Shown here: positions 1 to 64,000 of the stretch, piece after piece
Position numbering within the stretch: the stretch's first letter is position 1
Layout: each line of letters starts with the position of its first letter
Source of the DNA: Candidatus Chlorohelix allophototropha
GTDB taxonomy: Bacteria; Chloroflexota; Chloroflexia; Chloroheliales; Chloroheliaceae
Assembly: GCF_030389965.1 (NCBI RefSeq)
Contig: NZ_CP128401.1
Coordinates: forward strand, 1 to 64,000
DNA length: 64,000 bases
Reading direction: 5' to 3'
Translations under genes and position numbers: made by a program
The notes under the pieces: generated by a model
What the model saw: only the letters and a program-made list of their open reading frames with translations
The model's database searches: none
What the model was told of the DNA's origin: nothing

Positions 1-633
1 ATGAATATCGCCGATAACTTCAAGTCCCTGCTCAAAGGCAAGTCCCTCGACAAGGTCGCCCTCGATGACCTCCGCCTCGCCAAAATTAAGCTCGAACAGG
101 ACGAAAAGCGCACCGTGACCAAGATCAAAGACCTCGACAAGCAAAAACAGCAGGCTTTCAAGGAAGGCGCCGATGCCTCCAGCCAGCAACTCAAGGTCAT
201 CGCTGCCCGCAAGATGAAGCAACTCGATGCGGATATCAATAATCAGGATGGCATGCTCAAGTTCACCTCCCACCAGATCCGCTTCATCAACGGGCTGATC
301 CAGTTCAAGGAGCGTCAGGCGGGAATGAGCCGCTCGGTGGTCTCAGACATTCTCAAGAAGTTGGGGGAAACCGAACTCTACAACCAGATCGCCCAGATTA
401 CCGCCGAGGGTGAGTTCAATTTCGATAAGCTCGATGGGGTGATCAAGCGGATGGAGAATACCGGTCTCAGCCTCGACAGTTACAGTAACGAGGAAGAGGA
501 TGTGCTGGAGATAGTGCGCCAGATGGACGCTGCCCGTGCCGTCAAGGAGGCGGGGGATGCTTCCGGGCTGGAAGATTATTATCAGGAAGCCAACCAGATT
601 CTCAAACGCAAGGATCAGGATAAGGATTATTAG
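1..633 (+). CDS. ESCRT-III-like coiled-coil protein A
   Basis: A 210-residue helical protein with no signal peptide or membrane segment. The first half is Lys-rich and the last 50 residues are acidic, the charge split typical of ESCRT-III (Snf7) proteins. Residues about 24-105 form two long amphipathic helices around a short turn near an EGADAS segment, followed by an AARKMKQLD stretch; this resembles the CHMP2-type helix 1-2 hairpin (KLE..EK....IK.L.KQ...). The next gene is a second protein of the same build, and the third is a Vps4-like ATPase, which is the main reason for the call. The ATG is at the first base of the window, so an upstream start cannot be excluded. A PspA-like or plain coiled-coil protein is the alternative. 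The family assignment is by eye and needs a profile search. Confidence 0.5.
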   Translation: MNIADNFKSLLKGKSLDKVALDDLRLAKIKLEQDEKRTVTKIKDLDKQKQQAFKEGADASSQQLKVIAARKMKQLDADINNQDGMLKFTSHQIRFINGLIQFKERQAGMSRSVVSDILKKLGETELYNQIAQITAEGEFNFDKLDGVIKRMENTGLSLDSYSNEEEDVLEIVRQMDAARAVKEAGDASGLEDYYQEANQILKRKDQDKDY

Positions 634-652
634 GGCGGAGAGGAGATTACCG

Positions 653-1237
653 ATGGGTCTGCTGGATAAATTTCTCAACCGCGACGCGCTGCAAAAGCTG
701 AGCCTCAAGCAGCTCACCAAAGAGAAAGAGAAGAATTCGCTGGAGGTGATCCGCCTCAACGACCAGATTGCGGCGCTGGAGCGTAAGAAGAGCTATTTTC
801 ACAGTCTGATGACCGATCCTGCCCGCAATCTGACCGACCGGCAACGGGTGCAGGTGGTGCAGGATTTCAAGGCGTTGGATAGCCAGATCGCCACCCTGCA
901 CAATGCCCTCAACACGGTGCGCTCCTATATTTCGCAGATGGAGATGGTGCTACTCCAGAAACAAACTGAGGCGATCAAGTCTCCCTTCGATCAGGAGCAG
1001 ATGCGACAGGCGCTCGATGACCGACAGGCGCTATCCGAGTTGGAGCGGCAGAAGCGGCTGCAACTGAATGAGGCAATGCAAAATGCCCCCTCCAATCCGT
1101 TGGATGAGCTGAGCGGAGATGATCTGGATCTGCTCAAGCAGTTCGATCAGGAGCGGCAGGAGAATGCGAGAAGGCAGCAACAAGTTGAGACGCTGCGAGA
1201 AAAGCCGCGCACCCAGTCGCAGCGGGAAACCGAGTAG
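653..1237 (+). CDS. ESCRT-III-like coiled-coil protein B
   Basis: A 194-residue all-helical protein. The ATG at 653 was chosen over a longer upstream reading because it follows a GGAGAGGAG ribosome site by about 7 bases, 20 bases after the stop of the preceding gene. The N-terminus (MGLLDKFLNRDALQKLSLKQL) is amphipathic and basic, as in the membrane-binding helix 0/1 of ESCRT-III and PspA. Two long helices follow (about 22-45 and 60-105), then a shorter helix and an acidic, Glu/Gln-rich tail with an SGDDLDLLKQFD segment that could act as an ATPase-binding motif. It shares its layout but little sequence with protein A, as different CHMP proteins do. The family call is an inference; the coiled-coil character is plain. 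Confidence 0.5.
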   Translation: MGLLDKFLNRDALQKLSLKQLTKEKEKNSLEVIRLNDQIAALERKKSYFHSLMTDPARNLTDRQRVQVVQDFKALDSQIATLHNALNTVRSYISQMEMVLLQKQTEAIKSPFDQEQMRQALDDRQALSELERQKRLQLNEAMQNAPSNPLDELSGDDLDLLKQFDQERQENARRQQQVETLREKPRTQSQRETE

Positions 1238-1273
1238 TCGGTACATTCCAGAAACTGAACAAGGAGAAAGAGT

Positions 1274-2455
1274 ATGCCGGTAGATCTGAGCGGGCAGCAT
1301 TTTGGTTTGTTCCAGAAGGCTTTGGAGCGGGCTAAGAAGCTGGAAGCAGCCGGGGATTTCCCCAGAGCGGCAGTAGCGTACCGGGAGTGCCATTCCCACT
1401 ATCTTAACTATGCGAAGTTTGGCACTGAGGCAGTCAAGGCGGAGCGGCTGAAGACTGCCCAGCAGTACCAAAGCTATGCCGAAACGCTGGCTAAACGCAA
1501 GCCCGGGGTGGCTGCCCTACCCGAAGAAGAGAATAAGGGGGGAGCAGAGGGCAGTAACGAGCTTCGCACCACTATTCTGAGCCTGATTGAGCGCAGTCAG
1601 ATCGGTTGGGATGATATTGGGGGTTTGGAAGAGACCAAGCAGGAGATTAAGTTGGCGTATGGTCTGGCGCTGGCTAAACGCCCGGTGGGGGTAAAGCTGA
1701 GGGGTTGGCGCAACTTTCTGTTCTACGGTCCTCCCGGCACCGGCAAATCCCGCTTGGCAGCCGCTACCTCTTCCAGCCTAGAAGCTACTTTCTTCAATGT
1801 GAGGGTTAGCGCGCTGCTGTCCAAGTTCTTTGGGGAATCTTCCAAGCTGATTACCGAGTTGTACACGGTGGCGCGGGAGATGGCTCCGGCAGTGGTATTC
1901 ATCGATGAGTTGGAATCGCTCACCCCTAGTCGGGGTGGGGATGAAAGCGGGGCAGAGCGGCGCATTCTCTCCACGCTGTTGGTGGAGTTACAGGGGCTTT
2001 CGCAACAGGGGGAGGGAGCGCCTTTCGTGGTGACAATTGGCGCTACAAATGTGCCTTGGCTGATGGACGAGGCGATCCTGAGCCGCTTCGAGCGCAAGAT
2101 TTATGTGCCCTTGCCCGACTTGGCAGCACGGGAGGAGATTCTGAGGATTCATTTGGCGGGTTTCCCGCTGGCAGGGGGAGTGAGTTATCGGGAGATTGGG
2201 GGGAAGTTGGAGGGGTTTAGCGGCAGGGAGATTGAACAGTTCTGCGGGAGGGTGACCGGTCAGATTATTCGGGAGATGAACCCGGGGCTGTCGAGTGCGG
2301 TGGACAAGGGCAAAGCGGCGGTGGAGCAGTACACCCTGAAGGTGAGACCGGCTACTTCGGAGGATTTCGAGGAGATTGTGGCGAAGGTAAAACCGGGAGC
2401 CAGCCCCGCTTATCTGGACAAGTTGGGACACTGGCGCAGTCGGGTTGAGGGCTAA
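1274..2455 (+). CDS. Vps4-like AAA ATPase with MIT-like N-terminal domain
   Basis: This 393-residue protein reads as a Vps4/katanin-class AAA ATPase from end to end. Residues 8-78 look like a three-helix MIT domain (AKKLEAAGDFPRAAVAYREC, then a third helix ending YAETLAKRK). The AAA core has Walker A GPPGTGKS at 152-159, a pore-loop segment SKFFGES at 183-189, Walker B VVFIDEL at 207-213, an arginine-finger region ERR at 228-230 and sensor 1 GATN at 256-259, followed by PW as in Vps4. The C-terminal 35 residues (SEDFEEIVAKVKP, then a final helix) match the Vps4-specific tail. In eukaryotes and archaea such enzymes disassemble ESCRT-III polymers. The two upstream helical proteins are the obvious substrates. 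A GGAGA site lies just before the ATG. Confidence 0.85.
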   Translation: MPVDLSGQHFGLFQKALERAKKLEAAGDFPRAAVAYRECHSHYLNYAKFGTEAVKAERLKTAQQYQSYAETLAKRKPGVAALPEEENKGGAEGSNELRTTILSLIERSQIGWDDIGGLEETKQEIKLAYGLALAKRPVGVKLRGWRNFLFYGPPGTGKSRLAAATSSSLEATFFNVRVSALLSKFFGESSKLITELYTVAREMAPAVVFIDELESLTPSRGGDESGAERRILSTLLVELQGLSQQGEGAPFVVTIGATNVPWLMDEAILSRFERKIYVPLPDLAAREEILRIHLAGFPLAGGVSYREIGGKLEGFSGREIEQFCGRVTGQIIREMNPGLSSAVDKGKAAVEQYTLKVRPATSEDFEEIVAKVKPGASPAYLDKLGHWRSRVEG

Positions 2456-2480
2456 ATATAAGGAGGCTTGCGAAGCAATT

Positions 2481-4655
2481 ATGGCGGAACGACAACCGGG
2501 TGAACTGATTCTAGGTAAGTACAAGATAATTAGGAAAATAGGGCAGGGCGGTTATGGCGCGGTTTATTTGGCTGACTCTGCCTTGGGAGCAGTGGCAATA
2601 AAGGAACTGGCACCAAAAAACTTGAAAAACCCGGCAGATTATCCCATTTTTCGTGAGCGTTTTGAAAAGGAAGCACGTATCACCCGCGCTTTTGAAAATA
2701 ATCCTAATGTTGTGATTGTTTACGAATTGGGTACAGAGGGTAGTTCGGATTATCTCGTATTACAGTATGTAGATAACGGTTCTCTGCGTGGTTTGCTGGA
2801 AGCCCAGCAAGGAAAGCTTTTACCGCTTGAGCTGATATATCGGGTCGCTAGTCAGATTTGCAATGGATTGCAGGCAATTCATAATCATCATCTTGATGTA
2901 GTACACCGGGATTTGAAACCGGAGAATATTTTACTGACCAAGCAAGGGCAAGCTAAGATCACCGATTTTGGTATTGCCCAGATAGGTCACGAGTCATTAC
3001 GTACTAAATCTGGCAATCCACACCCCGGAACTCCTGTTTACATGTCGCCGGAGCAAGCCAAAACAACCGATTACCTGACCCCTGCCTCAGATTTGTACGC
3101 GCTCGGTTTGATTATATATGAGATGGCAACCGGGCAGATTTTCAAAAAAAGGCAGATATTGCCGCCAAGCAAACTTAACCCATCCATTACCCCTGCGCTA
3201 GATGCAATTATAATAAAGGCATTGCAGGAGAATCCACAAGCTCGCTACAACGACGCGGGGTTGATGCTCCAGCATTTGGAGCGGGCGCGGCAGGGAAGAA
3301 TCACTCCGGAAGAGATTTTACGTCAGGTTGAACCCACCCAACTCTTAACTCCCAGTATCAGCAACACCCCTGCTTATCCTTCCAATTCAAGAACGAGTTC
3401 TCCTTCCCCAAAAGAAGACAGGAATGTTTTCAGAAAGACACTAGGCTGGTTGGTGGCAGGTGGTTTGTTTGTGGTAATAGTGATTGCAGCCTTGATAGCG
3501 CTGAACATAGGCGGTGAAAAGGTTACTCCTACGCCAATTTCTGGGGTAACTGCTACACTACCCGCTACTTTTGCTACCACAATTGTTCCTACCACTACAA
3601 CGGCGGCAGCTACAATTATTGCTACCACCGCTGTTGCTACTCCTACCCCAATTCCAAACTCCACGGCTACTTCGCTTCCTAGTCCCACCCCTACCACTGT
3701 TGCTCCCAGCCCTACCATCAAAACGGCTGCCCCAACAACCGCGCCAATTGCTCCAAGCGCTTCTTTTAAGATACTTAATACGTTGACGGGGCATACGGAT
3801 GGTGTCAATTCAGTAGCCTTCAGCCCTGATAGTAAGATGCTTGCATCTGGAAGTAAAGATGCCACCATCAAGCTGTGGGATGCCGCCACGGGTAAGGAAC
3901 TGCGCACCCTCAGCGGGCATTCTTCCTCTGTCAATTCGGTAGCCTTCAGCCCCGACGGCAAAACTCTCGCCTCCGGAAGTGGGTATCCAGAAAACTCCAT
4001 CAAGCTGTGGGATACCACTTCCGGTAAGGAACTCCGCACTCTCTCCGGACATTCTGGCTCTGTCTATTCGATAGCCTTCAGCCCCGACGGCAAATCTCTC
4101 GCCTCCGGGAGTGGGGATGCCAGCATCAAACTATGGAATGTCGCTTCCGGCAAGCAACTTTCCACTCTTACAGGGCATTCTTCCCTTGTCCTATCGGTAG
4201 CCTTCAGCCCCGACGGCAAATCTCTCGCCTCCGGGAGTGGGGATAACTCCATCAAGCTCTGGGATGTGAATACAGGGCAGGAACTCAACACACTCTCCGG
4301 GCATTCTTTCTATGTCAGTTCGGTAGCCTTCAGCCCCGACGGCAAAACTCTTGCCTCTGGGAGTGGGGATAACTCCATCAAGTTGTGGAATGCCACTTCG
4401 GGCAACCTAATTAACACCCTTAAGAGTCATACGGGCAGTGTCACTTCGGTAGCCTTTAGCCCTGACAGTAAAACTCTGGTTTCCGGTAGTGAAGATAACT
4501 CAATCAAGTTGTGGGATGTGACTAGCGGCAACCTAATCAACACCTTTAAGGGTCATTCTAATGGAGTAAATTCAGTAGCCTTCAGTCCAGACGGCAAATT
4601 CCTTGCCTCCGGGGATGGAGATAAAAGCATAATGTTGAGGGATGCAGCAAACTGA
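2481..4655 (+). CDS. Membrane Ser/Thr protein kinase with C-terminal WD40 propeller
   Basis: A 724-residue protein. The kinase domain has a Gly loop (IGQGGYGAVY), catalytic loop HRDLKPEN, DFG and an APE-like motif MSPEQ. A single membrane segment (about WLVAGGLFVVIVIAALIAL) follows, then a Thr/Pro/Ala linker and seven WD40 repeats of about 42 residues that would close one propeller. The topology implies a cytoplasmic kinase and an external propeller. The repeats are very alike even at the DNA level (SVAFSPDGK and IKLWD recur), which suggests recent amplification or gene conversion. An in-frame TTG at 2445 overlaps the ATPase gene; the ATG at 2481 is preferred, although its AGGAGG site sits 14 bases away. 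The gene follows the Vps4-like gene by 25 bases and is probably co-transcribed. Confidence 0.9.
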   Translation: MAERQPGELILGKYKIIRKIGQGGYGAVYLADSALGAVAIKELAPKNLKNPADYPIFRERFEKEARITRAFENNPNVVIVYELGTEGSSDYLVLQYVDNGSLRGLLEAQQGKLLPLELIYRVASQICNGLQAIHNHHLDVVHRDLKPENILLTKQGQAKITDFGIAQIGHESLRTKSGNPHPGTPVYMSPEQAKTTDYLTPASDLYALGLIIYEMATGQIFKKRQILPPSKLNPSITPALDAIIIKALQENPQARYNDAGLMLQHLERARQGRITPEEILRQVEPTQLLTPSISNTPAYPSNSRTSSPSPKEDRNVFRKTLGWLVAGGLFVVIVIAALIALNIGGEKVTPTPISGVTATLPATFATTIVPTTTTAAATIIATTAVATPTPIPNSTATSLPSPTPTTVAPSPTIKTAAPTTAPIAPSASFKILNTLTGHTDGVNSVAFSPDSKMLASGSKDATIKLWDAATGKELRTLSGHSSSVNSVAFSPDGKTLASGSGYPENSIKLWDTTSGKELRTLSGHSGSVYSIAFSPDGKSLASGSGDASIKLWNVASGKQLSTLTGHSSLVLSVAFSPDGKSLASGSGDNSIKLWDVNTGQELNTLSGHSFYVSSVAFSPDGKTLASGSGDNSIKLWNATSGNLINTLKSHTGSVTSVAFSPDSKTLVSGSEDNSIKLWDVTSGNLINTFKGHSNGVNSVAFSPDGKFLASGDGDKSIMLRDAAN

Positions 4656-4870
4656 TATCATATTTGAGGACGAGCGCAGAGGCAATTCGCCCCGGCGCTA
4701 CGTTTTAATCCAAGTAGACAAACTGGCTTCAATAGAAGGGGTGGTCTGGAAATCCGATATTGATCGCTAACCATTTCTGAAGTTATTGCCATATAAATGG
4801 CTTTTTGGGATTTGTTCGTTGGTTATGAAACATGGTGAAATTTCGGTTGCTACAAAGCAGGAGGAGAGTT

Positions 4871-6106
4871 ATGAATATGCGAAGAAGGTTGAGGGGATTT
4901 GGCATATTGACGGTTTTAGTATTGGTTCTGAGTATTGCGTATAGCCCCTTAACTTCAACGCTGGCAGCCGAGAGCAGCCGGTTCTTCCCTGAGACCGGGC
5001 ATACTGTAAGCGGGAAATTTCTGGATTATTGGAACAATAACGGTGGGCTAGCCACCTATGGCTACCCCATCACGGATGCGCAGATGGAGACCGACCCTGA
5101 GACAGGCAAAACCTTCCTCACCCAGTGGTTTGAACGGCACAGGCTTGAGTTGCACCCTGAAAACGCGGGCACAAAATACGAGGTGCTGGCAGGGCTGCTG
5201 GGCAAAGAAATTAATCGCACCAAGTTGACTACTGAACCGGGTTTCCAGAAAGCTACCCAACTGTATGACCCCGCTTTTTCCAAAGACCAGCAGTGGTATT
5301 TCACCGAGACTGGACATAATCTGGGATTTGGTTTTCTCAAATACTGGCAAGATAACGGGGGGTTGGAGCGTTTTGGCTATCCAATAAGTGAATATCGCAG
5401 AGAGTTAGACCCGGAGACCGGTAAAACTTTTATGATGCAGTGGTTTGAGCGCGCCCGTTTTGAATATCACCCTGAAAACCAGAAACCTTATGACATCCTG
5501 CTGGGCTTGCTGGGGAAGCAAATCAAAGGTAGCAATTCTACGAAAATTATTTCTCTCCAATCTAATTCGCAGTTCTCCTCGCCTGAGACAAATCTCGGGC
5601 TTCCGCCTGGCGTGCATTCAATGTTAAATATTCCCTTTGAAACAGGTTGGTCAGTAGCTACTCAAAATTCAGATCACCCTAATTATCCAACTTTGATTAC
5701 AGTTGAAGCAAATATTACACGCGCACAAAGCATTTTTGTTCTTTTACAGGCAGGATGGGCTTTGAAAATATATGAGGGTAAAAAAATAGGATCAATTTCT
5801 CTTAATTTCTCTAGTGGCAAGAATGTTTTAGTACCATTAGTATTAGGGATGAACATAAGGGATTGGTCACGAAATAACCCAGAAGCTGTAAATACAATTT
5901 CATCCCCCACAGTACGTGAGGGTTGGAGAGGAGTTGACTCAGTAGGAAATGTCGGTGGAATGGACATTCTTACAATAGAAATCCCTGCCGAATACAATAG
6001 CGCTACGATAACAACGATCCAAGTTCTAGATGAATCTTTCACTGAAGCAGGATCGATAAACCCTTGTATTCATTTGTTAGCAATAACAGCAAAATACTTA
6101 TCCTAA
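4871..6106 (+). CDS. Secreted tandem-paralog protein 1 (two W/G-rich repeats, variable C-terminus)
   Basis: Start ATG 4871 follows an AGGAGGA site; it gives 411 residues with a Sec signal peptide ending around LAAES. Two repeats of about 75-80 residues follow, each with the pattern F.ETGH...G.FL.YW...GG...GYPI, then ETGK.F..QWFER.R.E.HPEN and LGLLGK. The last 180 residues are unlike the other three paralogs and look beta-rich, with no recognised family. The repeat resembles unnamed extracellular domains I associate with Chloroflexota. It is the first of four tandem copies, all between two kinase genes, so a surface ligand or decoy for the kinase ectodomains is possible but unproven. Confidence 0.75.
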   Translation: MNMRRRLRGFGILTVLVLVLSIAYSPLTSTLAAESSRFFPETGHTVSGKFLDYWNNNGGLATYGYPITDAQMETDPETGKTFLTQWFERHRLELHPENAGTKYEVLAGLLGKEINRTKLTTEPGFQKATQLYDPAFSKDQQWYFTETGHNLGFGFLKYWQDNGGLERFGYPISEYRRELDPETGKTFMMQWFERARFEYHPENQKPYDILLGLLGKQIKGSNSTKIISLQSNSQFSSPETNLGLPPGVHSMLNIPFETGWSVATQNSDHPNYPTLITVEANITRAQSIFVLLQAGWALKIYEGKKIGSISLNFSSGKNVLVPLVLGMNIRDWSRNNPEAVNTISSPTVREGWRGVDSVGNVGGMDILTIEIPAEYNSATITTIQVLDESFTEAGSINPCIHLLAITAKYLS

Positions 6107-6202
6107 CAAAACGAGTTGGCATAGTTCTTTGATTGCAATACTCTCAACTTTAACAATTAATTCGTTTTTCAAAAACGGTATTGGGGTTTTGGAGTTTGCA
6201 GG

Positions 6203-6320
6203 TAAATTACATTCAACTCGACTCAAGAATATAGAATTGGGTTCAAGTATTCCGCAAGTTCCAGACCAAACTTTTTATATTTACTACGGTAGCGTGCATA
6301 GGAAAAAGTGAGAAGAAACG
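6203..6320 (+). repeat. Duplicated upstream region, copy 1 (with 7570-7688)
   Basis: The 118 bases before paralog 2 recur, at roughly 85-90% identity by eye, in the 119 bases before paralog 3 at 7570-7688. The last 60 bases, including the ribosome site and ATG context, are nearly identical. The duplication unit therefore included the promoter or leader as well as the coding sequence, and these genes arose by tandem duplication of the whole transcription unit. Confidence 0.85.
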
Positions 6321-7514
6321 ATGAAGCACAATACAAACTATATTCGGTGGAGCAGTAGCTTGACGCTTTTGCTGTTTCTGCTCCTAATCGCAATCACAGC
6401 TAATTCAACGTTAGCAGCAGAGGAAAGCCAGTATTTCCCCCAGACCGGGCATACCGTCAGCGGCAAGTTCTTGGATTACTGGAACAGTAACGGGGGGCTA
6501 GCCACCTACGGTTACCCCATCACTGACGCTCAGATGGAGACTGATCCTGAAACCGGCAAGACTTTCCTAACCCAATGGTTTGAACGACACAGGCTTGAGC
6601 TACATCCTGAGAATGCCGGCACTAAATTCGAAGTGCTCACCGGTCTGTTGGGCAAAGAAATTAATCGCACCAAGTTGGCTACTGACCCAGATTTCCAGAA
6701 AGCTACCCAACTGTATGACCCCACCTTTTCCAAAGATCAGCAGTGGTTTTTCACCGAGACTAGTCATAATCTGCGGTTTGGGTTCCTCAAATACTGGCAA
6801 GATAACGGGGGGTTGGAACGCTTTGGGTATCCCATTTCTGAGGAGCATAGAGAGGTAGATCCGGAGACCGGTAAAACTTTCATGATGCAGTGGTTTGAGC
6901 GCGCCCGTTTTGAATATCACCCTGAAAACCAGAAACCCTTTGACATCCTGCTGGGCTTGTTAGGCAAACAAATCAAAAGTAGTAAGTCTTCTTCTGCTGT
7001 GGGAACTGTTACACCGCAACCTAATCTAAACAAATCCGACTTGGACACTTTATTTGGAGCAGGTAACTGGTTTTGTTTTCCCGATAGATTAAATGGAGTA
7101 GGGGTGCGAAGACTTGAAGCTGGTTTTAAAGTTCGCGCCCCTTTAAGTTACATAGATATGTGGACTGGAAGTTATAAAGAAGGAGACACAACTGTTACAA
7201 CTGCAGGAGCAACCGCTTTTCTACAACGAATATTACCAAAAAGTGAGTGCCCCTACCTGCCGCCACCTGTGCCAGCCTCCGTTGCACAAACTCCTATCCA
7301 ATCCCAGCTTAATACAATTTTTGGTACGGGTAATTGGTATTGTCTTCCTGACTATGCAACTTCAGCTATAGTAAAAAAACTTCCGGCAAATTATATTGTT
7401 CAATACCCTGTAATAAGTGTTGACAAAGATGGCCTTAAATATGGTCCTAATGATTCGGTACTTGGTGGAAATAATGCTACTTTATGGTTATATAAAACTT
7501 GCCAAAATCCTTAA
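6321..7514 (+). CDS. Secreted tandem-paralog protein 2
   Basis: A 397-residue protein with the same signal peptide and two-repeat N-terminal half as its neighbours (residues about 30-225 nearly identical). The C-terminal part is different: two copies of a roughly 65-residue unit, each starting L.T.FG.GNW.C.PD and ending in a Cys, which may form disulfides outside the cell. The start ATG follows GAGAAGAAACG, the same context as paralog 3. The sharp switch from near-identity to no similarity around residue 235 is the notable point. No known fold was recognised for the C-terminal unit. Confidence 0.75.
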   Translation: MKHNTNYIRWSSSLTLLLFLLLIAITANSTLAAEESQYFPQTGHTVSGKFLDYWNSNGGLATYGYPITDAQMETDPETGKTFLTQWFERHRLELHPENAGTKFEVLTGLLGKEINRTKLATDPDFQKATQLYDPTFSKDQQWFFTETSHNLRFGFLKYWQDNGGLERFGYPISEEHREVDPETGKTFMMQWFERARFEYHPENQKPFDILLGLLGKQIKSSKSSSAVGTVTPQPNLNKSDLDTLFGAGNWFCFPDRLNGVGVRRLEAGFKVRAPLSYIDMWTGSYKEGDTTVTTAGATAFLQRILPKSECPYLPPPVPASVAQTPIQSQLNTIFGTGNWYCLPDYATSAIVKKLPANYIVQYPVISVDKDGLKYGPNDSVLGGNNATLWLYKTCQNP

Positions 7515-7688
7515 TTTTTGGGTGCAAACTAGAGGGAATTCACAGTAGTTTAGCTTTACAGTTTTGTAGTAAATTGCGTTCAATTCGAATCAAAAATGTA
7601 GAGTTGGTTTCAAGTATTCCGTAAGTTTCCAGACCAAACTTTTTATATTTACTACGGTAGCGTGCATAGGAAAAAGTGAGAAGAAACG

Positions 7689-8837
7689 ATGAAGCACAAT
7701 ACGTACTATATTCGGTGGGGTAGTAGCTTGATGCTTTTGCTAACACTGAGCCTGAGTATGGTCATTTCTAATTCAACGCTGGCAGCCGAGGGCAGTCAGT
7801 TCTTCCCTGAAACCAAGCATACCGTCAGCGGTAAGTTCCTCGAGTATTGGAACAATAACGGTGGGCTACCCACTTTCGGCTACCCTATCACTGACGCTCA
7901 GATGGAGACTGATCCTGAAACCGGCAAGACTTTCCTAACCCAATGGTTTGAACGACACAGGCTTGAGCTACATCCTGAGAATGCCGGCACCAAATTCGAA
8001 GTGCTCACCGGTCTGTTGGGCAAAGAAATTAATCGCACCAAGTTAGCTACTGAACCGGGTTTCCAGAAAGCTACCCAACTGTATGACCCCGCTTTTTCCA
8101 AAGACCAGCAGTGGTATTTCACCGAGACTGGACATAATCTGGGATTTGGTTTTCTCAAATACTGGCAAGATAACGGGGGGTTGGAACGCTTTGGCTACCC
8201 AATAAGTGAATATCGCAGAGAGTTAGACCCGGAGACCGGTAAACCTTTCATGATGCAGTGGTTTGAGCGCGCCCGTTTTGAATATCACCCTGAAAACCAG
8301 AAACCCTATGACATCCTGCTGGGCTTGTTGGGTAAGCAAATCAAAGGTAGCAATTCTATTGCTGTGGAAACTCCAACTCCTAATCCATCAGCAGTACCTC
8401 CGACTGTAACGCCGCTTCCCACATTTATCGTGGGACCCTTACGTCCACAAGAGATTATTTCCGCTGGCTCTGGCATATTTGCTCGAGGAGTTTCTTCCGA
8501 TGGAATGGCTACTTACACTCAAGTTCAGCTTGATACATATTATTTTAAAATCCAACGAATTCGTGTAGAAGAAAACCCGAACGGGTGTGGGGTAGCAATG
8601 TTTAATGCAGATAAAGTGTGGTTTTCCTCATCAAGTGGCACCAGTTTGACTATTAACGATAAAGAAGTTGGTACATTACAAAGACCAGTCGGTAAACATG
8701 GTTATGTATATGATTCGACAATTCACATTGGCGATAAACTTTGTCAGGTTAATGCTGATAAGAGGGGCTTTCAAATTATATTTGGTCCAGATATTTGGTA
8801 CCACTATGATAGCTATTGCTACAGAGGAAATTGCTAA
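7689..8837 (+). CDS. Secreted tandem-paralog protein 3
   Basis: A 382-residue protein with signal peptide, the conserved pair of W/G-rich repeats, a short Pro/Thr linker (about TPTPNPSAVPPTVTPLPT) and a unique C-terminal domain of about 130 residues with several Cys that I do not recognise. The N-terminal DNA is close to identical to paralogs 1, 2 and 4. A Ser/Thr kinase gene follows after 74 bases on the same strand. It is probably anchored in or released to the cell exterior; its function is unknown. Confidence 0.75.
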   Translation: MKHNTYYIRWGSSLMLLLTLSLSMVISNSTLAAEGSQFFPETKHTVSGKFLEYWNNNGGLPTFGYPITDAQMETDPETGKTFLTQWFERHRLELHPENAGTKFEVLTGLLGKEINRTKLATEPGFQKATQLYDPAFSKDQQWYFTETGHNLGFGFLKYWQDNGGLERFGYPISEYRRELDPETGKPFMMQWFERARFEYHPENQKPYDILLGLLGKQIKGSNSIAVETPTPNPSAVPPTVTPLPTFIVGPLRPQEIISAGSGIFARGVSSDGMATYTQVQLDTYYFKIQRIRVEENPNGCGVAMFNADKVWFSSSSGTSLTINDKEVGTLQRPVGKHGYVYDSTIHIGDKLCQVNADKRGFQIIFGPDIWYHYDSYCYRGNC

Positions 8838-8911
8838 GATGTTTTGCTATTTATCCCCGAATGGGAGAACCTTTGCTTTTGTCAAGCAGGATTTGGAGTT
8901 GAATAAAAAGC

Positions 8912-10366
8912 ATGAGTAACACATACACCGTTGTAAAAGAACTGCAAACGGGCTATCAAATTGATAAATACATCCTTGAAGAACGGTTGGGCAGAGGTGG
9001 AGGGGGTGAAGTGTGGTTGGCACATCATCAAAACAAAAACTTGGCAACAATAAAATATGCTATCAAGTTCCTTATTAATCCCGGTCCAAGAGAACAAAAT
9101 CGCTTTGAACAGGAAATGAAAATCCTGGCACATCTTGCCCGCAATCCTCATATTATTAAAGCTAGTGATTGTGGAGAATTCAGCGCAACTATTCAGGAGA
9201 AAAATAGTGTCACCAAGAAAGTAATAGACGAGCGGAAGTGGCAAAAATTACCTTTTCTAGTAATGGAATATGCAGAAAATGGTGATCTTTCAAGCAGAAT
9301 AAGCAAGAATTTATCTACTTATGAAATAGCTGGATATTTAGAGCAAATTGCCGCTGGTTTGGATTATGCCCATAAAGAAGGCTATATTCATCGAGATTTA
9401 AAACCGAGCAATCTGCTATTAGATAGTCAATACACTATCAAAATAGCTGACTTCGGGATTGCTCATGATGAGAATTACGAGTTGACACCCTCCAATATCA
9501 AATTAGGTACACCAGAGTATATGGCACCTGAGCAATTTTTTGATGCCAAGCGAGTGGGGAAAGCAACGGACATATACAGTTTGGGAGTAATTGCCTTTCA
9601 GTTGCTAACCGGGAAGTTGCCCTTTGGTAGCAGAAATGAAGGGCGCAGTTACGGAGAGTTGGAAAATGCACGTACGAAAGCAACAATTCCCCAGCTTAAA
9701 CTTTACAAACTCGGGCTACCATCTGGATTACAAACAGTTATTGATAAGGTTTTGGCGAAAGAACCGCGTAACCGCTACCAAACAGCAGGAGCTTTTGCAA
9801 CCGCTTTCAGGAAAGCACTTGTGCCTGATAAATTTCCCCCTCTGCCAGATCGGACTGAACCTATTACTCCTAGCGAGCAATATCAGGTGGTACTTCCCAC
9901 TCGCAGGCGAATACTCTCGGGATGGTTGGGGGTAACAGTAGTGAGCCTGCTTATAGTAGCTGGGATAATGACTATGCAGGCGCTGAACTCAAACGCGGGA
10001 AACGCTACCCCTACGCCAACTTCTAAAGCAACCACTTTTCCCGTAACTCAAACTCTGATTGATAGTGCTACGCCTACTTTGCTTACCAAGGCAACTGCCA
10101 TGCTGTCCGTTACAAGTGCTATCACCACATTACCAATTACTACAGTAGCGGCTCCAACAATAGCACCAGAGCCAACATCTACCGCTATTCCACCTAAGTT
10201 ACCGACACCCGTCCCTATTATTGTATTAACAATAGCACCAACTTCAAAGGCAACTACCGCTTCAATACCAGTGGGGTTACCGACACCCACACCGGGATAC
10301 GGAGGAACGCCACCGACACCCACACCGGGATACGGAGGAGCCCCGCCGACACCCACACCGGGATGA
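8912..10366 (+). CDS. Membrane Ser/Thr protein kinase with Pro/Thr-rich external tail
   Basis: A 484-residue protein. The N-terminal kinase domain shows GRGGGGEVW (Gly loop), HRDLKPSN (catalytic loop), DFG and GTPEYMAPEQ. A membrane segment near 330-355 (about LGVTVVSLLIVAGIMTMQAL) is followed by 130 residues of Thr/Pro/Ala low complexity. The last 30 residues are an almost perfect short tandem repeat based on PTPTPGYGG, encoded by near-identical DNA units, so its length may vary between strains. The protein lacks PASTA, WD40 or other sensor domains; the tail may be a cell-wall spacer. It is embedded in the paralog array, between copies 3 and 4. Confidence 0.88.
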   Translation: MSNTYTVVKELQTGYQIDKYILEERLGRGGGGEVWLAHHQNKNLATIKYAIKFLINPGPREQNRFEQEMKILAHLARNPHIIKASDCGEFSATIQEKNSVTKKVIDERKWQKLPFLVMEYAENGDLSSRISKNLSTYEIAGYLEQIAAGLDYAHKEGYIHRDLKPSNLLLDSQYTIKIADFGIAHDENYELTPSNIKLGTPEYMAPEQFFDAKRVGKATDIYSLGVIAFQLLTGKLPFGSRNEGRSYGELENARTKATIPQLKLYKLGLPSGLQTVIDKVLAKEPRNRYQTAGAFATAFRKALVPDKFPPLPDRTEPITPSEQYQVVLPTRRRILSGWLGVTVVSLLIVAGIMTMQALNSNAGNATPTPTSKATTFPVTQTLIDSATPTLLTKATAMLSVTSAITTLPITTVAAPTIAPEPTSTAIPPKLPTPVPIIVLTIAPTSKATTASIPVGLPTPTPGYGGTPPTPTPGYGGAPPTPTPG

Positions 10367-10543
10367 GGAAGGTAACTATTAATATGAGTTCTATATGGGT
10401 AAAGGATAATCTCAGCTTTACCTTTTTGGGTAAAATCAATTTAGGTGGTATGTAAGAAAGAAATTTGAACTCACATTGTAATATTGATAAATTAACACAC
10501 TGCACTGATACAGGTGTGGCTTTGATTTAGGAGGGAAGAAACA

Positions 10544-11575
10544 ATGAAGCACAATACGTACTATATTCGGTGGGGCAGTAGCTTGACGTTTTTGCTGTTT
10601 CTGCTCCTAATCGCATCTAATTCAATACTGGCAGCCGAAGGCAGTCGGTTCTTCCCTGAAACCAAGCATACCGTCAGCGGCAAGTTCTTGGATTACTGGA
10701 ACAGTAACGGAGGTCTCCCCACTTACGGCTACCCCATCACCGACGCTCAAATGGAGACCGACCCTGAAACTGGCAAGACCTTCCTTACCCAGTGGTTTGA
10801 GCGGCATCGCCTTGAACTGCATCCTGAGAATGCTGGCACTAAATTTGAGGTGCTCACCGGTCTGTTGGGCAAAGAAATTAATCGCACCAAGTTGACTACT
10901 GAACCTGATTTCCAGAAAGCTACCCAACTGTATGACCCCACCTTTTCCAAAGACCAACAGTGGTATTTCACCGAGACTGGTCATAATCTGCGGTTTGGGT
11001 TCCTCAAATACTGGCAAGATAACGGGGGGTTGGAACGCTTTGGGTATCCAATAAGTGAAGAACGCAAAGAGTTAGACCCAGAATCCGGCAAAACTTTCAT
11101 GATGCAGTGGTTTGAGCGTGCCCGTTTTGAATATCACCCTGAAAACCAGAAACCCTTTGACATCCTGCTGGGCTTGTTGGGTAAGCAAATCAAAGGTAGC
11201 AAGTCTTCTTCTGCTGTGGAAACTCCAATTCCACCTACTCCCACTGCGATACCGCCATCTACTGTGCCACGGAGTTGGATAGACACTACACTCCTCCCTA
11301 GCCAAAACCCTCGCACAACAAGACTAGAAGTACAAACCTGTATCGATAAAGTAGATAACTATATCAATGGGACAAGGAAAGGATTTCTTAAAGGGAATAC
11401 AATTCCTGCTAATGTACTAGTTTTAACCAGTTTTGATGGTAATGGTACTACAGGTCGTCACTGGAACCAATACCCGGTAAAACCTGTTTGCTATATGCAA
11501 GATTGGGGAGTTTTCGAGAGCCTTGCAGAATACCAAGCTCCTTATGAGGGGTCATATAGAGGTCCTATTTCATAA
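10544..11575 (+). CDS. Secreted tandem-paralog protein 4
   Basis: At 343 residues this is the shortest copy. A strong AGGAGGGAAG site precedes the ATG. The signal peptide and two repeats match the other copies; after a Pro/Thr linker comes a short Cys-containing C-terminal domain of about 110 residues with no similarity to the others and no family I recognise. It lies after the second kinase gene rather than directly next to copy 3, so the kinase gene is inside the array. Confidence 0.75.
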   Translation: MKHNTYYIRWGSSLTFLLFLLLIASNSILAAEGSRFFPETKHTVSGKFLDYWNSNGGLPTYGYPITDAQMETDPETGKTFLTQWFERHRLELHPENAGTKFEVLTGLLGKEINRTKLTTEPDFQKATQLYDPTFSKDQQWYFTETGHNLRFGFLKYWQDNGGLERFGYPISEERKELDPESGKTFMMQWFERARFEYHPENQKPFDILLGLLGKQIKGSKSSSAVETPIPPTPTAIPPSTVPRSWIDTTLLPSQNPRTTRLEVQTCIDKVDNYINGTRKGFLKGNTIPANVLVLTSFDGNGTTGRHWNQYPVKPVCYMQDWGVFESLAEYQAPYEGSYRGPIS

Positions 11576-11898
11576 AGTTTATAGCTCAGATTTACTTAAA
11601 GCTACTGAAGTATCGAATATATAAACCTTTGGCTGACATGTGGAATCGATCTGTTGCTGCGTTGGAGTATTGATAATTATACACTCTGAAAAAAACCTAG
11701 CCGGATTTGAAGATAAGAAGGGTGGATTTAGATGAAAACCGTCAGATGGTTACAGTTATCGTAATGAAAAAACTCAATAGGCGTTATATAGATCTCTCGG
11801 GGATTGATAATGATTGAGGCAGCAATCACCCCAGCGCTACGGGTACTGCAAGGAACAGCAAGCTTGTGGTTGCTGCCCCCTCGTACTACTCTTGCTTA
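11576..11898. other. Intergenic stretch with no gene seen
   Basis: About 320 bases separate the last secreted paralog from the convergent small membrane-protein gene. No open frame with a ribosome site, no strong terminator hairpin and no repeat was recognised here. Confidence 0.6.
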
Positions 11899-12150
11899 TC
11901 ACTCTTTAGCGTCAGAGGGTATTTCACTGCCCGGATAGGGCCAATCGTAAGCTTTGACGGGTGCTGACTGCTTGCGCTGCTTGTAGCTGAGATACAGCTT
12001 TTTAAGCCCGCCCCAGATGCGCTCCAACAAGCTCATCACCGCCAACCCGAAGGTGATTGCCACCAGCAGTACGAACCAACCCATCGGTTGGGACAACATC
12101 GCCCCATATATTTCGGGGATTTTTCCCATTAGTTCGATTAGCCTTTGCAT
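11899..12150 (-). CDS. Small single-span membrane protein (paralog of the 19149-19364 gene)
   Basis: An 83-residue protein with one hydrophobic segment, about QPMGWFVLLVAITFGLAVMS, followed by a basic LYLSYKQRKQ stretch. AAGGAG sits 8 bases before the ATG. The segment around it matches the 71-residue protein at 19149 (SPIGWLLLLVVITVVLAVLS, then a basic tail), so the two are paralogs flanking the phosphatase and kinase-FGE genes. The function is unknown; a small partner of the signalling proteins is conceivable from context only. Confidence 0.7.
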   Translation of the reverse strand: MQRLIELMGKIPEIYGAMLSQPMGWFVLLVAITFGLAVMSLLERIWGGLKKLYLSYKQRKQSAPVKAYDWPYPGSEIPSDAKE

Positions 12151-12426
12151 TACTTTGCTCCTTGCTGACTTTGATTGTCTGATTGCTTGCTTACGTCTTC
12201 ATTTTGCAACATTCTTGCCTTTCCGAGGGCTTTTGGGTTAAGACGTTTTTCTGTCGTTTTGCTTCGCCAAAAGTGTCGCTTTTTTTCAAAGGCGGTGCCT
12301 TAGTCAGCCCCTGTAGAAAAGATTTTTAGTGACACTTTCCCTTACTTTCCCCTTTTCAAGCTAAAATGATGAGGCAGGGCAGTGGCTCTGTTATGTTTTT
12401 TCACAATGAAAGGATCGGCATTCGTT

Positions 12427-13272
12427 ATGTCGAATGATCAAACTAAGGAGAATAACCGGTTGCTACTTGAGTATGCCGGTTGTACAGATAAAGGGCAGTT
12501 ACGCGAGGAGAACCAGGACTATTTCAAGGCAGGCGAAGGGAGGTGGCTGTGGGAACCGGGCTATCTCTTTGTGGTAGCCGATGGGGTGGGCGGTAATAGA
12601 GGGGGCGCGGTTGCCAGCCATTTGGCAGTGGAGTCTTTCTTTGAACGCTTCTCCGAGCTGATGGCTGAAATCAAACCGGCTGCCTGTCTGCAACTTTCTT
12701 TCGAGGCGGCACATCAGGCGCTTAGGGTACGGGGCGAGGCTGAGCTTGAGGTTAGGGGGATGGCTACTACGCTGGTTGCCGCCTATTGTGCCCACAATCG
12801 AGTGTATATTGGTTCAGTCGGGGATAGTCGCCTGCTGCTGTTGCGGAAGGGGGGACTTAATCGCTTGACCAAGGATCATTCTCTGGTGAACGAGCGACTG
12901 GAGCAAGGACTGATTTCTATCTCAGAAGCGCCTTTCTCCCCTTACAGTCATGTTATTACCAGAGCGGTGGGCAAGGCTGAGACAATTAAGCCGGATTTCT
13001 TTGAAGAAGATTTGGAAGAGGGCGATTGGCTGGTGTTATGCACCGATGGGGTTTACCGGGAATTGAGTGATGAGGAGATAGTGCAGTTGGTTACGAGCAG
13101 TCCGGATGCCCAGAGCGCCAGTGGCATGTTGGTGGATGCCGCCAATAAGGCGGGAGGGCACGACAATATTACGGCGCTGGTAGTGAGGGTGGTTAAACTC
13201 GGAAAGGTAGAGCCTTTGACCTCAAATTCGGATACCGAGCAGATAACCGGGCTGCCAAAGAAGGATAATTAG
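12427..13272 (+). CDS. PP2C-family Ser/Thr protein phosphatase
   Basis: A 281-residue cytoplasmic metal-dependent phosphatase. Visible motifs are REENQD near the N-terminus, VVADGVGGNRGG (metal-binding DG.GG), GDSR, TKDHSLV, LCTDGVY and the C-terminal GGHDNIT. In this family the Asp residues hold two Mn/Mg ions that hydrolyse phospho-Ser/Thr. The start at 12427 follows an AAAGGA site; ATGs at 12382 and 12406 are in frame but add an unconserved leader. It is the natural antagonist of the three nearby kinases. A GACACTTTCC motif lies about 90 bases upstream, as before two other genes here. Confidence 0.92.
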   Translation: MSNDQTKENNRLLLEYAGCTDKGQLREENQDYFKAGEGRWLWEPGYLFVVADGVGGNRGGAVASHLAVESFFERFSELMAEIKPAACLQLSFEAAHQALRVRGEAELEVRGMATTLVAAYCAHNRVYIGSVGDSRLLLLRKGGLNRLTKDHSLVNERLEQGLISISEAPFSPYSHVITRAVGKAETIKPDFFEEDLEEGDWLVLCTDGVYRELSDEEIVQLVTSSPDAQSASGMLVDAANKAGGHDNITALVVRVVKLGKVEPLTSNSDTEQITGLPKKDN

Positions 13273-13292
13273 CAGGGGGAGGGGGAAAAGCG

Positions 13293-14351
13293 ATGGCTGA
13301 AAGTGCAGATAGTTGCGGACGTTGTAACGCTAATTTGGAGAAGGTAGCGGCGGAAGGGCGTTGTGGGATATGCGGAGCGGCGCTTTGTCTGTTGTGTTGG
13401 CGCTCCGGACAGCGTTATTGTCTGCTGCACCAACCTGTTTCCCAGCCACTAAGCTATTTCACTTGCGGTAGGTGTCACCGTCGCTTTTCGGTTAAGTTGC
13501 TGGCGGGTAGTTGCCAGTCCGAGGAGTTCTGCCCAAAACAAATCTGCACTAATTGTCGGGAGAAGTACCGGGAGGAGGGACGTTTGTGGTGTCAGGAGCA
13601 TGCCCCCGCCAATCCGGTAGTAGTAGCGTCAGGGTTGCCCACCCGTCTGGATGGTACGCTATCCACTGAGCAGGAACGAGCCGCTACGCTTTTCTTCGCG
13701 CGGTTGGATAAGAAGTTGGCAGAAGCGGGGACGCTGCAACATCCTTTGCGGGAGAATGCCCGTCTTAAAGTAGGGGCTTTTTCTCGTCGTCGCTTCGGCT
13801 CAAAGTTGGAGTTGGTGTCACCGGGTAAGCACAGTGGGGAGGGGTTGGGACTGCTGGTGTCGTTGCTGTTTGAGGGTAGCGCCACCGGGATTGAGGAAGC
13901 GCTGAATGAGGGCAAGCGTTTGGCGGGGCAGCATTTGGCGCATATTTTTACGGTGGTGGCGCTGGCAGGGGGAGAGTGGGAGGCAGAAGCGCAGGAGTGG
14001 CTGCGTTATACCAGCCCTCACCAGACTTTATGTTTGGTCAAGGTGAGCGAGGAGAGTGATCCAGAGTGCTTGTATGCGGGCGATCCTCTTTACCAGTCGC
14101 TACTGGATTTGTTCAGACCGGAGGTGGCTGAGGAATTGGTGCAGCGCGCTATTCGCTGGTTGGAGCAAGATAACGGGGAGTGGTTGAATTGGCTAAAGGG
14201 GGAGCGCAGTTTTAGCGCCGCTGAGCTTGGAGAGGGTTTGAAGGTGGGTGCGGGACGGGCGCACCACTTGCTAAACGAGATGGAACGGCGGGGTATTGGG
14301 CGATTGGAGAAGCGCAATGGGCAGTTGCGGTTGTGCCGCAAGGGGAATTGA
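13293..14351 (+). CDS. Cys-rich zinc-binding protein with winged-helix-like C-terminus
   Basis: A 352-residue protein beginning 20 bases after the phosphatase gene behind a GGGGGAGGGGG site, so likely in its operon. Residues 8-110 carry about 14 Cys and several His in CxxC pairs (CGRC, CGIC, CGRC, CTNC), suggesting two or three zinc sites, B-box- or ribbon-like. The middle (about 120-270) has no recognised fold. The last 60 residues (FSAAELGEGLKVGAGRAHHL, then a basic strand pair) resemble a winged helix. I do not recognise the family. An adaptor that senses or relays the phospho-signal is only a guess from position. Confidence 0.6.
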   Translation: MAESADSCGRCNANLEKVAAEGRCGICGAALCLLCWRSGQRYCLLHQPVSQPLSYFTCGRCHRRFSVKLLAGSCQSEEFCPKQICTNCREKYREEGRLWCQEHAPANPVVVASGLPTRLDGTLSTEQERAATLFFARLDKKLAEAGTLQHPLRENARLKVGAFSRRRFGSKLELVSPGKHSGEGLGLLVSLLFEGSATGIEEALNEGKRLAGQHLAHIFTVVALAGGEWEAEAQEWLRYTSPHQTLCLVKVSEESDPECLYAGDPLYQSLLDLFRPEVAEELVQRAIRWLEQDNGEWLNWLKGERSFSAAELGEGLKVGAGRAHHLLNEMERRGIGRLEKRNGQLRLCRKGN

Positions 14352-14498
14352 ATTATTTGGCAAGTTAAGGTTAAAGGGTAGGTAAATTGAGTTGGCTTGA
14401 AGGTTATTAAGCCATCCGGTAATATTAACAACAACGTACACCGGTAGATTTTGAGATAAAGCGTGGCAGCTTATTTTTGCGACTGAGGGGGTCTTTTG

Positions 14499-16382
14499 AT
14501 GGGAGGTCTCATTTCTCCGGGGACGGTTATTCTCAATAAGTACCGGGTTGAGCAAGAAATCGGCAGGGGCGGTTTCGGTTTGGTTTGGAAAGCCACCGAC
14601 CTTGCTCTAGGTCGTCCGGTGGCGCTCAAAACCCTGCTGTTTGGCGAGACCAGTATGGATAATCAGTACGGTTCCGGCGCTTTTGACCACTATTTGGAAC
14701 GCTTCAAACGAGAGGCTAAGGTCAGCGGGTTTTTCACCGCCAATCCCAATCTTATTACGGTTTACAGCTTGGAAAAAGATGAAGCCGGGGATTACTTTCT
14801 GGCATTGGAATATATTGAGGGCGGTTCACTAGATGATTTGCTCCAGCGGGAGGGAAGGTTATCGGTGGAAAGGGCTTGCGCTATTACCCTCGAATTGTGT
14901 AATGCGCTGGCAGATGTGCATAACCACCCGGCGGATATTGTCCACCGGGATATTAAACCTAACAATATCTTGCTACGGGTGAAGGGGCAGGCGGTGCTGG
15001 CTGATTTCGGGATAGCCCAACTGGGGCACGAGAGCAAGCTGACTATCGTGGGAGAGCGACATCGTCACCCCGGCACTCCGCCCTACATGTCGCCGGAACA
15101 GAAAGAGAGCAGGGATTATCTCACCCCCGCCTCTGATCTGTATTCGTTGGGGGCAGTGCTGTACGAGATGTTAACCGGCAGGTTGTTCGCCAAATTCAGG
15201 CGATTGCCGCCCAGTCTGGAGAACCCGGCAATATCCGTTTGGCTGGATAAGGCGGTGGGCAAGCTTTTGGAAAAGGATCCGGAGTTGCGCTACAGCCAAG
15301 CGGAGGAGGTAATTAAAGACTTGAGAGTAGGACTAGGATCAGCACCGAAAATTCTACAAACCGAGCTTATTACACCGCCACCTAAGGTTATGGCTAAAAA
15401 GGTTGAACCGGTACAAAAGGTGCGGGTTGAAGCGCCACCGGCGCCCGCAATAAAAGTGGTTGAGCCAAAAACTGCCACACCCGAACCTGAAATAGAGCGG
15501 GAAATGATGCTGCGGGAAATCGCATCGCCCAGTACAAACACCGCCCGCCGTATGCAAATCGGGGACCGCTTGAGCGAAATCGGCGATACCCGGCGCGGGG
15601 TAGGCTTGCGCGAGAATGGACTCCCCGACATTGCATGGTTGGCAGTTGCGCCGGGCGGCAGGGTGGGAATTGAGAAACAGACCTTCGAGGTGCAACCCTT
15701 CTACATCGCGCAGTATCAGGTAACCTATGCTCAGTATGAAGCGTTTGTGCAAGCGGCAGACGGCTACTTCAACTGGGAGTGGTGGCAGGGCTTTCCGAAA
15801 GAATACCAACCGCAAAAGCTGAACGAGCAAAATCAAAAGGGGGTGAGCATGCCGCGAGACAGAATATCGTGGTATCAGGCGGTAGCCTTCGGGCGGTGGT
15901 TGAATCGGCAAATGCAGGGCTGGCAATTTCCGAATTCGGACGGTGGAGGTAAGCAGTTAATAGTGGGCAATAACGCGCAGGTACGGTTGCCAACGGAGTG
16001 GGAATGGCAGTGGGCGGCGCAAGGGGGCAGTCAGAAACGGCTATACCCGTGGGGTGAGTGGCAAGTGGGCTACGCCAATACAGATGAAGCGGGTTTGAAC
16101 CGAGTAACAGCAGTGGGAATGTACCCGCAGGGGGCGGCGGAAAGCGGGGCGCTGGACTTGAGCGGCAACCTGTGGGAATGGTGCCAGAACAAGTACGATA
16201 ATCCGAAGCAAACGGCAGTGGACGAAAGCGGAAAGAGGCGAGTGTTGCGGGGCGGGTCTTACAACTACGATCCTGATCTTGCATCCTGTGCATACCGCTA
16301 CCGCTTCATTCCGAACGTCGGTAACAACAATTTTGGTTTTCGGTTGGTGTTGTCATCACCTTTCGCGCCCTTTGATCTCTGA
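14499..16382 (+). CDS. Ser/Thr kinase fused to an FGE-sulfatase (C-type-lectin-like) domain
   Basis: A 627-residue protein. The kinase domain (IGRGGFGLVW, HRDIKPNN, DFG, GTPPYMSPEQ) occupies about 1-280. An Ala/Pro/Val linker of 110 residues without a membrane segment follows, then an FGE-sulfatase domain (about 390-625) with LPTEWEWQWAAQGG, YPWG, DLSGNLWEWC and RGGSYN. In this family the fold serves either formylglycine generation or ligand display. The C-terminal 35 residues are built of AAY-derivable (NNY) codons and end NNNFGFRLV, like variable regions of retroelement-diversified proteins. The ATG at 14499 overlaps an in-frame TTG at 14496. Confidence 0.9.
   Translation: MGGLISPGTVILNKYRVEQEIGRGGFGLVWKATDLALGRPVALKTLLFGETSMDNQYGSGAFDHYLERFKREAKVSGFFTANPNLITVYSLEKDEAGDYFLALEYIEGGSLDDLLQREGRLSVERACAITLELCNALADVHNHPADIVHRDIKPNNILLRVKGQAVLADFGIAQLGHESKLTIVGERHRHPGTPPYMSPEQKESRDYLTPASDLYSLGAVLYEMLTGRLFAKFRRLPPSLENPAISVWLDKAVGKLLEKDPELRYSQAEEVIKDLRVGLGSAPKILQTELITPPPKVMAKKVEPVQKVRVEAPPAPAIKVVEPKTATPEPEIEREMMLREIASPSTNTARRMQIGDRLSEIGDTRRGVGLRENGLPDIAWLAVAPGGRVGIEKQTFEVQPFYIAQYQVTYAQYEAFVQAADGYFNWEWWQGFPKEYQPQKLNEQNQKGVSMPRDRISWYQAVAFGRWLNRQMQGWQFPNSDGGGKQLIVGNNAQVRLPTEWEWQWAAQGGSQKRLYPWGEWQVGYANTDEAGLNRVTAVGMYPQGAAESGALDLSGNLWEWCQNKYDNPKQTAVDESGKRRVLRGGSYNYDPDLASCAYRYRFIPNVGNNNFGFRLVLSSPFAPFDL
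16250..16350 (+). other. Candidate DGR variable region at the 3' end of the kinase-FGE gene
   Basis: From the RGGSYN motif to GFRLV, the codons at positions usually variable in FGE-type targets are all of the form NNY: Tyr, Asn, Tyr, Asp, Asp, Leu, Ser, Cys, Tyr, Arg, Tyr, Arg, Phe, Ile, Asn, Val, Gly, Asn, Asn, Asn. The non-NNY codons (GCA, CCG) fall between them. This is what adenine-directed mutagenesis of AAY codons in a template repeat produces. No reverse transcriptase or template repeat was found in the window, so a remote element would be required. Confidence 0.45.
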
Positions 16383-16589
16383 TTCGCTGACACACTTTCC
16401 TAATAAAGATCATGGACAATACGAGCAAATGGGCTAGAGAATAGCGGGCTGACGCAAGGTAGCAAAGGTGCTGAACCGACCGGCTAATTTCCCTGCACTG
16501 TACGGAACGGACACAGCTTGCCGAATGTGGCAAGTTGCCCTGCCTCTCCTATCTGACTCAATATGAAATAGTTGTGCCCTTCTAAATTC

Positions 16590-16694
16590 AAATTTTTACC
16601 GACACTTTCCGTTGCAATATACCGCAACGGATTTTTTTTAGCTGTAAATAAACTGATTTTTGTAAGACTACCCTAAGATAATACCGTAACCAAA
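16590..16694 (+). promoter_or_regulatory. Conserved structured upstream element, copy 1
   Basis: Three blocks in order: TTTTTACCGACACTTTCCGT, a 7-bp hairpin CCGTTGC/GCAACGG followed by a T run, and CTACCCTAAGATA...CGTAACC about 65 bases before the start of the split gene at 16758. The same three blocks occur at 18956-19064 before the small membrane-protein gene. The hairpin plus T run looks like an attenuator, or a terminator of the upstream unit; the last block may be a promoter. Confidence 0.6.
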
Positions 16695-17246
16695 TTTAAC
16701 ACGGTCGGATCTACATGGCGGTTTTTCAATATCACTTACAGGCTGAGAGGCAATTTTATGGAATGGGTATTGGCTAATTTCTTTCTGATCGGCTTCCTTA
16801 TACCCGGAACCCTGTCCTACCTTTACCTAACCGGGTTTCTGAAATCCCAAAAATGCCAAGTGGTTGAACCTACCGGTAATGCAAGGGAATTGGTAGCAAG
16901 TCTTTCTGACCGCTGGCTTATCAAAGGGTCGCTGGCTATTATGGCTAGGGAACTGGAGGATATTAAAAAGGGGTCAAAACTGGCAGGTCAGTATGGCACC
17001 GCCAGTTCTATAACCACACATTTAACCCGCTGCGCTGCCGATGCTACTACTTTGGTTTTAGGTCTGGCGCACCGACTTAAAGACTTGGAAGGTCGTCAGC
17101 ACGCTCAACTCAACCTTAAGAATCAGCTTGAGCTCGAAAACCAGAAGCTTTTACTGTTGATAGCAACTGTTCATGATTGGAACCGGCGGATTGATAGCTT
17201 CATTTTCTCGGCAGGAAGTAATTATCTCGATTTCAGTAAAATTGAA

Positions 17247-18750
17247 GTAACAGTTCAGACCAAAAGCTTGGGAAGGGGAGGTTGCCCACAAAAAGTGTCA
17301 AGGAGCGCAACCAACAAGTTTTCACCTTGCTTTTTCATGGTGGAAAGGTAGCCTCTTATCCGACAAAAGAAGCTGGCACCTTCCTGGCTGCGAAAACAAC
17401 CTGAAACCTTTTGTTGCACTTTAACCATCCGAATATCACGCTCGGCCAGATTGTTATCAAAAGGCACATCAAAACGGTAGGCAAACAGCAGCACTTGATG
17501 ACGCTGTTTATCCAGCCGATCCAGTAAGTTCTTAGGCTTGCTCTGCCGGGGCTTGCCCCGTTTTCCACAAGGCCAACCACCCTGGGGAGGAGGATTAGCT
17601 GCCAGACCCTGTGCGATCAATTGCTGGTAGCGCTCTTCGAAATGCGCTAACCGTGCACTGCTTAAACTGGTTTCAGACCTAGCCCTGGCGACTTCCACTT
17701 CTTCTTTCAAGTCCACAAGAAGGGTGGTGAACTCAGCCGCCCACGCCTGCTTGAGTTGTTCGTAGACAAAAGCAAGTTCCCTGAGATGATGGGCGTTACA
17801 CAGACCGTGGGTACAGGCATAGCGCAGATAGTTAGACCAACCATCGTGGATCGCTGCGCCCTGGAAAGCCGGTAAAATCCCAATCTCGTCTGTGGCTTTA
17901 CTACCTCGCCGTAAATGGTGAGCATAGTGGGTTAAATGTGGTGTGCTGGCTACGTGCAACCAGTGGCGCTTGCCTTCTACGTACAACCCGGTTTCATCGC
18001 AATGTAACACTTTGACCTGGGTAAGCGCTGTCTTGATGGTTTTTTCTGGCTCAGCCAATTGCTCGTAGCACTCCGCTATCATATTGACCAAACTGCCGGG
18101 TGAAAGACTTTCGCTGTAGATTTCATTAAGTAGCTCGCACACCCGGGCATAAGGCAGCAGTTGATAAGTGATCAGGTAAACTGCCAGAGCCCGAAACCCA
18201 GGTCCGTATTGCACCCAATTCTTGACGGACTGCGGGAATTTGGCTTTGGTAACAGTCTGACAAGTAGGACACTTTTTGCTGTAAGTGCGGTGTTCGGTGA
18301 CGTGCAGTTTGAGTTGAGTAGGCAGCTCAAAAACCTGACGAGGCTCGAAGTGAGGTAGCGCTGCTTCTTTGGTTAAGTCAGTCTGGCACTTTTCACAGGT
18401 GGTGGGCAGATGCGCAATCACTGTATCCGGGTTTTCGCTTTGTTTAAGAGCCTGACCCTCGTGACCAGGTTGACCACCCGGTTTCTTACCGCTGGATTTG
18501 CGCAAGCTGCGTTTTTTGGGCGAGCGCTTAAACCCGTCGGAAGAAGGCGGTTTGGAAGAATTATGGCTATCTTGAGAGAGCCGGGCTTCAAGGGTTTGAA
18601 TACGTTCTATCAGTTGGGCAATCAAAGCTGCCTGTGAAGCGGCTTTAGCTTCAAGTTGGGCGTAATCGTTTTGAAGTTGGGCTAATTGCTCTTCTAATGT
18701 CATTTTATTAGTCTACCAGCCTCGTCAACTGACCCTGGCTGAATTGTTAC
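17247..18750 (-). mobile_element. IS66-family insertion sequence, copy 1 (complete)
   Basis: A 1504-bp element with imperfect terminal repeats GTAACAGTTCAG and CTGAATTGTTAC, flanked by a perfect 8-bp target duplication AAATTGAA (17239-17246 and 18751-18758). An 8-bp duplication and GTAA ends are typical of IS66. It encodes only the large transposase; the accessory TnpB-type genes of classical IS66 are absent. Confidence 0.95.
17255..18703 (-). CDS. IS66-family transposase
   Basis: A 482-residue DDE transposase. The N-terminus is a Leu-zipper-like helix (about 1-45), then a basic Gly-rich segment (KKPGGQPGHEG) and a zinc-binding part with CEKC and CPTC. The catalytic core has Asp in HCDETGLYV, Asp in IHDGWSNY and Glu in [10 protein letters not shown]. 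It appears intact. It is almost identical to the interrupted copy at 28132-32281 except in the first 30 residues, where the two differ strongly. Confidence 0.95.
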   Translation of the reverse strand: MTLEEQLAQLQNDYAQLEAKAASQAALIAQLIERIQTLEARLSQDSHNSSKPPSSDGFKRSPKKRSLRKSSGKKPGGQPGHEGQALKQSENPDTVIAHLPTTCEKCQTDLTKEAALPHFEPRQVFELPTQLKLHVTEHRTYSKKCPTCQTVTKAKFPQSVKNWVQYGPGFRALAVYLITYQLLPYARVCELLNEIYSESLSPGSLVNMIAECYEQLAEPEKTIKTALTQVKVLHCDETGLYVEGKRHWLHVASTPHLTHYAHHLRRGSKATDEIGILPAFQGAAIHDGWSNYLRYACTHGLCNAHHLRELAFVYEQLKQAWAAEFTTLLVDLKEEVEVARARSETSLSSARLAHFEERYQQLIAQGLAANPPPQGGWPCGKRGKPRQSKPKNLLDRLDKQRHQVLLFAYRFDVPFDNNLAERDIRMVKVQQKVSGCFRSQEGASFFCRIRGYLSTMKKQGENLLVALLDTFCGQPPLPKLLV

Positions 18751-18827
18751 AAATTGAAAACGATTTTAAGAATTTCGCCAGAGCTTTGGAGGAAATTAAC
18801 CGTGACTTTTCAGCCTGAGATATTCCC

Positions 18828-18851
18828 GAAGAGGTTTTAGGCTACCTCTTC
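18828..18851 (+). terminator. Hairpin after the split gene
   Basis: A perfect 8-bp stem GAAGAGGT/ACCTCTTC with an 8-base loop begins 10 bases after the stop codon of the interrupted gene. There is no T run, so it may be a weak terminator or a transcript-stabilising hairpin. Confidence 0.4.
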
Positions 18852-18955
18852 AGCATAGCCTAGGTGGAAGAAGGCGACGGCAGCGCTTTGGCTGAAAGAG
18901 GCGGTGCCGCCGTTTCTCCAGCGCTGTAGCAAACTGAAAGCGTTTTGTTCTTCAA

Positions 18956-19064
18956 TATTCAAACTTTTACCGACACTTTCCGTCGCCGATAAAAGCGGTG
19001 GATATTTTTATCTCCAATCGACCTATTTTTTGTGCAACTACCCTAAGATAGGAGCGTAACCAAA
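18956..19064 (+). promoter_or_regulatory. Conserved structured upstream element, copy 2
   Basis: This repeats the element at 16590-16694: CTTTTACCGACACTTTCCGT, then a 7-pair hairpin CCGTCGC/GCGGTGG (two G-T pairs), a T-rich stretch, then ACTACCCTAAGATA and CGTAACCAAA. The stem sequence differs from copy 1 but pairing is kept. It lies 85 bases before the small membrane-protein gene. A partial match (TTTTTAGTGACACTTTCCC) is found at 12327-12346, before the PP2C gene. Confidence 0.6.
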
Positions 19065-19148
19065 GTCATCCAACCAGTGGGAATAAGCATTGCCGGGGCG
19101 AGCACTGAGCCGCCTCTCTAACCCTTATAACATAGAAAGAGGCTTGAT

Positions 19149-19364
19149 ATGGAAATCATCTCCCGGATTATTGAGAACATGCCCCGTATCGTGGAAGCCT
19201 TAAAACCATTATTCGATAGTCCTATTGGTTGGTTACTGCTGTTAGTGGTTATTACGGTAGTGTTGGCAGTGCTCAGCCTGATAAAAAGAATTCTGGGACT
19301 ACTGCTGTGGCCATTGCGTCGTCGCCGTCGAAATCGTCGTCCTGTGATTTATTTCGACTGGTAA
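19149..19364 (+). CDS. Small single-span membrane protein with Arg-rich tail
   Basis: A 71-residue protein with one hydrophobic segment (about SPIGWLLLLVVITVVLAVLS) and a very basic tail (RRRRRNRR), giving an inside-positive C-terminus. AAGAGG precedes the ATG. It is a paralog of the gene at 11899-12150. The upstream element is shared with the split gene at 16758, so the two were probably co-regulated. The function is unknown. Confidence 0.7.
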   Translation: MEIISRIIENMPRIVEALKPLFDSPIGWLLLLVVITVVLAVLSLIKRILGLLLWPLRRRRRNRRPVIYFDW

Positions 19365-19917
19365 TATCTAATAGACCGGGAGGGCTTTACCCTCCCGGAG
19401 TAGCAAGCTATACAGACTGAATCGGTAGGGATTTATTTAGGAAAACAGGATCGACCATAGGCTGGATACGAGATAGCAAAGGGCAATGGGCTTATGAAGA
19501 GAAGGTTTCGATGATTTTCAAACAGACGAACAAATAGTTCTACCCCCGCTTCTTAATTACTAAAACCTGCGTTGGAAATTACTCTCCTATTAGCATCTTT
19601 CTGGGAAACTTTGGCAACCATTGGTAAACCTTGCTAAGGTGGTCCTTATGCCAAGCGTAGGCTTGAAGGAAGCCGAAATAACCTCAGTTGTTCTTGACCT
19701 CTGAAAGTTTTACCTCCACCAAGTTACCATTAAACCCAAAAGGCTGATTAGTGTAACAATATAGGCTGCAATGTAGTGCCTTATCATATGTTATGTCAAG
19801 TTAGTGTTAATTAAGCAAGTGGTGTAGCTTTTAGGTATTTGGGATAAGTTGGGTCCGGCGGGATAAGTGGACTGGACACGAATCTCATGTCTTGACAAAC
19901 TATTGATTACGGTTTAT
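19365..19917. other. Intergenic stretch between signalling island and partition locus
   Basis: About 550 bases with no supported gene. Its only clear feature is the strong hairpin at 19376-19398. The rest is AT-rich, with no repeat or frame of note. Confidence 0.6.
19376..19398 (+). terminator. Strong hairpin after the small membrane-protein gene
   Basis: A 9-bp perfect stem CCGGGAGGG/CCCTCCCGG with a 5-base loop lies 12 bases after the stop codon. It lacks a T run but its position suggests transcript termination or 3' protection. Confidence 0.55.
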
Positions 19918-19945
19918 TGTAATTGTTTTCGCGAAAACAATTACA
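19918..19945. promoter_or_regulatory. parS-like palindrome 1
   Basis: A perfect 28-bp palindrome centred on TTGTTTTCGCGAAAACAA, two bases beyond the stop codon of the Bro-N gene. Its 16-bp core TGTTTTCGCGAAAACA has the same architecture as chromosomal parS sites (TGTTTCACGTGAAACA in Bacillus). Two more copies lie at 20843 and 22873. Confidence 0.75.
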
Positions 19946-19946
19946 G

Positions 19947-20798
19947 CTATTTCCCCTCATCCTCATCAAAGAAAGAGAGTTGGCGGCGTTCAGGGTTTTC
20001 GGGCTGGCGCAGATAGTTTTCGCGACTGACAGCCGGGCGACCCAGCTTTTTCTCGATGGTTTTGCGCGCTTCGCCTGCCGCTTGCCCCGCTTCTTCGGTA
20101 TCCTGCTTCAAAGCGTTAAAGCCCATGCTATCACGATCCCGGTGCAGGGTAACTGCGGTGGCTTCCCCCAGTGAAATCAAAGCCAGTTCGATAGGACTCA
20201 TGTGGTCGCGCAGGTTGGCGCGTTCGGGTAGCGCCTTGTAATTTTTATGCACCTGTACCGTCATTTCAAAAGTGCCGTCATTTATCAGGTCTGTCAGAAT
20301 AGCGAATTGAGTGCCTTGCGCGCCTCGAAACTTCCATTCGTCAGTCAACTCGTTGCGTACCATATCTGCCCGCACGCGTTGCTCAATCCACTCATCGCTG
20401 TAGCCTTTGCGACGGTAGTTATCGCGCACGCGTTTGAGTGCCAGTTCCGGATATTCCAGCTCTGAATAACGCTCGTTACCAACTTTTGCCAGCCATAGCT
20501 TGAAAGGTTCGGCTTTGGGCGAGGGTATGGACTGGATAAGGCGCAAAACGGTTTCGCGACTGGCGCAATCGGTTTCACGCAACTTGCCATCAGTAGATTT
20601 AAGGCGTAGTGGCTCCAGTTGCGTCATCGCTTCGTTAAAACCCTCGTCTTTTATGCGCTTTTTGAGATTAGACCAGTATTGGCGCGGGTTACCGGAGTCT
20701 GCCAACACGCCCACCACATCCACCACGCTATAAAACCACTCGTTGCGATGCCAAATGCGCCTGATAACCACCCCAAAGTTTTCTATGTCCTTACCCAT
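19947..20798 (-). CDS. Bro-N / DinD-like antirepressor-type protein
   Basis: A 283-residue protein. Residues about 5-110 resemble a Bro-N domain (IRRIWHRNEWFYSVVDVVGV, then the NPRQYWSNLKKR motif common in BRO proteins). The C-terminal half (NLRDHMSPIELALISLGEAT and ARKTIEKKLGRPAVSRENYL) matches DinD-type proteins. Such proteins are frequent in phages and plasmids, and in E. coli DinD is LexA-controlled. It lies downstream of parB on the same strand, between two parS-like palindromes, which suggests it belongs to the same replicon module. No SOS box was identified. Confidence 0.8.
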   Translation of the reverse strand: MGKDIENFGVVIRRIWHRNEWFYSVVDVVGVLADSGNPRQYWSNLKKRIKDEGFNEAMTQLEPLRLKSTDGKLRETDCASRETVLRLIQSIPSPKAEPFKLWLAKVGNERYSELEYPELALKRVRDNYRRKGYSDEWIEQRVRADMVRNELTDEWKFRGAQGTQFAILTDLINDGTFEMTVQVHKNYKALPERANLRDHMSPIELALISLGEATAVTLHRDRDSMGFNALKQDTEEAGQAAGEARKTIEKKLGRPAVSRENYLRQPENPERRQLSFFDEDEGK

Positions 20799-20842
20799 AA
20801 TCTATGCCTCCAACCGTAATCAAAATGATTACGGTTCATTGA

Positions 20843-20864
20843 AATTGTTTTCGCGAAAACAATT
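20843..20864. promoter_or_regulatory. parS-like palindrome 2
   Basis: A perfect 22-bp palindrome with the same 18-bp core as copies 1 and 3. It overlaps the stop codon of parB and precedes the Bro-N gene. Copies 1 and 2 also share an ATTACGGTT-type preceding sequence. Confidence 0.75.
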
Positions 20865-21750
20865 ACTTGCCGTTTTCGAAGTGTGCTCGCAGCGATTCTA
20901 CCAGCTTGAAAAGCTCTTGCAAAGCCTCGCGCTCCTCTGCCCCGATTGTTTCACGTTGCGCCAGCTTCTCGGTGTACTGGTGCAGACCGCGCACCGCCGT
21001 TTGAAGTCCTTTAATATTCGGTTGAAGCGGCTCTCTTTTCTCGCGCAAGCGGCGAGGAGGCGAACTTTCGCGCCGGATGGCGGTAATATCGTCGGCGGTG
21101 AGTTTGCCCTGTAGCAAGCCCTCGATTAGGTCGGAGCGTTGCCCCTCATCCTCGATTTTCACCAGCGTTGATACCGCCCTGAGCGAATCAGGCTTTGCCT
21201 GCGCCAACGCTTGCACATCCTCGGGGGCGCGGATCAGGCGCAACCTGTTTTCCACGTAGCCTCTGGCTTTGCCGATGGCGCGGGCTATCTGCTCGTGGGT
21301 AAAGCCGAGCTTTTCGCTCATCACTGCAAAGATGCGCCCTTCTTCTAGAGGGGTCAGGTCTTCGCGCTGAATGTTCTCAGTTATGGCGATCGCGACCATC
21401 TCCTCATCCAGCAACTCTTTTATCACCACCGGGATTCTTTTCAGGTTTGCTTTTCGGGAGGCTTCGCGCCGCCGATGTCCTGCCGCAAGCTGGAAATAGC
21501 CTGCCCGTTCGGGATGCGGACGCGCCACCAACGCACCTAAAAACCCCTGCGACTGTATAACGCTCACCAGTTCTTCCAGCGCATCGGGGTTGACAGTCAG
21601 GCGGGGCTGATAGGGATTATCCAGCAAACGCTCGATTTCAACCGCTTGCGCCTGCTCAATTTCGTTGGAAGCCGCCTCAAACATACCGGATTTGATTTCG
21701 CTGCCCCGGCTGAGAAAATCCAGCGAGATTGCTTTTTGCTTACGCGCCAT
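20863..21750 (-). CDS. parB: ParB-family partition protein
   Basis: A 295-residue ParB. The N-terminal CTPase/ParB domain carries AAGHRRREASRKANL (the GxRR motif), followed by TENIQREDLTPLEEG and a helix-turn-helix (HEQIARAIGKARGYVENRLRLI region) for parS binding. The C-terminal part is helical and likely dimerises. It starts 3 bases after parA stops, so the two are translationally linked. The parS-like palindrome at 20843 overlaps its stop codon. Confidence 0.92.
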   Translation of the reverse strand: MARKQKAISLDFLSRGSEIKSGMFEAASNEIEQAQAVEIERLLDNPYQPRLTVNPDALEELVSVIQSQGFLGALVARPHPERAGYFQLAAGHRRREASRKANLKRIPVVIKELLDEEMVAIAITENIQREDLTPLEEGRIFAVMSEKLGFTHEQIARAIGKARGYVENRLRLIRAPEDVQALAQAKPDSLRAVSTLVKIEDEGQRSDLIEGLLQGKLTADDITAIRRESSPPRRLREKREPLQPNIKGLQTAVRGLHQYTEKLAQRETIGAEEREALQELFKLVESLRAHFENGK

Positions 21751-21753
21751 GAA

Positions 21754-22776
21754 TTATGCTTCCTCTCCACGTTCCTTGCGCCCTGAATCGAGCATCTCAA
21801 TTTTGTCCAGCCCGTTGCCGCCCACTACCTGTAAAATTTCGTTCAGCAATTGCCGGAAAGTTTCGGTCTGCTCACTGCGGGGCGAGATGGCAGCCACCAC
21901 TGTGCGTTGGTTCGCTGCTTCCGCAAACTGCACGCTGCGTTTGACCACCGTATTGAAAGAGCGGATACCGCGTTGTCCCAATGCTTGCCGCAAAGCCTCG
22001 CCCATGGTGCGCGCCGCGTTATTCTGCTGCACCATCATTGCCACCGCTCCGGCGATTTGCAAACGCGGATTGGCTTCGGCGCGTGCCTCGTCAATCCTTT
22101 CTAATAGAAGTTGCAAGCCTTTTACCGAGAGCATTTCCAGTTGGGTTGGAATCACCACATAGTCGGCTGCATACAGCGCATTCACTGTCAGGCTGTTCAA
22201 GCTCGGTCCGCTGTCCAGCAAAATATAGTCGTAATTCTGACGAACCTTTTTCAGCACATTCGAAAGGCGTGTACCCCATGTAGGCTTGCTGGATAACTCG
22301 CGGTCTGAGTTTGAGGCGACAATATTGTTGGGGGCGAGGTCGGGCCCGAAAGAGGTTTTTAGAATAACCTTTGTTATATCGAATTCGCGTTCGCCCGCCA
22401 TCGCATCGTAAATGGTGAGCGGGAGCGTATCGGGGTCATGTCCCAGCGTGAAGGTGAGATGCCCTTGTGGATCGAGATCGACCAGCAAAACCTTCAAGTT
22501 CATCTGCCATAAAAGCACGCCCAGATTGGCGGTGGCAGTGGTCTTGCCCACTCCACCCTTTTGATTGGCAAGGGCGATTATAATTGCCCCCTCGGTTTTG
22601 GCACGCCCCGCGCTGGCGATAAACGCCGTCAAATCGGCATCGCTGACCCTGTAATGACCACCAGCTGTAGCGGTGGCAGGCAGAATCCCCTCGCGGATGT
22701 AGCGCGCTACTGTTCCGGTATCCACCCCTAACCTTTCGGCTACTTCGGCGGTCTTAAGCAATTTCCCGCTATTCAA
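21754..22776 (-). CDS. parA: ParA-family ATPase with N-terminal MerR-type HTH
   Basis: A 340-residue protein. Residues 5-55 are a MerR/excisionase-like helix-turn-helix (LKTAEVAERLGVDTGTVARY). From about 63 on it is a Walker-type ParA with deviant Walker A KGGVGKTT at 73-80, then VDLDPQGHLTF and the DSGPSLN motif. The TTG start at 22776 follows AGGAGA; the upstream ATG is out of frame. ParA moves ParB-parS complexes; plasmid and secondary-chromosome ParAs often carry an HTH for autoregulation. An inverted-repeat operator overlaps its promoter. Confidence 0.92.
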   Translation of the reverse strand: MNSGKLLKTAEVAERLGVDTGTVARYIREGILPATATAGGHYRVSDADLTAFIASAGRAKTEGAIIIALANQKGGVGKTTATANLGVLLWQMNLKVLLVDLDPQGHLTFTLGHDPDTLPLTIYDAMAGEREFDITKVILKTSFGPDLAPNNIVASNSDRELSSKPTWGTRLSNVLKKVRQNYDYILLDSGPSLNSLTVNALYAADYVVIPTQLEMLSVKGLQLLLERIDEARAEANPRLQIAGAVAMMVQQNNAARTMGEALRQALGQRGIRSFNTVVKRSVQFAEAANQRTVVAAISPRSEQTETFRQLLNEILQVVGGNGLDKIEMLDSGRKERGEEA

Positions 22777-22802
22777 AACATATTCTCCTGTGCGATATAT
22801 AG

Positions 22803-22852
22803 AATTTGAGTGATTTCTATTAGTTTTACCATAAAATCGCTCAAATTGTCAA
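22803..22852 (-). promoter_or_regulatory. parA promoter with overlapping inverted-repeat operator
   Basis: On the minus strand TTGACA (22852-22847) is followed after about 17-18 bases by a weak TAAAAC-like -10. The inverted repeat AATTTGAGTGATTT (22803-22816) / AAATCGCTCAAATT (22834-22847), matching at 13 of 14 positions, brackets that promoter. This fits autorepression by the HTH of ParA. Confidence 0.55.
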
Positions 22853-22872
22853 TACCTGACATCAAGATCATG

Positions 22873-22896
22873 AAATTGTTTTCGCGAAAACAATTT
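22873..22896. promoter_or_regulatory. parS-like palindrome 3
   Basis: A perfect 24-bp palindrome with the same core, about 97 bases upstream of the parA start, just outside the promoter and operator. Confidence 0.75.
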
Positions 22897-23013
22897 TAGC
22901 TATCAACTAAAGCAAGGGGCTATAGCCATTGCGGATTGTAGGTTTCAACCCTGCGATTTATAATAAGCTCTCTTATTAATCTAATTTTAATGATTTGCCG
23001 GAAAGGAATAAAA

Positions 23014-23889
23014 ATGCTTTTTACAACCGCAGACCTGAAGAATTGCCCGGCTTGTGGGCGTTTACAACCACTAGATACGAGCTTTTGCCGCTGTGGCGGA
23101 GATTATCTAGATTCACCGGGTGGTTACCCACCACAGGGAGGCGCGCCCGACCCTTTCGGTTATCAAATGTACCGTCATCAGGATGCGGGATGGACAAACG
23201 GCACTCAGTCCAACGGCGTGGATATGCGCGAAACAAGGGTGGGCAATACCCTCGTGCGAATAGCCGGTAACATTGTGCCGCAAGTAGAGGTGGCTCTTTC
23301 TCCGGGCGATGCGGTTTATTTTGAGCATCATATCCTGCTTTGGAAACACCCACAGGTAAATATCGACATCAAGCCCTTAAAAGGTGCCCTTAAACGGATG
23401 ATGGCAGGGATGCAAATCTTTGTAACTCAAGCCACCGGACCGGGTTCGATTGCCTTCAGCCGAGATGATGCGGGCGAAATTATCCCGATCCATATCCGTC
23501 CCGGCGAAGAACTGCATGTACGGGAGCATCAGTTTCTGGCAGCGACCAGTTCCATTGATTACAGCTTTTTCCGGGTTAAAGGTGTAGCTAATATCCTATT
23601 TGGTGGCACAGGCTTCTGGATAGACCGTTTCGTTGCACCTCAACAACCGGGGTTACTGTTGTTGCATGGCTACGGGAATGTGTACGAAGTAATGTTGCGC
23701 CCCGGCGAAGCGATTGATGTTGAACCGGGCGGGTTTTTGTACAAGGATGCCAGCGTGCAGATGACCACCGTTTCGCAACGATTATCGACCGGGTTTCTAG
23801 GCGGGTTTAACCTGTTTATGAACCGCTTTGTGGGACCGGGACGTGTAGGCATTCAGACAATGTACGTCCATTTGCCAACCGCTGAGTAG
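23014..23889 (+). CDS. AIM24-family (TIGR00266/DUF124) protein with zinc ribbon
   Basis: A 291-residue protein. The ATG at 23014, 7 bases after AAAGGA, is preferred to the one at 22990. Residues about 11-30 hold a zinc-ribbon-like pair (CPACG and CRCGG). A Pro/Gly linker follows, then the Gly-rich beta-repeat AIM24 domain (about 70-290) with LSPGDAVYFEHH, GPGSIAFSRD and a final GPGRVGIQTM. The family's role in bacteria is poorly defined. It stands alone between the par locus and a long non-coding stretch. Confidence 0.85.
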   Translation: MLFTTADLKNCPACGRLQPLDTSFCRCGGDYLDSPGGYPPQGGAPDPFGYQMYRHQDAGWTNGTQSNGVDMRETRVGNTLVRIAGNIVPQVEVALSPGDAVYFEHHILLWKHPQVNIDIKPLKGALKRMMAGMQIFVTQATGPGSIAFSRDDAGEIIPIHIRPGEELHVREHQFLAATSSIDYSFFRVKGVANILFGGTGFWIDRFVAPQQPGLLLLHGYGNVYEVMLRPGEAIDVEPGGFLYKDASVQMTTVSQRLSTGFLGGFNLFMNRFVGPGRVGIQTMYVHLPTAE

Positions 23890-24550
23890 GGATCTCAAAT
23901 GCGTTGACACCATATTTTACCTATGTCTTCACTACCAATTGCCGAAAAACTGTACTTAAACCAATTTTGTCAGCCTCTAATGTGCTATTTTCGGTAAATG
24001 CTGATGAGGATATAGGTAAAAATGTGGGAAACAGCCGATTTTTACAAGCCGGCGATCTGCTTTTCTCCCACCAAACGGTCAAATTCAGTCCCGTCACTCG
24101 AATTCGGTGGTAAGGTGAGGCAAAGCCAGGGGTTGTTAGATAATCCGCAAACCCTTTATGCTTTGTGCCATCTCTGCTTCAAAGTTTTCAGCTACCACCA
24201 CATAATCCAAGTGGTTTTGCGTATATACCCGGCGCGATACCGCCAACTGTGCATAGCAATCTTTATTTCGGCACTATACATTCTCTGCCACAAAACGCAT
24301 AGCAATTCCTACAATTTCGAGAAATGAAAACTGCGTTGGAATAGCGATGGAGGTAACTTCCTGTTACGCAAATTGTTGTTATATTGAAATATGCCAACCT
24401 CTTGCAAATAGCCTGAATATACCCTGACCTATTCTTTCCCAACGCCTTGAGAAAGGCTGTACCACATCCAATCGCTAAACAATAATTCACCCGCTCTCTA
24501 TTTTACACGATTTGTGATCTTATTAACTATTAAAATAAGGTGAAAACCTC
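23890..24550. other. Non-coding stretch, possibly with a decayed gene
   Basis: No convincing gene. On the minus strand, 24141-24330 reads in pieces as RRVYTQNHLDYVVVAENF with internal stops, which looks like decayed coding sequence, but the family was not recognised. The rest shows nothing. Confidence 0.4.
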
Positions 24551-24579
24551 TTGACAACCAGAGCTCATTTCAGTACAAT
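24551..24579 (+). promoter_or_regulatory. Consensus sigma-70 promoter of a small RNA
   Basis: A perfect TTGACA at 24551-24556 and TACAAT at 24574-24579 are separated by 17 bases. The predicted transcript start is about 24586. No coding sequence of normal size follows before the terminator at 24730. Confidence 0.75.
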
Positions 24580-24585
24580 GGTTCT

Positions 24586-24760
24586 ACATGGCAAGGCATG
24601 ACAGGGCAAGGTATGGTTTTTCAGAAGATTGCCCAAGTTCACCTATCAGTAGATAGGACGCTTCTCTTTTGAAAAGATTACCGGATGGGCGCTTCCCTCA
24701 CAAAGGGTTATATCCCTAGTACGGTTTTGGAAAAAGTCGGGCTAATCCCCGGCTTTTTCT
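24586..24760 (+). ncRNA. Candidate structured small RNA, about 175 nt
   Basis: The transcript between the consensus promoter and the intrinsic terminator is rich in local hairpins: CCTATC/GATAGG, TCTTTTGAAAAGA, AGGG/CCCT, plus a direct repeat GCAAGGCATG/GCAAGGTATG near the 5' end. It is not 6S, SRP RNA, tmRNA or RNase P as far as I can recognise. An ATG at 24588 opens only a 22-codon frame without a ribosome site, so a leaderless microprotein is a weaker alternative. A conserved-structure search would decide. Confidence 0.55.
24730..24760 (+). terminator. Intrinsic terminator of the small RNA
   Basis: A 12-pair stem GAAAAAGTCGGG/CCCGGCTTTTTC (one G-T pair) with a 6-base loop, the 3' arm ending in a T run. 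It sits about 145 bases after the predicted start. Confidence 0.8.
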
Positions 24761-25015
24761 AATTCTCCGATATATTTTCCCTTCAGAACACCTGACCAAA
24801 ACTAAAAAGGAACAGCCGAGTTTACCCAACTGTCCTCTTCCTCTACCCGTTAGTAGCATCGGTCATCCAAGTTCGACCTTGTGGTGTAATACTGGTATCC
24901 CCCAAGCTATGCGGTAAAAAGCGAGCATTTGCATTCAAAACCCTGAATTATTACCCTAATATTGGGTCTTCAGTATTTGAGCGGGTGGCAGTCTGGTTTA
25001 ATCATAGCGCGCACC
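24761..25015. other. Intergenic stretch with a short unidentified remnant
   Basis: On the minus strand, 24849-24945 reads NANARFLPHSLGDTSITP and on to a stop after TDATNG, like the tail of a lost gene. Nothing else is visible. Confidence 0.3.
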
Positions 25016-25345
25016 TCAAGTAAGCGCCCAGGCTACCGGCAAATCCTCCCAACTGGTGGTGTAAGGCGGAGAAACCCGCCCCCGTTTCATCTGCCATTCC
25101 TGCCCTATCCCGGCAGACGCCAGCCGTAGCGTATTCCGTCCGTAACGCCGGTTCAGGCTATCCACCGTCACCATCAACCGCCCCTGCTGCTCGATTTGCG
25201 CTACTCCTTCCCCGAAATAGCTCAGTTGCACCCCCTGCTGCGACAAGCCCGTCACCAGCACTCCCGCCTTATGATAGCGATACCCCCCGCCCTATAAATC
25301 TTTTCCAGCCCCATGCAAGCATAATGCGTCAGTGCGGGCGTATAA
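25016..25345 (-). pseudogene. umuC: umuC remnant (C-terminal DUF4113 region of a Y-family polymerase)
   Basis: The open part ends LVTVDSLNRRYGRNTLRL-type sequence, then RGRVSPPYTTSWEDLPVA, the typical end of UmuC-type translesion polymerases. Upstream the characteristic GLEKIYRAG segment is present but in another frame; a run of G near 25290 appears to carry a one-base shift. Everything before that is missing, so this is a decayed fragment of about 100 codons out of about 420. Confidence 0.8.
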
Positions 25346-25477
25346 TTTCCTTACATTGTCAAGTATTTATAGGTTTATATATCTGACATTACGGGTATAT
25401 GTCAGGAATAATATTGGAGGGTGGCTAATTTTAATAAAATAATGTAATTACTCAGTAGACTGTGCAATAAGTCTTTA

Positions 25478-25780
25478 CAGTAATAATGGTTCATTAACTT
25501 GAGCAAGTTTAGGATAGAGCCGATGCAATTTGGCGCGAGCATCTTCACAACTGAATTGCCAACTAATAGTGGCGTGGGCAGCGTTGCGTTCAGCTTCGAG
25601 TGCTGCGACTTCTTGCTCCAGTTCGGCACGGCTAGACAACCGGCGCGACAAACAGGTTCGCTCAAATACGCTAATCTCAATCTCGGCCATATTCAGCCAA
25701 CTGCCATGTTTAGGTGTATAAGTAAACCGCACTTTGTCCAGGATGCGCCGCGCTTCAGTTGGCTCGAAGTGAAATGACCC
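25478..25780 (-). pseudogene. IS630-family transposase, C-terminal fragment
   Basis: It reads FEPTEARRILDKVRFTYTPK, then HGSWLNMAEIEISVFERTCL, the distinctive C-terminus of IS630/Tc1-type transposases including the catalytic Glu of AEIE. The 5' two-thirds of the gene is gone. No terminal repeats could be assigned. Confidence 0.85.
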
Positions 25781-25836
25781 AGTTTGTCAAGACAAAAATA
25801 AAAGCTTGGTTAAGGAGTGATACAGTCCTTTCTATA

Positions 25837-26391
25837 GAACTAATAATGTTAAATAGCTAGTAACTCTTTTTAGCTCTTTAACATAATTACTGGTGTCACG
25901 GTATTGAAATAAACCTGAGCCGGTGTCTGATATTTCAAAGCCTGATGAGGTCGAGTATTATTGTAGAAATCGAAATACTCACCAATCCCTAGCTTTGCTT
26001 CTTTGGGGTTCTCAAATTGTGCTAAATAAACACACTCATATTTTAAGGAACGCCAGAGCCTTTCGGTGAAAACATTATCTAGTGCTCGCCCACGTCCATC
26101 CATACTTAACTTTACACCTGCGCCCAATATCAAAGCAGTGTATTTAGGACTGGTAAAATGACTACCTTGGTCACTGTTAAAGATCTCCGGTTTTATCTTC
26201 GCCAACGCTCGCTCGGTAGTTCTAAGCACAAAATCGATTTCCAGAGTATCAGATAATTCCCAACTTACCACATATCTGCTGTACCAGTCGATGACAGCCA
26301 CCAGATAAAGCCAACCGTGTTTGAGCTTGATATATGTGATGTCGGTACCGAATACCTGAGCGGGTCTGGTTATAGCCAGGTTCCTTAAGTG
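25837..26391 (-). mobile_element. IS3-family element, copy A, 5'-truncated
   Basis: This is identical in the encoded 143 C-terminal residues to the transposase of copy B (26900-28131), in opposite orientation, and shares its outer end GAACTAATAATG. Similarity stops abruptly at about 26391 (after CCTTAAG), where IS4-type sequence begins. It encodes part of the integrase core (DQGSHFTS and the catalytic Glu region) and cannot be functional. Confidence 0.9.
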
Positions 26392-26899
26392 GAATGCCCC
26401 ATAAGCGTATAGTTAAGAGAATCACAAATAGAAAGAGGTGAGTTCCTCTGGTAAGATGTAAGACTCTTCAACTCTTACTACAAAACCAAAGGAAACTCAC
26501 ATGCCTAGTATAGACGAAATAGTTGGAGCTTTGCAAAAAATATTTGGGGAACGAGCCAAAGCACTAGCGAACGAGCAAGGAGTGAACAAACGCAGCTCGA
26601 AAATCACAGGGACAATTTTGGCACTGGTGTTGGTAACAGGCTTTATGAGCCAGCCCGGCGCCAGCCTTAACCAATTGAGCCAAATAGCCCAACAATTCGG
26701 TGTAAATGTCACCCGCTCGGGGTTGAGCCAACGCTTAACCTCAGTGACAGTGGAGTTTTTACGCTTGCTATTCGAAGAAGCGCTACAAGTGTGGCAGCAG
26801 CGAGAAGGTTTGTGGTTGGAACTGTTTGAACCTTTTAGAGGAGTGTACCTGATAGATAGCACTCATATAGGGCTAGCTAACTATAATGAACCAGAAGAA
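26392..26899 (+). mobile_element. IS4-family-like element, 5' part only
   Basis: It contains an N-terminal transposase fragment (26501-26911 as an open frame, about 130 real residues) that ends just after the first catalytic Asp region (YLIDSTHIGL). The remainder was lost when IS3 copy B arrived. A ribosome site AAAGGAAA precedes the ATG at 26501. It is a different group from the IS4-type element at 47996. Confidence 0.75.
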
Positions 26900-28131
26900 C
26901 TGAACAACTAAAAAGGGTTTGGTAAGGTGTATACTTAAAAACATGACAACACCTAGAAAAAAGTATTCACCCACATTTAAGTCTCAAAGAGTGCAAGAAG
27001 TGCTGGAAGGTAATAAAACCGTTACCCAGATAGCTTCTGAATATGGTATTCATCCGAATATGCTCACTAAATGGAAACAACTGGCTCTAAAAGGTCTGCC
27101 ACAATCCTTTGATGAGCGTACTCAGAAGCAAATCGCGCTGCTGACCGCACAGTACGAACAAGAAAAAGAACAACTTTACGCCGAAATAGGTCGCCTGACT
27201 ACACCGCTCAGGTGGTTAGGAAAAAAAAGTGAAGCAGGCTTTGCCCAGGTCGGTCAGATTAAGCCTAATCGAAACCCAAAAAGCTGAACTTTCACTCTCA
27301 AAACAAAGTGAGTTGCTAGGAATTAGCCGTTCCAGTTTGTACTACCGCTCAGTAGCACCAACCGAACGAGAAATTGAGCTCAAACACCGAATTGATGAGA
27401 TTTACACCGTTTACCCTTTTTATGGATATCGGCGAATTCATCAACAATTACTGCGGGAAGGCAAGCACCTCAACCGCAAAACGGTGCAAAACTATATGCG
27501 GGAGATGGGGCTAGAAGCAATCTATCCTGGTCCTAATCTTTCGAAACGAGATCAAAAGCAGCGGGTATATCCCTATCTCTTAAGGAACCTGGCTATAACC
27601 AGACCCGCTCAGGTATTCGGTACCGACATCACATATATCAAGCTCAAACACGGTTGGCTTTATCTGGTGGCTGTCATCGACTGGTACAGCAGATATGTGG
27701 TAAGTTGGGAATTATCTGATACTTTGGAAATCGATTTTGTGCTTAGAACTACCGAGCGAGCGTTGGCGAAGATAAAACCGGAGATCTTTAACAGTGACCA
27801 AGGTAGTCATTTTACCAGTCCTAAATACACTGCTTTGATATTGGGCGCAGGTGTAAAGTTAAGTATGGATGGACGTGGGCGAGCACTAGATAATGTTTTC
27901 ACCGAAAGGCTCTGGCGTTCCTTAAAATATGAGTGTGTTTATTTAGCACAATTTGAGAACCCCAAAGAAGCAAAGCTAGGGATTGGTGAGTATTTCGATT
28001 TCTACAATAATACTCGACCTCATCAGGCTTTGAAATATCAGACACCGGCTCAGGTTTATTTCAATACCGTGACACCAGTAATTATGTTAAAGAGCTAAAA
28101 AGAGTTACTAGCTATTTAACATTATTAGTTC
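26900..28131 (+). mobile_element. IS3-family element, copy B (apparently complete)
   Basis: The right end is fixed at 28131 by the sequence shared with copy A (GAACTAATAATG reversed). The left end lies at about 26897-26902 (GAACTGAAC or GAACAACT). It abuts the IS66 end at 28132 without a base between, so its target duplication cannot be read. It holds orfA and orfB in an overlapping frameshift arrangement. Confidence 0.85.
26943..28098 (+). CDS. IS3-family transposase OrfAB via -1 frameshift
   Basis: OrfA (26943-27287, 114 residues) is an HTH_Tnp_1-type protein: RKKYSPTFKSQRVQEVLEGN, then TVTQIASEYGIHPNMLTKWK. OrfB (in frame to 28098) is the integrase-fold catalytic part with Asp in GTDITYIK, Asp in NSDQGSHF and Glu in NVFTERLW. 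An A8 slippery run at 27221-27228 lies where the frames cross, the usual site of programmed -1 frameshifting in IS3 elements. The OrfA start is the ATG at 26943, not the in-frame GTG at 26919. Confidence 0.85.
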
Positions 28132-28535
28132 GTAACAGTTCAGACCAAAAGCTTGGGAAGGGGAGGTTGCCCACAAAAAGTGTCAAGGAGCGCAACCAAC
28201 AAGTTTTCACCTTGCTTTTTCATGGTGGAAAGGTAGCCTCTTATTCTACAAAAGAAGCTGGCACCTTCCTGGCTGCGAAAACAACCTGAAACCTTTTGTT
28301 GCACTTTAACCATCCGAATATCACGCTCGGCTAAATTGTTATCAAAAGGCACGTCTGTAGATTGCGGTTGTCAAGACCTAATATTCCGGGCTAAAAATGC
28401 ATCTGAATTTAACCCACTTTTTTAAGAAAAAGCTCCAGGCAGTGGCCTGTCGCACGCTGGCGTTCGCACAAAAGCCAAGCTTTTGCGCTCAACCAGCTCT
28501 TATTAGGCTGAAATAATCTTAGCCTCTTGAAATCT

Positions 28536-29333
28536 TTAAGAACCAGTTCCCGCTTCCGGTTTCTTTTCTTCTGGTGGAAGTTGCCGACGCTCTAAGCCGT
28601 AACTCTCCTTTCCTAAAGTGCGGTAACTGCTACCTCTTAAATAAAAAACTTCTCCGTGATGCAATAAACGGTCAATAATCGCCACCATCAAGGCAGTATC
28701 ACCACCCTCGATCAGTTCGCCCCAGTTAGAAAGGCTTTTGTTACTGGTAATGATCGTAGCACCTCTGAGGTAACGTCCGCTGATCAGCTCATATAAGGCC
28801 GGACCTACACGTGCGTCCATCGGTAAATAGCCCAGTTCGTCTAATACCAACACCTGACATTTCAAAAGCGGCTCTAAAATCCTGGCTATTTCCTGGCGAG
28901 TGCTAGCCGCAATCACTTGGTTCGCCAGTTGTTGAGCCGTAATGAACTTTACGGTGTAACCCAACTGCACCATCTTAATTCCGGCTGCAATCGAAAGATG
29001 GGTTTTCCCAAGCCCACTTGCCCCGATTAGGAGTAAATTCCCAGCTTTTTCTACAAAACTGCTGTCGAAATAGCGTAAAATCACGCTGCGCTTCAGTTCC
29101 GGGTGGCGACTGAAATCGAATTGTTCCAGGCTGGCTTCAAAAGGGAAACTGGCTGAGTGCAAACGCTTTTTGAGTTGGTTCTCCTGACGAGATAGCAACT
29201 CTTCGCTTAACAATTCTTCTAAAAACTCCCCGTAATCCATTCCGGTTTCGCGTGCCCGTTCAATCCAATCGCTGTATACCTGTTTTACCCTGCCCAGTTT
29301 TAGGCTGGTGAGTTTATGTTCCAGACTATTCAT
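28536..29333 (-). CDS. istB: IS21 helper ATPase IstB
   Basis: A 265-residue AAA+ protein with Walker A GASGLGKTH, Walker B VLVLDELGY and a DnaC-like layout. In IS21 it regulates target choice and activates IstA. Its ATG overlaps the istA stop (ATGA). Confidence 0.95.
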   Translation of the reverse strand: MNSLEHKLTSLKLGRVKQVYSDWIERARETGMDYGEFLEELLSEELLSRQENQLKKRLHSASFPFEASLEQFDFSRHPELKRSVILRYFDSSFVEKAGNLLLIGASGLGKTHLSIAAGIKMVQLGYTVKFITAQQLANQVIAASTRQEIARILEPLLKCQVLVLDELGYLPMDARVGPALYELISGRYLRGATIITSNKSLSNWGELIEGGDTALMVAIIDRLLHHGEVFYLRGSSYRTLGKESYGLERRQLPPEEKKPEAGTGS

Positions 29334-30853
29334 CCCACCGCCCTTTCTATTTCATTTTCCTCAGGTATGGCCGAAAAACGGTTGGCCACCAGTGGTTCGT
29401 ATTCACTGAGTAGCCGTTCCACCGCTGGTTGAGTGGGCTTGAGGGTAGCGGCATTACTGCCTGAACCCGCTGGCTTGAGTAATAAACCCTTGAGATATTC
29501 CGCCCCGTAAAGCTGTTGTTCCGTTGCCAATTCCACCGCCGCCTGGAATTCTTCCAGCCCTACCTGCTGGGCCAGCGCGTATAGTTGGTGGATTTGTTCA
29601 CTCATGGTGGCTCTTTGCCGTCGACAGATTACCGCCACATACTGGTACACTTGCGGTCCTAAATTTAACAACCAATCCCGCCACACCATGGTTCTGGCTC
29701 TGGGTTTGATCTCAAAAGCTTGGGTGTAATGTTCCGGTATTACTAAGCGGCGGTTTCGGGAATAACAACGGGGGTGCTGTGCCACCAGTTCCGTACCCCG
29801 CCATAACTTCAGCCATTCCCGATGTATCCGGGCTGTCAGGGTTTGTCCCATTAGTTCCGCCGGTACGCTATATTTGTTGGTCTCAAAAATGACTACCCCT
29901 TCCCGGTTTACCACCAGGCTGGTAAATAAACCGTAATCCCGGGCACTAGCAGGCAATGGGCTGAAGTGTTTACGCTCTATTTCCAGTAAGCTACCCGGAA
30001 TTTCCCCGGTCGCTGCGCATGTACGCTCGTAATTCACTACCCCTAACCATTCTTCCAACTGCCTTACCAGATCCGCCGCATCGTAGAATGTACGACCAGC
30101 TAGAAAATTGTTTTTGGTATACTTTACCAAATTTTCTACGGCACCTTTCTGGTTTCCGCTGGCCGGGGCACAGGCTTCCGGGTGAAACTCGAATTCTAGT
30201 GCCAGTTTCTGCCACACCGGATGCCACACTGGTTGGTTCTTTTCATCTCGCCTCAGTACCACCGTCTTCATATTATCCGTGGTAATTACCCACGGTACTC
30301 CCCCCATCCGGTTGAGGGCTTCCACCAGGCAGCGCACCAGCGTTTCTTCGGCCATATCTTTCTGAAAGCTCACATACATAAAACGCGAGTATTTCAGCCG
30401 GGCACAGAAAAAGTAGAAGGTTTGGGGTACACTATCTTGTTTACTGAACAGCACTCCCCGAATTTCACCCCAGTCTATTTGCAAAAACTCTCCAGGTAAG
30501 CCCTCAAAACGTATCTGTACCTGATGAGCCTGGTTCTCTCTGGCTTTTTTGAGCTTGCGCACATAGTCATAGAAGGCGGTGGGTCTGCCACAGTAGGGCT
30601 GTTTGGGATCTTCCCACGCTAGTTCCAGCATTCTTTTCACTTGTAGTTTTTGTTCTAGCCAGCCTTCAATCTGTTCTTTGAAGACTGCCACACTACTTTC
30701 ACGATTGGGGCGGGTTTGTACCTTGTCGCTAGGTTCATTTAGCACTCTTTTTACGGTACGGGCATCATGTTGCACTTTGCCCGCAATTACGTTGTAGTTG
30801 TCCCCTCGTTTCCGGTGGTACTTTATTGCGCTTCTGGCCATAACTTCTAACAT
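29330..30853 (-). CDS. istA: IS21 transposase IstA
   Basis: A 507-residue DDE recombinase with an N-terminal HTH, Asp in LQIDWGE, Asp in ITTDNMKT and Glu in KGAVENLVKY, and a C-terminal beta-rich DNA-binding part. It is full length for the family. It is transcribed leftward together with istB. Confidence 0.95.
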   Translation of the reverse strand: MLEVMARSAIKYHRKRGDNYNVIAGKVQHDARTVKRVLNEPSDKVQTRPNRESSVAVFKEQIEGWLEQKLQVKRMLELAWEDPKQPYCGRPTAFYDYVRKLKKARENQAHQVQIRFEGLPGEFLQIDWGEIRGVLFSKQDSVPQTFYFFCARLKYSRFMYVSFQKDMAEETLVRCLVEALNRMGGVPWVITTDNMKTVVLRRDEKNQPVWHPVWQKLALEFEFHPEACAPASGNQKGAVENLVKYTKNNFLAGRTFYDAADLVRQLEEWLGVVNYERTCAATGEIPGSLLEIERKHFSPLPASARDYGLFTSLVVNREGVVIFETNKYSVPAELMGQTLTARIHREWLKLWRGTELVAQHPRCYSRNRRLVIPEHYTQAFEIKPRARTMVWRDWLLNLGPQVYQYVAVICRRQRATMSEQIHQLYALAQQVGLEEFQAAVELATEQQLYGAEYLKGLLLKPAGSGSNAATLKPTQPAVERLLSEYEPLVANRFSAIPEENEIERAVG

Positions 30854-32281
30854 CTCCTTCTCGTAGCTCCTCTCTTCTCACCCTTCTTGCCAATAGTGTT
30901 GCTAGAACAACTATTCTACAAAATTGGTCTTCTAAGAGAAACCCAAAACGGCATTTTTATCCCGGAATCCTTTTCCTTTCCTTCCCGTATTCTACAACGT
31001 CAAAACGGTAGGCAAATAGCAGCACTTGATGACGCTGTTTATCCAGCCGATCCAGTAAGTTCTTAGGCTTGCTCTGCCGGGGCTTGCCCCGTTTTCCACA
31101 AGGCCAACCACCCTCTGGGGGAGAATTAGCTGCCAGACCCTGTGCGATCAATTGCTGGTAGCGCTCTTCGAAATACGCTAACCGTGCACTGCTTAAACTG
31201 GTTTCAGACCTAGCCCTGGCGACTTCCACTTCTTCTTTCAAGTCCACAAGAAGGGTGGTGAACTCAGCCGCCCACGCCTGCTTGAGTTGTTCGTGGACAA
31301 AAGCAAGTTCCCTGAGATGATGGGCGTTACACAGACCGTGGGTACAGGCATAGCGCAGATAGTTAGACCAACCATCGTGGATCGCTACTCCCTGGAAAGT
31401 CGGTAAAATCCCAATCTCGTCCGTGGCTTTACTACCACGCCGTAAATGGTGAGCATAGTGGGTTAAGTAAAGGGTGCTGGCTACGTGCAGCCAGTGGCGC
31501 TTGCCTTCTACATACAACCCGGTTTCATCGCAATGTAACACTTTGGCCTGGGTAAGCGCTGTCTTGATGGTTTTTTCTGGCTCAGCCAATTGCTCGTAGC
31601 ACTCCGCTATCATATTGACCAAACTGCCGGGTGAAAGACTTTCGCTGTAGATTTCATTAAGTAGCTCGCACACCCGGGCATAAGGCAGCAGTTGATAAGT
31701 GATCAGGTAAACTGCCAGAGCCCGAAACCCAGGTCCGTATTGCACCCAATTCTTGACGGACTGCGGGAATTTGGCTTTGGTAACAGTCTGACAAGTAGGA
31801 CACTTTTTGCTGTAAGTGCGGTGTTCGGTGACGTGCAGTTTGAGTTGAGTAGGCAGCTCAAAAACCTGACGAGGCTCGAAGTGAGGTAGCGCTGCTTCTT
31901 TGGTTAAGTCAGTCTGGCACTTTTCACAGGTGGTGGGCAGATGCGCAATCACTGCATCTGGGTTTTCGCTTTGTTTAAGAGCCTGACCCTCGTGACCAGG
32001 TTGACCACCCGGTTTCTTACCGGTGGATTTACGCAAGCTGCGTTTTTTGGGCGAGCGCTTAAACCCGTCGGAAGAGGGTGGTTTTGATGAATTATGGCTA
32101 TCTTGAGAGAGCCGGGCTTCAAGGGTTTGAATTCGCTCTATCAGTTGGGTAACCAAGGCATCCCGTGAAGTCAGTTGTTCTCGCAATTGGGTATTTTCTA
32201 TTCTAAGTTGTTCTAGTTCTTGCGCAGGTGTCATTATTTTAGTCTACCAGCCTCGTCAACTGACCCTGGCTGATTTGTTAC

Positions 32282-34343
32282 TAAAAGTAAACACAAACAC
32301 GAACTGACTTGGCAGAATAATGGTAAAGTCCTGAACGAAAAGGTTACGCTTTATGCCAAAGTAGGCAAAGCCTTGATTATCGCCCGGCAGGATGAGGCTG
32401 ACCCTTATGAAGCTGTGGAGAAAATAATCGATTGGACGACTTTTATTCTTAGTGTGGTGGAAGCCGAAGAACTGGCCCGCCCCGAAGATTTTGATTACTT
32501 GGACCTGATGAATAATCACTATAGTTGGGTAAGACAATATTCCAAAAAGTTGCTGGAGACTTTTGAGTTCAAAGCGGCTTCCAATAATGCCGGTAAATCT
32601 CTTTCAGAGGCTTTGAAATTACTCAAAGAATTGAACGAACAAAAGGGTGGAAAGATCCCAGCCGATGCGCCTACCGCATTTGTTAAACCCCGCTGGCAAG
32701 AGTATGTTTTTAAGTCAGACGGTAGTATTGATCGGCATTATTATGAGTTTTGCGCCCTGGCCAGCTTGAGAGATGCCCTCAAAAATGGCGATATCTGGAT
32801 AGAAAGTAGCCTACAGTTTCGAAACTTTAGCGATTACCTGTTACCACTACCAGAATGGCTAAAGCTGCGTGAGGCTAAAAAGGTACCATTACCGATCGAA
32901 ACCGATTTTGTAGCTTATATGAGTGAGCGCACCGTCCTACTGCACGATAAGCTATGGAAATTACATAGCTTGATCAAGAATGGACAGCTACCCAAAGTTA
33001 CGCTGGAAAATGGTGAGTTCCATTTGGGGAAAATGATTAAGGAAGAAGAGCCAGAAGCTCTGGAAAAGCTGAAAAAATTAGTTTATGGGTTACTGCCGCG
33101 AGTGCGAATAACCGATCTTTTGGTAGAAATGGATGAATTGACGGGTTTTAGCCGTCACTTTACCCACCAGCAAACCGGTCAAACCGCTCCCGATAAGCTT
33201 GCTTTACTGGCGGCTATTCTGGCTGATGGTCTTAATTTGGACCTAGATAAGATGGCGGATGCCAGTGCCGGACTGAGTTATCGACAGTTAGCCTGGGTCG
33301 CAGATTGGCATATTCGGGGTGAAACTTATCGTAAAGCCCTAGCTGAACTGGTGAACTTTCAACACAAACTCCCCTTTGCCGCCAACTTTGGTCAGGGAAA
33401 AAGCAGTTCCTCGGATGGGCAGCGGTTCCCGGTTGGTGGGGTTAAGGAAGCCGGAAATAAAATAAATCTGAAATATGGTTTTGAGCCGGGAATTATGTTT
33501 TACACCCATAGCAGTGATCAATATGCTCCTTATTACATCCAGGTTATTAGTACCACTGCCAGACAAGCCCCCTTTATGATTAACGGTTTGCTATATCACG
33601 AGAGCGAGCTTGAAATTGAGACCCATCATACCGATACTCACGGCTATACCGACCAGATCTTTGGGGCGGCTTCGTTACTGGGCTTTAAGTTTCAACCGCG
33701 CATCCAAGATATTGGCGATAAACGTTTGTACTGTATCGGGACTGCCAGTAGTTATCCGGCTATTTCAGATCTAATCGGTGACAAGATTAGCTCAAAACTC
33801 ATTGGCGAAAACTGGGAAGAACTCCTCAGGTTGTTCACTTCAATCAAGAAGGGTACAGTTACCGCCTCCCTTATCCTGGGAAAATTGGCCGCTTATCCCC
33901 GGCAACATCGGTTGGCTCAGGCTCTGCGTGAGTTAGGGAGACTGGAAAAAACGCTTTTTACGATTGAGTGGATTAAAGATGAAGCGCTGCAACATGGCAC
34001 TCAAGGTACTTTGAACAAAGGAGAATCGCGAAACAGTTTAGCCAGAACCCTCTTTTACCATCGGTTAGGGGAAGTCCGCGAACGTAACTACCAGGATCAG
34101 CTTAATCGGGCAAGTGGTCTCACTCTTTTAAGTGCCGCTATTGTGACCTGGAATACTCTTTATCTCGAAAAAGCGGTTGAAGCTTTAAGGCAACGGGGGG
34201 AAGACCTCAGTGCTGAAAAGTTAAAACATCTTTCACCCCTCGGCTGGCATCACATAAATCTGACTGGGGATTACATTTGGAAGTTGAAACAGGGATTTAG
34301 CCTGGATAATCTCCGTCCTTTACGTACCAGATCTGGTGATTAG
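32282..34343 (+). pseudogene. tnpA: Tn3-family transposase, 5'-truncated
   Basis: From the very edge of the IS66 element the frame reads HELTWQNNGKVLNEKVTLYA and on for about 685 residues to the stop at 34343. It has the Tn3 core: THQQTG, LAAILADGLNLDLDKMADAS, then SSSDGQRF, YTHSSDQYAPYY, LLYHESELEI and a GYTDQIFG stretch. Tn3 transposases are about 1000 residues, so roughly 300 N-terminal residues are missing. A TTG at 32373 is only an internal codon. The element's right inverted repeat follows. Confidence 0.92.
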
Positions 34344-34384
34344 AGCAATTTGAACTCAAAATCTCTAGCTCTGTGATGCTTTTC

Positions 34385-34422
34385 ACTAGCGTCGCTTTCG
34401 TGTTAAACATTGTAAGTACCCC
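34385..34422 (+). repeat. Right terminal inverted repeat of the Tn3-family transposon
   Basis: Read outward-in on the minus strand it begins GGGGTACTTACAATG and ends GCGACGCTA, the pattern of 38-bp Tn3-type ends. It lies 41 bases beyond the transposase stop. It marks the right border of the mobile region; no left partner was found in the window. Confidence 0.75.
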
Positions 34423-34549
34423 AACTTAGGTCTGAAGGCTGGAGTATTCCGAACCTAGAGTTGTTGGATGAGAATAATTGGTAAGTGACAACCCACAACT
34501 ATATACACTCTCTCTATTGATAAAGCCATACACCAGAAGGATATAAATT

Positions 34550-34753
34550 ATGCGAGGAAGACGCAAGATAATTATGCACGATATGTTCGAGGACGTTGCT
34601 TATACTCAATTTGCCGATTATGAAATTGAATACCCACGCCCTGCTAAAGAACCACCTAAAGAGCTTTCTAAGAAAAATATTCTGCCAGCCATCGAGAACA
34701 ACTTAATAGGCAATGAAATTTGCTCGAATCACACCACTACTCACGACAACTAA
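34550..34753 (+). CDS. Small hypothetical protein
   Basis: A 67-residue frame with an AAGGA site 8 bases before its ATG, charged and without a membrane segment. It lies between the Tn3 end and the convergent hydrolase gene. No family was recognised and it may not be a gene. Confidence 0.3.
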   Translation: MRGRRKIIMHDMFEDVAYTQFADYEIEYPRPAKEPPKELSKKNILPAIENNLIGNEICSNHTTTHDN

Positions 34754-34795
34754 ATTGGATAGATGAAAGCTGTTGTTTGGTTTAAATGATTGTTG

Positions 34796-35725
34796 TTATA
34801 AGCGGGTTGTAATCCAATCCAAGATATCGGCAGTCACTTCGCCCCGATTCACTTCTCTTAGAAGACTGTGCCTTTTATTGTCATATAACTTTAGCTGAAT
34901 ATCTTCGAGACCAACAGCTTTATATTTCTCAAACTGGTCGATGGTTCGCTTGCCGTTATCGGTAGCACTATCCTTATCGCCACTCAACAAAAAGATAGGC
35001 AGGGTTGGCGGGATTTTGCGTATATTACCCACCGCTTCCACCTCTTTAACTGCCAACAGGTAGTACAGGTAAAACTGGTTGTTAAACAGGATATAAGTAT
35101 AGGGCAGTTTTAACGAATATTCGACCATCTCCTTATCACTGGTAATCCAATCAAGCGCAGTTGTAGCAGGCTCAAACTGCTGATTAAGCCCATAAAATAG
35201 GGCTTCAAAAGTTTCTTTGCAGGGGGTTTTCAAGCCGTTCTTTTTGATTTCTTTTTCCACCAGAGTTACCAATTCATCAATATTTTTCGAGGCTGAATAA
35301 GCACCAGTAAGGATTAAGCCCCGTATTTCCTTACCATATGCAAATGAATACAGGCGTGCCACTACCGAACCCATGCTATGCCCCAACAAAAAAAGCGGAG
35401 CCTCCGGGTATTCTGCCCTTATAAACTTGGTAACAGCATAGAGGTCATCGCGAAGTTGCCCAAAGCCTCCCTCTCCAATGTCACCGCCTTTATAGTCGGG
35501 CAACTTAACATCTCCGGCGGTTCTACCATGCCCACGAGCTTCGGCAACATAAACGGCAAAGCCTTCCGCGTTCGCCTTTTCCGCGAACTCAGTATAATAA
35601 TCGGCAGTTTCTCCCAAGCCGTGAGCAATTTGAATGATGCCTTTGATCGTGTGTTTCTCCAGATTCCAGCTTTTTACAAAAAGCGACTGCCCATCGTTGG
35701 CTTCATGAAAAAACTCAACCGTCAT
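34796..35725 (-). CDS. Alpha/beta hydrolase (monoacylglycerol-lipase / lysophospholipase type)
   Basis: A 309-residue cytoplasmic hydrolase. The nucleophile elbow GHSMGS (Ser117), an oxyanion HGLGE near residue 36, a GDKD acidic position and a final RHSL His make the triad. It lies last in the first nitrogenase-like operon, 81 bases after the oxygenase gene. Its substrate is unknown; given the context it might open an ester or thioester precursor, but that is speculation. Confidence 0.85.
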   Translation of the reverse strand: MTVEFFHEANDGQSLFVKSWNLEKHTIKGIIQIAHGLGETADYYTEFAEKANAEGFAVYVAEARGHGRTAGDVKLPDYKGGDIGEGGFGQLRDDLYAVTKFIRAEYPEAPLFLLGHSMGSVVARLYSFAYGKEIRGLILTGAYSASKNIDELVTLVEKEIKKNGLKTPCKETFEALFYGLNQQFEPATTALDWITSDKEMVEYSLKLPYTYILFNNQFYLYYLLAVKEVEAVGNIRKIPPTLPIFLLSGDKDSATDNGKRTIDQFEKYKAVGLEDIQLKLYDNKRHSLLREVNRGEVTADILDWITTRL

Positions 35726-35806
35726 GTTGATTTATCTCCGGTAGGGCTTATAAACTGACTACTGCCGAGGCAGATTCAACCTGATCGGCAGCGTCATTCA
35801 TTATTA

Positions 35807-36853
35807 TCAATAACTGCTTGCGAGGTTCTCGCTAGCCTCCTGCTCTAACAGGTCGGCGTAGTGGCGGCGGGCTACATCGGGGTGTGAGCGGAGTCGACCC
35901 TTAAGATTGTTTTTACCTACTTCGTAGAAAAGGGGATTGAGCGGGTCAACCGTCAAGCCGCGTACGCCTTCCGCTAATTCGGGCGGTAGTTTAAGTAGTG
36001 GAACGGTGGCATCCAGCTTCGCTCCAAAAAAGAAAGCTACCGAAAGACGGTCAATACCCTGCCGTGGCGTATTAACCCGGTGGACATTAGCCCGTAAATA
36101 GCCATTGGTAGCCAGTTCCAGCACCTCCCCGATATTGATCACAAAAGTTCCGGGTATCGGTGGGGCATCAATCCAGTTACCTTCATATTCAACCTGAAGC
36201 CCTTCTTCGACATCCTGTAGCAGAACCGTGACAAAACCACCGTCTTTGTGTGCGCCTACTCCCTGATCACTATCGGTTGCTTCACGTCCCGGATAACGGA
36301 TAAGTTTGAGAAGTTGTACCCCATCAGGCGTAAAAATCGAGTCAAATACCGTTTCGGATTGCCCTAACGCAGCCGAAAAAGCTCGGATAACCCGGAGAGC
36401 TACACCCGCGACAGCAGATTTATATTCGAGGATAACTTCCCGAAGTTCAGGCAGCGATTGAGGCCATTGGTTAGGTCCTTGCAACCGATACCAAGCTGGT
36501 AATCCAGTATCCCTTGGTAACGCAGGTCGCTCATCCCCAATGTCAATCTGTTCCCGCCAATCGCGTTGACCGCGAGTGCGCTCCCAGCCCAAGCGGGTAT
36601 AGCCCCGGAAATGAGGCGAGTTAGCCATCTCAATCGCCAACTTTTCTTCTTCCGGCAGATTAAAAAACTGGCGGGATAAGGTAAGTACCCGGCGAATTAA
36701 CTCTGGGTCAACGCCATGTCCGGTCAGGTAGAAAAACCCGAGATCGTGGGCGGTGTGGCGAAGTTCCGCCAGAAAAGCTTCTTTTTCGGCAGCGCCTGCC
36801 TCCAGTCGCGATATATCTAGAATCGGCAAAGCTGTCCATTTTGAATTTCCCAT
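35807..36853 (-). CDS. 2-oxoglutarate/Fe(II) oxygenase, isopenicillin-N-synthase family
   Basis: A 348-residue protein with the N-terminal non-heme dioxygenase domain (PILDISRLE, TGHGVDPELI) and the jelly-roll core. The iron ligands are His202 and Asp204 (AHKDGG) and His258 (NVHRVN); Arg269-x-Ser271 (RLS) would hold 2-oxoglutarate. The family includes desaturases, hydroxylases and the bacterial ethylene-forming enzyme; I cannot assign the substrate. It follows the NifK-like gene by about 100 bases on the same strand, an odd partner for an oxygen-sensitive reductase. AGGAG precedes the ATG. Confidence 0.88.
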   Translation of the reverse strand: MGNSKWTALPILDISRLEAGAAEKEAFLAELRHTAHDLGFFYLTGHGVDPELIRRVLTLSRQFFNLPEEEKLAIEMANSPHFRGYTRLGWERTRGQRDWREQIDIGDERPALPRDTGLPAWYRLQGPNQWPQSLPELREVILEYKSAVAGVALRVIRAFSAALGQSETVFDSIFTPDGVQLLKLIRYPGREATDSDQGVGAHKDGGFVTVLLQDVEEGLQVEYEGNWIDAPPIPGTFVINIGEVLELATNGYLRANVHRVNTPRQGIDRLSVAFFFGAKLDATVPLLKLPPELAEGVRGLTVDPLNPLFYEVGKNNLKGRLRSHPDVARRHYADLLEQEASENLASSY

Positions 36854-36954
36854 TTTTACTCCTCAAGTCATCTAGCGGTTGAACCGCAATACTAATAAAT
36901 CGGTCAAAAAAATTCACCCCCGGTTACCCGGAGTGACTATGGTACATTTTTCAC

Positions 36955-38271
36955 TTAGCGATAGGTTTCCAACACCCGGTCGTAAATATCTTCAGCCAGC
37001 CTCAGCCCGCCGTTGTAGCCAGCATATCCACAAGTTAAAACCAGTCGGTAGGTAATCGGCACACTTAAAACCAGCAAATCGGCTCCAATATCCTGCGCCA
37101 ACTTGCTTTCCCATGAGCTACCGAGGATGAGCGCCCTGTTTTTATGATCGTCTCGCCGTATTTCCTCCTGAATAGCGCCACCGTCCACCGAAAAAGCTAC
37201 CTCGGCGGATCTGAAATCGGATATTCGGGCAAACTGCGCTTTTATCGCTTCCTGATATTCCTCCGGGGTGTTATCCACAATATATTGCTTAGCCGGTATT
37301 ATCCCCAACTCATTGAGCAGGTAACGCGCAATCCCTAGGGCGTAGGAAGCGTCCAACAGGGTATAGAATCGGCGCGGAATACCGTATTTAAATTCCAGCA
37401 AAAATTCTGCCAAGCGTTCAAAATGGGCGTAGAATCTTTTTTCCTCTTTTTGGATAAAGGCAGCGGTTCTCGCGGGTTCAAGGTTGGCAAACTCGCTCAC
37501 TCCATTGAGAAATTTAGTGGTTTCCGCCCCGCCAATCGGCAAGTAAGGGAAATGGAAAAAGGGCGTTCCGTATTTTCTTTCCAGATGTTCGGCAACAGCC
37601 AACCCAGACCACGCACTCACTACAATATTAAACTCAGCGCGGGGGATAGTTTTCCATTCCTCCAAACCGGAAGAAGCAGAGCCAAAAAGCACATTTGCCG
37701 TTAGTCCGATACCTTCAAGCAATCTTTTTATTTCTTCGAGATTACCGTCCCAGTAAGGGTCTTGATAGGGCGGAGTTACAAAAACATTGACCAGCCCTTT
37801 TAGGGTAGTTTTGTCATTGGCAAATTTATCTACATACTGATCAATAATAGCGATGACCACTTTATCATGGCTGACATAGTTGTTGCTTTTAAAGCCGCCA
37901 GTTTCAGCGAATACCACCGGTTCGTCTTGTGCCTGAAAAACCCCGGTCACACTTCCAATGTCATCTCCTACAATATCCGAGGTGCAGCCGGTTAGCACCA
38001 CGAAAAGATCGGCATCAATTACCTTGAATGCTCCTTCTATGACACCTTTTAATTTTTCTTCCCCACCAAAAACCACCTCCGCTTCACTGGTATTGGTACA
38101 GGGCATTGAGTTGGCTCCACCATAGCCCTTTACCTGACCAATGATGGAGTTTATTTTGGTTCCGCAGCCCGGACCGGAATGCAGGATGGGCATGGCTCTT
38201 TTAATGGCGATTACTGATTGGGTTGCGCCCAACGCGCAGGAATATCTTGGCTGCTCAATAAGAGTTGACAC
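36955..38271 (-). CDS. NifK-like subunit of nitrogenase-like reductase, set 1
   Basis: A 438-residue NifK/BchB-superfamily protein. Three Cys match the P-cluster ligands of the beta subunit: Cys12 (YSCALG), Cys36 (GPGCG) and Cys96 (LTGCTSDIVGDD). The N-terminal extension of true NifK is absent. The GTG start overlaps the end of the NifD-like gene by 17 bases, behind a GGAGA site, implying translational coupling. With the NifD-like partner it should form the catalytic heterotetramer receiving electrons from the NifH-like protein. The family resemblance is certain; the reaction is inferred to be methylthio-alkane-type reduction. Confidence 0.85.
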   Translation of the reverse strand: MSTLIEQPRYSCALGATQSVIAIKRAMPILHSGPGCGTKINSIIGQVKGYGGANSMPCTNTSEAEVVFGGEEKLKGVIEGAFKVIDADLFVVLTGCTSDIVGDDIGSVTGVFQAQDEPVVFAETGGFKSNNYVSHDKVVIAIIDQYVDKFANDKTTLKGLVNVFVTPPYQDPYWDGNLEEIKRLLEGIGLTANVLFGSASSGLEEWKTIPRAEFNIVVSAWSGLAVAEHLERKYGTPFFHFPYLPIGGAETTKFLNGVSEFANLEPARTAAFIQKEEKRFYAHFERLAEFLLEFKYGIPRRFYTLLDASYALGIARYLLNELGIIPAKQYIVDNTPEEYQEAIKAQFARISDFRSAEVAFSVDGGAIQEEIRRDDHKNRALILGSSWESKLAQDIGADLLVLSVPITYRLVLTCGYAGYNGGLRLAEDIYDRVLETYR

Positions 38272-39736
38272 TTAAGTTTTCTCCGAGAAAAGTAAATGGG
38301 TCTTGTTCCAACCACCAGCGGGTGTAAGGAATGGTGCTATGTTTGGCGAGATTGGTGGTGAACTCTTGATTATCTAAGATGTCCAGAATTTTTTCGGCAT
38401 AGTTCAAGACCCCCTGATAACCAAAACCGAACTGCTCGTCTTCCATTAAAAAGGTTGGTATCCCTAACTTCGCTCCCCAGATGACCATCCCGCCATGCCG
38501 AGCCACCAGCAAATCTGGCTTTAACCGATTCAAGATATTCACCAATTCATAGGTCTGTTTGTTACAGACGTTATAGGCTGGAATATCTCCATAGTTTTCT
38601 ACTGCCAGTCCGAGAGTATCGGAAAGGGCTTCGCCATTATCGTAGATAGGGTCATGGTGGAAAATAGCAGCGCCTTTTACGGTAAGCCCCAACTCCCTTA
38701 GCAGCGCAATAATGGCGTGACCATGCGCCGCCCCCGCCGTCAAATAGGCGGTCTTTCCAGCCAACTTTTCCCGATATGCCGCCAGTTCCGGCAATACTCG
38801 CTCATGTTCGCTCTTAATTATTTCTTCAATCTCTGCTTGACGGTCCAGCACCCGACCCAACTCTCTCATCCAGAGGTCGGTTCCGGCAATACCAAAAGCA
38901 GGAGGGGCTTTTACTTCCGGCACACCATAGACTTGCTCAAGGGCAGCGCCCATATAAGTTCCCAAAGTGGGGCAAATTTGGATGGTAGCAGCCGCCTCTG
39001 ACAGATACTCAAGTTGGCTCACAGTGGTGTAGGGCACAATATATTGAGCCTCATAACCCAATTGGTGCAAGAGTTTGTCAAACACATGGCTGCCAAAGAA
39101 GTTGATGATGTTAACTTTATTGGTTTTTTGGCGAGGCGGCTTTACAACTTTTCGGACGATAGCATGGAAAGCTGCATCAAAGCCGGTTGACCAGACTTTG
39201 GTTTTAAAACCTTCGCAATGGCAAGCTACTACCGGAATGCCCAGTTCTTCCGATAAATCATTGGCGGTACCATCAACATCATCTCCGATGATGCCGGAGG
39301 CGCAAGAGGTAGTGACAAAAATAGCTTTAGGGTGCGTTCTGCTGAAAACTTCCCGGATGGTTTCTTCCAATTTCTGGACACCGCCAAAAACAGTATCTCT
39401 CTCCTCAAGGTTAGTGCTGTAATACCGACCTAGCGTTTGAGGTAGTTTCCTTTCAGCCTGACCCACCCGATTTACAAAGCTGAAATTCGGGAAATCTCCG
39501 GCGCAGCCCACCGGGGCATGGTTAATCATCGCCGCATCTTGAATCATCGAAAGCTGGCAGAAAGCGGTAGAGGAGCTACAGCCCATGCACTGACTGAAAC
39601 TTCTGGAACTGTCTTGAAGCGTACCCTCGCGGGAACACCGCACCAGTTCCGCCGCAGAACCCTGATACCCGGTTATTGAGCCTAGGCGGGTTTCCCGGAT
39701 TTGTACTTCGGAAGCATTTAAATTGATTGCACTCAT
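38255..39736 (-). CDS. NifD-like catalytic subunit, set 1
   Basis: A 493-residue protein. P-cluster Cys positions are Cys53 (QCMGCS), Cys78 (NHAPVGCAG) and Cys145 (TTSCASGIIGDD), spaced as in NifD. Cys255 (TIQICPTLGTYMG) sits where the cofactor-binding Cys of NifD lies. By counting back from the conserved Gly of GYQGVL, the cofactor-binding His of NifD is replaced by Glu432 (FLMEDEQFG). This argues against ordinary FeMo-co and for a simpler NifB-derived cluster. No NifE/NifN genes are near. Set 2 encodes a second, clearly divergent NifD. Confidence 0.87.
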   Translation of the reverse strand: MSAINLNASEVQIRETRLGSITGYQGSAAELVRCSREGTLQDSSRSFSQCMGCSSSTAFCQLSMIQDAAMINHAPVGCAGDFPNFSFVNRVGQAERKLPQTLGRYYSTNLEERDTVFGGVQKLEETIREVFSRTHPKAIFVTTSCASGIIGDDVDGTANDLSEELGIPVVACHCEGFKTKVWSTGFDAAFHAIVRKVVKPPRQKTNKVNIINFFGSHVFDKLLHQLGYEAQYIVPYTTVSQLEYLSEAAATIQICPTLGTYMGAALEQVYGVPEVKAPPAFGIAGTDLWMRELGRVLDRQAEIEEIIKSEHERVLPELAAYREKLAGKTAYLTAGAAHGHAIIALLRELGLTVKGAAIFHHDPIYDNGEALSDTLGLAVENYGDIPAYNVCNKQTYELVNILNRLKPDLLVARHGGMVIWGAKLGIPTFLMEDEQFGFGYQGVLNYAEKILDILDNQEFTTNLAKHSTIPYTRWWLEQDPFTFLGENLSVNSY

Positions 39737-39771
39737 TTTTAGCCTTTATCCTCATTCCAATCGGGGCTTCC

Positions 39772-40647
39772 TCAGACTCCGGCAGCCACGCCACGAACCT
39801 CACCGCTTTCAAGCGCCAACAAATGATCAGCCCATTTTGAAGCCCACTCTCGCAACTCTTGCGTTTCCAGCGGAGTCGGCACTTTTGACTCGGTATGATT
39901 GTAGATTTTGTTAGCCAAGCTACGATAGACCTCAGCCTGAGCCGATTTAGGGGCGGCTTCGATGGTGGTTTTTCCTTGCAACTCGCTCTGCGTCACCGTT
40001 ACCGAACGGGGAACATATTCGACCACCTGTGTATTGGTCAGTTTCACAAAATCGTCAATTATTTCCTTTGAATAAAGGGCATTGATGGAATTGGCGATAA
40101 CGCCGCCTAGCAGCGCGCCACCCGCGTTTGAATATTTTTTGATGCCCTTGAACAGATTATTGGCGGCGTAAACTGCCATAAAATCCGCAGAAGATACGGT
40201 AAAGACATGTTGAGCAATGCCTTCCCGAATAGGTACGGCGAACCCCCCGCACACCACGTCGCCCAGCACATCGTAGATTATAATATCCAGATCGAGTTCC
40301 TCAAAAACCTTTTGCTGTTTCATCAGTTCGACGGCGGTGATAATTCCACGCCCGGCGCAACCTACCCCCGGCGCTGGTCCACCCGCTTCCACGCAATAAA
40401 TCCCGTTGAAGCCCTCAAATACCACTTCACTTGCTTTTACTTTGTTACGTTCTCGCAATGTATCTAGCACAGTTGGAATGTATTGCCCGCCGCGCAGGGT
40501 ATTGGTAGAATCGCTCTTGGGGTCACAGCCAAACTGCATCACCTTGTAGCCCATAGTAGAAAGAGCTGCGCTGATATTTGAGGTAGTGGTGGATTTTCCG
40601 ATACCGCCTTTACCGTAAATTGCAATCTGTTTAATCTTCTTTGACAT
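39772..40647 (-). CDS. NifH-like reductase (Fe protein), set 1
   Basis: A 291-residue NifH/BchL-type ATPase with P-loop GKGGIGKST, the 4Fe-4S cysteines in [10 protein letters not shown] and [10 protein letters not shown], and the Arg of AGRG that is ADP-ribosylated in many NifH proteins. It delivers ATP-driven single electrons to the NifDK-like complex. It differs from true NifH in details and lacks the family's usual C-terminus, but the sequence is nearly identical to the set 2 homolog. Its ATG overlaps the upstream NifX-like gene by 17 bases. Confidence 0.92.
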   Translation of the reverse strand: MSKKIKQIAIYGKGGIGKSTTTSNISAALSTMGYKVMQFGCDPKSDSTNTLRGGQYIPTVLDTLRERNKVKASEVVFEGFNGIYCVEAGGPAPGVGCAGRGIITAVELMKQQKVFEELDLDIIIYDVLGDVVCGGFAVPIREGIAQHVFTVSSADFMAVYAANNLFKGIKKYSNAGGALLGGVIANSINALYSKEIIDDFVKLTNTQVVEYVPRSVTVTQSELQGKTTIEAAPKSAQAEVYRSLANKIYNHTESKVPTPLETQELREWASKWADHLLALESGEVRGVAAGV

Positions 40648-41005
40648 TCAGGGTTTCTCCACTGATTAAATTATTAAAATATTTGGAGCTGATCAGGCGG
40701 CTAAGCGCCTCATCAACAAAAACCGGAGACTCCATCGCTAAAATCCCATAGGCATCCAGCATCGCCTTTGCTCCGGGTCCAATTCGACTCACCAACACCA
40801 CCGCACAATCCGACAGCAATTCAGCCGATTGTTCCAGCAGACTTACCTCGTGTTTTCGCCCGTTGCATCCCGGTTGGTTCAGGCGCGTTTCTACACACTT
40901 ATAGTCACCGTTCTCAATCTCATAAATTAAAAATTGCTCGGCACGCCCGAAATGCTGGGTGATATGCTCTCCGTCCCAACTGGCAACTGCTATTTTTAAG
41001 CCCAT
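40631..41005 (-). CDS. NifX/NafY-like cofactor-carrier protein, set 1
   Basis: A 124-residue single-domain protein of the dinitrogenase Fe-Mo cofactor biosynthesis family: KIAVASWDG, ITQHFGRAEQFLIYEI, then VVLVSRIGPGAKAML. In nitrogenase systems such proteins carry NifB-co or FeMo-co. Here it sits between the NifB-like and NifH-like genes, as expected for a chaperone of a NifB-derived cluster. Confidence 0.88.
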   Translation of the reverse strand: MGLKIAVASWDGEHITQHFGRAEQFLIYEIENGDYKCVETRLNQPGCNGRKHEVSLLEQSAELLSDCAVVLVSRIGPGAKAMLDAYGILAMESPVFVDEALSRLISSKYFNNLISGETLNVKED

Positions 41006-41036
41006 AAATTCAATCTCCCATACTGATTACCCGAAA

Positions 41037-41987
41037 TTAATTACCCGAAGCTGGCGCTGGTTTTTTTCTGAGCAACTCCACGTTGATAAGCGAAGGCTCT
41101 TTTAAAAATTTGGCAGAGCAGTTATTGGCGACCGGTGCGGCAGAACAGCCTTCTTCACCGGGTACCCCAATCGCATCAGCCCGACACTGGTTACAGTTGC
41201 GGAACTGCCGTAATATGCCATCGCATTCGTCTCGCACTCGGTTAAGCTCTTCCGGAGAGGGTGGTAGAATATCTTTAAACTTACCTTGAGAAATCAATGG
41301 CATGATATTCATCACATGCGCCCCCAAATCCTTAACCACTCGCGCCACTTTTACCAGATGCTTGTCGTTAATCCCCGGTATTAGCACCGAGTTAACCTTA
41401 ACCACCATCCCCCGGTCAGCCGCAGCACGCAGCCCTTCCAATTGGTTTCTGCTCAAAACCTCGAAAGCCTCTCGATCCCGGTAAGTAACACCCTTAAAGC
41501 GAACAAAGGGGTAAATCTGCCCTCCTATATCCGGGTCAACTGCGTTGATGGTAATGGTCAGGGCAATGACCCCCGCTTTATCCAGTTCCTCGATGGTTTC
41601 GGGTAGCGCCAGTCCGTTAGTTGAGGCGCATTTGACCAAATCCGGGAATTGGTTTTTAACCAAATTAAGGGTTTCAAGGGTTGCAGCGTTGGCAAGGGGT
41701 TCGCCCGGTCCTGCAATACCCAAAACTTTTAAACGCGGTTCTGCTTCTACCGCCGCCCGGATGGTGGCAATTGCTTCATGCGGACTGACCACGCGGGTAG
41801 TGACCCCCGGACGATTTTCATTGGGGCAGTCGTATTTTCGGACGCAGTAGCCACACTGAATATTGCATTTTTTTGCTACCGGAACATGAATGCGCCCAAA
41901 CTTAAAATGGGCTTCACTGCTATAACAGGGATGTTGCGCTATCTTGCTGTTGTTTTCAGCAAATAAAGTTGTTGGTGTGTCGGTCAT
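41037..41987 (-). CDS. NifB-like radical SAM protein, set 1
   Basis: A 316-residue protein with the NifB signature HPCYSSEAHFKFGRIHVP, radical-SAM CNIQCGYCVRKYDC, NENRPGV, and the C-terminal RNCNQCRADAIG cysteines. Its length is that of a short NifB without the NifX domain; a separate NifX-like gene follows. NifB makes the carbide-centred 8Fe core, so its presence means the NifDK-like enzyme uses a NifB-derived cluster, unlike BchNB or CfbD. The ATG at 41987 is preferred over a GTG at 42017 by alignment with the set 2 homolog. Leader RNA L1 precedes it. Confidence 0.92.
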   Translation of the reverse strand: MTDTPTTLFAENNSKIAQHPCYSSEAHFKFGRIHVPVAKKCNIQCGYCVRKYDCPNENRPGVTTRVVSPHEAIATIRAAVEAEPRLKVLGIAGPGEPLANAATLETLNLVKNQFPDLVKCASTNGLALPETIEELDKAGVIALTITINAVDPDIGGQIYPFVRFKGVTYRDREAFEVLSRNQLEGLRAAADRGMVVKVNSVLIPGINDKHLVKVARVVKDLGAHVMNIMPLISQGKFKDILPPSPEELNRVRDECDGILRQFRNCNQCRADAIGVPGEEGCSAAPVANNCSAKFLKEPSLINVELLRKKPAPASGN

Positions 41988-42045
41988 TAGCCCATTCCGG
42001 ATATTCAGACGGCTCACTTTTCGAAGGAGTTCTGATCTGATATGA

Positions 42046-42108
42046 ATAAAAAATCGCCCGCGACTTTACCAATCGTAGTGAGCGAACCTTCGGTTGATCG
42101 GTCAGTTC
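42046..42108 (-). promoter_or_regulatory. Leader element L1 with terminator, before set 1
   Basis: In the transcript direction: CTGACYGRTCAACC, two purines, AGGTTCG, then nested stems TCGC/GCGA and CGA/TCG, then six T. The same block starts L2 (42470) and L3 (56258). The GGTT of the block can pair either with the AACC just before it or, in L2 and L3, inside the terminator stem, a switch-like arrangement. It ends about 60 bases before the NifB-like start. Confidence 0.7.
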
Positions 42109-42194
42109 ATTTAGGGATTTTATGAGATTTTACCGATTCATACTTCTCTTGAATTTCCATCGGGAAGTTCGATTATGTCGAATCTGATAAGATA

Positions 42195-42223
42195 AAGTTA
42201 AGCTAATCTGTAAAGATTGTCAA
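42195..42223 (-). promoter_or_regulatory. Promoter of nitrogenase-like operon 1
   Basis: On the minus strand TTGACA (42223-42218), a 17-base spacer and TAACTT (42200-42195). The same TTGACAATCTT start is seen in the divergent promoter at 42338. Confidence 0.65.
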
Positions 42224-42337
42224 GTTAAAATTTGGTTAAAATCACGCCACAAAACCTCCAAATTCTCATTAACAGCCAATAATTTCCCGTCTTTTGAGTA
42301 CAAATCAGCTATGTGGTAATTTTTACAAATCATATAC

Positions 42338-42366
42338 TTGACAATCTTAATAAAGTATTTTAACAT
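42338..42366 (+). promoter_or_regulatory. Promoter of the ABC importer / sulfhydrylase operon
   Basis: TTGACA at 42338-42343, a 17-base spacer, TAACAT at 42361-42366. It is arranged back to back with the set 1 promoter 115 bases away. Confidence 0.65.
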
Positions 42367-42469
42367 TAGCCTAGCTTAACAAAACTGCCGGAAATAACGC
42401 TGTTAATTTTGGGCAACATATATTCTTTTATTGTTATGTGCTTATCAGCAATTTGCTGGTTTTGCTTTG

Positions 42470-42540
42470 GAACTGACTGGTCAACCGGAGGTTCGCTCAC
42501 TACGACATTTATAGTCGCAATGGGCGAACTTTTTTTATAC
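42470..42540 (+). promoter_or_regulatory. Leader element L2 with terminator, before the importer operon
   Basis: The conserved CTGACTGGTCAACC block is followed by GTTCGC (42491-42496), an inner CGAC/GTCG stem, GCGAAC (42524-42529) and seven T: a full intrinsic terminator inside the leader, 106 bases before the lipoprotein start. L1 and L2 are inverted copies on the two sides of the divergent promoters. Confidence 0.75.
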
Positions 42541-42642
42541 AACGCTGCCCCTTAAAACGGAAATATTGTGTCGATAATTTATGGGAAATATCCGGAACTA
42601 ACCGCGAATTTCAAATTGTTAAATGTTGGAGGAGCTTATTTT

Positions 42643-44316
42643 ATGGTAAAAAAGAACAAAAGGTTGTTGCTGGTCTATTTATTGATCCTTCTACTGGCTG
42701 CCTTGCCGTTAGCAGCCTGCGGTGATTCTACCGCTACCACCAGCCCGGCAACCACCGTCGCTACCACGACTGTTGCCAGCACTACAACCGCCGCTGCCAC
42801 TACTGCCGCTGCTACCACTACGGCAGCCACTACCGTGGCAAGCGCTACTACTGCGGCAGCAACCACCACGGCTGTGGCTACTACTACCGCTGCTGCCAAA
42901 ACTGGCATTAAACCGGGCGGTTCGTTTATCTTTGGTCTGACCACTGAACCCGACCATCTTGACCCATATCAAGCCACCAGCGCCGATACCCGCGAAGTGC
43001 TGTTTAACCTTTTTGAGGGGTTGGTAAAACCTGACGGAGACGGTAATCTGCAACCGGCGGTGGCGGGAAGTTTGCCCACAATTTCAACGGACGCACTGAC
43101 CTATACCTTCAAAGTTAGAAGCGGTATCAAGTTTCACAACGGTAATGCCGTAACCGCCGACGATGTAAAATATTCGTTGGATACTGCCGCAGGTCTTAAA
43201 ATTGCCGGGCTGGATAATATCCAGACGGTGGAAGTAGTTGACCCCACTACCGTAAAAATCAGCCTGAAAAAAGCTGATACCGATTTCCTACCTTACCTGA
43301 CGGTGGCGATTGTACCCAAAGATTACAAGGATCAAAATACCCACCCAATTGGCACAGGTCCCTTTGCGTTTGACTCCTTCACTCCCCAGCAGGCGTTGGT
43401 CTTGAAAAAGAATACCAGCTACTGGCAAAAAGATTTACCCTACTTGGATAAAGTTACCTTTAAGCTGAAATCTGATACCAACGCGCTGTTGCTCGATTTG
43501 CAGTCCGGCAGCGTGGATGGGGCGATTGTGGACAGTAACACTTCCAAGCAACTTGGCAGCAATTTCTCCATCAATCAGGCTAATTCCAATGCCGTTCAGC
43601 AGCTTAACTTTAACAATGCAGTGAAGCCGTTCGATAATCAAAAAGTCCGCCTCGCACTAAGCTACGTGGTTGACCCGGACGAGATTATCAGCACTGTAAA
43701 CTTTGGTAAAGGCACTCGCGTGGGTACGCCCGTAATACCCGGTCTCAAGGCATACTTTGATGCTAGTCTGACCGATGCCTACAAGAAGAACATTGATAAA
43801 GCCAAACAGCTTTTAAGCGAAGCCGGTTATACCAACGGGTTCAGTTTTACCATCACAGTGCCATCAAACTATCAAGTGCATGTTGATACCGCTCAGGTGA
43901 TTGTCAACCAACTGAAAACCGTAGGGGTTACTGCCCAGATTAAACAGGTGGATTTCCCGACATGGATTAGCAAAGTTTATACCGATCGACAGTATGAGGC
44001 TACTATCATTTCGGTAGACGGCGCTAATCTCTCCCCTCAAAGTTTCTTGGCTCGTTATGTATCCACCGCTTCTGGCAACTTCTTTAACTATAAGAGCGCC
44101 GACTATGACACCCTTTATGCTAAGGCAGTGGCAGAATCTGCCCAGTCCAATCGCATCGAACTGTTCAAGCAACTTCAGCAACTGGTGTCGAAAGATGCCC
44201 CCAATGTTTTCATTCAGGACATTGCCACCTTTACTGCACTGAAAAATGGGCTTAGCGGTTTTACGCCCTACCCGTTATATGTGTTCGATGCTTCCACGAT
44301 TTACTACAAAGGTTAA
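42643..44316 (+). CDS. Family-5 ABC substrate-binding lipoprotein (oligopeptide/nickel type)
   Basis: A 557-residue lipoprotein. The ATG at 42643 follows GGAGGAG; the longer upstream frame is spurious because the signal peptide starts here. The lipobox is LPLAAC, with a 60-residue Thr/Ala spacer after it. The mature part is SBP_bac_5: GGSFIFGLTTEPDHLDPY, then VRSGIKFHNGNAVTADDVKY. This family binds peptides, nickel complexes or other organic solutes outside the membrane. Both permease genes follow but no ATPase genes, so it must share ATPases encoded elsewhere. Position with the sulfhydrylase suggests an organic sulfur ligand. Confidence 0.9.
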   Translation: MVKKNKRLLLVYLLILLLAALPLAACGDSTATTSPATTVATTTVASTTTAAATTAAATTTAATTVASATTAAATTTAVATTTAAAKTGIKPGGSFIFGLTTEPDHLDPYQATSADTREVLFNLFEGLVKPDGDGNLQPAVAGSLPTISTDALTYTFKVRSGIKFHNGNAVTADDVKYSLDTAAGLKIAGLDNIQTVEVVDPTTVKISLKKADTDFLPYLTVAIVPKDYKDQNTHPIGTGPFAFDSFTPQQALVLKKNTSYWQKDLPYLDKVTFKLKSDTNALLLDLQSGSVDGAIVDSNTSKQLGSNFSINQANSNAVQQLNFNNAVKPFDNQKVRLALSYVVDPDEIISTVNFGKGTRVGTPVIPGLKAYFDASLTDAYKKNIDKAKQLLSEAGYTNGFSFTITVPSNYQVHVDTAQVIVNQLKTVGVTAQIKQVDFPTWISKVYTDRQYEATIISVDGANLSPQSFLARYVSTASGNFFNYKSADYDTLYAKAVAESAQSNRIELFKQLQQLVSKDAPNVFIQDIATFTALKNGLSGFTPYPLYVFDASTIYYKG

Positions 44317-44393
44317 TTCTATTTTAAGAGCCTACCGGGTCGTGTAACAGGCGATCCGGTGGTTTATACAAAAGAACACTGGCTAACTGAATT

Positions 44394-45338
44394 ATGATTA
44401 AATATCTCAGTCGAAGGATAGTAACGCTTTTTTTAACACTGTTTCTGGTTTCAATTTTAACTTTTACAGCCTTTAACCTCATACCGGGCGACCCGGTAAT
44501 TTTGATTCTTGGTACCGAAACAACTCCGCAACGAGCGGATATGCTCAGAAGCCAACTTGGTCTTGACCGTCCAATGCCCGTCAGATATGTGGAATGGCTA
44601 ATGGGTTTGGTGCAGGGGAATTTTGGAAATTCTATCAAATATTCACTCCCCGTAAAGAGTTTAATCGAAGGGCGATTGCCCACCACCATCTCGTTAGCAT
44701 TGCTGGCAATCTTCCTGATAGTTATTATCGCAATTCCGGTGGGAATTTATTGCGCCAGAAAACGCAATATGGCTATTGATAAGGTATTGAACTCAGTTTC
44801 AATGCTAAATCTGGCAGTGCCAAATTTCTTTTTAGGGGTGCTTTTTATCTGGGTTTTCGGCTTACAGCTTAAATTCTTTACTCCTGGCAATTATGTGGAT
44901 TATAACGAGAATTTTGTCGGTTTTATCGGCTATTTGCTATTTCCAGCACTGGTGATAGCCTTGCCGAATATTGCCATTCTGGTGAAATTTTTAAGAACTG
45001 CGGTGATTAATCAGTTAACGGCCGACTATGTCAGAACCGCCTATAGCAAGGGGGTTTCTGATAATAAAGTGATTTCCCACCATGTGCTCAAGAACGCCCT
45101 GCCGCCGGTAATCACCCTGTTGGGAATGATTATCGCCGAGATTTTTTCCGGCAGCATAATAATTGAGCAGGTGTTCAGCTTACCCGGCATCGGACGGCTT
45201 TTAATTTCATCTATTTCGTTCCGTGATTTTCCTCTAATCCAAACCCTAGTGGTCTATATTGCTTTTATTGTGGTTTTTGTAAATTTCCTAGTGGATGTTC
45301 TACTACAAGCAATAGACCCCCGAATAAGGGTGAGATAG
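44394..45338 (+). CDS. ABC transporter permease, DppB/OppB type
   Basis: A 314-residue integral membrane protein with six predicted spans, an N-terminal RRIVTLFLTLFLVSILTFTA segment and the cytoplasmic EAA-loop region (RTAYSKGVSDNKVISHHVLK). It pairs with the DppC-type subunit, whose ATG directly follows its stop codon. Confidence 0.92.
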   Translation: MIKYLSRRIVTLFLTLFLVSILTFTAFNLIPGDPVILILGTETTPQRADMLRSQLGLDRPMPVRYVEWLMGLVQGNFGNSIKYSLPVKSLIEGRLPTTISLALLAIFLIVIIAIPVGIYCARKRNMAIDKVLNSVSMLNLAVPNFFLGVLFIWVFGLQLKFFTPGNYVDYNENFVGFIGYLLFPALVIALPNIAILVKFLRTAVINQLTADYVRTAYSKGVSDNKVISHHVLKNALPPVITLLGMIIAEIFSGSIIIEQVFSLPGIGRLLISSISFRDFPLIQTLVVYIAFIVVFVNFLVDVLLQAIDPRIRVR

Positions 45339-47490
<2,152 letters not shown>

Positions 47491-47515
47491 TAGATATTTC
47501 GGTTTGTTGGCGATG

Positions 47516-47536
47516 AGCCCGAAAATATCGGGCTTT
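47516..47536 (+). terminator. Terminator after the sulfhydrylase gene
   Basis: A stem AGCCCGA/TCGGGCT with a 5-base loop and a short T run, 25 bases after the stop codon. It separates this operon from the convergent NifX-like gene. Confidence 0.6.
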
Positions 47537-47551
47537 ACTTGGCATAATATT

Positions 47552-47962
47552 TTAAGAACAACCACCATCAGGTTTATTTCGGTGATGCCCATGCCCGTGT
47601 TGAGATTGGGTTATTGAAAAAGGAAACGGATTTTCAAGCAGCTTCCCTCTTTTAGCGTAACCTTTTAAAGCTTTATCAATGGATACGGATAAGGGTATCG
47701 CTTTTATGCCCTTTTCCTGTAAAATGCTTACAGCTTCCGGTCCTATTTGGCTTACCAGAACAACATCTACATCGGACAACAGTTCCGCAAGAATATTTAC
47801 TCTGTTAGTATGTTTATCTAAGCTATGGAAATCGTTTCTTCTTGTTTCCAGAAGCTGGTAATCACCTGTTTGATTTACCTCGTAAATCAGGAACTCTTGA
47901 GCTTTACCAAAATGCTCGGTGATATTAACGCCATCCTTACTGCCTACTGCAACTTTTGACAA
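47552..47962 (-). CDS. NifX/NafY-like cofactor-carrier protein, set 2, cut off from its operon
   Basis: The true start is a TTG at 47962 with GTGAGG five bases before it, giving 136 residues (LSKVAVGSKDGVNITEHFGK, then VVLVSQIGPEAVSIL) and a His-rich tail (HGHGHHRNKPDGG) that may bind metal. The longer open frame reaches into an insertion sequence and is artificial. The IS4-type element inserted 26 bases upstream, between this gene and the NifK-like gene 1.4 kb away, so its original promoter is now lost. The reading frame is intact. Confidence 0.85.
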   Translation of the reverse strand: MSKVAVGSKDGVNITEHFGKAQEFLIYEVNQTGDYQLLETRRNDFHSLDKHTNRVNILAELLSDVDVVLVSQIGPEAVSILQEKGIKAIPLSVSIDKALKGYAKRGKLLENPFPFSITQSQHGHGHHRNKPDGGCS

Positions 47963-47995
47963 AGCAACCTCACTTAAAATTATTCTATTGATGTT

Positions 47996-49212
47996 TTTGC
48001 TACCGTACAGATATAAAGGAGAGGAAAAGGAGGAGAAGGTTGAGGCAGAGTGGTAAACTGTAGTTTTCTTACCGACCAAAGTAGAAAGCAAAAGGATACC
48101 AAAATGAGTGACAACCTTCGCCGACATCGTGCCATAAAACAGCAATTGTTGCAACTCCACCCACAAGCGCAGGGGCGCGAATTACAATATTTAACAATTC
48201 TAGCGATGGTGATCAGTGGGATTGTAGGTAGTCGGCATAGTGCGTTGCCTAATATCGCCGCCAAAGTGCCAGATAAAACTAAACGGGAAAGCCGCATCAT
48301 CCGAATGCGCCGATTGCTCAAAAATGATAACTTTAACCAAAAAGTGGTGTATGCTCCTTTCGCCAAACAATTGCTGAGTAGCCTGTGTCATTGTCCACTG
48401 GTACTGGTGATAGATGGCAGTCAGGTTGGTGCTGGTGGAATGGGCTTAGTAATCAGTGTAGTATATCAGGGGCGGGCTTTACCTTTGGGTTGGTTGGTGG
48501 TTAAGGCTAAAAAGGGACATTTAGCTCAAGCTTTGCACATCAGATTGTTAAAGCAAGTTCACTCGTTGGTTCCGTCTGGTAGCCAAGTAGTCTTTTTGGG
48601 TGATGGTGAATTCGATGGCTGTCGTTTGTTAAGACGGTTAGATTATTACGGTTGGCAGTATGTCTGTCGTACTGCTAAAAATAGCCAGGTCTGGTTGGAT
48701 GAACAAGCTCATTATGCCATCAGTAAGTTAGGGGTTCAGCCTGGTCAGGTAGTGAGTCAGAGCGGCGTAGCATTCAGCAAACACGAGTACGGACCAGTAC
48801 TGGTCATAGCGGTCTGGCAAAAGCCTTACCGTGAGCCACTTTATCTGGTGAGTAATTTGGCTCTAGCCCAGGAAGCAATCCGGTACTACAAAAAGAGGTT
48901 TAGGATTGAAACCTTCTTTTCCGATAGCAAGAGCCGAGGGTTTCGGCTGGACAAGAGCCATTTGGATGACCCTAAACGGCTAGAAAGGTTATTGTTAGCG
49001 GCTTGTCTGGCTTATCTTTGGATTGTACATCTGGGTACGATAGCTTTAGCTGAAGGCTGGAACCGGGTCATTCATCGCACCGAACGACTGGATTTGAGCC
49101 TGTTCAATTTAGGTTTGAACCTGCTTGAGCATTTTTTGAATGAACATTTACCCTTACCAGTCGCCTTTATCCCTTTTCTTTTAGAGGATTTCTAATTGTG
49201 TACGGTAGCAAA
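47996..49212 (+). mobile_element. IS4-family insertion sequence (complete)
   Basis: A 1217-bp element with 14-bp perfect inverted repeats TTTGCTACCGTACA / TGTACGGTAGCAAA, flanked by an 8-bp direct repeat TTGATGTT at 47988-47995 and 49213-49220. The perfect ends and intact transposase indicate a recent insertion. Confidence 0.95.
48092..49195 (+). CDS. IS4-family DDE transposase
   Basis: About 367 residues from the ATG at 48104 (MSDNLRRHRAIKQQLLQLHP), or slightly longer with upstream in-frame codons. The catalytic Asp residues are in LVIDGSQVG and LGDGEFDG, and Glu is in the YREK-type motif (YYKKRFRIETFFSDSK). It is full length for the family and is unlike the IS4 fragment at 26392. Confidence 0.9.
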   Translation, partial: KDTKMSDNLRRHRAIKQQLLQLHPQAQGRELQYLTILAMVISGIVGSRHSALPNIAAKVPDKTKRESRIIRMRRLLKNDNFNQKVVYAPFAKQLLSSLCHCPLVLVIDGSQVGAGGMGLVISVVYQGRALPLGWLVVKAKKGHLAQALHIRLLKQVHSLVPSGSQVVFLGDGEFDGCRLLRRLDYYGWQYVCRTAKNSQVWLDEQAHYAISKLGVQPGQVVSQSGVAFSKHEYGPVLVIAVWQKPYREPLYLVSNLALAQEAIRYYKKRFRIETFFSDSKSRGFRLDKSHLDDPKRLERLLLAACLAYLWIVHLGTIALAEGWNRVIHRTERLDLSLFNLGLNLLEHFLNEHLPLPVAFIPFLLEDF

Positions 49213-49288
49213 TTGATGTTAAGAAAATATTTAACTCTCTGGAAGTAGCTAACCGTTAGCTTGATTGGTTCCGATTTAGAAAGGGAGT

Positions 49289-49346
49289 GGGATTTTCTAA
49301 GGGACTGCCCATCGGGACAATAACCCTAGAAAATCCCCCTTTTTTA
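49289..49346 (+). terminator. Long hairpin with T run beside the NifK-like gene
   Basis: GGGATTTTCTAAGGG (49289-49303) pairs with CCCTAGAAAATCCC (49324-49337), followed by six T on the plus strand. It would end plus-strand transcripts from the IS. On the minus strand it lies just downstream of the NifK-like stop and could protect or weakly end the operon mRNA. Confidence 0.6.
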
Positions 49347-49373
49347 TGCGCGCTACCGATTAAAACCCGATAT

Positions 49374-50720
49374 TTAGGGCACGATAAACTTGCTCAACAC
49401 ATGTTCAATCACCGCTACACCGCCACCATAACCGGCATAGGTTTCCCGCACCACCAAGCGACTATTTGCCGGGAAACTGACGTTTAGGAAGATTTTCCCT
49501 TCAGCTTCTGCCAAATAACGCTCCTGAGAAGTTGCCAGCAACAGTCTGTAATTTGATTTTTTCAGATATTGCCGTATTTTCCAAGAATCTACCTCAAAAA
49601 CCACCTTCGGTTGTAGACCACCGAGGTTTTCAAGGTTTTTAATTATCTCATCCCGGACTTCTTCAGGTGGATCATCATTTATTATGACCTGAGTTGCAGT
49701 AAAGCCCGCTAACCTTGTTAGATAGCGGGTTATACCTACCGCAGTTGATGCGCCTGCTACTATGTTAAAGGGTAAAGCAGGTCCAAACTGGGCGCAGCTA
49801 TCCCCGGCTATATTTAGGTCGTTGTAAGCTTCGGCTTCCTCAGCAGCAATCAGCTTCTCATATTTCGCCTTCGGAATCTTTAGCTTTTGAGCAACCTTTC
49901 TTACAAAATCACTCGTATCAATTGGACCTGAAGGCAGAAAAGGAAAAGTGATATAGGGTATATCAAATTTTTCCTCGATGAGTTGGGCGGTCTTTACACC
50001 AACCCATGGCGAGATTACGATGCTCAGTTCTGCGGCTGAAATGTTTTTTATACCATCTAACCCGCTGGCATCCCCAATAAACTGATTCACCTTTAGACCG
50101 AGTTTGTTCAGAGTTTCTTTGATAGCCCGCAGGTTGCCGCGCCAAAATATATCCTGATAGGGGACGATTCCAAAAATATTAACCAAGCCTTTTACCTTTG
50201 GCTTGGGTTTGACCAATTTCCGAATAAAGGTCTCAAAGACCAGTTCATACCCGGTATTGGAATTTCCTGAGAAACCGCTGGCATTAACGGCTAACACCGG
50301 AGTGGCTTCCTCTGCGAATTCTCTAGCAACCGAATCAATATCATCACCGATCATGCTGGCAATACACCCGGCTACTACAAAATAGGCATCTCCGTCAATA
50401 AGGTCTAGTGTGCCTCTCAGCTGATCTCTCAGTCTGCTTTCACCACCAAAAACCACTTCATTTTCAGACATGTTGGTGGAGGGGGCGTTAACCCCGCTGA
50501 TATAACCGATGCCTTGCAGCGCGGCAGCCATTCTGAAAGAGAGGAGTTGGTTTTGCCCGCAACCTGCCCCGGCATGAATGATAGGTATTATTCGATTTAT
50601 ATTGGTAATGACTGCCAGAGCGCCACCCAAAGAACAGGTATATTTGGGAGATTCCAGACATCTCTGATCGGTGGCCTGGTCGGCTGGTTCTTCTTCTCTA
50701 ACCAATGAAAGATTAGCCAT
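49374..50720 (-). CDS. NifK-like subunit of nitrogenase-like reductase, set 2
   Basis: A 448-residue protein with P-cluster Cys29 (KYTCSLG), Cys54 (GAGCGQN) and Cys119 (VAGCIASMIGDD). It shares the fold and layout of the set 1 protein but is clearly divergent. It starts 15 bases after the NifD-like stop with an AAGGAGA site. It was last but one in the operon before the IS4 insertion displaced the NifX-like gene. Confidence 0.85.
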   Translation of the reverse strand: MANLSLVREEEPADQATDQRCLESPKYTCSLGGALAVITNINRIIPIIHAGAGCGQNQLLSFRMAAALQGIGYISGVNAPSTNMSENEVVFGGESRLRDQLRGTLDLIDGDAYFVVAGCIASMIGDDIDSVAREFAEEATPVLAVNASGFSGNSNTGYELVFETFIRKLVKPKPKVKGLVNIFGIVPYQDIFWRGNLRAIKETLNKLGLKVNQFIGDASGLDGIKNISAAELSIVISPWVGVKTAQLIEEKFDIPYITFPFLPSGPIDTSDFVRKVAQKLKIPKAKYEKLIAAEEAEAYNDLNIAGDSCAQFGPALPFNIVAGASTAVGITRYLTRLAGFTATQVIINDDPPEEVRDEIIKNLENLGGLQPKVVFEVDSWKIRQYLKKSNYRLLLATSQERYLAEAEGKIFLNVSFPANSRLVVRETYAGYGGGVAVIEHVLSKFIVP

Positions 50721-50735
50721 TATTTACAACTCTCC

Positions 50736-52256
50736 TTATACCTCTAATGCTTTTGAATATGCCAAGGCATCGGGTTGCTCATACCACCAACTCTTGTAGG
50801 GACTTGGAGTCTTGGCATGGAGTGTCCTAGTCAGGGATTGGTTTTGAAGGGCGCGCTGTACGATATAGCCATAGTTCAAAATACCCCGGAACACAAACTG
50901 GTTGGCAGGGATGGAGAAATCAGAGCGGAAGGAATGGTTCCTTACTTGGCTGCCTTCTCTTTTGTAAACCCCCATAAATGGGCAGCCCGTATAAAGATCC
51001 GGTTTTAAACGGTTCAGCATATGACTGTGTTCAAAGGGTTGTTCATCCGAAGAATGGACTTCAAAATCGCCCAATTCATTATGAACCTTTTCCAAATCCT
51101 CAATGATATACGGGTCAATCTCGCGAGAGCTTATTGCGGCAACCTTAATGCCCAATTCTGCGGCTAGGCGCGGTATGAATGCAATCCTTAACTGTCCTGC
51201 TGCCACAAAAATACTAGCATCTTTACCGTTCAAGCTCTTCTTCAGGCTCTTCTTCAGATCTTCCAATTGGGGAGTAACTATGGAAATTTCCTCCTCAATT
51301 AGCGCTTCAATTTCTTTTTCCTTGCCTGTATGTTTTGCAATTTCCCTGAACCAATCCGCCGAATTTTGTAAACCTAGAGGACCCGGCTCGCGGAAATAGG
51401 GCACTCCAAATTTTTCGAACAAAGCTTTCTGTAGGTATTCACCATAAGAGGCGCAGGTTGGAGCGGTTACTGCCGCTTCAGACATAGTTTCAAGCTCTTC
51501 GGTGGTCGCGAAATCCGGTACATAATTGGCTCGCAGCCCGACTTTAGCAAATAGCCGATTGATTTCTACCCTGTCTGCCCAAGTAACACTGAAAGGAGCA
51601 ATTATATTGACCAAATCCTCTTGTTTCCTTCGAGGAGGTTTAACCAGATATTTAACGATGGCATGCGAGGAAGCATCAAAGGCAGTCTGATTGATCTTAG
51701 ACCGGAAGCCTTCGCAATGTACGGGTACCAGACGAGCCGCAATTTCTGGTTGAACGGAATCCACCACTCCTTCAATATCATCACCCATCACGCCGGAAGC
51801 GCAAGAAGTGGCAATTATGATAGATTTCGGGTTATACCGCTCGTTTGCTTCAAGAATAGCTTGCCTGAGCTTTTTCTCACCGCCAAAAACAATGTCACTC
51901 TCTGACAAGTTGCTGCTTAACACCGCAAGTTCGAAATCCTGCGGTCTGCCTAATGACAAAGGAACGGATCGGAACATTTCCCGATAGCCGTTTGTCCCCT
52001 GAGAACAGCCCACAGGACCATGGACGATAAGAACGCTATCTCGGATAGTGACAAGCCGCATTACTGTCTGAGTTAAGAGGCATCCGCCCGATTGCTCGAA
52101 AGTACGATTGCGCCACTCAAGCGCTTTACCGGATTTATAGTCATCAACTAGGCTGCTGAGGGTACCTGCATAGTTCTTAATTGTACCCAAACGATCTTCT
52201 CTTTTGGGGCTGGTCTTGGCGTTCAGGTCCAGCTTTTCTTCTTGAAAGTGTGACAT
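50736..52256 (-). CDS. NifD-like catalytic subunit, set 2
   Basis: A 506-residue protein. P-cluster Cys59 (SGGCLL), Cys84 (HGPVGCSQG) and Cys152 (TSCASGVMGDD) have NifD spacing; Cys268 (APTCASYGEYLQ) matches the cofactor Cys. Near the position of the cofactor His there is a NHSFRSDF segment (His441), but it lies seven residues away from where simple counting puts the ligand, so equivalence is unclear. The set 1 protein has Glu there. The two NifDs therefore probably differ in cofactor environment or substrate. Confidence 0.87.
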   Translation of the reverse strand: MSHFQEEKLDLNAKTSPKREDRLGTIKNYAGTLSSLVDDYKSGKALEWRNRTFEQSGGCLLTQTVMRLVTIRDSVLIVHGPVGCSQGTNGYREMFRSVPLSLGRPQDFELAVLSSNLSESDIVFGGEKKLRQAILEANERYNPKSIIIATSCASGVMGDDIEGVVDSVQPEIAARLVPVHCEGFRSKINQTAFDASSHAIVKYLVKPPRRKQEDLVNIIAPFSVTWADRVEINRLFAKVGLRANYVPDFATTEELETMSEAAVTAPTCASYGEYLQKALFEKFGVPYFREPGPLGLQNSADWFREIAKHTGKEKEIEALIEEEISIVTPQLEDLKKSLKKSLNGKDASIFVAAGQLRIAFIPRLAAELGIKVAAISSREIDPYIIEDLEKVHNELGDFEVHSSDEQPFEHSHMLNRLKPDLYTGCPFMGVYKREGSQVRNHSFRSDFSIPANQFVFRGILNYGYIVQRALQNQSLTRTLHAKTPSPYKSWWYEQPDALAYSKALEV

Positions 52257-52311
52257 TAAAATACCTGCCTTCCTGCTTAAATAATTGATAAGGCTTTCTT
52301 ATTAAAAGCAA

Positions 52312-53187
52312 TTAGATACTAGCAGCCACGCTGCGAACCTCGCCGGCTTCAATTGCTAACAACTGATCCCCCCATTTTGAAGCCCACTCGCGTAGTTCCT
52401 TAGTATCCAAAGGAGTAGGCACTTTCGATTCAGTATGGTTATATATTTTAGAAGCCAAACTGCGATAAACATCCGCCTGAGCAGATTTAGGGGCGGCTTC
52501 TATTGTAGTTTTACCCTGCAATTCGCTTTGGGTTACCGTCACGGAACGTGGGACATATTCGACAACTTGGGTGCTGGTTCTGCTTACAAAATCGTCTATA
52601 ATCTCTTTCGAATAGCCCACATTAATGGAATTAGCTATGACACCTCCCAACAGCCCCCCGCCAGAATTGGAGTATTTTTGGATACCCTTAAACAGGTTGT
52701 TAGCGGCATATACTGCCATAAAATCTGCTGAGGAAACCGTAAAGACATGTTCAGCGATTCCTTCGCGAATAGGAACTGCAAAACCGCCGCAAACCACGTC
52801 ACCCAAGACATCATAAATAACGATGTCTATATCGAGTTCCTTGAAAACGTTTAATTGCTTCATTAGTTCCACAGCGGTTATGATACCGCGACCGGCACAT
52901 CCGACACCCGGCGCAGGACCACCAGCTTCTACGCAATATACCCCGTTGAAACCCTCATAAACTACTTCGTTTGTTTTTACCTTGAGCTTCTCCCGAAGCG
53001 TATCTAGGATAGTGGGTATATAGTTTCCGCCCCTCAAGGTGTTCGTAGAATCTGCCTTTGGGTCGCAACCAAACTGCATCACTTTATAACCGAACGTTGA
53101 AAGCGCCGCACTGATGTTTGAGGTGGTGGTTGACTTACCAATCCCACCTTTGCCATAAATAGCAATCTGCTTAATTTTCTTAGCCAT
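52312..53187 (-). CDS. NifH-like reductase (Fe protein), set 2
   Basis: A 291-residue NifH/BchL-type protein, about 90% identical by eye to the set 1 copy, with [15 protein letters not shown] and DVVCGG. The ATG at 53187 follows AGGAG by 4-5 bases; the 25 codons before it are not conserved. The high similarity of the two NifH proteins against the divergent NifDK pairs suggests a shared or recently converted electron donor. Confidence 0.92.
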
Positions 53188-53414
53188 ATTACTCCTTGGT
53201 CTAATGCTACTAAAAACCCTAACCGGGTTATACACATTTATGGTGAATAAATTCCATAACAAAACTTATAACAACCTCACCCTATAGCTTAATTGCTATA
53301 AGGATTTGCCTTACTAAAAGGTGAGAAGCTGGTTTTGTGCTTATTTCTCTGAGGCTGTAACCCGACTTGCTTCCATTATATGCATCTAAATACAGGCGCT
53401 TTATTCAGGGGAAT

Positions 53415-54383
53415 TTATTCCCCTAGGAAATTGTTTCCTTCCCTTCTTATTTCTAAAGTAGGGGCAGGCTGTTGTTTCAAGAACTTTGCCTCGCACTTTT
53501 TCGTGGTAGTAACTGAACCACAACCTTCTTCGCCCGGTACGCCTATGGCATCCGCTCGGCACTGGTTACAATTTCGGAATTGCTTGAGAATGCGATCACA
53601 TTGATCCCTTACTCTGTTTAATTCTTCAGGAGTCGGGGGGAGGGTATCTTTGAATTTACCTTGTGGAATAAGAGGCATGATATTCATCACATGCGCTCCC
53701 AATTCTTTTACAACGCGGGCAACCCTAGGCAGATGTCGATCGTTTACTCCCGGAATTAAAACCGAATTGACTTTAACTACCATGCCTCTTTTAACTGCTT
53801 CCCGCAGACCTTCGAGCTGATTTCTGCTCAAGATTTCGAAGGCTTCCCGGTCTTTATAGGTTTTACCCTTGTACCGAACGTGGGTGTAAATTTTTCCGCC
53901 TATTTCGGGATCTACCGCATTAATCGTGATGGTTAAAGCAATTACACCCGCTCTATCTAATTCTTCAATTTTTTCGGGCAACATCAGCCCATTGGTTGAG
54001 GTACAAAGGATTAGATCAGGAAAGAGTTCCTTTGTTTTCACTAGAGTCTCAATGGTTGCAGCGTTAGCCAACGGGTCACCGGGACCGGCAATACCTAAAA
54101 CTTTAAGCCTCGGTTCAAGCGCTAAGGCTTCTCCTATGGTGGACATTGCCACATCTGGCGAAATCACTTTGGTAGTAACGCCGGGTCGGTTTTCATTTGG
54201 GCAATCAAACTTGCGAACGCAATAACCACACTGGATATTGCATTTTTTAGCTACCGGCACATGAATTCTGCCGAATTTATTATGAGCCTCCCCGCTATAG
54301 CATGGGTGCGTAGCCACTTTTGCTACAAGGTTGGCTTGTTGATCAAATTTCCCAGAAAAAATAACTTGGGCTAAATCGGTCAT
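53415..54383 (-). CDS. NifB-like radical SAM protein, set 2
   Basis: A 322-residue NifB core with HPCYSGEAHNKFGRIHVP, CNIQCGYCVRKFDC, NENRPGV and RNCNQCRADAIG. The ATG at 54383 has GGAG eight bases upstream; the longer frame overlaps the permease and is rejected. The gene follows the ABC permease by 23 bases, so transporter and reductase are one transcription unit. Confidence 0.92.
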   Translation of the reverse strand: MTDLAQVIFSGKFDQQANLVAKVATHPCYSGEAHNKFGRIHVPVAKKCNIQCGYCVRKFDCPNENRPGVTTKVISPDVAMSTIGEALALEPRLKVLGIAGPGDPLANAATIETLVKTKELFPDLILCTSTNGLMLPEKIEELDRAGVIALTITINAVDPEIGGKIYTHVRYKGKTYKDREAFEILSRNQLEGLREAVKRGMVVKVNSVLIPGVNDRHLPRVARVVKELGAHVMNIMPLIPQGKFKDTLPPTPEELNRVRDQCDRILKQFRNCNQCRADAIGVPGEEGCGSVTTTKKCEAKFLKQQPAPTLEIRREGNNFLGE

Positions 54384-54406
54384 AACTACTCCTTCAATCT
54401 GTCTTT

Positions 54407-55270
54407 CTAGCGTTTCCACGGTATAACCACCCGTTCGATATAATTCAAGGCATAAGTGGATAAGAGTCCAAGAACGGCTATGATCAGCAGACCTGCATAC
54501 ATATCTTCTACAAGCAGAACTGACCATGAACTCCAAACTAGGTAGCCTAAACCCGACCTAGCCCCTACAAACTCAGCAGATACCAGAACTATTAAGGCGA
54601 TACCCATAGCCAGCTTTAAGCCGGCGAAAATAAACGGTAATGCTCCGGGAAGGGCGATGTCTCTGAAAAATAGCCAGCGACTTGCCCGGTAGTTCTGCCC
54701 CACATCAATATAGATTGACGGAATATTGGCTACCCCTGAAACAGTGTTAATCAAAACTATATAGAAAACTGCTACGGCGATAATCGCTATTTTTGAACCA
54801 TCGCCTATGCCAAATATGATTAAGAAAAGTGGGAAGATTGCAATCTTGGGAATTGGAAAGGTAGCATCCACTAAGGGCTGTATTGCTGCTCGGACTATAG
54901 GTGAGATACCCATCACAATACCGATTATTACACCCGGCACTACACCCCAGATATAACCGTAAACCGTTCTTCCGATACTAGCCCACAGATGATCCCATAT
55001 TTCGCCAGATTGGAACAGATCCCAAAGCTTACTGAATATGGCGGAAGGAGCCGGAAAGAAACGCACGTCAATAATTTTCAGATTACTCAATATTTCCCAG
55101 ACACCTAGCAATAACAAAGGTGTAGCAACCGAAACAACCTTGATGAAAAACTGTCGGAATTGAAAGCTTTTCTTCTTTTCAGATTCATAATTAAGAATGA
55201 TGCTGCTAGCCGATATTGGCTGGGCTACTGTAAAGTTTTTTGCAGCTATATTTAACAACTCATGTTCCAT
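54407..55270 (-). CDS. ABC transporter permease, SsuC/TauC/NrtB type
   Basis: A 287-residue membrane protein with six predicted spans and the BPD_transp_1 domain (SIGRTVYGYIWGVVPGVIIG at the domain start; the EAA-type loop GALPFIFAGLKLAMGIALIV). The family imports sulfonates, taurine, nitrate or thiamine precursors. It works with the ATPase gene 11 bases upstream and one or both lipoproteins at 56793-59195. Confidence 0.9.
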   Translation of the reverse strand: MEHELLNIAAKNFTVAQPISASSIILNYESEKKKSFQFRQFFIKVVSVATPLLLLGVWEILSNLKIIDVRFFPAPSAIFSKLWDLFQSGEIWDHLWASIGRTVYGYIWGVVPGVIIGIVMGISPIVRAAIQPLVDATFPIPKIAIFPLFLIIFGIGDGSKIAIIAVAVFYIVLINTVSGVANIPSIYIDVGQNYRASRWLFFRDIALPGALPFIFAGLKLAMGIALIVLVSAEFVGARSGLGYLVWSSWSVLLVEDMYAGLLIIAVLGLLSTYALNYIERVVIPWKR

Positions 55271-55281
55271 AAGCTTTTCCC

Positions 55282-56148
55282 CTATCTCTTTTGAGCCTTT
55301 ATAACCTCGCTACGCAATAGCCCCCAAACTTCGCTGAATATCTCCCCAAAGTGAGGATCAGCTCGCATGGCTTCAATCTGACGAGGTCGTGGGAAATTAA
55401 CAGGAATAATTTTCAAGATTCTTCCAGGTCTTGCGCTCATTACTACAATTTTATCTGCCAGTATGATGGCTTCATCTATACTATGGGTTACAAAGATAAC
55501 GGTCTTGCGGGTTTCTTCCCAAATTTTTAGCAACTCCTCCTGTAATAACATTTTGGTTTGTTCGTCCAAAGCGCCGAATGGTTCGTCCATCAGCAAAATA
55601 TCGGGGTCGGTAGCAAAAGCACGGGCAACCGAAACCCTTTGCTTCATTCCACCGGAAAGTTGATACGGTAAGGCTTTTCCAAAACCGCGCAAACCGAGTT
55701 TTTCAATATACTTTTCTGCAATTTTGTACCGGATAGCGCGTGGGTAACCTTGCGCTTTGAGACCAAACGAAATGTTATCTCGAACATTCATCCAAGGAAA
55801 AACTGATTGTTCTTGGAAAACCATTGAGTTCAAAGGTCGGTTTTTAACTCTTTCTTCTCCGTTCTGATTGGCAGTTTGAGTACGGATGTGTAACTGTCCT
55901 TCTGTTTTCTTTTCTAGCCCGCTAATAATGCGTAGCAAGGTAGTTTTCCCACATCCAGACGGCCCTACCAGACAATAAAATTCACCATCACCAATTTCGA
56001 GGTTAGCATTCTCGATAGCGCTTACATGTACATTGCGAGAAAAAAAGGATTTACTCAGGTTTTCGACTTTAATTTTCCAGTCTGGCAATTTTATCGTTGT
56101 TGATTTTTCAGCCGGTATCGAGTCGAAAACTTGTTCAATTCTGCTCAT
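55282..56148 (-). CDS. ABC transporter ATPase, SsuB/TauB/NrtD type
   Basis: A 288-residue ATPase: Walker A GPSGCGKT, Q-loop VFQEQSVFPW, signature LSGGMKQR, Walker B ILLMDEPFGALD and switch His in VTHSIDEA. It is the first gene of the nitrogenase-like operon 2, 110 bases after leader L3. Confidence 0.93.
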   Translation of the reverse strand: MSRIEQVFDSIPAEKSTTIKLPDWKIKVENLSKSFFSRNVHVSAIENANLEIGDGEFYCLVGPSGCGKTTLLRIISGLEKKTEGQLHIRTQTANQNGEERVKNRPLNSMVFQEQSVFPWMNVRDNISFGLKAQGYPRAIRYKIAEKYIEKLGLRGFGKALPYQLSGGMKQRVSVARAFATDPDILLMDEPFGALDEQTKMLLQEELLKIWEETRKTVIFVTHSIDEAIILADKIVVMSARPGRILKIIPVNFPRPRQIEAMRADPHFGEIFSEVWGLLRSEVIKAQKR

Positions 56149-56257
56149 TTCTCAACCCTTCTTGTTTTTAAGCACAATAAAGTAAACCTATATCTGGTTG
56201 TTCTTGTGCATACTTAAATAAAACGACACAAGACTAATTGATATAAGCCGTAAAAAT

Positions 56258-56326
56258 CAAAAAGGCTCGTTTCTTTTGATTCATAAGTGAATCATGAAAA
56301 CGAACCTCTGGTTGACCAGTCAGTCC
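56258..56326 (-). promoter_or_regulatory. Leader element L3 with terminator, before operon 2
   Basis: The conserved CTGACTGGTCAACC...AGGTTCG block is followed by a 9-pair stem GGTTCGTTT/AAACGAGCC enclosing a TGATTC/GAATCA stem, then five T. The stem sequence differs from L1 and L2 while the terminator shape is kept. Confidence 0.75.
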
Positions 56327-56479
56327 CTACAAATTAGGGTAATTTGTCATTTATTTACTTGGAATTTATGTAGATTAAACCTTAGTGTTGAAACTAAAAA
56401 AGGTAGAGCTGTGAATATTGTCAGGGTATGTCAATGTTCAATTAAGTTTTCCCTGACCATCATTGGTGAGGATAGCCAA

Positions 56480-56508
56480 ATGATAATATACATAAGCGAC
56501 ATTGTCAA
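56480..56508 (-). promoter_or_regulatory. Promoter of nitrogenase-like operon 2
   Basis: On the minus strand TTGACA (56508-56503), a 17-base spacer and TATCAT (56485-56480). The leader of about 330 bases to the ATPase start contains L3. Confidence 0.65.
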
Positions 56509-56698
56509 GTATCAATTTCGCCAGTTTCTAAAATTGACTTCTAATGCGAAAAGCTTTATGTGTGGACACGGTTATTTACTTCTGACCAGAATGCAATCGA
56601 ATCAAGATTTGTGACCTTGCTAGAACTAAAAACGCCCTGATTGATATTACTTTAAGAGAATTACCAGCCGAGTATATCAAATATCTAAAAATAGGCTC

Positions 56699-56728
56699 TT
56701 GACAATTTGTAAAAATTACACTTATAAT
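56699..56728 (+). promoter_or_regulatory. Promoter of the two binding-protein genes
   Basis: TTGACA (56699-56704), 18 bases, TATAAT (56723-56728): near consensus. The 65-base leader here lacks the L1/L2/L3 block, so these genes may escape that control. Confidence 0.7.
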
Positions 56729-56792
56729 CCACCAACTTCAATGTGGATATTTTAAATCAAGTTACTCAGCATTATTACGGGAGATTAAGTTT

Positions 56793-57941
56793 ATGAAAGA
56801 AAGCCACACACAGGAAAGAAATTATGCTTTAAGATCTTTACTACTCGTAGTCCTGATTTTGACAGGATTGCTACTGGTAGCCTGCGGTGATTCAACCGCT
56901 ACTACTGTATCCACTACCACAGCCGCTTCTACTGCCGCAAAAACTACTGTAGCGTCTGGCACCACCACCACAGCCGCTGCCTCTAGCACTACCACTGTGG
57001 CAGCCACCAGCAGTGGTGCAAAAACCAAGATAATCTATGCTTGCCAAGCTACCGCTGAAACTGCACCGATATACTTAGGCATAGAGAAGGGTTATTTTGC
57101 TGCTAATAATTTAGAGGTTGAGATAGCTTTGACTAATGGCACCTCCGATCTTATTCCACTCGTAGCAACTGGGCAAGCCAGCGGAGGAGTTGCAACATGG
57201 GCTGCGGCATTTTTCAACGCTGCAAAAAACAAGTCAACTGTTTCGATACTTGGTTCTTTAGGAAGGATACCAGATTCGGGACGAACCCCTGCCCGTATTA
57301 TTGTCTCCAAAGCTGCCTATGATTCCGGTCAGGTTAAAACTGTGGCTGACCTCAAGGGCAAAAAAGTAGCGATTCCCGGTCCCGGTGCCTTTGCTGAATA
57401 TTCAGTTAACCTAGCGCTTAAAACAGGCGGACTTAGTATTAAAGATGTGGAACTGGTCAATATTCCCTTTCCCCAACAGGCTGCTGCCTTTAAAACAGGA
57501 AGTGTAGTAGCCTCCTTTGCTTCAGAACCTGTTTCAACCCAGTTAGAAGCCGATGGCACTGCTGTAACCTTAGTTGATGGGCATGCCGGGGGAACCGAAT
57601 TAACTTTTATGGTATTTAATACCGACTTCTTAAACAAAAACACCGAGGCAGTGACCCGGTTCCTGTCTGTGTACATCAAGACCTTAAGAGAACTGGATGC
57701 AGGTGGCTGGAAAGACCCAGAAGTACAGAAAATAGTGGAGAAATACACCAAGGCACCCGGTGCTTTGCTGAGCAAAATAGCGCTTTCGGTACACAGTAAC
57801 AATGATGTGATAAATATTAATACGGTGCGAGCGCAAGAAGCTTATTTCCGAGAACGTGGCGTTCTAAGCTATACCGGAGATTTAGATCTTGAATCGCTCA
57901 TTCGGAAGGATATTATTCAAAAAGCTTTACAGTCATTGTAA
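56793..57941 (+). CDS. ABC substrate-binding lipoprotein 1, NrtA/SsuA/TauA-like
   Basis: A 382-residue lipoprotein. The lipobox LLLVAC is followed by a Thr/Ala/Ser spacer, then an NMT1/SsuA-type fold (PIYLGIEKGYFAANNLEVEI, VATGQASGG, VADLKGKKVAIPGPGAFAEY). Such proteins bind small organic anions including sulfonates. It is divergent from the ABC permease/ATPase operon that contains nitrogenase-like set 2. Its N-terminal DNA is duplicated in the next gene. Confidence 0.92.
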   Translation: MKESHTQERNYALRSLLLVVLILTGLLLVACGDSTATTVSTTTAASTAAKTTVASGTTTTAAASSTTTVAATSSGAKTKIIYACQATAETAPIYLGIEKGYFAANNLEVEIALTNGTSDLIPLVATGQASGGVATWAAAFFNAAKNKSTVSILGSLGRIPDSGRTPARIIVSKAAYDSGQVKTVADLKGKKVAIPGPGAFAEYSVNLALKTGGLSIKDVELVNIPFPQQAAAFKTGSVVASFASEPVSTQLEADGTAVTLVDGHAGGTELTFMVFNTDFLNKNTEAVTRFLSVYIKTLRELDAGGWKDPEVQKIVEKYTKAPGALLSKIALSVHSNNDVININTVRAQEAYFRERGVLSYTGDLDLESLIRKDIIQKALQSL

Positions 57942-58040
57942 GAGGAGTAACAAAGAGCGGTAGCTCTAAGATTTGCCAAGGTGGCTTTGTGTGTCCACCT
58001 TTACACTGGAATATTGAGACATAAGAGAAAGGTTCAGGTT

Positions 58041-59195
58041 TTGGAAAAGTTCAGCAGGTCGGGGAAAAGTTTCCGTGCAAACCCTTTATTACTCGTAGTC
58101 CTGATTTTGACAGGATTGCTACTGGTAGCCTGCGGTGATTCAACCGCCACTACCGTATCCACCACTGCCGCAGCTTCTACTGCTGCAAAAACTAGTGTAG
58201 CTTCCGGCACCACTACATCCGCTGCCACAACTGCGGCAGTTGCTACTACTGCGGCGGCTACAAAAGCCGCTTCCGGCGACAAAACAAAGATTTTATTCGC
58301 TTCCCTTACTGGCGATAGTCCTTTATATGTGGCTATAGATAAGGGTTATTTTGATGCTTACAACCTTAGTGTAGAAATTGTAAACGTCAATAACTCTTCC
58401 GAGATAATTTCACTCCTTGCGACAGGTCAAGCCAGTGGGGGTGGTACTAGTTGGGCGGCTTCGTTTTTCAATGCTGCTCAAAAGGGGTCAAATATAACCA
58501 TCGCTGCCCCCTATCAAAAGGTGCCTAAGACAGGAAAAACTAACGCACGTCTCTTGGTTGCCAAGAGTGCCTATGACTCCGGTCAGGTAAAAACCGTAGC
58601 GGATTTGAAAGGCAAAAATGTAGCTATCCCCGGTCCTAGCGCCTTCGCTGAATATTCAGTTTACCTTGCTCTAAAAAACGCCGGATTAAGCATAAAAGAT
58701 GTTAACCTAGTCAATATCCCATTTCCCCAGGTTGCAGCAGCCCTGAAAAGCGGTAGTGTAGTGGCGGCTTATGCTGGGGAACCGACTTCCACTCAGTTGG
58801 AGGCAGATGGAATCGCTGTGACCTTGAGTGACGGACATGCTGCCGGAACGGAGATAAGCTCTTTAGCTTTTAACACCGACTTTTTAAATAAGAACCCTGA
58901 TGCAGTAGTCAAGTTTGTAGCTGCCTATATCAAAGCCTCTAATGAATTGAATGCGGGTGGTTTTCAAAATCCCCAGATTCAAAAAATAGTGGAAAAATAC
59001 ACCAAAATTCCGGGTGAAATATTGGGCAAAATTCCCCAACCATCGCCTAGCTATGATGGTTCTTTTGATATAAGCTCGGTGCGCGCACAAGAGGCTTATT
59101 ACCGGGAACGCGGAGTTCTAAGCTATGCCGGCGATATAAATCTTGACACAATCATCCGAAAAGATATCCTCGAAAAGGCTAAACAATTATTATAA
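58041..59195 (+). CDS. ABC substrate-binding lipoprotein 2, NrtA/SsuA/TauA-like
   Basis: A 384-residue paralog of lipoprotein 1. The TTG at 58041 behind GAGAAAGG is chosen because it gives the same 34-residue distance to the lipobox as in the paralog; the GTG at 57981 would add 20 odd residues. The lipoprotein signal (LLLVVLILTGLLLVAC) is almost identical at the DNA level to copy 1, but the ligand-binding region differs (SPLYVAIDKGYFDAYNLSVE), suggesting two ligands for one importer. Confidence 0.9.
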   Translation: MEKFSRSGKSFRANPLLLVVLILTGLLLVACGDSTATTVSTTAAASTAAKTSVASGTTTSAATTAAVATTAAATKAASGDKTKILFASLTGDSPLYVAIDKGYFDAYNLSVEIVNVNNSSEIISLLATGQASGGGTSWAASFFNAAQKGSNITIAAPYQKVPKTGKTNARLLVAKSAYDSGQVKTVADLKGKNVAIPGPSAFAEYSVYLALKNAGLSIKDVNLVNIPFPQVAAALKSGSVVAAYAGEPTSTQLEADGIAVTLSDGHAAGTEISSLAFNTDFLNKNPDAVVKFVAAYIKASNELNAGGFQNPQIQKIVEKYTKIPGEILGKIPQPSPSYDGSFDISSVRAQEAYYRERGVLSYAGDINLDTIIRKDILEKAKQLL

Positions 59196-59210
59196 AACCA
59201 CCAGAATTAG

Positions 59211-59593
59211 GGGGGTTTTGCATAACCCCCCGAAACGGTTGCAGTCAGCTTCATCAGACAGCGCCTTGCATCCAAAATTGGTAGGGTAAAGATGATACAC
59301 TAAGATTTCGTTGGGTGCTCGTCTAAAATAAAGTAAGGTCGGGACTAGAGTACTGCGCTTTACCGCATCGTCTAGAATAAATAGATAATCGTCTGCGTGA
59401 TGTAGTGGTTCATGGAGTGGTTATACAGGCTTCTCGCCCTAGCATTTAGATCTCAAAAAGTGTGCTTTCTGAGTGACCCGTCTCAAATGTTGTCTCATAA
59501 TGCTAGTATCACAACTTCTAAGGTATTTTGAAACACAACATTAACTGGTTTGTGGCAGAAGTGCACCATATCGGGGGGTTATGCAAAACCCCC
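59211..59593. mobile_element. MITE-like non-coding element with 23-bp inverted ends
   Basis: The left end (59211-59233) and right end (59571-59593) are perfect reverse complements over 23 bases; each is itself a hairpin (GGGGGTT / AACCCCC around TTGCAT). The 337 bases between hold no reading frame. The left hairpin also sits 15 bases after the lipoprotein stop and may serve as its terminator. No target duplication is evident. Confidence 0.55.
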
Positions 59594-59688
59594 ACCATGA
59601 AAAAGCATGGTCAAAACTTGTTGGTTGCGCTCCTTAACTCTTTTGCTGGTCATCCTTCCCTTCCCTACCTACTCGCCTGAACTGTTAC
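59594..59688 (+). mobile_element. IS66 3'-end remnant
   Basis: It reads TMKKHGQNLLVALLNSFAGH and on to a stop, matching the end of the IS66 transposase above at about 70%, and ends in the IS66 terminal repeat CTGAACTGTTAC (59677-59688). It is older and more diverged than the two 1504-bp copies and in the opposite orientation. Confidence 0.85.
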
Positions 59689-59758
59689 GTCGTTTATTAC
59701 CAAAATGTTTACCGGGCAACTAGGTAATTACCCGGCATAAATTACAAGGCGGGACAGG

Positions 59759-62408
59759 TCAGACTTGCTTACCCTTGAAACGATTTAATAGTAACGAATT
59801 CGAAACCACCGATACGCTGCTGATAGCCATTGCTCCAGCAGCTAAAATTGGGTTAATTATCCCCAGGATTGCCAGCGGCACCAGCAGCACGTTATAAAAG
59901 AATGCCCAGAAAAGGTTCTGCTTGATCTTGTGCATTGTAGCTTTGGAGAGCCTGATGGCAGTAGCCGCCGCTCGCACATCGCCATGCATCAGAGTTATAT
60001 CTGCCGCTTCCATAGCAATATCGGTGCCGATACCAATCGCCATCCCCACATCCGCTTGCGCCAGTGCGGGGGCATCGTTAATACCGTCCCCCACCATCGC
60101 TACAGTTTTGCCCTCTGCCTGAAGCTTTTTAACCATAGCAGCTTTTTCTTCAGGGCGAACCTCTGCCAGCACTCGACTGATTCCGGCTTGACGGGCTATC
60201 GCTTCGGCGGTGCGGCGGTTATCCCCGGTCATCATCACCGGCTCGATACCCAGCGCTATAAGTTCGGCGATCGCGGCGGCGCTGCCCGGTTTTATTGGTA
60301 TCGGCTACTGCCACTAACCCGACCAGTTCCTCTTCCACCGCCACCAGCATTACGGTTTTGCCCTCTCCTTCCAGCCGAACCATTTGTTCTTCGGCTTTAG
60401 CAGAGATTGTAATTTGGTTTTGTGACATCAAACGGCGAGTACCGACCAGCACCTTACGTCCCACTACTTCCCCGCTGATGCCTGCACCGGTATAGCTCTG
60501 GAATTTCTGAGGTTGCTCCTGCGGGTCGTCCAGATATAAGCCCCGGTTTCTGGCTCCTTTTACTATTGCTTCTCCCAACGGGTGTTCGCTGGCTTTTTCT
60601 ACCAGCACGGCAAACTTCAAAACGGCGGTTTCATCCAGCCCACTCAGGCTGCCCACCTCAGTGATTTCGGGTTTGCCCCTCGTAAGGGTTCCGGTTTTAT
60701 CCAGAAGGATGGCTTTGATACTTCTGGCACGCTCCAGGCTTTCGCCCCCTTTAATAAGAATGCCTTGTTCCGCGCCGACTCCAGTGCCTACTATAATGGC
60801 GGTGGGAGTGGCTAACCCCAAAGCGCAAGGGCAGGCTACCACCAGTACCGCAACTGCCGGTAAAAGCGCTTCCTGAAAGGAATGACCGGTTAAGAGCCAG
60901 CCCACAAAACTCAGCAAGGCAATCCCGATGATTACCGGCACAAAGATACCGCTAATGGTATCGGCTAACCGCTGCACGGGGGCTTTTGAGCCTTGCGCCT
61001 GCTCTACCAACCGGATTATCTGCGACAGGACGGTTTCTTTGCCCACGCGAGTGGCTCTAACTCTTAGCAAACCGTTCTGATTTACGGTTGCACCGATCAC
61101 CGGATTACCCGTTTCTTTTTCAACCGGCAGGCTCTCGCCCGTGACCATACTTTCGTCCACCGCGCTTTGTCCAGACTCCACCACGCCGTCGGTCGGGATT
61201 TTCTCACCGGGGCGCACAATCAGTAAATCTTGGGGCACTACCTGAGAGATGGGAATGTCCTGCTCCACTCCATTTCTGAGAACGCGGGCAGTTCTGGGCT
61301 GTAAACCCATCAATTTCTTAATCGCTTCGCTGGTACGCCCTTTGGCGACCACTTCCAGAAATTTGCCCAGGTAGATCAGGGTAATAATCAGGGCAGAAGT
61401 CTCAAAGTAGGTAATCGCATCTCCTTCGGTGGGACCGGTGGACATCTCACCAGCGGGGGCATAACTATTCCCCAAAACAAGCAACCAAACACTGTAGAGA
61501 TAGGCAGCGGTGGAACCCATCGAAATCAAAGTGTCCATATTAGCCAAGAAGTGGCGGGCGGTTTTCAATGCACCCCGGTGAAATTCCCAGCCGACAATAG
61601 CCCAGACTGGCGTAGTCAGTGCAAATAGCAGCCAATCTCTTATTCTCAGATCGCTAAACCAGCTCATCCCGAGCATATTGATTACAAAAACCGGGATGGT
61701 GAGCGCGAAACCCAGAATCAGCAGGTTGCGACGACGGATTATTTCTTTCTGCCGCCTAACGGTGGTACGGTCTGGCTCAGCTTCAGGGGTTGCCACAGGC
61801 TCGGTCACGGTGGTCGTTTGAGCCATAACCCTTTTTTCAGGCGAGTCGGCTTCAAGCCCATAAGGTTGTGCCTTATACCCTGCCGCTTCAATTGCCCCGA
61901 TGATTTCAGCCAGATTAGTCTTGTCAGGTTCAAAAGTAAAAGTGCCGCGTTCGGTGGCAAGGTTAACATTAGCGGCAGATACCCCCTCCACCTTTTTTAC
62001 TTTCCGTTCGATACGGGTAACACAACTGGCACATGTCATGCCCTCAATTTCAAGCTCGGCGGTGAGTACGCCCGATTCCTTCTCAAGTTGAGTTGAAAGG
62101 GTGGTTACAAGCGGTGCTGCTACTATTCTCGGTTCCTCGACTTCCAGAGGGGTAGCTTTATACCCGGCGGCTTCAACTGCCTTAACCAATCCTTCCACGT
62201 TGGCAAGTGCCGGATCAAAAGAGACAGTACCCTTTTCGGTGGCAAGGTTGACGTTGGCTTCCAGCACACCTACAACTTTTTTAAGTTTTTTCTCAATTCG
62301 CATAACACAACTGGCACAGGTCATACCCTCTAGCTCAAGGGTTATGGTTGCCGTCGGCGTATTAGCATTAATCTCATTTATTGTATTTTGATCAATTGTT
62401 TGAGACAT
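59759..62408 (-). pseudogene. copA: CopA-type copper P-type ATPase with a frameshift
   Basis: The first frame (62408-60219) has two HMA domains (each with GMTCASC), the membrane helices, the ion-binding CPC motif ([13 protein letters not shown]) and the phosphorylation DKTGTLT. The second frame (60238-59759) holds [20 protein letters not shown] and the last two helices. The frames join if one base is removed from the run of four T (plus strand) at 60290-60293: [20 protein letters not shown] then reads straight into the second part. As read the ATPase lacks its hinge motif and cannot work. A sequencing error in a homopolymer is as likely as a true mutation. Confidence 0.9.
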
Positions 62409-62534
62409 TATTTTCCACTTCCTAAAATGGCATGACTAACCGGAAAGCAAGGTGACTCTAATTTAGGACATAGCAAACATAGCTGCTATTCCGGTTGCCC
62501 GCTCTACTATTTATTGAAAATCAGTGCTGAAACC

Positions 62535-62711
62535 TTAGTGTCCGGTCTGCTCAGGCTGAGTTTCGCTCAGATATTTTTCTGGCTCTTTATCGAAAGACTT
62601 TTTGCAACCGGGGGCGCAGAAGTAGTAAGGGGTATCATTGTATTCGGATTTAAACTTCGCAGTTTCGGTATCCACGCTCATTTTGCATACCGGGTCAATT
62701 GCTTGAGCCAT
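62535..62711 (-). CDS. YHS-domain metal-binding protein
   Basis: A 58-residue protein: AIDPVCKMSVD and YYFCAPGCKKSFDKEPEKYL form a complete YHS domain, often fused or linked to copper ATPases. AAAGGA lies 8 bases before the ATG at 62711; the longer frame is not conserved. It lies 126 bases upstream of copA. Confidence 0.85.
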   Translation of the reverse strand: MAQAIDPVCKMSVDTETAKFKSEYNDTPYYFCAPGCKKSFDKEPEKYLSETQPEQTGH

Positions 62712-62822
62712 CTCATGATTCCTTTCGTTGTTGGGATTACCCAAATCTGCTTCAGGATTTGGTGTAATGTTTTAGTACATTAAGCACTTCGCTGATCTTT
62801 TCAGCGCCGTTCCCTTGCTTTA

Positions 62823-63044
62823 TCAGGCAGTCTTTACCGCGCTGACTTTATAACCCACCCCGGAGATGGTGGCTATTATTTTCTGCTCATTCACTTGCTG
62901 TTCATCGTATTCCACCTCCGCCTGCTGGCGAGCATAGCTGGTTCTGGCACGGCGAATGCCAGATAGTTCCTCCAACTCCTCGTCAATGAGTAGGGCGCAA
63001 CTGGCACAGTGCATCCCTTCGATTTGAAATAGCTTCTTAGCCAT
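62823..63044 (-). CDS. Small heavy-metal-associated (CopZ/HMA-like) metallochaperone
   Basis: A 73-residue HMA domain with the copper site MHCASC and a C-terminal SGVGYKV. It starts with the ATG at 63044, two codons after an in-frame GTG. It probably passes Cu(I) to the CopA-type ATPase of the same operon. The spacing to the membrane-protein gene upstream is 19 bases. Confidence 0.85.
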   Translation of the reverse strand: MAKKLFQIEGMHCASCALLIDEELEELSGIRRARTSYARQQAEVEYDEQQVNEQKIIATISGVGYKVSAVKTA

Positions 63045-63063
63045 ATACACAACTTTCTTAATC

Positions 63064-64000
63064 TTAAACTACCGTGATAGTGCCGGAGTACATTCCCATA
63101 CTACAGGTGTATCGAATGGTGCCGGGCTGTTGCGCCGGTATCTCAACTACCGTTTGTCCGGTGGTAGGCAACACCTTCCGAATGCCAAATTTGTTCAGGG
63201 TAAAGGAGCGAACACAGCCTTGCGTATTCTGGGTGATCAGGTTAAGCCGGATGGGTTGACCGCTTTTAACCTGGACATTACCGGGAAGGTAGGCGCTGCT
63301 GGTGACTTTTATGGTAACTTCCTGTGCATCAATACTTCCTGTGCCGGGAGAGGTCGCGGGTAAAACAGCAGTAGCAACACCTCCCTCTGAAGTATCTGAG
63401 AAAGCGTTGGCTATCGTATTTAGGCTTACCGGAAAGTCCAACAGATTGAGGGAGGTGTTGAGGGAAATTATTGAGAGTAAAATCAAGGAGAAAGCGGCAA
63501 TTTTCATGAAACGAGCATGCATTAGTGCGCCTAGCCGGGTGGCAAAATAGCCCAATGTAAAAAAGAGCGGGGAGGTACCCAGCACAAAGCCGCCCATTAT
63601 AAGTGCGCCGGAGAGTGGATTGCCTGTGCCGATGGCTAACGCTTCCATTGCAATAGTAGTGCCACAAGGAATCAGGATAGTCAGGAAACCAAGAAAGGCG
63701 GGGGCAAAATAATCCTCACTTTTGCTATACCGCCTGAGATACTTTAGCGCGCGCCGGGGCGGTTGGATGGCGAAATAACGAAAGATGGGGTGAACCTGTA
63801 ATAGGTTCAGGGCGGTTGCCAGCATAAAAAGCCCCACGAATAAATTGATCACGCCCTGATCGGTGGTGGTAATGGTAAACAATGAACCCGACCAGCCCAG
63901 CAGTAATCCCAGCAGGGTATAGACCAACAGTTTGGCTCCAAGAAACACTATGATTGGCAGCGCCTGATTCCCTTGCCCAGTAGCAAGGCTCTGGCGAGAC
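63064..64000 (-). CDS. SafE/UreH-like membrane protein with cupredoxin-like tail (partial)
   Basis: The frame stays open to the window edge (SRQSLATGQGNQALPIIVFL precedes the GTG at 63948), so the 5' end is missing. The membrane part has about five spans with LIPCGTTIAMEALAIGTGNP, as in sulfite exporter TauE/SafE and UreH-like proteins of copper loci. The last 100 residues form a cupredoxin-like domain with Cys and Met near the end (RYTCSMGMYSG). It is the first visible gene of the copper operon. Confidence 0.85.
   Translation of the reverse strand, partial: SRQSLATGQGNQALPIIVFLGAKLLVYTLLGLLLGWSGSLFTITTTDQGVINLFVGLFMLATALNLLQVHPIFRYFAIQPPRRALKYLRRYSKSEDYFAPAFLGFLTILIPCGTTIAMEALAIGTGNPLSGALIMGGFVLGTSPLFFTLGYFATRLGALMHARFMKIAAFSLILLSIISLNTSLNLLDFPVSLNTIANAFSDTSEGGVATAVLPATSPGTGSIDAQEVTIKVTSSAYLPGNVQVKSGQPIRLNLITQNTQGCVRSFTLNKFGIRKVLPTTGQTVVEIPAQQPGTIRYTCSMGMYSGTITVV

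Follow-up and report, generated by a model that had tools for sequence, protein, structure and literature searches.

Gene content, homology and phylogeny point to the core of an archaeal-type, Vps4-driven ESCRT system in the bacterium Candidatus Chlorohelix allophototropha

Results

An operon with two small helical proteins and an AAA ATPase

The window analysed here, that is, the whole stretch of DNA under study (64,000 nucleotides), corresponds to bases 1-64000 of contig 3 (C3; 375,274 bp) in the 6.09 Mb, 5-contig genome of Candidatus Chlorohelix allophototropha. It begins with three co-directional genes, encoding the small proteins P0001 and P0002 and the ATPase P0003, which are separated by 19 nt (P0001/P0002) and 36 nt (P0002/P0003) and are followed in the operon by a Ser/Thr kinase gene (Table 1). 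The start of P0002 was set at 653; the mechanical start, 536, is a GTG within gene 1. The kinase may start at 2445 or 2481, and the latter, which is preceded by AGGAGG, is probably the true one. If the contig is circular, its end, AGAAAGGA..., lies immediately before the P0001 ATG, with the bases AGAAAGGACCGGGTGTTTCCT abutting it. All reading frames of the operon and its catalytic motifs are intact. A previous sequence-only reading had described an operon of two small helical proteins and an AAA ATPase with an MIT-like domain at 1-2455, and this held, with ORFs and motifs as described. The system that it drew was too small: it also includes a third, better-supported ESCRT-III gene together with FHA-domain genes, all outside the window, and a gene for a winged-helix companion elsewhere within it.

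Table 1. Coordinates of the features discussed. Positions without a prefix refer to the window, those with C3 to contig 3 and those with an L number to collected loci.
Feature	Position	Strand	Evidence or size
P0001, ESCRT-III-like, family A	1-633	+	210 aa; family A profile, AlphaFold helices
P0002, divergent family A ESCRT-III-like paralogue	653-1237	+	194 aa; family A profile
P0003, Vps4-type AAA ATPase with MIT-like N-terminal bundle	1274-2455	+	393 aa
Ser/Thr kinase with WD40 propeller	2445-4655	+	PF00069 1.7e-43, WD40
PP2C-type protein phosphatase	12382-13272	+	PF13672 8.4e-17
Zn-finger and C-terminal winged-helix companion	13293-14351	+	352 aa; homology to Anaerolineae genes upstream of family A
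Ser/Thr kinase with FGE-sulfatase domain, adjoining the phosphatase/winged-helix pair	14496-16382	+	PF00069 9.8e-39, PF03781 1.2e-37
Family C gene of this genome (outside the window, on the operon's replicon)	C3:346854-347432		profile E 6.1e-39, sole match
Second MIT-AAA paralogue	L099:8158-9315		
Second MIT-AAA paralogue	L123:10298-11449		
Second MIT-AAA paralogue	L145:9517-10638		
Second MIT-AAA paralogue	L149:11027-12148		
Second MIT-AAA paralogue	L130:10367-11479		
Second MIT-AAA paralogue	L161:875-2026		
Second MIT-AAA paralogue	L127:166-1233		

Several other genes were observed on this replicon. ParB and an HTH-fused ParA (window 20863-22776) suggest a plasmid or chromid partition system, and transposase-like genes are present. 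Two same-strand sets (window 36955-40647 and 49374-53262) combine NifH-like (PF00142) with paired nitrogenase-component-1-type (PF00148) genes, and could be relatives of nitrogenase or of chlorophyll reductase. At least four secreted-protein copies in window 4832-11575 share a repeated FFPETGHTVSGKFLDYW...GGL.TYGYPITDAQME module, and further secreted copies with the FFPETGHTVSGKFLDYW module occur near C3:342000-358000; the one copy tested had no Pfam match.

P0003 is a single-domain ATPase of the Vps4/katanin type

P0003 carries the Walker A motif GPPGTGKS, the Walker B motif VVFIDE, the pore loop SKFFGESSK and GATNVPW, and matched Pfam AAA at 1e-33. It comprises an MIT-like bundle (residues 6-74), a disordered linker (78-90), an AAA core (about 104-340) and a C-terminal helix (378-392). 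In a PDB search using P0003 alone, two-domain Cdc48s came top by summed score, whereas the best single stretch was Vps4, at 192 bits (residues 36-336) versus 174-175 for Cdc48 D2. The alignment of the ATPase-family profile with yeast Vps4 was collinear, spanned positions 17-341 with the MIT region among them, and scored 286 bits, compared with 246.5 bits for the best Cdc48 domain. Supportively, the top Foldseek matches were katanin, Vps4 and M. sedula Vps4, with TM up to 0.88 (by target). A maximum-likelihood tree of 62 rows split the ATPase family from the Cdc48s that the same genomes encode (100/99). P0003 grouped neither with FtsH nor with this genome's own Cdc48. These results place the one AAA domain of P0003 in the Vps4/katanin (meiotic) clade and not with the Cdc48 or FtsH type, with the reservation that no eukaryotic, Asgard or TACK Vps4 was included in the tree.

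The AlphaFold model of P0003 (mean pLDDT 91) predicted N-terminal helices at 6-25, 29-47 and 52-74, with pLDDT 86-96. By sequence, the MIT signal was weak: Vps4B MIT was matched at 0.024, Pfam MIT was found in 3/36 sequences (best 0.0065), and equally good scores came from TPRs and from designed helical proteins. The MIT assignment is thus a model prediction that rests on structure. The Vps4 C-terminal helix, an oligomerisation feature, is present in the model at 378-392; PF09336 reached 7.7e-9 in the Thermococcus relative but only 0.13 in P0003, and the model lacks a beta-domain. As to what had been claimed earlier for this protein, the Vps4-type core held, with katanin and Vps4 as best single-domain structures; the N-terminal bundle held as three confidently modelled helices, its MIT identity being weak by sequence; and the C-terminal helix held in the AlphaFold model.

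In the tree, all 21 bacterial rows formed one clade (100/99), present in 100% of bootstrap trees, in which the neighbours of P0003 were Anaerolineae. The euryarchaeal rows were sister to this clade (99/96), and Aenigmatarchaeota fell outside. A second MIT-AAA paralogue, found in some loci (Table 1), fell into a clade separate from that of the main ATPase. Since the eukaryotic, Asgard and TACK Vps4 are missing, the root of the bacterial clade is unsettled, and the tree can be read either as an old bacterial system or as an early transfer after which the system spread among bacteria.

P0001 and P0002 are tied to ESCRT-III mainly through a sister family

The basic-to-acidic polarity attributed earlier to both small proteins held, with charges of +7 across residues 1-110 and -10 beyond in P0001, and +5/-6 in P0002. 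AlphaFold placed helices of P0001 at 3-10, 21-58, 62-108, 123-153 and 166-183, in the alpha0-alpha5 order of ESCRT-III. As modelled, P0001 therefore meets the ESCRT-III layout (alpha0, a long alpha1-alpha2 hairpin, alpha3-alpha5, a basic N-half and an acidic C-part), and its three-dimensional match is not significant: the Foldseek list was led by Vipp1 and CHMP1B, with Asgard ESCRT-IIIB chains lower and unrelated helical proteins intermixed, and no ESCRT-III structure was significant (best E 0.39).

Family A was defined as the ORFs in ATPase loci that were recruited by iterative profile search from P0001, 102 ORFs in all. Over its own genome the profile matched P0001 at E 8.3e-44 (P0001 being one of the profile's 45 rows) and P0002, a non-member, at E 1.2e-6 across profile positions 1-201; nothing else in the whole genome was matched at E<=10, neither the PspA proteins nor other coiled coils. 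Membership is thus strong for P0001 and weak for P0002. The N-terminal MGxLDxF..KLSLxxL of P0002 is common to a Thermococcus plasmid relative (E 1e-4), and an iterative search started from P0002 recruited no relatives. Against the PDB, the family A profile had CdvB on top at E 0.096, which is weak on its own, and phmmer gave no match for P0001 and only chance matches for P0002. The families that the Pfam tally listed for family A did not include Snf7. No MIM1 was recognisable in P0001.

PspA identity of P0001 and P0002 was rejected: neither matched PF04012, none was listed for family A either, and the alignment of family A with PspA was no better than with reversed profiles, which weighs against that identity. 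The same genome carries two PspA genes of the ordinary kind, both on contig 1.

Family C, defined by a search from the third Thermococcus gene, provides the firmer link. Its gene usually lies downstream of the ATPase in bacteria, and was near the ATPase in 28/34 bacterial loci. Pfam Snf7 was matched by 17 of 21 members (best 2.3e-6), and the family C profile matched CHMP3 (1.6e-6), Snf7 (3.4e-4) and Vps24 (0.012) in the PDB, demonstrating that family C is ESCRT-III by sequence. Alignment of families A and C by hhalign covered 130 columns (P 1.3e-4), and a rerun gave P 0.003 versus 0.11-0.29 for reversed profiles; the two families share ancestry, because their two iterative searches overlap. 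Hence the direct link of P0001 and P0002 to Snf7 is weak by sequence and the tie runs through family C. By this route the earlier view of the small proteins as ESCRT-III-like held, and they do not belong to an unrelated coiled-coil family; none of the outcomes that had been named in advance as refuting occurred.

This genome's own family C protein (Table 1) reached only 0.069 against Pfam Snf7. Its gene is followed by two FHA-domain genes (C3:346854-350155; L034:6855-10156). Of 37 family C sequences, 16 had a MIM1-like C-terminus, versus 1.3 expected by shuffling, the sequences being related and not independent, and the strict MIM1 pattern was absent from this genome's copy. The docking mode of P0003 here remains open, because strict MIM1 is missing from both P0001 and the genome's own family C protein.

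The gene set recurs across bacteria and archaea

A scan for ATPase relatives, using the pore-loop segment against 84,980 species genomes, yielded 80 loci. The bacterial ones came from Anaerolineae (including the isolates Levilinea saccharolytica and Leptolinea tardivitalis), many Planctomycetota bins, the isolate Desulfobacter latus, Hydrogenedentes and Sumerlaeota; the archaeal ones came from Thermococci, Archaeoglobi, methanogens, ANME, haloarchaea and Aenigmatarchaeota. Among the loci of >=8 kb, all selected by their ATPase, family A and/or C genes were present in 34/34 bacterial and 36/37 archaeal loci. This recurrence in 70/71 ATPase-fetched loci indicates that the gene association is more than chance; it also satisfies criterion 2 of Makarova et al. 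2024 for Vps4, namely neighbouring ESCRT-III genes. Two loci labelled bacterial, both <8 kb and outside the 34/37 tally, were counted as archaeal on grounds of bin contamination. L151, binned as Oscillospiraceae, matches a contig of Methanomicrobiales at 99.6% identity and is probably such a contaminant; for L157 (Sphaerochaeta bin) archaeal status was assumed from sequence, and blastn against six archaeal loci gave no match.

Plasmid relatives were found in Thermococcus peptonophilus (ATPase 38% over 98%) and in haloarchaea, and two ~200-aa genes precede the ATPase in each of the three plasmid loci opened. Closer to home the system is sparse. A sample of Chloroflexota had family A in 2/400 genomes, the second of which has adjoining ATPase and winged-helix genes; no P0001 relatives were found in 60 related genomes searched; and in 101 relatives the ATPase matched Cdc48/FtsH-like proteins only, the true ATPase being found in 0/4 same-family genomes. 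In viral contigs, a whole-ATPase scan returned generic AAA genes only and the pore-loop segment had no match, so a viral origin is unsupported.

In Levilinea, Leptolinea and another Anaerolineae bin, a homologue of the winged-helix companion is encoded immediately 5' of family A (E 3.8e-43 to 8.3e-33). The large companions in Thermococcus, Methanosarcina, Methanothermococcus and Archaeoglobi loci have the C-terminal winged helix of this protein in common with it, and by description alone these large companions fit arCOG09748 (PMC11188069). PP2C also occurs in Thermococcus and Halarchaeum ESCRT plasmid loci, and kinases occur in 25/37 archaeal and 12/34 bacterial loci. The companion, the Ser/Thr kinase and the PP2C thus complete an archaeal-like locus. 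Kinase genes abound on this replicon, so finding one next to the operon counts for little, which weakens the kinase part of the earlier suggestion that the neighbouring kinases and phosphatase hint at regulated remodelling. SPFH/Band 7 genes were seen in several bacterial ESCRT loci (L104:11079-12656, L123 and L100), as in the archaeal Meth_adaptin type.

Discussion

We consider it very likely (about 0.85) that the operon is the core of an archaeal-type ESCRT system, driven by Vps4, in a bacterium. This reading rests on gene content, homology, linkage, phylogeny and predicted folds, all shown above. ESCRT-III subunits polymerise on membranes, Vps4 extracts the subunits, and ESCRT cuts membranes. 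How the present proteins would act is inferred, there being no experiment or expression data. The two family A subunits would attach to the inner membrane by a short helix at the N-terminus, and the long alpha1-alpha2 hairpin would mediate their polymerisation; the MIT bundle of P0003 would dock on subunit C-termini, and its hexameric pore would thread the subunits, so that the polymer is remodelled or disassembled. The third subunit, which has an acidic tail, would probably be the one that offers the MIT domain a tail to bind. A role as nucleator or adaptor is probable for the winged-helix companion, by analogy with what is thought of archaeal ESCRT-locus winged-helix proteins, and the kinase, PP2C and FHA genes would probably control assembly through phosphorylation. 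As to its job, membrane repair or vesicle budding is probably a better guess than cytokinesis because the genome has FtsZ, again by inference and without functional data.

It could be objected that P0003 works on its own as a Vps4/Cdc48-like unfoldase of other client proteins, with the small proteins serving as generic coiled-coil adaptors and not as polymers. In its favour, the direct matches of family A to known ESCRT-III structures all fall short of significance, and for published bacterial Vps4-like ATPases snf7 was reported to be displaced by an unrelated TPR/6TM gene (PMC11237479). Against it, family C, the kin of family A near the same ATPase in most bacterial loci, is Snf7 by sequence, and genome-wide the family A profile picks out P0001 and P0002 only, not the PspA pair or other coiled coils; we regard this alternative as unlikely. 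Service in cell division, Cdv-like as in TACK archaea, seems unlikely as well. ESCRT-III/Vps4 homologues do divide TACK archaeal cells (PMC11188069), and the Planctomycetota genome behind one locus (L102) has no FtsZ match; but this genome does have FtsZ, and so do those of Levilinea, Leptolinea, Desulfobacter and a Hydrogenedentes member, all of them carriers, and the system is missing from close relatives.

Least credible, and very unlikely in our judgement, is that the cassette is functionless in this bacterium, being either a relic or recently acquired from archaea. The patchy occurrence in sampled Chloroflexota and in same-family genomes would fit such an account, as would the plasmid-borne close archaeal relatives and the ParA/ParB and transposase-like genes of the replicon. 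However, the frames and catalytic motifs are intact, P0003 falls within the bacterial clade beside Anaerolineae and not within the archaeal one, and three subunits and a companion have been kept on one replicon.

Beyond the ESCRT-core reading of the operon, the same ATPase/ESCRT-III gene set forms its own branch across several bacterial phyla, including cultured species. A bolder interpretation would be that bacteria own an old, complete ESCRT class (ESCRT-III, Vps4, winged-helix adaptor and phospho-control, with the second MIT-AAA paralogue in two phyla) that diverged near the euryarchaeal base, was not recently imported, and uses ATP to remodel membranes in cells that also have FtsZ and PspA; we hold this only tentatively and would not yet favour it. 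A linked set that forms one clade across Chloroflexota, Planctomycetota, Desulfobacter and others would revise current views on the origin of ESCRT, both its place and its time, and the cultured Levilinea, Leptolinea and Desulfobacter would give bacterial models for Vps4-driven remodelling in FtsZ-bearing cells.

Comparison with known systems

Published surveys found Vps4 and ESCRT-III systems absent from bacteria and complete ESCRT only in archaea and eukaryotes, and a 2023 review described bacteria as without a clear Vps4. Our search of the open-licence PMC literature found no described bacterial ESCRT-III/Vps4 pair, consistent with the earlier reading, to which no such operon was known. Snf7 genes beside PspA have been noted in a few bacteria (Ravi et al. 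2024, PMC11237479); in the bacterial Vps4-like ATPase loci of that study snf7 was replaced by the TPR/6TM gene, whereas ESCRT-III-like genes are kept here. PspA and Vipp1, of the ESCRT-III superfamily, are likewise bacterial helical-hairpin membrane polymers, but family A is distinct from them, and PspA works without Vps4 (PMC7615534). With crenarchaeal CdvABC and eukaryotic ESCRT-III-Vps4 the operon shares the logic of ESCRT-III plus a Vps4 with an N-terminal MIT or MIT-like domain, and P0003 has Foldseek matches to M. sedula and yeast Vps4. The Halo_FHA systems (PMC10936438/PMC11188069) resemble it in having FHA genes beside ESCRT-III, here directly after the family C gene; the haloarchaeal branch, however, is not nearest to P0003, and homology of the FHA genes to arCOG13166 is not shown.

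The nearest known system is the euryarchaeal 'Main' clade (Thermococcales, Methanococcales, Methanomicrobiales and Halobacteriales; Makarova et al. 2024, PMC10936438/PMC11188069), a match that rests on taxonomy and gene content and not on arCOG numbers or clade names. Here the host is bacterial and the bacterial ATPase clade is separate, and the bacterial companion has a Zn finger and, in Anaerolineaceae, also a MerR-type HTH. Shared with 'Main' are a Vps4-type ATPase with an MIT-like N-terminus, ESCRT-III-like subunits, a winged-helix companion, a Ser/Thr kinase and PP2C, and the two stand as sister clades in the ATPase tree.
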